The position numbers were made by a program, and so were the translations under genes. Shown here one piece after another: positions 1-22,534 of a stretch of DNA of 22,534 nucleotides. This DNA is from a virus: IMG/VR virus record IMGVR_UViG_3300035204_000803, positions 1-22,534 of that record; one strand, 5' to 3'. Position 1 is the first letter of the stretch; the number at the start of each line of letters is the position of its first letter. The notes below the pieces were generated by a model. The model worked only from the letters and a program-made list of their open reading frames with translations, searched no databases and was not told the DNA's origin.

Positions 1-438
1 TGATTGAATTGGATCTATGATTCTCTCTACGAAATTACAGGTTAGAATGAACCTACAATGTTTACTAAATGTTTCCATTAAATTTCTTAATGCAGCTTGG
101 GCATTTGGTGTAATATAATCACACTCGTCCAAGATAATCACTTTCATATCTTGAAATCCAAGTGTTGAGGCAAAGTTCTTAACTTTCTCTCTCACTACTT
201 CTACACTATTTTCATCTGATGCATTAATATATAGATAATCACAATCTATATTCTTAACTAATAATTTAGCGAGAGTGGTCTTACCTGTACCTGCCCTTCC
301 AAACAACAAAAGGTGTGGTAAGTCTCCACTCTCCAAATAGACCTCAACCTTACTTTTTAGATGTTCATTTCCAATGTAAGTGTCAAGGTTTGAAGGACGG
401 TACTTTTCTACCCATAAACTATTTTTAATTTCTTCCAT
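1..438 (-). CDS. 44: Sliding-clamp loader large subunit, AAA+ ATPase (gp44-like), 3' end missing
   Basis: ATP-driven loader that opens the sliding clamp and places it on primer-template DNA; it acts in the cytoplasm with a small subunit not seen here. Only the first 146 residues are in the window. The N-terminus reads WVEKYRP, typical of clamp-loader/RFC subunits. Walker A is GRAGTGKT at residues 47-54, and Walker B is ILDECD with D104/E105, so the DExD box is DECD. LTCNF near residue 130 fits the sensor-1 strand. The ATG overlaps the stop of the upstream methyltransferase-like gene by one base (TAATG), which supports both the start and translational coupling. The frame is open to the window edge. 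The family call is firm; the T4 symbol is by similarity of type and context. Confidence 0.93.
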   Translation of the reverse strand, partial: MEEIKNSLWVEKYRPSNLDTYIGNEHLKSKVEVYLESGDLPHLLLFGRAGTGKTTLAKLLVKNIDCDYLYINASDENSVEVVREKVKNFASTLGFQDMKVIILDECDYITPNAQAALRNLMETFSKHCRFILTCNFVERIIDPIQS

Positions 439-1685
439 TATAACTTTTTCCATATCCAAATTGGTTCACAAAATGTTTTTCCGTTTGTTTCTTGTGCTAA
501 TTGTAATGATTCTTCTGTAAACCTATTATCCGAAGCTGTTCCAGCTCCACCACTATTTGGTCTCTGTGCCATTTCCATTCCAATACAACCTTGATATTCT
601 GAATCGTGGAATGTAGATAAAAAATCATTCATAGGATTACAAATCTCTAACCACTTTTTTCCATGTGAATTTAATCTCTTTTGTTTTGCTCCACTACTAG
701 CATAAACATCAGATATATTCACTAATAAATATCCACCATTCTTAATAGAAACCCATAATTTTTTTAAAGTTTTCTGTAAAAACTTCTCGTTCCACTCATC
801 GATGGTTTTATATCTTACCCAACTTTGAGTATCATCATAACTATATCTCTCAACTCCAAAATATGGTGGTGATGTAAATACAGTATCAAACATATCTTCA
901 TATTCTTTATAATTAACATCTTCTGCTGGTGATTCAATAAATTCACAATCCTTATCTACTTCAAAAAACATATTTCTATGTATATTATAGAAATCTTTTT
1001 GTTCCTTGTATATCGGATGATTTTCTTTTCGTGGGTCTATTCCAAGATAATATTTACCTGTTTCACTACCATAGAATCCTGCCAATCTATCACCCCAACC
1101 TGCACTAAAATCTAATATATTCTCACTACCTAACTTATCATATAATACTTTTGCCACATTTGGTTTAAACTGAGAACAAATATACTTTCTCAATCCAATC
1201 ATTGTTCTCAACACACTACGGTTTATTTTAGGTAATTTTAAAGTATAGGCTGCTCCCATCAAACTCGTCATAAACTTTTCAGTTTTCCAAGTTCTTTCTG
1301 GACCTGGAGCAATAGTTCCATCTACACTCCACCTATTCTTTTGTTGAAAATAATTACTTGAACTATTTCCTGTATTGATTCGTCTGAAGTATTGTTGTTT
1401 ACCTTGAAAAGATAAATCATATTTATATTCTGAACCTTCTCGAGCAAACCAAGTTCCCTCAACTAAAATTTCATTATGTCTCATACCTTTTAACTTCATC
1501 AAGTCCTTGTAGGCATCATTCTCTGAAATTAGAGCGTACGGTATCTCATAAGTCATTGCAACTTTTGCAAGACTTTCCTTGACATCTTGTTTGTCAAATG
1601 TTTCTTTTATGTACTTCCATTCTCCTTCATCAATTGAAAGATATGGTTTCATATTTAAGAATTTGTCAAAATACTCTAAATACAC
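438..1685 (-). CDS. DNA methyltransferase-like protein (N4/N6 class, SPPY motif)
   Basis: Predicted SAM-dependent methyltransferase of 415 aa. Residues 191-198 (LDFSAGWG) fit the SAM-binding motif I, followed by LGIDPR. Residues 272-275 are SPPY, the catalytic motif IV of amino-methylating (N4-cytosine or N6-adenine) DNA methylases. GGYLLVNISD follows as a later core strand. The N-terminal 180 residues are not recognised and could bind the target. The protein resembles the gene at 11506-12603 along most of its length, so the two look like paralogues. The start is GTG at 1685, one base after the clamp stop; a later ATG (residue 12, position 1652) is possible, since neither has a strong ribosome site. 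It lies between clamp and clamp-loader genes. No restriction partner is visible, so modification of phage DNA or a non-DNA substrate are both open. Confidence 0.8.
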   Translation of the reverse strand: MYLEYFDKFLNMKPYLSIDEGEWKYIKETFDKQDVKESLAKVAMTYEIPYALISENDAYKDLMKLKGMRHNEILVEGTWFAREGSEYKYDLSFQGKQQYFRRINTGNSSSNYFQQKNRWSVDGTIAPGPERTWKTEKFMTSLMGAAYTLKLPKINRSVLRTMIGLRKYICSQFKPNVAKVLYDKLGSENILDFSAGWGDRLAGFYGSETGKYYLGIDPRKENHPIYKEQKDFYNIHRNMFFEVDKDCEFIESPAEDVNYKEYEDMFDTVFTSPPYFGVERYSYDDTQSWVRYKTIDEWNEKFLQKTLKKLWVSIKNGGYLLVNISDVYASSGAKQKRLNSHGKKWLEICNPMNDFLSTFHDSEYQGCIGMEMAQRPNSGGAGTASDNRFTEESLQLAQETNGKTFCEPIWIWKKL

Positions 1686-1686
1686 C

Positions 1687-2418
1687 TTAACTTACTTGTT
1701 GTGTTGCCACTAAGTAATATTCTGATTTGTATTCATCCACATTGAAGTTTATTTTACTCAAACCTGATTTACTGATTTTCAATGAAGCATTTGTACACTC
1801 TTTATTTGCACTTAATATATTTGCAAACATTGTAGCGTTAAATGAGATTGGTTCAAGTTCAACATATTTTTCAACTTCAACTGGAATTGTAATACGATTA
1901 CTTGCAACATTACTATAACCTATAACAACACTAACCTTTCCATCTTTAGTTATTATTGTAAATGACTCACTATCCGTAAGAGCACCCTTACCCATAATGA
2001 ATGTGTTTATAAAGTAAGAATTTACTTTAATATCTAAATCAAATTCACTTGGTAAGTTTTTCAATGCTGGTGGTGTTGGTATAACACTTAAATCACTCAA
2101 CATATACTTTGATTTAGTATTGTATTTAGTATCTGTCATATCAATACTAATAAACTTATCACCTGAAGATGTTAATTTAAATTCAACATCATCACTTAAA
2201 ACTGATAATAGTGCTACAAGTTGTGGTGTATTATAGACACCTAATTCTGATGGATCAACTCCTGAGAATTTATCTACTAATACACTACCAACAACTGATT
2301 TATCACCTGAGATAAACCTTGTTGACAACTTTGTACCATCACTAACCCACTTAACAGATTTTATTTCTCCACCAAGTGCGTATTTATTAATATATCTAAT
2401 TAGTTGTGTTTTATTCAT
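1687..2418 (-). CDS. 45: DNA polymerase sliding clamp (gp45-like)
   Basis: Processivity factor expected to form a trimeric ring around DNA and tether the polymerase. It is 243 aa, close to T4 gp45 (228 aa). Clues are the position between the polymerase and clamp-loader genes, the N-terminal helix followed by alternating beta strands, and the segment YNTPQLVALLSVL, which fits the hydrophobic helix of gp45-type clamps. There are no cofactor motifs, as expected. The start is ATG with AAAGG two bases upstream and AAGGAA nine bases upstream. A TTGAAC/TATATA promoter-like pair lies in the 59-nt gap before it. The polymerase encoded next door ends in a PIP-box-like tail that would dock on this ring. 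The identification rests on sequence feel plus gene order; no single residue is diagnostic. Confidence 0.87.
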   Translation of the reverse strand: MNKTQLIRYINKYALGGEIKSVKWVSDGTKLSTRFISGDKSVVGSVLVDKFSGVDPSELGVYNTPQLVALLSVLSDDVEFKLTSSGDKFISIDMTDTKYNTKSKYMLSDLSVIPTPPALKNLPSEFDLDIKVNSYFINTFIMGKGALTDSESFTIITKDGKVSVVIGYSNVASNRITIPVEVEKYVELEPISFNATMFANILSANKECTNASLKISKSGLSKINFNVDEYKSEYYLVATQQVS

Positions 2419-2446
2419 AACCTTTTGTTCCTTATATTATTGTTCC

Positions 2447-2475
2447 TATATATACATATATATAAAAATGTTCAA
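2447..2475 (-). promoter_or_regulatory. Sigma70-like promoter for the clamp gene
   Basis: On the minus strand TTGAAC (2470-2475) is followed by a 17-nt spacer and TATATA (2447-2452), in the polymerase-clamp gap. The area is very AT-rich, so chance matches are likely. Confidence 0.4.
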
Positions 2476-2477
2476 AA

Positions 2478-4976
2478 TCAAAAAAATCTTTCAATAGATT
2501 GTTGTTGGTCAACTACTGCTTCCCAACCCATACTTTCATAGAACATTCCTATTTTTTTCTTTAAAGCCTGTTCGAACATTCTATTACTATCTATCTTATT
2601 TTTGATTAAATCTAAAATTTCTCTTGGGTCTTCATAACCCTTGTATGCTATGGTATCAAATCCAAACTCATTATCTTTTAAATAAACCCATTTTATTTTA
2701 CTACCATTAGTAATCTTTTCATATTTTCTACCCTCATACCAATAATCTAATAATGAATTATAATTTATAGCCGCCTTAACATGAACTGGTGCACCTTTCT
2801 TATATTTAGCAAATGAACTCTCTTCATCTCTTTCAATATACTTTCCAATACCTTTTACACCGATTGGATTTGCCATAACATCAAAATGTAAATTATTCAT
2901 ATTTCTTTTAAAAATACTAATTCTCTCATCAATCTTTTCTTTTGGTACTTTTGCCAATATATCTTGTAAAACTTGTCCTAATAACTCTTTCATAGCAATA
3001 GCAAAATTACTACGAACTGTATCCAATCCTTTTACTTGTAACTTATTCACTTTTCTACCAGCATCATTAATAATATTTAATCCATATCTTTTCTTAACAA
3101 TAAACAAACCTGTCTTGGCAATAACTTCTTGTTTAATATCAAATACATGGTCATCTATATTCAAAAACTTTTTAGCAAAATAATCATAACTTTGATTTAA
3201 ATAATCTTGTACTTCACCACACACTTCCATAATCCTTTGTGTCATCATTGTTTCTGATAACTTTTCATTTGGATATCTATTCTCAATCAATGGAACTGCG
3301 GATGCGAAAATACTATCAGTATCAATATAAATAACATAATCCTTTTCATCACCCAATTCTTTATTATAAAAATGATTTGTAATCTTCTTACTAAATTTAA
3401 TTAATGATTGACCTGTAAGTGTAGTTGCCTCAGCATTATCAATATCATAAAATCTAAATACTGGTAATCCCAATACACCATATAATGAATTTAACAAAAT
3501 CTTCTGTAAGTATTGTCGTCTATCAAAATATTCTTCTTTCTTTTTATCACCTTGATTGTGAAACTTTTTAACAAGTTTTCTCATCTCAACTCTTTCATTA
3601 AACCACTTTGATAAAAGTGCTGGAATCAATCCTTGTTTATCCGTTCTATACATTATACCATTACTTGATATACTTACTTTTTGATTTTCTAAATAGTCTT
3701 TTAATTCTATTTCAGATAACTTACCTACTTTTTTTCCCTTTCCATTTCTAATTTGATATGTTTGTTGATGATTTGTTTTTATAAAATCTTCTGCTTTCCA
3801 TTCATCAACCTTACCAATCTTTGTTTCTGGTGAAATATTTAAAGAACGAATAACACTTGGATACATTGATGTAATATCTAAATCAAATACCCACTCGTGT
3901 CTTCCTCTTTGTGGGTCTTGTACATAAGCTCCTGCAAATTTATCTTCCAACTTCTTAGGTCTTGGTGGTTTATTAGGTGCCACAACTCCAAGTTTTTTCA
4001 AATAAACCAATATAGCACCCTCTAAATATCTTGAACTCATAAACACATCTTCATATGGTACATGACCAATATGAGCTATACCACGAGCAATATCAATAAA
4101 GTCTAACTTATCATCTAATTCAGCAAGTATTTCAACATCTCGTATATTATATTTAACAAATTCTTTTAAATCTTTTTCATATAAATCATTAAGTGTTCCT
4201 TCATAATCTATCTTTTTCAACCCAACTTCAACTTCACCAATGTAATCTAATCTATAACTTGATTGTTGTATTGGTGAAAACTTTCTATATAAATGTAAAT
4301 AATCCATCTGATTAACACCAGCAATAGTATACTTTTTCTTGTATTCACTATAATAAATTTGTCCAATTGGTGATAACATAGTTGCTACATCTTTACCCAA
4401 TACTCTTACTGCTCTATTATATAGATAAGGAACATCAAAACTATCACTATTCCATCCACTTAATATTGTTGGTTGTATTTCTGAATACTTTCTAAAAAAT
4501 GAAGTTAATAATTCATATTCTGTAGTAAAGAACTCAACTATCTTATCATCTTTTGTATAATTCTGAAGTTGTTTTTTCTCATCCAATACATACGCAAAAT
4601 ATGTTTTAGTTACCTCATCATATAATGCAATTGAAGTTATCTTGTTTGGAGCTTTCATTGGATCAGGAAATCCATCGGTAACTTCAACCTCAATATCAAA
4701 AAATACTTTTCTATGTCCTACTGATACTTCATCTGAATCTGTATATTGGTCAACTAAAAATCTTGTAGGAATGGGAACATCACTTTCGTGTAATCCAGGA
4801 GTTTTATCTTCCCATTTAAAAATCTTTTTAACTTTATCACCATCAAGTGTAAAGTGTTGTCCTGTTGAATTTTTTATATAAGCGTACTTTTTATATGGGA
4901 TTATAAGATAACCCCTTTTATCATCCCAAAGATGAATTTTTTGTCTTTTAACTTCGAAATAAATCGATTGATACAA
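2478..4976 (-). CDS. 43: Replicative DNA polymerase, family B (gp43-like)
   Basis: Replicates the phage genome and proofreads with a 3'-5' exonuclease; 832 aa against 898 in T4. Exonuclease motifs are in order: FFDIE (D94/E96), SGWNSDSFD (N176, D181) and YNIRD (Y276, D280). Polymerase motif A is DITSMYPS (D367), motif B is KILLNSLYG, and motif C is YIDTDS. All catalytic residues are present, so it should be active. The last eight residues, QQSIERFF, match a PIP box (Q-x-x-I-x-x-F-F) that would bind the sliding clamp. The frame starts at TTG (4976) with GGAG ten bases upstream; no in-frame ATG occurs nearby, and the promoter at 5006-5035 places the transcript start just ahead. Clamp and clamp-loader genes follow on the same strand. 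Confidence 0.97.
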   Translation of the reverse strand: MYQSIYFEVKRQKIHLWDDKRGYLIIPYKKYAYIKNSTGQHFTLDGDKVKKIFKWEDKTPGLHESDVPIPTRFLVDQYTDSDEVSVGHRKVFFDIEVEVTDGFPDPMKAPNKITSIALYDEVTKTYFAYVLDEKKQLQNYTKDDKIVEFFTTEYELLTSFFRKYSEIQPTILSGWNSDSFDVPYLYNRAVRVLGKDVATMLSPIGQIYYSEYKKKYTIAGVNQMDYLHLYRKFSPIQQSSYRLDYIGEVEVGLKKIDYEGTLNDLYEKDLKEFVKYNIRDVEILAELDDKLDFIDIARGIAHIGHVPYEDVFMSSRYLEGAILVYLKKLGVVAPNKPPRPKKLEDKFAGAYVQDPQRGRHEWVFDLDITSMYPSVIRSLNISPETKIGKVDEWKAEDFIKTNHQQTYQIRNGKGKKVGKLSEIELKDYLENQKVSISSNGIMYRTDKQGLIPALLSKWFNERVEMRKLVKKFHNQGDKKKEEYFDRRQYLQKILLNSLYGVLGLPVFRFYDIDNAEATTLTGQSLIKFSKKITNHFYNKELGDEKDYVIYIDTDSIFASAVPLIENRYPNEKLSETMMTQRIMEVCGEVQDYLNQSYDYFAKKFLNIDDHVFDIKQEVIAKTGLFIVKKRYGLNIINDAGRKVNKLQVKGLDTVRSNFAIAMKELLGQVLQDILAKVPKEKIDERISIFKRNMNNLHFDVMANPIGVKGIGKYIERDEESSFAKYKKGAPVHVKAAINYNSLLDYWYEGRKYEKITNGSKIKWVYLKDNEFGFDTIAYKGYEDPREILDLIKNKIDSNRMFEQALKKKIGMFYESMGWEAVVDQQQSIERFF

Positions 4977-5005
4977 CCTTGTAATTCTCCAATTTAATGT
5001 GTATT

Positions 5006-5035
5006 AATATAACAACAAAACTCTATACGAGTCAA
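5006..5035 (-). promoter_or_regulatory. Promoter for the family B polymerase gene
   Basis: The minus strand carries TTGACT (5030-5035), an 18-nt spacer and TATATT (5006-5011), about 30 nt before the TTG start of the polymerase. It is preceded by GC to give GCTTGACT, an extended -35 word also found at the promoters at 16761-16790 and 17063-17091. This fits recognition by the host housekeeping sigma factor. Confidence 0.7.
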
Positions 5036-5052
5036 GCCTTTTTTTAAGTAGA

Positions 5053-5079
5053 AGGGGGATAATATTGCACTATCCCCCT
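5053..5079 (-). terminator. Terminator-like hairpin after the TonB-dependent receptor gene
   Basis: A perfect 9-bp stem (AGGGGGATA / TATCCCCCT, loop 5062-5070) begins 11 nt past the receptor stop codon. It is very GC-rich for this genome. The following minus-strand bases are pyrimidine-rich (TTCTACTT) rather than a true U tract, so it may terminate weakly, or protect the 3' end of the mRNA. Confidence 0.6.
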
Positions 5080-5089
5080 AAATACTATT

Positions 5090-7897
5090 TTAGAAATTAA
5101 CACTTAACCCTAAGTTAAAGTATCTTGGTGTACCAAGAAATACTTCAGCGTTATGTGCTGCGTGTACTTTATCTCCGTAACTGTTGTATTGACTATGATC
5201 AACAGCGTCTTGTACATATACTTCATCCAATGCGTTAAACACATGAGCGAATAAAGATATATCATATCCACTAATTGGTAGTTGATATGAAGCATGTAAA
5301 TCCACCTTAGAATATCCAGGTGCCATCCATACTTGTTCTCTGTCTGCATCTTCATCTGAACCATCATACTCACGAGCATCTGGACTCCAATCACTATAGT
5401 TCTTTTCATAAGAATTCCATAGTGCTTGAATTGCTAATCCCTTTACAGGTGTAATGGTAGCACCAAGTGCATATGATGTTTGTGGCATATCACCAACATA
5501 CAATCCGTTAAGAGCATATTGATAATCTGTAGCGGTTAAACCTGTTACATTACCGTTTTCATCATATTCATTTGATTGATACTTTCCATTAGCATCACCA
5601 TCAAACTTCCAAGTACCAAGACTTATTGCCGCATCTAAACGAACCATCTTGTGTAATTGTGTAGAAGCTTCTACTTCTAAACCTTGATGTTTTTGGTTAA
5701 TACCTGTTAAGAAAATAACATCAGTATCTCCTGAATCACCTTGTCCTGTAGTTACTGCTTTAGTAAGGTTTCTGTCTTTCCAATCTGTATTGTATATATT
5801 TGCTTTAACAGCAAATTTATCAGAACTGAAATTAACACCCGCTTCTGTACTAATGTATTTCTCATTATTTGGATCAGAAGCAACCGTACCATCATAGTAA
5901 ATTACATTGTCCATGATTGGTGGTTTCTCAACATATCCAATATTACCAAAAAGACTAACATTGTCATCTATGTCGTACATTGCTCCACCTTTAAATTGCA
6001 TCGTATAGATAGCATCAGCTTCTATAACTTCATTTGCAACTGTAAAGTGATCTTGGTAAGAATACTTAATACTCGATAATCCACCCATACCATATAGATT
6101 TAAATTATCTTTTGTATAATTACCTTGAACAAATGTACCTAACCAATCAACTGTTGTTGAGTTATGATAAGCGATTATATCACCTAAACCAACTCTTTTA
6201 CCATCAGGTGAGTTGTCATCAGCGTAATCCATATAGTAATCACCACCCATCAAATCACGAACTTCACGAGCGTGTTCGATTCCAGCAGTTCTCCAATCAA
6301 TACCTACTTGTAATTTTAACGCATCACTAATATCGTAATTAAGTTTAGAAATTACACCATAAGTATTTTGACGATTGATACTATTTCTTAGAATACCAAC
6401 TGATTGATTATTACCTTCACCATGTGTTCTTGGAAGTGCTCTTTTATCAACATATACTGTATCAGAATCACCTGAATTATATGCGATAAGAGTATTCCAA
6501 TCACGAGTCCAGGGAGAGCGACCATAATAGAATTTATAATCTTCTCCACCAAGAACACCATCGGCATCCATAGTAGGAATCCTACCATAAGTACCTGTTC
6601 CACCACCAGAACCACCACTCCAATAAAAGACAGAACTTAAGCTTGTCTTATCATCGATAGTCCAAAAATGGTTTAAGTTAACCAATGGTTTATGAAAGTA
6701 ATTTTCTCTTTCATTTAAGAAGTTGGGATCATGTCTGTCTTGGTTTCCACCACCAAATAGTCCACCAACACCATACATATACCAGTATTGTTTACCTGTA
6801 TATGAAGCATCTACTGGAGACCAGTTTTGGTTAAAGAATCTTCCAACATCTTTGAACTTACCATCTTCACCAAGTGCGGTTTCATCGTATCCATCTATAC
6901 TTGCAGCAAAATCAGCATCATATGCACCAATATTCTGTTTGTATAAATTTTGTCCATGTCTCTGTGGAGCACCAATTGCGTATAATTCCAATCGATGATC
7001 AGAGTTTACTTGATAACTTGAACCTAAATAATAAGCCCAAGCATCTGTCCATGCTTTATCGATGTGTCCATCACCTGTTTTACGAACTACAGTTCCACTT
7101 ATAGCGAATTTATCACCAATAAGTCCTGAATTGTAATTCAATGTGGATTTCAACAATCCACCTGCACCACTTTCCTGTTTAAACTTCCCACCTTTTTCAT
7201 AGGAAGCAGGGTCTGTGATTATGTTTATAGTTCCACCAATGGAAGGGGCAGCTAAATTAACGGCACTTAATCCACGCTGCATCTGGATAGATTGTGCAGC
7301 ATCTGCTACACCATCCCAGTTAGACCAATAGACCCAACCGTTTTCCATATCATTTTGTGGTACTCCGTTTATCATTACTGCTACATTCCTCTGGTTAAAC
7401 CCACGAACATTAATACGGGCATCACCCGCACCACCACCTTGTTGCGTAGCATATACACTCGGTGTAGTATTTAAAGACATTGGTAAGTCTTGTGAACCAA
7501 GACGAAATTCAATTTCTTCTTTACTAACCGTAGTATAAGCAACAGGTGTCTTTTCATCTGCCCTTGAAGCCAAAACCTCAAGTGCGGACATCTCTAAAGC
7601 AGATACTAAAAGTGAGAAGTCTACGGTGCTAGCCGTTCCCTCTACTACTTCAACTTCTACTGTTTGAGATGCATATCCAATTGAAGAAGCTGTAAGTGTA
7701 TAAGTTCCTGCCCCTAAATCAATAGAGTAAGCTCCATCTGCATCCGCAGCTGAACCTAAATCAGTTCCTTCTACAACAACATTAGCTCCTGCCAATGGGT
7801 TCGACTCTGTATCTGTAACAGTTCCGACTACCTGACCATATAGGAACATTGGCATCATCATTGTTAAAAATACAGATATTAGATTATTTTTTTTCAT
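5090..7897 (-). CDS. TonB-dependent outer-membrane receptor
   Basis: Gated beta-barrel that imports a substrate across the host outer membrane using TonB energy; 935 aa. Residues 1-22 form a signal peptide ending LYGQ. Residues 23-97 are a carboxypeptidase-regulatory-like beta-sandwich (GTVTD, SSIGY). The plug spans about 115-230 with RINVRGF, MINGVPQND and GGTINIIT. The rest is an aromatic-rich barrel ending in Phe (LSVNF), the usual sorting signal for barrel assembly. The frame is intact. Start ATG has AGGAG seven bases upstream. It follows the B12-dependent reductase gene by 78 nt, possibly on one transcript, and a hairpin ends the unit. The layout is typical of FCB-group receptors (Bacteroidota, Marinimicrobia). 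The substrate cannot be read; cobalamin, siderophore or glycan uptake, or blocking of rival phages, are all possible. Confidence 0.95.
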   Translation of the reverse strand: MKKNNLISVFLTMMMPMFLYGQVVGTVTDTESNPLAGANVVVEGTDLGSAADADGAYSIDLGAGTYTLTASSIGYASQTVEVEVVEGTASTVDFSLLVSALEMSALEVLASRADEKTPVAYTTVSKEEIEFRLGSQDLPMSLNTTPSVYATQQGGGAGDARINVRGFNQRNVAVMINGVPQNDMENGWVYWSNWDGVADAAQSIQMQRGLSAVNLAAPSIGGTINIITDPASYEKGGKFKQESGAGGLLKSTLNYNSGLIGDKFAISGTVVRKTGDGHIDKAWTDAWAYYLGSSYQVNSDHRLELYAIGAPQRHGQNLYKQNIGAYDADFAASIDGYDETALGEDGKFKDVGRFFNQNWSPVDASYTGKQYWYMYGVGGLFGGGNQDRHDPNFLNERENYFHKPLVNLNHFWTIDDKTSLSSVFYWSGGSGGGTGTYGRIPTMDADGVLGGEDYKFYYGRSPWTRDWNTLIAYNSGDSDTVYVDKRALPRTHGEGNNQSVGILRNSINRQNTYGVISKLNYDISDALKLQVGIDWRTAGIEHAREVRDLMGGDYYMDYADDNSPDGKRVGLGDIIAYHNSTTVDWLGTFVQGNYTKDNLNLYGMGGLSSIKYSYQDHFTVANEVIEADAIYTMQFKGGAMYDIDDNVSLFGNIGYVEKPPIMDNVIYYDGTVASDPNNEKYISTEAGVNFSSDKFAVKANIYNTDWKDRNLTKAVTTGQGDSGDTDVIFLTGINQKHQGLEVEASTQLHKMVRLDAAISLGTWKFDGDANGKYQSNEYDENGNVTGLTATDYQYALNGLYVGDMPQTSYALGATITPVKGLAIQALWNSYEKNYSDWSPDAREYDGSDEDADREQVWMAPGYSKVDLHASYQLPISGYDISLFAHVFNALDEVYVQDAVDHSQYNSYGDKVHAAHNAEVFLGTPRYFNLGLSVNF

Positions 7898-7924
7898 TTA
7901 TAATCTCCTCTGTTTGTTTGTTTG

Positions 7925-7950
7925 AGACACATTTTTTCATAGGTGTGTCT
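7925..7950 (-). promoter_or_regulatory. Hairpin in the receptor leader
   Basis: Perfect 7-bp inverted repeat AGACACA/TGTGTCT around a 12-nt loop, between the reductase stop and the receptor ribosome-binding site. It could be a processing or weak attenuation element. The 78-nt gap is too short for a standard cobalamin riboswitch, and I see no B12 box. Confidence 0.4.
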
Positions 7951-7975
7951 ACTGCCTATTCGGGTATGTGAAATC

Positions 7976-9985
7976 TTAATTTGCATATTCTTGATCATCG
8001 TTATCTCCACTTAATGGTTGAATCTCACATGAATCATTATTGCAAAATTTATCTATTTCGGCTTCTTCGTTTTTAATTACTCCAAACGAAAGTGTTTTTA
8101 ATTTTTTTAATTTCTTGTTATATAACTTTTCATCTATTGCTTCATATGGCATTTGTTTGTAAGCTCCATAATCGTGTCTTGGTAATAATGAAATTCCTTT
8201 TAATCGGTATTGAAAATAATTCAACACATATGGTAATTCTTCAGCTTCTGTTTCGGGATTGAATGTTGCTGTACAACTTACTTGGTTATCTGCCCAATGT
8301 CGTTGTAAGAATGCGGCTAAACTGAATTGTTCCCAAATCGAAAGTTCAGCCGCAGTTCTTATACCCTCTCCTACATCTACTGGCACTTCTACAACTAATG
8401 TTGTTTTCTCTGAACCAAATGCTGGTTCTAATGTATAACCTGCCTTTTTCAATGGCTGTATCAGGTCAGAGTTAACTGATAACCTAATTCTTCTAATATA
8501 AAATCTACTCTCTGGATAATGTAATCCTGGTGTTGCTCCTGCTAATAATGAAACCGTTCCACTTGGTTTTACACTTGTAGTCTTAATAGACTTAGGTACT
8601 GCAAACCAATCACTATAAACTTTATCCCACTCTTGTATAACATCATATCCATCTTCTAACCAATTTCGTAATGTATCTAATCCATTATTAGTAATGAATT
8701 GTGCTACTCCACTAACACTACATCCAATTCTTCTATTTCTCAACATAACTCTGTTTGTATCACTCCAATGTGTTCTACCAAGTGTTACGGTTTTGGCGTA
8801 TAAATAAGCATATTTTAATGTACGAGAATAATCCTCATATGAATCATGATTATTTGGAAATGTTTCTACTAAACAACATAATTCATAACTTTCTAATGAT
8901 TGTTCTAAACAAGGATTTCCCCCTGCAACTCTATGGTCTACATCATCTCCCCCATTTTTCATACGAGAAAAGTGTCTCATATTTTGTAACCATGCTAATC
9001 CAGGTTCACCATTATCTACAATTCTTTTACAAATGTCTGAATAATCCATTCCTAATTCAGCAAAAACTGAATTGTTTGATGTCCATCCATATTGCTCTCT
9101 ATGTTTATTTACCTTATAATTCTTTAAATCTAAATATTCTTCATCATGTGGATCACCGAACACAATCTCTGCTGTTCGTCTTACATTACCTGCTACGACA
9201 CATTTACCAATTAGGTTCATTATATCAACAATTGTAGTAGTTGTAATTGGTTCTCCACTATTCTTTTCTAATACTTTTCTAATATCTTCATGTACTTCTT
9301 CTAATGGTTCATGTCCACTTGATACTCCACCAAAACCTTTAATTGGTTCACCTTCTGGTCTAATCAAATTATAATCAAATTCTACTGGTTGTGAACCATG
9401 AAAATAACTCTCTAATAATAACCTTAATGAATCCACCCAACCTTCTCTTGTATCTGGAATCTGAAAAGTTGTTGGGTCTCTATCTTTATCAATACCTTTA
9501 ACAATTATTTCCCCAGCACCTTTTACATCAAAACCTACACCAACACCTAACATAGAAGCATCCATTAGAAAACAAAATGGTTTTGAATAATCTTCTTTTA
9601 ATGTTTTAGTAGATACGAAAGCACAATTGTTTAGTGCTGCATATAACTTCTTTTCTTCAGTAATTGCAGTTCCCATTGCCCATAAACCACGACCAGGCGG
9701 TAAGAACTTCATAGTGAACATTCTCTCATACATATCTTGTGCGGATTTTTGGGCTTGCCAAGGATTCCAACCTAACTGATGTGAACTAATCCAATTCATT
9801 TGCATAGAATAAGTTCCCTCTACAACTCGTTGAACGGTTTCCCACCATCTTTCGTTTTTACCATTTTTTTTTATTCGAGAATAGGTTCTCATATAAACTA
9901 ATTCACCTAAACCATTGAAGCCAAAAGGTGGTTTTTTTCTTTTGTACTTGTCTATAAAATTTCCTGATAACTTAAATTTCTCCAT
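7976..9985 (-). CDS. nrdJ: Adenosylcobalamin-dependent ribonucleotide reductase, monomeric class II
   Basis: Reduces ribonucleotides to deoxyribonucleotides for phage DNA synthesis, using coenzyme B12 to make the active-site thiyl radical. The 669-aa protein lines up with the monomeric Lactobacillus leichmannii triphosphate reductase (739 aa, known residues C119, N406, C408, E410, C419, C731, C736). Matching residues are C121 (NNC), N357-P-C359-L-E361, C370 eleven residues after C359, and a C-terminal pair C648/C653 with the same five-residue spacing. FLPPGRGLW (94-102) and the PSGT segment also fit. No separate small subunit is needed or seen. Start ATG; GGAAGA lies close upstream and AGGAG twelve bases upstream. 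A -10-like TATAAT lies at 10038-10043. The receptor gene follows 78 nt downstream. Confidence 0.94.
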   Translation of the reverse strand: MEKFKLSGNFIDKYKRKKPPFGFNGLGELVYMRTYSRIKKNGKNERWWETVQRVVEGTYSMQMNWISSHQLGWNPWQAQKSAQDMYERMFTMKFLPPGRGLWAMGTAITEEKKLYAALNNCAFVSTKTLKEDYSKPFCFLMDASMLGVGVGFDVKGAGEIIVKGIDKDRDPTTFQIPDTREGWVDSLRLLLESYFHGSQPVEFDYNLIRPEGEPIKGFGGVSSGHEPLEEVHEDIRKVLEKNSGEPITTTTIVDIMNLIGKCVVAGNVRRTAEIVFGDPHDEEYLDLKNYKVNKHREQYGWTSNNSVFAELGMDYSDICKRIVDNGEPGLAWLQNMRHFSRMKNGGDDVDHRVAGGNPCLEQSLESYELCCLVETFPNNHDSYEDYSRTLKYAYLYAKTVTLGRTHWSDTNRVMLRNRRIGCSVSGVAQFITNNGLDTLRNWLEDGYDVIQEWDKVYSDWFAVPKSIKTTSVKPSGTVSLLAGATPGLHYPESRFYIRRIRLSVNSDLIQPLKKAGYTLEPAFGSEKTTLVVEVPVDVGEGIRTAAELSIWEQFSLAAFLQRHWADNQVSCTATFNPETEAEELPYVLNYFQYRLKGISLLPRHDYGAYKQMPYEAIDEKLYNKKLKKLKTLSFGVIKNEEAEIDKFCNNDSCEIQPLSGDNDDQEYAN

Positions 9986-10037
9986 ATTCTTCCGTAACTC
10001 CTAATTCTTCTTATTCACAACTAATCTTCAGCTTCCT

Positions 10038-10043
10038 ATTATA
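10038..10043 (-). promoter_or_regulatory. -10-like TATAAT ahead of the reductase gene
   Basis: Consensus TATAAT on the minus strand, preceded by AGG, about 53 nt before the ATG. I found no -35 at a normal distance (TTGTTT is 22 nt away), so a promoter is possible but not shown. Confidence 0.35.
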
Positions 10044-10094
10044 CCTATGATATATATAAACTTTTAAACAACATTTCTTTATTTTTTTCGAAGT

Positions 10095-10124
10095 TTTTAA
10101 AACTTTTTCTTTGAAGTTTTAAAA
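10095..10124. repeat. 11-bp inverted repeat between helicase and reductase genes
   Basis: Perfect TTTTAAAACTT / AAGTTTTAAAA arms around an 8-nt loop, starting the 162-nt gap after the helicase stop. The stem is almost all A:T and has no U tract after it on either strand. It may mark a transcription boundary, but is not a convincing terminator. Confidence 0.4.
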
Positions 10125-10147
10125 ATAGAACACTTGGTGTGTACTTT

Positions 10148-11509
10148 TTATTCGAATCCTTCTCCGTCAAAATCTTTCTTCTTTTGTGCTAATGTTTTTC
10201 TAATATATTCATCTGCATTATTCATCTTTCCTTGTACTTCTTTCCCACCTTGTGTGTTAGTTTCATAGATTTGTATGTAACCTGTATTAGTATTAATGGT
10301 TGCTGGAAATGTAATTCCATCTGGACCAAAACGATTTTTAATCACATGAAATCGACCTGTATTTGCGATTTTATCTTCTACTTTTCTACTCATACTCATA
10401 ACAAAATCTGCTGTCATAACTTTTGAATAATCTTCTGAAACCTTATCTGCTCCAATAACATCTTCTTCTAATGATGAACGATTTGCTTGTGATGCTGTCC
10501 ATATTGGTACATCAAATTCCCCCGCCATACCACGAAGTTCTTCATAAACATGACCTATCTGATGTCTCTTTTCTGTAAAATGTTGAGTTGATTTCATAAT
10601 ATCAGCATAATCAACTATAACCAAATCTGGTTTTATTCCTTGTAGTTCACATTGTTGTAAATGAGCAGTTACAGTATTTACACTAGCAGTTCTTGTAGGA
10701 TAATACTTGATAATAAGATTTCCTTTTAACTTATCAATTGCTTTCTGTACATCTTCCTTGTAGTACTGAAGATTTCCTGTAGGTTGTCCACTAATAATAC
10801 AATCATATCTCAATCCAACATAAGCTGCATTTAACTCCAATGTATAATGAATTACCGTTAATCCCCTTTTTACAGCATGTGTTCCAAGTGCTTGTAGTGT
10901 CCATGACTTACCAATCCCTGCTGGAGCAACTATAACACCGAGTTCTCCACCAGCAAGTCCACCATCCATTAAATCATTAACACTATCCCAACCCGTAGGT
11001 TGAGTATCCCTTGCTTGTTTTGTCATTCTTTCTTCAAAACCAGTAATATATTCGTGTCCTATATCTCTTTCCATCCCAGCAGTCATTGCTTTATCAATAA
11101 TTCCCTTTATATCATCATATTGTTGAGTTTCCAATAATTCAACTGATTCCATAATTGCATTTTTAACAATTTGATTCTTACAAAATTCTAATGTTTTCTC
11201 TTTAACAAATTCTAAATCTGGGTCTTCTCTGTGTTGCCAAGCACCTCTTAATGAATCTACAATTGCTACCTTTAATACATCATTCTCTACCTCATCAACC
11301 ATAACTTTAATACTTTCCATAGTTGGTTGTGATTTATATTTAACAAAATAATCTTTAATAGATTTAACTAAAAACTTATTTGAATCCGTATCAAAATAAC
11401 TTACTTCAAGAATATCAATGATTTGTTTTGTAAATTTTACATCAGTTAATAAACTTGAAATAATTTTACTCTGAAATGAAGTTCCATATTTTACTAATGA
11501 TTCACTCAT
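10148..11509 (-). CDS. 41: Replicative DNA helicase, DnaB/gp41-like
   Basis: Hexameric 5'-3' helicase that opens the fork and works with a primase (not in the window). It is 453 aa, near the T4 gp41 length (475). The N-terminal 150 residues are helical, as in the DnaB N-domain. The RecA-like motor begins at about 172 with GWDSVNDLMDGGL. Walker A is APAGIGKS (195-202), Walker B is LVIVDYAD (296-303), and TASQANR fits the H3/sensor motif of the DnaB family. Start ATG overlaps the stop of the upstream methyltransferase-like gene as ATGA, so the two are probably translationally coupled. It is the last gene of the overlapping operon that starts at the recombinase. Confidence 0.94.
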   Translation of the reverse strand: MSESLVKYGTSFQSKIISSLLTDVKFTKQIIDILEVSYFDTDSNKFLVKSIKDYFVKYKSQPTMESIKVMVDEVENDVLKVAIVDSLRGAWQHREDPDLEFVKEKTLEFCKNQIVKNAIMESVELLETQQYDDIKGIIDKAMTAGMERDIGHEYITGFEERMTKQARDTQPTGWDSVNDLMDGGLAGGELGVIVAPAGIGKSWTLQALGTHAVKRGLTVIHYTLELNAAYVGLRYDCIISGQPTGNLQYYKEDVQKAIDKLKGNLIIKYYPTRTASVNTVTAHLQQCELQGIKPDLVIVDYADIMKSTQHFTEKRHQIGHVYEELRGMAGEFDVPIWTASQANRSSLEEDVIGADKVSEDYSKVMTADFVMSMSRKVEDKIANTGRFHVIKNRFGPDGITFPATINTNTGYIQIYETNTQGGKEVQGKMNNADEYIRKTLAQKKKDFDGEGFE

Positions 11510-12603
11510 TCGAACTCCTTTTTAAATACAAAGATAGGTTCATATTTTGAACCTGAACCTTCACCATCTCTGGCCATTGTTGATAAATTTAATCTTAAAG
11601 TTTTGATATGATTATAACCTAATTGTTTTGTTATTTCCAATGTTGCATTTTCTATATTTTTCCCACTCGAAGTGTTCGCTATATTCATTAATAAATATCC
11701 ACCAACTTTCGTAGAATCAAAAGTATTTTTCAAAGTTTGACCCAAAAACCCATAAATCCATTCTTGTTCTGTTGGAAATTTAATATAACTTTGAGTTGAT
11801 TCATCTGCATATTTTTCCGTATCAAAATATGGTGGTGAAGTAAAACATAAATCTACTTTTTCTCTTAAACCCATAATCGATGGATTAAAAACTTCACTAC
11901 CAAGACGATATAACTCTACTTCTTTTCCAATATAACTAAAATCATCTTTAATCTTATTCAATCCCTCAAATGTTTTTGTTGATGGTTCTGTACCAATATA
12001 CTTCTTAATTCTTTTAGATGAAAGTGCACCTAACAATCTTCCACCCCAACCACAACTCATATCCCAAGTTACACCATCACCACCATAAGTTTCATAAATG
12101 TATTTTGCAGCCGTAGGACGAAAATTAGATACGGTTTGTGTTCCACCATACAATTTTAAATTCTGTCTAAACCTATTCTCTGTCCAATGTGGTTTATCAC
12201 TATGATTAAAGTGCCATTTAATTGTCTTTCTGATTACTTCCTTTAACTTATCATCATCATGAAAATTTTCCCAAGGCGTTGTTTTAGCATTACCACAAGG
12301 TACTTTCCAAAATTGTGGAAAGTAACTCCAAGCCAATCTCAATCCATTCATAGTCTGAGTTATCTCATCACCATCAAGTATTTGTTCATGTTTGAAATTC
12401 TGTAACTTTCTCATCTGTTCGTGTTTTTCTTCTTCACGAATTGTATAGTGTGGGAATCCATTATTTCTATAATATTTAAAAATAATATCAAGAGCTTCAT
12501 CGTCATCAATTCTCTCTAAACTATTACAAACTTTATGATAATCTAATGATAACTTATCTTCATCAAGAAATTTACTCAATACATCATAATCTACAGAACT
12601 CAT
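11506..12603 (-). CDS. Second DNA methyltransferase-like protein (SPPY motif)
   Basis: Predicted SAM-dependent amino-methyltransferase of 365 aa, related to the product of 438-1685. Motif I is DMSCGWGGR (181-189), the next strand is IGTEPS, catalytic motif IV is SPPY (256-259), and GGYLLMNIAN is the later core strand. Shared patterns with the paralogue include SPPYF followed by E-x-Y-x-x-(D/E)-x-TQS, and an N-terminal stretch around residues 50-75 (FPHYTIR... compared with IPYALIS...). Both ends overlap neighbours by ATGA: the small basic gene upstream and the helicase downstream. It therefore sits inside the core replication operon, which suggests action on phage DNA during replication. The target base and site are unknown. 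It could instead methylate a non-DNA substrate. Confidence 0.8.
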   Translation of the reverse strand: MSSVDYDVLSKFLDEDKLSLDYHKVCNSLERIDDDEALDIIFKYYRNNGFPHYTIREEEKHEQMRKLQNFKHEQILDGDEITQTMNGLRLAWSYFPQFWKVPCGNAKTTPWENFHDDDKLKEVIRKTIKWHFNHSDKPHWTENRFRQNLKLYGGTQTVSNFRPTAAKYIYETYGGDGVTWDMSCGWGGRLLGALSSKRIKKYIGTEPSTKTFEGLNKIKDDFSYIGKEVELYRLGSEVFNPSIMGLREKVDLCFTSPPYFDTEKYADESTQSYIKFPTEQEWIYGFLGQTLKNTFDSTKVGGYLLMNIANTSSGKNIENATLEITKQLGYNHIKTLRLNLSTMARDGEGSGSKYEPIFVFKKEFE

Positions 12604-12785
12604 CCCAAATTCTCATACATATCTTGTACTTTCTTATCATAAAATTCTTTTCTTTTCTTTTCACGATATCTTTCACGAGCCTTTGCCTTTATCTTATCTG
12701 CATTTCTTTTATAATGTTCCATTTGCCATCTTCTTTGAGCTTCTTGTTTTTGTTTTTTTGTTTTATATTTAACTTTTCTACCCAT
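12600..12785 (-). CDS. Small basic protein of unknown function
   Basis: I do not recognise this 61-aa protein. It is extremely basic and hydrophilic, almost all predicted helix (KYKTKKQKQEAQRRW, then RERYREKKRKEFYDKK), with no Cys, so not a zinc finger. Such a helix could bind nucleic acid or a partner by charge. It is a real gene by context: the ATG overlaps the nuclease stop by 8 nt, has GGAG seven bases upstream, and its own stop overlaps the next ATG as ATGA. The tight coupling inside the replication operon suggests a role in replication or recombination, but that is inference. Confidence 0.75.
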   Translation of the reverse strand: MGRKVKYKTKKQKQEAQRRWQMEHYKRNADKIKAKARERYREKKRKEFYDKKVQDMYENLG

Positions 12786-13866
12786 GAGTTTTCTCCGCCA
12801 TGTGATTCAATCTATTAAATGTTGTTGCTAACCAACTATTTAAATTAGGTAGTGCTGTATATAACTTATCTTCCAAAAACATTTTTTGAAATTTGTGTTT
12901 AATAATTCTTTGTATTGGTTGTTCTAATTGATTCTTAACTTTTAACTTTGAACTCCCTGACATAATACTATCTGTTAAATCCATAAGTTTTTTATTTAAA
13001 TGTAATTGTTCTTCTGATTTACTAATCACCTCACACACTTTATATTTGTCTTTGTTTACCAAAGAACTTTTTAATAAATCATCTATTGTAATTTCATGTG
13101 GTGATTCTAAAAATGGAAACACTTTCAATAATGTTTTTAATCCAGCACCTTTAATTCCTGGTATTCCATCTGATTTATCTCCATCCAATATTCTATACAA
13201 TAAAAAGTTTTTTGAATTAATTCCATATTCATCTAAAATTCTATCTTCATCATACATTAATTTTTTTGTAGGTGAATATACTTTTATATTCTCATCAACT
13301 AATTGTAGAAAGTCTTTATCGGTTGACATTATAGTAGTTTTTGAATCTTTGAACAAATGTTTAGCACAATATCCAATCACATCATCTGCTTCTATATTTT
13401 CTATATTGGTAATGGTTAAAGGTAAACATTCAAGATACTCAATCACTCTATTTAATTGAGCAATCATCATCTTGTGTTCATCTTCACGAGTAAGTGAAAC
13501 ACCAGTAGTTCTATTTAAACGAACTGACATTTTCCTACCCATCTTATACTCTGGAAATATTTTTCTACGGCGGTTAGACCCACCTTTACCATCAAATATT
13601 ATGATGGTTCGTGTGGGTCTTACCATATTAATAGTATAACCAATTGACCTTAAAAAACCAACTATTCCACCAATGTGGATCCCGTCCTCATTAGTAGTTG
13701 GTATTGCGGAAAATACTCTAATAAAAGTATTTAATCCATCTATAAGTAAAACCGAGTCATTTGGTTTACCACTATCAACCTTTCCGCCAGATTTCTTAAT
13801 CTCCTCAAGTATAGATAAATGTTTCGGATTAATCACCGATAACCTCATCTGTGAATTCGACATCAT
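12778..13866 (-). CDS. rnh: 5'-3' exonuclease / flap endonuclease (FEN family; T4 RNase H-like)
   Basis: Removes RNA primers and 5' flaps from lagging-strand fragments. With 362 aa (T4 RNase H is 305), it has the FEN acidic residues in order: LIDG (D43), FDG (D92), EADD (E159, D161, D162), STDKDF (D183, D185) and DGDKSDG (D228, D230, D233). GIPGIKGAG follows as the helix-hairpin-helix. Basic residues near 100-115 fit the arch. The start is uncertain. The frame opens at TTG 13875, ATGs lie at 13866, 13863 and 13848, and a GTG at 13836 has GAGG six bases upstream and would overlap the recombinase stop by only 8 nt, like other junctions here. I give the first ATG. It lies between the recombinase and the small basic gene. 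Confidence 0.9.
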   Translation of the reverse strand: MMSNSQMRLSVINPKHLSILEEIKKSGGKVDSGKPNDSVLLIDGLNTFIRVFSAIPTTNEDGIHIGGIVGFLRSIGYTINMVRPTRTIIIFDGKGGSNRRRKIFPEYKMGRKMSVRLNRTTGVSLTREDEHKMMIAQLNRVIEYLECLPLTITNIENIEADDVIGYCAKHLFKDSKTTIMSTDKDFLQLVDENIKVYSPTKKLMYDEDRILDEYGINSKNFLLYRILDGDKSDGIPGIKGAGLKTLLKVFPFLESPHEITIDDLLKSSLVNKDKYKVCEVISKSEEQLHLNKKLMDLTDSIMSGSSKLKVKNQLEQPIQRIIKHKFQKMFLEDKLYTALPNLNSWLATTFNRLNHMAEKTHG

Positions 13867-14929
13867 CAATACCAAGTTTTTCTTGATACTTTAATATAAC
13901 CTTATCACAAATGATTTGATACACATATTCTCGTAATTCATCATTTTCAGTAATTAAATCTTCCCAATCTTTTGATTGAAACTTATGTTCTTTACCCTTT
14001 TCATCTGTAAGAGTGTACCATGCACCACCTGATTTAACTAACTTGTGTTCTTTAAGTACAGTTAACCACGCACCATAATTATCTATTCCTCTATCGAAAT
14101 ACATATCATAATCTGCGTGTCGTAATGGTGGGCCTAATCTATTCTTGACAATCTGTGCTCTACACTTCATTCCCAATACATTTTTACCTGTATCTTTGAT
14201 TTGCCCCATATTCTTTAAACGAATACGAGTTGAAGCGTGGAATGGTAATGCTTTTCCACCACTTGTAGTCCAAGGGTCTCCAAACATTACACCAAGTTTT
14301 TGTCTTAATTGGTTGGTAAATATTAAAGCAATTTTCTCTCTTCCAATCATTTGAGTAATCTTTCTCATAGCCTTTGAGATAATAATTGCTTTAGCTGTTG
14401 CCCAACCATCTTTATTAAAGTCCGCTTCTAACTCTACTTTTGTAGTAGCACCAGCAAGTGAATCAACCAAGATAGTTACTAACCTATCTTTATCACTTTC
14501 ACGAACTTTAGTTACGATTTCTTCAATCGCTTCAAAGATATCTTCTACAGTTTCTAAATGTAGATATAACATCTTACTCATATCAATCCCAATCACATCC
14601 ATAAACTCTTGTGAAACTGAAGTTTCAGTATCAATATATACTGCCACTCCACCTTTCTTTTGAGTTTCTGCTAATATGTGAGCACCAAGTAGAGATTTTC
14701 CACTTGATTCTAATCCGTTGATTTCAGTAATTCTACCTACTGCAACTCCACCATTTGGCTTATTTGATATTGCCAAATCTAACATGGAACTACCAGTAGA
14801 AATAAAATCCTTAATATCGGTAGGTGTTGTATCCGTACCATCAAGAAAGTATGCTACTTTAGTATCTTTGAATTTTTTATTTAGTGATTTAGCTAATGTA
14901 CTAGCTAAAACATCATTAACTGATGACAT
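13829..14929 (-). CDS. uvsX: RecA/UvsX-family recombinase
   Basis: ATP-dependent strand-exchange protein that coats ssDNA and drives recombination-dependent replication and repair. It is 366 aa (T4 UvsX 391, E. coli RecA 352). Walker A is GLESSGKS (72-79), IDTET matches the RecA strand with the catalytic Glu, and LVDSLAG fits Walker B. The stretch TNQLRQKLGVMFGDPWTTSGG is close to the RecA L2 region, so the protein looks more RecA-like than T4 UvsX. Start ATG has AGGAG six bases upstream. It follows the ssDNA-binding protein gene across a terminator-like hairpin, and heads the overlapping nuclease-methylase-helicase operon. UvsX normally works with gp32, encoded next door. Confidence 0.93.
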   Translation of the reverse strand: MSSVNDVLASTLAKSLNKKFKDTKVAYFLDGTDTTPTDIKDFISTGSSMLDLAISNKPNGGVAVGRITEINGLESSGKSLLGAHILAETQKKGGVAVYIDTETSVSQEFMDVIGIDMSKMLYLHLETVEDIFEAIEEIVTKVRESDKDRLVTILVDSLAGATTKVELEADFNKDGWATAKAIIISKAMRKITQMIGREKIALIFTNQLRQKLGVMFGDPWTTSGGKALPFHASTRIRLKNMGQIKDTGKNVLGMKCRAQIVKNRLGPPLRHADYDMYFDRGIDNYGAWLTVLKEHKLVKSGGAWYTLTDEKGKEHKFQSKDWEDLITENDELREYVYQIICDKVILKYQEKLGIDDVEFTDEVIGD

Positions 14930-14950
14930 TCATTTCTCCTATCAATAATA

Positions 14951-14973
14951 TTGGGGCAGATAAACTGCCCCAA
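14951..14973 (-). terminator. Hairpin after the ssDNA-binding protein gene
   Basis: Perfect 9-bp stem TTGGGGCAG / CTGCCCCAA with a 5-nt loop, 13 nt past the stop codon. The bases after it (TATTATTG) are T-rich without a clean U tract. It would allow partial termination, making more ssDNA-binding protein than recombinase, or stabilise the upstream mRNA. Confidence 0.65.
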
Positions 14974-14985
14974 AGTTGTTATAAT

Positions 14986-15744
14986 TTATGAATTAAATAG
15001 GTCGTCAAAAGCATCTGATGTATTTGATACTTTAGACTTTTCCAATTCAGATGTAGAAACGGTATCTGTTTTAGATTCCTCTTCTTTTGTATCATCTTCA
15101 CTTGGATTCAACCATTCATTCAAAATTTCCGTCATATCATCATATGATAATTCTTGATAGATTTCTGTAATGTCCTGTTGTTTCTTTACGACCTCTAAGA
15201 CTTCTGGATCATCAGAAATTGGTGTTTGATTAGGTTTTACCCTAATGTTAGTTTTAGGAAAACTAGCACCTGTTTCTTCGGCTGAAATAAATTCAACAAC
15301 AACATCACGACCATTTACTGGGTCTGTGATATCACCATAGTCTGGGTCAGCAATAATGGAAAGCAGTTCTTGATAAACCGTTTTACCAAAACCCCAAAAC
15401 TTCACACCTTGTTTTTCCTCACCTCTAACTACTACTGGAGCAAAAGTTCTCATTTTTGCTTCGAGTTTTCTTGACAACTGATAGTCTTCTTTACTACCAC
15501 TTCCTCTTAGTTTTTGAGCAAACTCTTCAATAGGGTCTGGTCTACCAAAAGAAATTGGTGATAAATAAGAACGGTTGTTCAAATTGTAGTGAAAGAATAA
15601 CTCGATAAAAGGATTATCTTTATTAAAAGCGTAAGGTACGATTCTAATTTGTGTTTTTCCTGGTTGTGGTTTCCAAAGACTGGAAGTTCGAGTGTTTGTG
15701 GTTTGTAACTGATTTAAGCGTTTTTTAATTGCATTTAAGTCCAT
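14986..15744 (-). CDS. 32: Single-stranded DNA-binding protein (gp32-like)
   Basis: Coats ssDNA at forks and recruits recombination proteins. It is 252 aa against 301 in T4. The basic N-terminus (KKRLNQL) fits the cooperativity region. The core has QIRIVPYAFNKDNPFIELFFHYNL and WGFGKTVY with aromatic and basic residues typical of gp32 OB folds. The C-terminus is long, acidic and serine-rich, ending DAFDDLF, as expected for a partner-binding tail. T4 gp32 binds zinc through Cys/His, but this protein has no cysteine at all, so that zinc site is absent. Start ATG has AAGGAG eight bases upstream. The gene stands alone between the ncRNA terminator and its own hairpin, upstream of the recombinase. 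Confidence 0.88.
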   Translation of the reverse strand: MDLNAIKKRLNQLQTTNTRTSSLWKPQPGKTQIRIVPYAFNKDNPFIELFFHYNLNNRSYLSPISFGRPDPIEEFAQKLRGSGSKEDYQLSRKLEAKMRTFAPVVVRGEEKQGVKFWGFGKTVYQELLSIIADPDYGDITDPVNGRDVVVEFISAEETGASFPKTNIRVKPNQTPISDDPEVLEVVKKQQDITEIYQELSYDDMTEILNEWLNPSEDDTKEEESKTDTVSTSELEKSKVSNTSDAFDDLFNS

Positions 15745-15786
15745 TGTTTAACTCCTTATGTATTATTTTTCATTATCTATTTGTTA

Positions 15787-15807
15787 ATCAAGTATAACCT
15801 TGATACA
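15787..15807. repeat. Inverted repeat upstream of the ssDNA-binding protein gene
   Basis: ATCAAG (15787-15792), 6 nt, then CTTGATACA (15799-15807), about 45-65 nt before the start codon. The half-site TTGATACA also forms the perfect palindrome at 16365-16382, so both could bind one regulator. Confidence 0.4.
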
Positions 15808-15858
15808 ATAATAAGTATCATGTGGCTGCTTAAAAATGTGATCTTTTTTCATTAAAGC

Positions 15859-15929
15859 AAAAAAAAAGGTTCTATTGTTTTTAAGTCTGTATATAAGTGG
15901 AAACTAAAAATCGGTCGAACCTTTTTTTT
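15859..15929 (-). terminator. Intrinsic terminator of the second structured RNA
   Basis: On the minus strand AAAAAAAAGGTTC (15929-15917) pairs with GAACCTTTTTTTT (15872 downwards) and ends in a run of nine U. The 44-nt interior can extend the stem through TTTTTAG/CTTAAAAA. The A and T runs are symmetrical, so it might also stop plus-strand transcription. Confidence 0.7.
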
Positions 15930-16345
15930 AAATATTTGGAAATTTTAGGGAATGTAGGACTAGCGAATACCTACAACTCTCTGCTCAGATTTTATTGCCC
16001 TTGTACCTAACACCCACCAGTCATGGTGATTCTTCTCAAGATGGTTAATCTCATTGAAGTGAGTACAACCTCTGTGCCATTGCCTTATCTCTCTGAGTTT
16101 AGATTAATTCGGCCACAAGATGGGATTTCAGTTTTACCCTTACCCACAACAAGGTCTAAAGAATCGCTTCTTTATGTGTTCAGAAAGTACATTAGACAAC
16201 CGATGTCTCGGTGTAGAAGTAGAATTTCACCACCCCTAAACTCACCACAAGTTTGCCTTGGATTACCTTATGGGCTTCTAAAGGATACCCATTGTTCGGT
16301 CAATTCCATACGAAGTTAATTACTCCTCGTACTTTTCCAAAACTC
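15859..16345 (-). ncRNA. Large structured non-coding RNA, unknown family (RNA 2)
   Basis: This stretch has no convincing gene, raised GC (28 of 60 bases in 16201-16260) and many hairpins. Stems are 16309-16315/16325-16331; 16270-16274/16288-16292; 16238-16242/16250-16254; 16200-16203/16208-16211; 16157-16163/16168-16174, a perfect 7-bp stem; 16015-16019/16024-16028; and 15953-15958/15970-15975. The minus strand is favoured. The 7-bp stem closes a GCGA (GNRA) loop only on that strand, the first stem contains a pair that is G-U on minus but A-C on plus, and a U-run terminator closes the unit. The 5' end is approximate. I cannot match it to tmRNA, RNase P or a group I intron. Its size and phage setting recall ornate phage RNAs such as GOLLD or ROOL, without recognised sequence identity. 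Confidence 0.7.
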
Positions 16346-16364
16346 CAAAATTGTCAAAAAACTT

Positions 16365-16382
16365 TGTATCAAACTTGATACA
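16365..16382. promoter_or_regulatory. Operator-like palindrome between the two structured RNAs
   Basis: Perfect palindrome TGTATCAA-AC-TTGATACA, 8-bp arms with a 2-nt centre, the size of a dimeric repressor site. It lies just upstream of RNA 2, close to a TTGACA on the minus strand (16350-16355 area). A related half-site lies upstream of the ssDNA-binding protein gene. Confidence 0.45.
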
Positions 16383-16434
16383 TTAATATATATGTATATA
16401 AAATCCCAAAATACATTTTTTTTTCATTTTTTTT

Positions 16435-16494
16435 AAAAAAAATTGTGGTTTAGAAAGTTGCGTCTGATTGGATTTCGGCTGTTATCCAAACCAC
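16435..16494 (-). terminator. Intrinsic terminator of the first structured RNA
   Basis: GTGGTTT (minus strand, 16494-16488) pairs with AAACCAC (16451-16445). An inner GGAT/ATCC stem sits between them, and AAUUUUUUUU follows with eight U at 16442-16435. The compound stem is also the 3' end of RNA 1. Confidence 0.65.
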
Positions 16495-16754
16495 TAAAAA
16501 CTTATGGTGCTGTGGTTTTCTAACGATTCAAATCAAAGGACTACCTTTCGGTCAACACCAAATTTTTTCTGGCCAGGGTTTCAAATCGGTAGAAACCCCA
16601 AAACCACCAACGATTCCAAATATGTAGTCATCGTCAAACCCACAAATCTTGTCATGTGTCTTTACGCCCTTAGACACTTTTCAATCTTATCTCAACCTAA
16701 TGAGTCGGGCTTTTCAGAGTGTTTTCAAATTCATTATTTATCTCTCATTTCTTA
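16435..16754 (-). ncRNA. Structured non-coding RNA, unknown family (RNA 1)
   Basis: About 320 nt from a strong promoter (16761-16790) to a U8 terminator, with no gene. Hairpins are 16656-16661/16672-16677 (GTGTCT/AGACAC, 10-nt loop) and 16576-16582/16592-16598 (GGGTTTC/GAAACCC). The helix 16506-16512/16553-16559 encloses ACC-GAAA-GGT at 16543-16552. The GAAA loop is of GNRA type only on the minus strand, and the 7-bp helix holds a pair that is G-U on minus but C-A on plus. An 8-base GTGGTTTT/AAAACCAC match could form a long-range or competing helix, and GAATCGTT occurs twice. The start site is inferred from the promoter. I do not recognise the family. It could be the 5' half of one large RNA continuing into RNA 2 if the terminator is read through. 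Confidence 0.7.
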
Positions 16755-16760
16755 TACCTA

Positions 16761-16790
16761 AATATACGACATAAATACTATATAAGTCAA
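16761..16790 (-). promoter_or_regulatory. Promoter for RNA 1
   Basis: GCTTGACT (TTGACT 16785-16790), an 18-nt spacer and CG-TATATT-TAGG (TATATT 16761-16766) on the minus strand. It is nearly the same design as the promoter at 17063-17091 and shares its -35 word with the polymerase promoter. Confidence 0.7.
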
Positions 16791-16808
16791 GCACTTTTTT
16801 CACTTTTT

Positions 16809-17057
16809 TTACTTATTTTGTCCTAAATCTATTAATTCTCTTAAATTATCAGTATCGGCGACACCACCAGAGTACCCAGAACCTACCCAATAGTTTCTTT
16901 GTGAGTATTTCCATTCTGGATTAATTTTATCTTCTATTTGACTAGCTACTTGATTAGCAACCCATTCGGCATCGTTTTTTTCGTTTTTAGAATCCCATTG
17001 TTCTGGGACATAAACATCACAATAAATAACAGCTCTATATCTTTTCATTCTTTCCAT
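16809..17057 (-). CDS. Hypothetical protein, 82 aa
   Basis: Not recognised. A soluble, mixed-charge protein with RYRAVIYCDVYVPEQW, a helix-like middle (EWVANQVASQIEDKI) and a Gly/Ser/Tyr patch (VGSGYSGGV). No signal peptide or membrane segment. The promoter at 17063-17091 puts the likely transcript start at about 17056, on the first ATG (17057). So the message is either leaderless, or starts at the ATG at 17048 with a leader of about 8 nt (GGAAAGA). It is the only gene between the small-membrane-gene run and RNA 1, and has its own promoter. Confidence 0.7.
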   Translation of the reverse strand: MERMKRYRAVIYCDVYVPEQWDSKNEKNDAEWVANQVASQIEDKINPEWKYSQRNYWVGSGYSGGVADTDNLRELIDLGQNK

Positions 17058-17062
17058 ACCTT

Positions 17063-17091
17063 AATATACGAAATAAAGAAATAAAAGTCAA
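17063..17091 (-). promoter_or_regulatory. Promoter for the 82-aa gene
   Basis: GCTTGACT (TTGACT 17086-17091), a 17-nt spacer and CG-TATATT-AAGG (TATATT 17063-17068) on the minus strand. Ideal sigma70-type spacing, with the -10 ending only 5 nt before the first ATG of the gene. Confidence 0.75.
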
Positions 17092-17099
17092 GCTTTATT

Positions 17100-17183
17100 T
17101 TATATTTCTTCTCCCCAGAATACCCAATAGAGTATTACACCACACACTACTAAAGCTAATAATATCTGTAACCAACCACCCAT
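17100..17183 (-). CDS. Tiny membrane protein, 27 aa
   Basis: A 27-codon frame, MGGWLQILLALVVCGVILYW followed by VFWGEEI. It is a single hydrophobic span with a short charged end. The ATG comes 2 nt after the stop of the 70-aa membrane gene, in the same operon, which supports translation even without an obvious separate ribosome site. No family is recognised. Small single-span phage proteins of this kind can be holin-like, antiholin or exclusion factors, but nothing here decides. Confidence 0.55.
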   Translation of the reverse strand: MGGWLQILLALVVCGVILYWVFWGEEI

Positions 17184-17185
17184 TT

Positions 17186-17398
17186 TTAGTTGTCTATAAT
17201 CATTGGTTGTTGATAAGGTTCAGATGAACCGAAGAAAAACGCGATAATTTGAAGAACTATGTATATTCCTAAACTCTCAGCAAATATCCAGGGTAGTATA
17301 AAAAAAGTGCCCCACCAACCTTTATACCAAGCCCACTTATGTGCATCTACTACTTTTTTGATTGCGTCAATATATCCGTCTTTAAGCCATTTAATCAT
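17186..17398 (-). CDS. Small membrane protein, 70 aa
   Basis: Not recognised. Starts MIKWLKDGYIDAIKKVV, a short amphipathic helix, followed by a Trp-rich stretch (WAWYKGWWG). A long hydrophobic region (TFFILPWIFAESLGIYIVLQ, continuing IIAFFFG) is enough for one or two membrane spans, and a polar tail ends it. I chose ATG 17398: it overlaps the upstream stop as ATGA and has GGAG six bases upstream. The longer frame would begin with TTG at 17410. It sits in a run of six small envelope-type genes. Confidence 0.72.
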   Translation of the reverse strand: MIKWLKDGYIDAIKKVVDAHKWAWYKGWWGTFFILPWIFAESLGIYIVLQIIAFFFGSSEPYQQPMIIDN

Positions 17399-17598
17399 CT
17401 TAAACTCCAATCTCCAAGACCTTTAGCCTTGAGTGTAAAAAATATTAAAAATTCAATTAGTAAGATTGGTGCCATAAACAATAGAAACCTACCAACCTTT
17501 TTATGTAATCCCCACCATATATTCCATCCTTCTTTAAAATTCTCTTTTATAGTTGGTAGAAAATTCTTTGGTGTATGTTTATCAAAATAATCACTCAT
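17395..17598 (-). CDS. Small membrane protein, 67 aa
   Basis: Not recognised. Soluble N-terminal half with NFLPTIKENFKEGWNIWWGL, then one hydrophobic span (FLLFMAPILLIEFLIFFTL) and a short tail (KAKGLGDWSLR). The reading frame is open much further upstream, to 17787, but that part is the shadow of the 99-aa gene. The ATG at 17598 has AAGGAG seven bases upstream and directly follows that gene's stop (TAATATG). Its layout of amphipathic Trp-rich segment plus span resembles the next gene, so the two could act together. Confidence 0.75.
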   Translation of the reverse strand: MSDYFDKHTPKNFLPTIKENFKEGWNIWWGLHKKVGRFLLFMAPILLIEFLIFFTLKAKGLGDWSLR

Positions 17599-17599
17599 A

Positions 17600-17899
17600 T
17601 TAATTCTCCTTTTTCTTACCTTTACTATTGAAAATTCTTTTCCAGAAACTTCCTTTTTGTGATTTAACAGCTTCTGTTTTATCAACTGATTTCTTACCAG
17701 TTTCATGACTTGCCATTTTTTCTTGTTTTGGTTTATCTGTAGTGCAACATGGTTTAGTATTATTTGATTTCTCAACTTGTTGAGCATCTACTCCTATTGA
17801 CTTTGCATCTTTACCTTTTACTTCATCTGCTTCTGCTTGTCCATATGCAAATGAACCTATAAGTAAAACTGATAATCCGATTATTTTTAAAGTTTTCAT
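17600..17899 (-). CDS. Secreted or periplasmic protein with signal peptide, 99 aa
   Basis: Not recognised. A clear signal peptide (MKTLKIIGLSVLLIGSFAYG, cleavage near QA-EA) precedes a short, Lys-rich, hydrophilic mature part with a PCC cysteine pair and a basic C-terminus (WKRIFNSKGKKK). After export it would lie in the periplasm or on an envelope surface. The ATG follows the lipoprotein stop by one base (TAATATG), and its own stop is joined to the next ATG the same way, so it is part of one operon. Confidence 0.72.
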   Translation of the reverse strand: MKTLKIIGLSVLLIGSFAYGQAEADEVKGKDAKSIGVDAQQVEKSNNTKPCCTTDKPKQEKMASHETGKKSVDKTEAVKSQKGSFWKRIFNSKGKKKEN

Positions 17900-17900
17900 A

Positions 17901-18524
17901 TTAATGCCTCTTTGTTACTCTCCGTCCACCTGAATTTGATGAACTATTTGTTGAAGTACTTGATGTAGTACTTCTTGTACTTGTTATATTAGAACTATTA
18001 CTATAACCACCATTATTAGTTGATTCATTAGTATTAGTTCTTGTTCTTGTTGTTGTTAAATTTGTTCCAGATGATTTAGTATCTCTTGTCCATGTTCTTG
18101 GTTTCCTTTCACCTGTGTTAACTGGAATATACATTGTATATCCACCTATTAGATAAGAATCATATCCATAATAAGTTCCGTAACTATTATAGTATCCATC
18201 TCTACCATAACCATAACCAAATCCATAGTATGGTTGAAATCTATTATACATTGAACCATAAGCTAAACCCAATGGTGTTCCTGCTCCATCTTGAGCGTAT
18301 GAACTTACACTAAGTCTTGGAACTGCTCTCGAATAAGTTTCATAAAATTGTTCAGTTGTTTCAGTTTCTACTTCAGGATGAAACATAGAGAGTTGTGTAT
18401 AACACCCCGATAGAGATAAACTCCCAAAGATGAATACACAACTCAGTAATATGTTTTTAAGTTTCGTTAATATGGAAATTTTAAAATCTAATAATCTTAT
18501 CAATATGTTTTTGAATTTAATCAT
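17901..18524 (-). CDS. Lipoprotein with Gly/Tyr-rich and Ser/Thr-rich regions, 207 aa
   Basis: Predicted lipid-anchored envelope protein. A long basic N-terminus leads into a hydrophobic stretch and the lipobox LSGC with Cys at residue 41. The mature part holds a Gly/Tyr-rich block around 85-125 (YYGFGYGYGRDGYYNSYGTY) and a low-complexity Ser/Thr/Asn tail from about 150 ending GGRRVTKRH. The signal region is long for a lipoprotein (40 residues), so a later non-ATG start may be real. The ATG overlaps the upstream stop as ATGA. The function is unknown. Phage lipoproteins include spanins and superinfection-exclusion proteins, but this one matches neither in a way I can show. Confidence 0.75.
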   Translation of the reverse strand: MIKFKNILIRLLDFKISILTKLKNILLSCVFIFGSLSLSGCYTQLSMFHPEVETETTEQFYETYSRAVPRLSVSSYAQDGAGTPLGLAYGSMYNRFQPYYGFGYGYGRDGYYNSYGTYYGYDSYLIGGYTMYIPVNTGERKPRTWTRDTKSSGTNLTTTRTRTNTNESTNNGGYSNSSNITSTRSTTSSTSTNSSSNSGGRRVTKRH

Positions 18525-18712
18525 TTGTTTGGCCTTTGACTATTGAAAGTATCTTGTTGTGGTGTATCCTGAATTGGATACGGATTAGATATTGTATGCT
18601 CTATATTTGAGTAGTCAACCTTTTTAGCTGGTTGATCATCGGTTAATTCAACAACTATAAGTGCTGAAATGAACCCTAAAGCGAAATATACAAAAGTTAT
18701 GTGTGTAATCAT
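18521..18712 (-). CDS. Small N-terminally anchored membrane protein, 63 aa
   Basis: Not recognised. One hydrophobic span at residues 5-21 (ITFVYFALGFISALIVV), then a polar, Pro/Gln/Asn-rich tail of about 40 residues, probably facing the periplasm. It overlaps both neighbours by ATGA, with the lipoprotein gene directly downstream. The pairing of an anchored small protein with a lipoprotein recalls two-part spanins, but the expected coiled coil is missing, so I do not call it one. Confidence 0.68.
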   Translation of the reverse strand: MITHITFVYFALGFISALIVVELTDDQPAKKVDYSNIEHTISNPYPIQDTPQQDTFNSQRPNK

Positions 18713-19116
18713 TTTCCATGTTCTTTCACATTTATAATTTGAAAAATCTTTGTCGGTATTATATTGAGTCCTGTCTCATTAGTAAGTATCAATGAATTTT
18801 GAAATTCTGTCCAATCTACTTGAAATTTTTTATCCAATATACCATTATTTTTAGAACGAATCACTTCATTTAGAGCATTGATTGTATATAAGGTATTGGT
18901 TTGTTTCTTTCTATGCAGAGAGATTGTATCTATTATACCTTCTTGAAAAGCATCATCATACTCTACATTATATGTACAGATTAATTGTGATATATCATTT
19001 TGATTTGAAAATACATAAATCTTATCATATAGAATATCATTACATTCAATAATAATATTAACAACATCTTGTAAGTTGTTTTGACGAGTAAATGTACATA
19101 GTAATTGTGTCTTCAT
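18709..19116 (-). CDS. Conserved-type hypothetical protein, 135 aa
   Basis: Function unknown. A soluble alpha/beta protein starting MKTQLLCTFTRQNNLQDVV, with IYVFSNQND, ICTYNV, the run HRKKQTNTLYTINALNEVIR and VDWTEFQNSLILTNETGL. These patterns remind me of a short uncharacterised family in marine T4-like phages, though I cannot verify that here. It is joined to the upstream 706-aa gene by TAATG and to the downstream membrane gene by ATGA, so it bridges the two groups. Confidence 0.75.
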   Translation of the reverse strand: MKTQLLCTFTRQNNLQDVVNIIIECNDILYDKIYVFSNQNDISQLICTYNVEYDDAFQEGIIDTISLHRKKQTNTLYTINALNEVIRSKNNGILDKKFQVDWTEFQNSLILTNETGLNIIPTKIFQIINVKEHGK

Positions 19117-21236
19117 TATTTTTTCCTATCCGAGTCTACTGCACTTTTAATACATTTTTTCATATCTTCACCAAAACCACTAGCAACTTTTTGTGATGTT
19201 CCAGCAGTTCTCCAAGTATCATCCGCCAATTTAGTAGTACCATTCTTACCTTTAATTACAACTGCACCTGATTCAGCATCTATTGTACTTCTATCTTCTA
19301 AATGTTTCTTTAATTCTTCCTTACCCTCTGGTGTGGATGAATCACCATCAAATCCACTTTGTTTTGCTAAACAATTTCTTATATGTGATGGTTTAGCTCC
19401 TCTGATACCCATTTGTAAAATCATCTTATCATCTTCATCATCTGTCATATCAATATAAGAATAACAATGAAGAGCATTCATAACAGTACCTATATAAGCT
19501 TTAGTTCTTTCTCCGTTCTCCACCACATTACCATCTTCATCTTTCTTTGGATATCCATCTCTCTCATCTGCCTCTGAAATTTTATCAACCACATTTCTAT
19601 GTGCTGTCGTAACTGATTCTGCCTCTTTCTTTTTGATAGCACCAGCACCTTGTACACTCTCTGATTGTAGAGATGATGATTGTCCTCGTTTTTCAAGTTC
19701 AGCTCTAATCTTCTTTAATTGTCTATGTCCACCTTGTTCAACCTCACCAACCTTTATAAACATTTTTGCAAAATCATATGGTGGTTCTGCTGTTTCTGCG
19801 TGATAATCTTCATCACCTAAATACTTTTGAGATTGTTCAACTTTTTCTTTGGTTGACATTTTATTCCATTCTTCCTCTGAAATATTATTGTCTTCTAACC
19901 AACATCCAAACTCACTACCCCTTGCAGGTTTTCCACTCTTACTTCTTTTTCTCTTGACTCCTCTACCTTCCATCAACTTCACATACTTAGGCCCTGCAAC
20001 TTCAAGAACATTTATAAAATCATCATCAACTTTAGCCTGTGCAACATCTCTTGTCGTTGTTCTGGCAACATTGTTAACTATATCAGAAGAATCTTCTAAT
20101 GTACCTGTAACATCATCTATAACTTCAGGTGGATAATCACCTTTTATCGTTTCAAATCTTGCAGATGGTGTTGTGTTGTTCTGTGGATCATTTATATTAC
20201 TATCCTTTTTATTTGATACCGACACTATAAATGTTCTACCATTTGAATCCTCACCGAGAACATAAGTGTCGTGATACTTTCTAAACTTTTTAAATGATTC
20301 CAATTCTTTTTTATAATAGTTTCTATCCTCTTCTGAAAGACTCTCATCTTTTGATTTCTTCTCTAAATCATCTTGTACCTTATCGTCTACTTCGGTTGTG
20401 GATTGGATAGTTTTCTTCGGTTTGGAAGTATCCATTCTACTCTCTTCTAATAATTTTTGTGTTGCAATAGCACCATCAAATGCTGCTCTCATCCAAGTCT
20501 TATAATTTTCTGGATTACCAGCAAACCCATCTTTCATAGTGTACACATTTGGTTCTTCCACACCTTCTATTCGTTTCAATTCATTTTCAGCCCAAACTTC
20601 TCTTGTTGCCAAATAATCATAAGCCTCATCTGGAAATGGTTCTTCATAACCCAACGCCTTTAAGTCATCACTATTCTTTTTATTTAATTTCTTTTTAAAT
20701 TCTTCTCTTTTTTCTGATATCTTTTCTTTATTCTGTTCTTTGAAATCATCATAATCTAAATTATCTACGGCATCAGCGTATCGTGATTCACCTTGACTTG
20801 CAGTCTTACCACCTGCTCCAGCCTCACCTTTGTCTCTCAAATCTGATGTCTTGTCTTGTATATCAGATACTTCTTGATTAGGTATTCCTGGTTTATCATC
20901 TGTAGATTTTTTCTTTTTCTTGTTGTCTTCTTTTGCCTTCTTTGCAATCTCATCATCAGACATATTATCAGCATCTTTACCCTGTTTCTTATAAAATGTT
21001 CTTGCGTAATCAATTGTTACCATTTTCTTTCTGGCGTCTGGACTTGGATTTGGATTTGGCACCATTCTAGCCTCTGCAAGTGTTTTTAATAATTCTACAC
21101 GAGCATCAGCAGGCCATTTGAATTCTCTCAACACATCATACAATTTAATCAAGTGTTGTTCATTTTCAAAATCAGGACTTCCATCCTTGACTCTATAACT
21201 TAACTCTGTAAGTATTTTTTTAATGTCTGTTATCAT
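19116..21236 (-). CDS. Large hydrophilic protein, possibly virion-associated, 706 aa
   Basis: Not firmly recognised. The first 55 residues (ILTELSYRVKDGSPDFENEQ, then ALL-type helices ending RVELLKTLAEAR) look like an N-terminal module I associate with structural proteins of marine T4-like phages. This is a recollection, not a tested match. Residues 80-230 and 280-345 are very charged, Lys/Asp/Glu-rich and probably disordered or coiled coil. A mid part has RTFIVSVSNKK and PKYVKLMEGRG. The C-terminal part has YIGTVMNALHCYSYIDMTDD and a compact end. No signal peptide, membrane span or nucleotide motif. ATGA overlap with the upstream ParB-like gene. Confidence 0.72.
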   Translation of the reverse strand: MITDIKKILTELSYRVKDGSPDFENEQHLIKLYDVLREFKWPADARVELLKTLAEARMVPNPNPSPDARKKMVTIDYARTFYKKQGKDADNMSDDEIAKKAKEDNKKKKKSTDDKPGIPNQEVSDIQDKTSDLRDKGEAGAGGKTASQGESRYADAVDNLDYDDFKEQNKEKISEKREEFKKKLNKKNSDDLKALGYEEPFPDEAYDYLATREVWAENELKRIEGVEEPNVYTMKDGFAGNPENYKTWMRAAFDGAIATQKLLEESRMDTSKPKKTIQSTTEVDDKVQDDLEKKSKDESLSEEDRNYYKKELESFKKFRKYHDTYVLGEDSNGRTFIVSVSNKKDSNINDPQNNTTPSARFETIKGDYPPEVIDDVTGTLEDSSDIVNNVARTTTRDVAQAKVDDDFINVLEVAGPKYVKLMEGRGVKRKRSKSGKPARGSEFGCWLEDNNISEEEWNKMSTKEKVEQSQKYLGDEDYHAETAEPPYDFAKMFIKVGEVEQGGHRQLKKIRAELEKRGQSSSLQSESVQGAGAIKKKEAESVTTAHRNVVDKISEADERDGYPKKDEDGNVVENGERTKAYIGTVMNALHCYSYIDMTDDEDDKMILQMGIRGAKPSHIRNCLAKQSGFDGDSSTPEGKEELKKHLEDRSTIDAESGAVVIKGKNGTTKLADDTWRTAGTSQKVASGFGEDMKKCIKSAVDSDRKK

Positions 21237-21718
21237 TTAATTTCCTTACTCCACGGCGAGACTTTTACGGGAAGATTATAACCCATTGCCACACCTAACA
21301 TCAATCGTGTATTTCCACCTAATAAATATAAAGTTCCTTTATTATCCTTAATCACAATAGGTGGTGCAAATGGAACTTTCTTTTTAATACCATCTATAAT
21401 TCTTCTATAATTTTTTTTGTATTTTTTAGCCATTTCAATGGCCTTTTCCAATCTATCATCTGGATGTGTATCCAATATCTCACCAACATCAGTATTGCTT
21501 ATAGCCCTTAATTCTTTTTCATCAAAAAATTCATAAGGAGCGGTTTTTATACTACTTCTACCATCATCTCTATCTTTCCACATTTTTGGTAATTTAGACT
21601 GAGTATAATCATTTCTAAAATACTCATCTATTTCCTCTTCAATTTCATCATGTTTATATGGACGAAAATATTTGTAATTTTTTAATGACTCAAATAATAT
21701 GTCTTTTAAACTATACAT
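21233..21718 (-). CDS. ParB/sulfiredoxin-fold-like protein, 161 aa
   Basis: The C-terminal third carries PFAPPIVIKDNKGTLYLLGG followed by NTRLMLGVAMG. This is the pattern of the ParB/sulfiredoxin superfamily, where G-(N/H)-x-R-L forms the nucleotide pocket. In phages such domains appear in nuclease, CTPase or kinase-like proteins, so the activity is open. The N-terminal 60 residues are charged and helical (MYSLKDILFESL). It is shorter than plasmid ParB and lacks a visible helix-turn-helix, so a partition role is unlikely. The ATG overlaps the polymerase-like stop by 8 nt, and its own stop overlaps the next ATG as ATGA. Confidence 0.6.
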   Translation of the reverse strand: MYSLKDILFESLKNYKYFRPYKHDEIEEEIDEYFRNDYTQSKLPKMWKDRDDGRSSIKTAPYEFFDEKELRAISNTDVGEILDTHPDDRLEKAIEMAKKYKKNYRRIIDGIKKKVPFAPPIVIKDNKGTLYLLGGNTRLMLGVAMGYNLPVKVSPWSKEIK

Positions 21719-22534
21719 TAAACTTCTCTGTTATATCTCGCATCTCATGATAGTTATCTCCCATTGATACTTTAGTTGGATATTTACCATCTTGTTCTAA
21801 TATACCTTTCACTTTCTTTAGATAATCTAAACCATCTTTTCTATCAAAGTCAAGCAAAAAAGAATCGTAATTATACAACACTAATCTACTACTATAATCA
21901 CCATTCTCTATTTCTGGTAATAAAGTATTTAAAATCTTAATATTGTTCTCCGTTTCTAATAATTGTACTTTATAATTAAATACTTTATTAGGATTCATAG
22001 ATTGCATATTTTTCCTATATATTTTTCTATAATAAATATCAGATTTGATGAAATCACGAGTTTTATATATATTCCACAACCCCTTTATATAGTCATCTAC
22101 CTTACTAAAGAATGGATTATTTTTCATTTCATCAGTAATTCCACCATATAAGTACTTAAATGTAAGTGCTTTACCATCTTCATAACTCAACCCATATGTT
22201 TCTGCTAAGTGTTTGTGTGCCGAACCATTGGGAAATTCATAACCAATTAACTCACCAATCAATCGTGGATGATATGCATCAAAGTCAAATTCTACTAATA
22301 CTCCACCTTTATGTCTACTAATGAATTGTTTTCTACTACCATCTTTTTTATTAAGAGCTGCAAAATTCATACCACCGAAACGATTACTTGGTCTACCCGT
22401 ACTTGTGAATGGATTGTATTCTGAATAAACCATTTTTTCATCTGTAGTGTATAATCCATTCTTTTCTATTTGATATAAAACTTCTAAGATAGTTTGGTCA
22501 AAATCTTTTTCAAAATTATGAACTAAATCTTTTG
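21711..22534 (-). CDS. DNA polymerase I-like (family A) protein, 5' end missing
   Basis: The last 273 residues of a longer protein; the frame stays open to the right edge, beyond the internal ATG at 22433. Family A features in order are IEKNGLYT, YNPFTSTGRPSNRFGG, motif A FDFDAYHPRLIGEL (compare D-Y-S-Q-I-E-L-R in Pol I), and motif B K-A-L-T-F-K-Y-L-Y-G-G. At motif C, Pol I has HDE and this protein has YDS (NYDSFLLDF; Asp codon at 21864-21866). The catalytic Asp remains but the His and Glu do not, so activity may be altered. The phage already has a full family B polymerase, so this may serve repair or another DNA role. It begins the operon running into the ParB-like and 706-aa genes. Confidence 0.75.
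   Translation of the reverse strand, partial: KDLVHNFEKDFDQTILEVLYQIEKNGLYTTDEKMVYSEYNPFTSTGRPSNRFGGMNFAALNKKDGSRKQFISRHKGGVLVEFDFDAYHPRLIGELIGYEFPNGSAHKHLAETYGLSYEDGKALTFKYLYGGITDEMKNNPFFSKVDDYIKGLWNIYKTRDFIKSDIYYRKIYRKNMQSMNPNKVFNYKVQLLETENNIKILNTLLPEIENGDYSSRLVLYNYDSFLLDFDRKDGLDYLKKVKGILEQDGKYPTKVSMGDNYHEMRDITEKFNV

Follow-up and report, generated by a model that had tools for sequence, protein, structure and literature searches.

A TonB-dependent receptor gene as a common module in the replication region of ocean T4-like phages

T4-like phages of the ocean carry among their replication genes a gene for a TonB-dependent receptor (TBDR), which is an optional yet very common module of these phages. 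The gene was recognized at positions 5090-7897 (minus strand) of the IMG/VR record IMGVR_UViG_3300035204_000803; the complete record of 22,534 bp was analysed and is called the window in the following. Most likely, the phages took up once a TBDR that occurs as a single-copy gene throughout the Neomarinimicrobiota, and uncultured members of this lineage (SAR406) are probably the hosts of the TBDR-bearing phages. We consider it rather probable that the protein is a working TonB-dependent transporter that serves as an auxiliary metabolic gene in infection.

The open reading frame of 935 codons starts with ATG, contains no internal stop codons and is preceded at a distance of 7 nt by the ribosome-binding site AGGAG (7909-7905). 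Residues 1-22 (7832-7897), read from the sequence as a signal peptide region that ends at about LYGQ, form an N-terminal helix in the fold model, and the N termini of the other viral copies are likewise hydrophobic. There follow a CarboxypepD_reg-like domain (residues 22-96, 7610-7834; PF13715 and PF13620), a TonB-box-like segment placed between two domains and conserved in phages and hosts (residues 100-114, 7556-7600, ALEMSALEVLASRAD), and the plug (residues 115-223, 7229-7555; PF07715, 55 bits). The Pfam matches (CarbopepD_reg_2, 2e-18; CarboxypepD_reg, 3e-17; Plug, 1e-14) all exceed the curated cut-offs. The segment SALEVLASRA lies where a TonB box is expected and is predicted to act as such. 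The motifs RINVRGF and GGTINIIT are both found. The beta-barrel extends from about residue 238 to the final Phe at residue 935 (5093-7186). It is seen as a many-stranded barrel in an AlphaFold2 model of moderate confidence (mean pLDDT 67.9), in which the plug is modelled poorly. Foldseek searches with the model yielded only TBDRs as top matches, the best in the PDB being Fiu, PqqU/YncD, FhuA and FecA at 10-13% identity and the best viral fold (BFVD) a SusC-like protein of an uncultured marine phage at 11% identity. A plug followed by a barrel and an aromatic C terminus place the protein among the TonB-dependent receptors, the barrel being deduced solely from the fold model and Foldseek. The original prediction of an intact receptor of this length, with signal peptide, regulatory-like domain, plug, barrel, terminal Phe and AGGAG site, is thus confirmed by the reading frame, Pfam and the fold model; of the domain searches it had proposed, those for the plug and the CarboxypepD_reg domain succeeded, but none of the Pfam barrel models matched the window TBDR. 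Assignment to the SusC/RagA family was rejected (60 bits with TIGR04056, the cut-off of which is 368), and a SusD-like neighbour was seen neither in the window nor among the host neighbours scanned. Defence-system models did not match the TBDR.

The window is transcribed from right to left, so that a class II (adenosylcobalamin-dependent) ribonucleotide reductase (RNR; 7976-9985, minus strand; TIGR02505, 349.7 bits at a cut-off of 340.05) lies upstream of the TBDR and a family B DNA polymerase (PolB; 2478-4976, minus strand; PF00136, PHROG 262) downstream. Both neighbours are conserved by synteny, and the predicted location between them on the same strand proved correct. Further upstream, a T4-like module (10148-15744, minus strand) encodes a DnaB-type helicase, a methyltransferase, a small ORF, a 5'-3' exonuclease, UvsX and a gp32-like SSB; further downstream (1-2418, minus strand) are an RFC-like clamp loader, a methyltransferase and, in the position of the sliding clamp, a gene that matches no family. 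UvsX, the gp32-like SSB, PolB and the RFC-like loader are replication genes of the T4 type. The window itself lacks a capsid gene, but three TBDR-bearing contigs (131.8, 130.4 and 80.0 kb) contain the T4-type capsid gene gp23, which identifies the carriers as T4-like myoviruses. The gap between TBDR and PolB (5006-5079, minus strand) contains a perfect 9-bp inverted repeat (5053-5061/5071-5079) and a promoter-like match (5035-5006), both of putative role; a scan for promoter-like sequences gave no excess over shuffled sequences. The methyltransferase-like genes at 438-1685 and 11506-12603 (minus strand) have C-terminal halves that are alike.

When IMG/VR was scanned with the TBDR protein, 309 stretches matched, the best 80 of them with 66-90% identity and almost all over the full length. 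Among 115 distinct full-length copies, which include one from a metagenome-assembled genome (MAG) counted with the viral rows (L103, see below), 100 directly follow RNR. Absence of the gene from all related phage contigs, which the original prediction had named as an outcome that would speak against it, is therefore not observed. Nine copies occupy a second site, after a membrane-protein gene, beside Hsp20 and without RNR; four long contigs have this site without a TBDR, and in one of them it holds PhoH. The TBDR is present at 62 PolB loci and missing from none with sufficient upstream sequence, 17 being too short to judge; the corresponding numbers for RNR loci are 59 present, 11 absent and 8 too short. 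The interval between RNR and PolB is empty in at least eight cases, with lengths of 57-129 bp, a count that leaves out three contigs fetched as TBDR carriers (L376, L401 and L405). In 19 of 20 long records there is exactly one copy. Glutamine synthetase accompanies the TBDR in 11 RNR-PolB intervals (L010 12883-13875, L222 5947-6939, L354 3858-4862 and eight more loci), peroxiredoxin in one and thymidylate synthase in another. In four second-site phages (L013, L017, L044 and L059), translations read by eye revealed putative queuosine/preQ0 synthesis, peptide deformylase and Hsp20 genes near the TBDR.

The origin of the gene was traced in cellular genomes. When 84,980 species genomes were scanned, 60 loci were obtained, the names of which are nearly all Neomarinimicrobiota, Marinimicrobia or FCB group. 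One match, with 43% identity, belongs to Opitutales, and the matches in Flavobacteriales and Euryarchaeota are phage contigs as judged by their neighbours; in two of these (L095 and L133), phage contigs were likely misbinned into the respective genomes. Each of 11 Neomarinimicrobiota genomes searched completely contains exactly one close orthologue with 62-72% identity, and in addition 7-20 weaker matches, mostly to the N-terminal part. In the phylogeny that the original prediction had called for (154 rows), the viral copies are set apart by a branch with support 100, and their relatives are the close orthologues of the Neomarinimicrobiota genomes. Scans from two distant host copies reached at most 69% identity to any viral copy; hence, repeated capture from those host lineages is not indicated. 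A possible complication is the copy L103, which was counted among the viral rows of the tree and nests inside the viral clade. The contig, 4.3 kb long, belongs to a Neomarinimicrobiota MAG; on it the copy occupies 986-3736 and has neighbours that look chromosomal, namely an aminotransferase gene and another TBDR arranged in tandem. Placement of this copy outside the viral clade was weakly rejected (AU p 0.03). It may represent a transfer from phage to host or indicate a second donor. The G+C content of the TBDR and that of its third codon positions are displaced from the host values toward the phage values. A phage glutamine synthetase (L010) shares 54-57% identity with the enzyme encoded by 10 of the 11 Neomarinimicrobiota genomes, which adds weakly to the host assignment. 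An origin of the phage RNR from the host was not supported, as RNR yielded no match in the 11 host genomes, in a search that was run without a positive control.

The TBDR is under purifying selection. Values of dN/dS range from 0.08 to 0.28 across viral pairs and amount to 0.17-0.18 for the window copy, as compared with 0.06-0.10 for RNR and 0.09-0.14 for PolB. The gene is host-derived, has a fixed place in phage genomes and is preserved by selection, as is typical of a phage auxiliary metabolic gene. Its divergence is nearly uncoupled from that of the replication genes: across 40 loci the Spearman correlation was 0.24 with PolB, 0.23 with DnaB and 0.45 with RNR, whereas PolB and DnaB correlated with 0.84. 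Some TBDR copies are 91-94% identical although the adjoining polymerases are only 58-62% identical, the two genomic sites interleave on the TBDR tree with at least seven changes, and one copy has an N-terminal stretch almost identical to that of the window copy but a different remainder. From these observations it was concluded that the phages swap TBDR alleles. Per-site conservation in phages and hosts correlates with 0.80, there are no fixed differences between host and viral copies, and a search for host-only insertions revealed none of note. The predicted extracellular loops vary less in phages than in hosts (0.76 versus 1.11 bits), as placed on the model of moderate confidence and with a viral set that is slightly less divergent (72 versus 67% mean identity). 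No such reduction is seen in the N-terminal domain, which evolves fast (phage 1.42, host 1.20).

These findings suggest that an infected cell is forced to continue the uptake of some substance required by the phage. The TBDR would be made together with the replication proteins, exported through the Sec and BAM machineries of the host and energised by the host TonB-ExbBD, and it would keep up or raise substrate import during host shutdown. The likeliest pay-off would be a supply for nucleotide and nitrogen metabolism, since RNR and the recurrent glutamine synthetase adjoin the TBDR. An auxiliary transporter fits best because all parts of gated transport are retained next to genes of nucleotide supply, joined in some phages by glutamine synthetase, peroxiredoxin or thymidylate synthase. 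In its favour are the intact domains, the host-like predicted TonB box, plug and per-site constraint, the purifying selection, the fixed place in the replication module and the single close orthologue in every host genome searched. Arguing against it are the loops, which are more conserved than those of the hosts and need not be so for transport alone, and the related phages that do without a TBDR. Moreover, a single phage-made outer-membrane protein pays only while TonB, BAM and uptake through the inner membrane function late enough. As clues to the substrate, the siderophore, PQQ and copper receptors among the Foldseek matches were discarded as uninformative at 10-13% identity, and the host gene neighbourhoods offered only housekeeping genes or genes without a family match.

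An alternative, to which we give a distinctly smaller chance, is that the single-copy TBDR of the host is a phage receptor, which the phage-made copy replaces, dilutes or sequesters, so that rival phages fail to adsorb or progeny phages are not wasted by binding to cell debris. TBDRs such as FhuA and FepA commonly serve as phage receptors. The far more variable loops of the host copies would be expected if only these had to evade phages, and the swapping of alleles among phages is also in line with replacement. A pure decoy, however, would need neither the predicted TonB box nor the plug, both of which are retained, the phage copy has neither diversified nor deleted loops, and the reading presupposes that these phages or their rivals use the TBDR as a receptor. 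Masking of the host receptor was among the functions considered originally; masking by a broken decoy does not fit, as plug, predicted TonB box and per-site constraint all match those of the host. What stands of the original reading is a complete receptor in a phage replication module, akin to the chromosomal receptors of a Gram-negative lineage. Among the three functions proposed at that time, feeding of the infected cell fits best. It is a more speculative thought, somewhat less probable than replacement itself, that phages routinely rebuild the outer surface of the host with their own TBDR, which would keep up uptake and at the same time determine which others can attach; the loops of the phage copy would then stay constant and those of the host would vary because phages adsorb there.

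It is improbable that the TBDR is a cobalamin receptor supplying the B12-dependent RNR next to it. This RNR belongs to the adenosylcobalamin-dependent class, is the immediate neighbour of the great majority of copies, and of all pairs with the TBDR shows the best-correlated divergence. Yet 14 of 17 host genomes contain one cobalamin riboswitch, which in the four loci read fully precedes a different receptor-like protein of 666-688 residues without significant similarity to the TBDR (E 0.2 or worse), RNR of the same type also occurs without an adjacent TBDR, and nine copies reside at the site that lacks RNR. Lacking significant similarity to the host receptor linked to the riboswitch, the TBDR was not assigned to BtuB, the B12 receptor, and a search for a riboswitch in the window was negative. 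Similarly improbable is a passive passenger or mobile cassette that phage recombination has spread and that plays no part of its own in infection. The two sites, the site changes on the tree, the swapped alleles and the empty sites would suit such a cassette, but purifying selection acts across a deep clade, the copies keep their full length together with the signal peptide, the plug and the C-terminal Phe, and long records nearly always hold a single copy. Finally, an assembly chimera or host contamination, which the higher G+C of the TBDR (0.37 versus 0.29-0.34 in its neighbours) might suggest and which chimeric junctions would have revealed, is practically out of the question, since dozens of independent contigs show the same junctions, the viral copies form a separate clade and the base composition is shifted from host toward phage values.

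Comparable phage genes are known from other systems. Lytic T4-like cyanophages retain a copy of the host uptake protein PstS; it is periplasmic, in contrast to the TonB-gated barrel of the outer membrane proposed here, and to our knowledge the phage nutrient genes described so far function in the cell interior or the periplasm. At the outer-membrane receptors act Lc of phage PA-2, a porin of a temperate phage, and Llp of T5 and Cor of phi80, small blockers of the TBDR FhuA; unlike the window gene, none of them is a TBDR. The structure of Llp with FhuA was among the Foldseek matches to the TBDR model. The host orthologues (for example L090 and L098) are 62-72% identical to the phage copies over the full length and share their domains and constraint, but are chromosomal, lie in housekeeping neighbourhoods and have more variable surface loops. 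TBDR genes have also been found in other marine phages. The megaphage Mar_Mega_1 and LR745206 encode a putative TBDR (SusC), proposed as an auxiliary metabolic gene for uptake (PMC9723777); these are single phages with large genomes for which no fixed place beside RNR or PolB was reported. LR745206 matches the window TBDR with 28% identity in the plug region only, which, together with the 11% identity to the marine-phage SusC model, indicates a separate acquisition. In the pelagiphage Polarivirus skadi an annotated TBDR was read by the authors as a hint to the receptor (PMC10504331); by its description the genome is T7-like, with the TBDR among structural genes. A TBDR was also noted in hot-spring phage contigs (PMC6302217). 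Among annotated phage records, 18 match the TBDR, none closely, and two align with about 30% identity over most of its length. No description of a conserved phage TBDR family was found in searches of an open-access collection of papers, preprints excluded. Isolated phage TBDRs have thus been reported before; the widespread conserved family is the new part.

If the transporter reading is true, infection alters what the cells of a major ocean lineage can import, and viruses are directly linked to the uptake of dissolved matter. The TBDR offers a marker for phages of uncultured Neomarinimicrobiota, and the comparison of phage and host copies is a natural experiment on the variation of the surface loops of host receptors. 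Two further features of the window lie apart from the TBDR. A manA RNA motif (RF01745) at 15949-16133 (minus strand) reaches 55.7 bits, the gathering score being 55.2, and falls within about 1 kb (15745-16808) without a clear gene on the coding strand. At 17901-18524 (minus strand) there is a lipoprotein-like, Ser/Thr-rich ORF with the lipobox SLSGC, to which a stretch at 5472-6056 of L021, a phage with the TBDR at the second site, is 80% identical.
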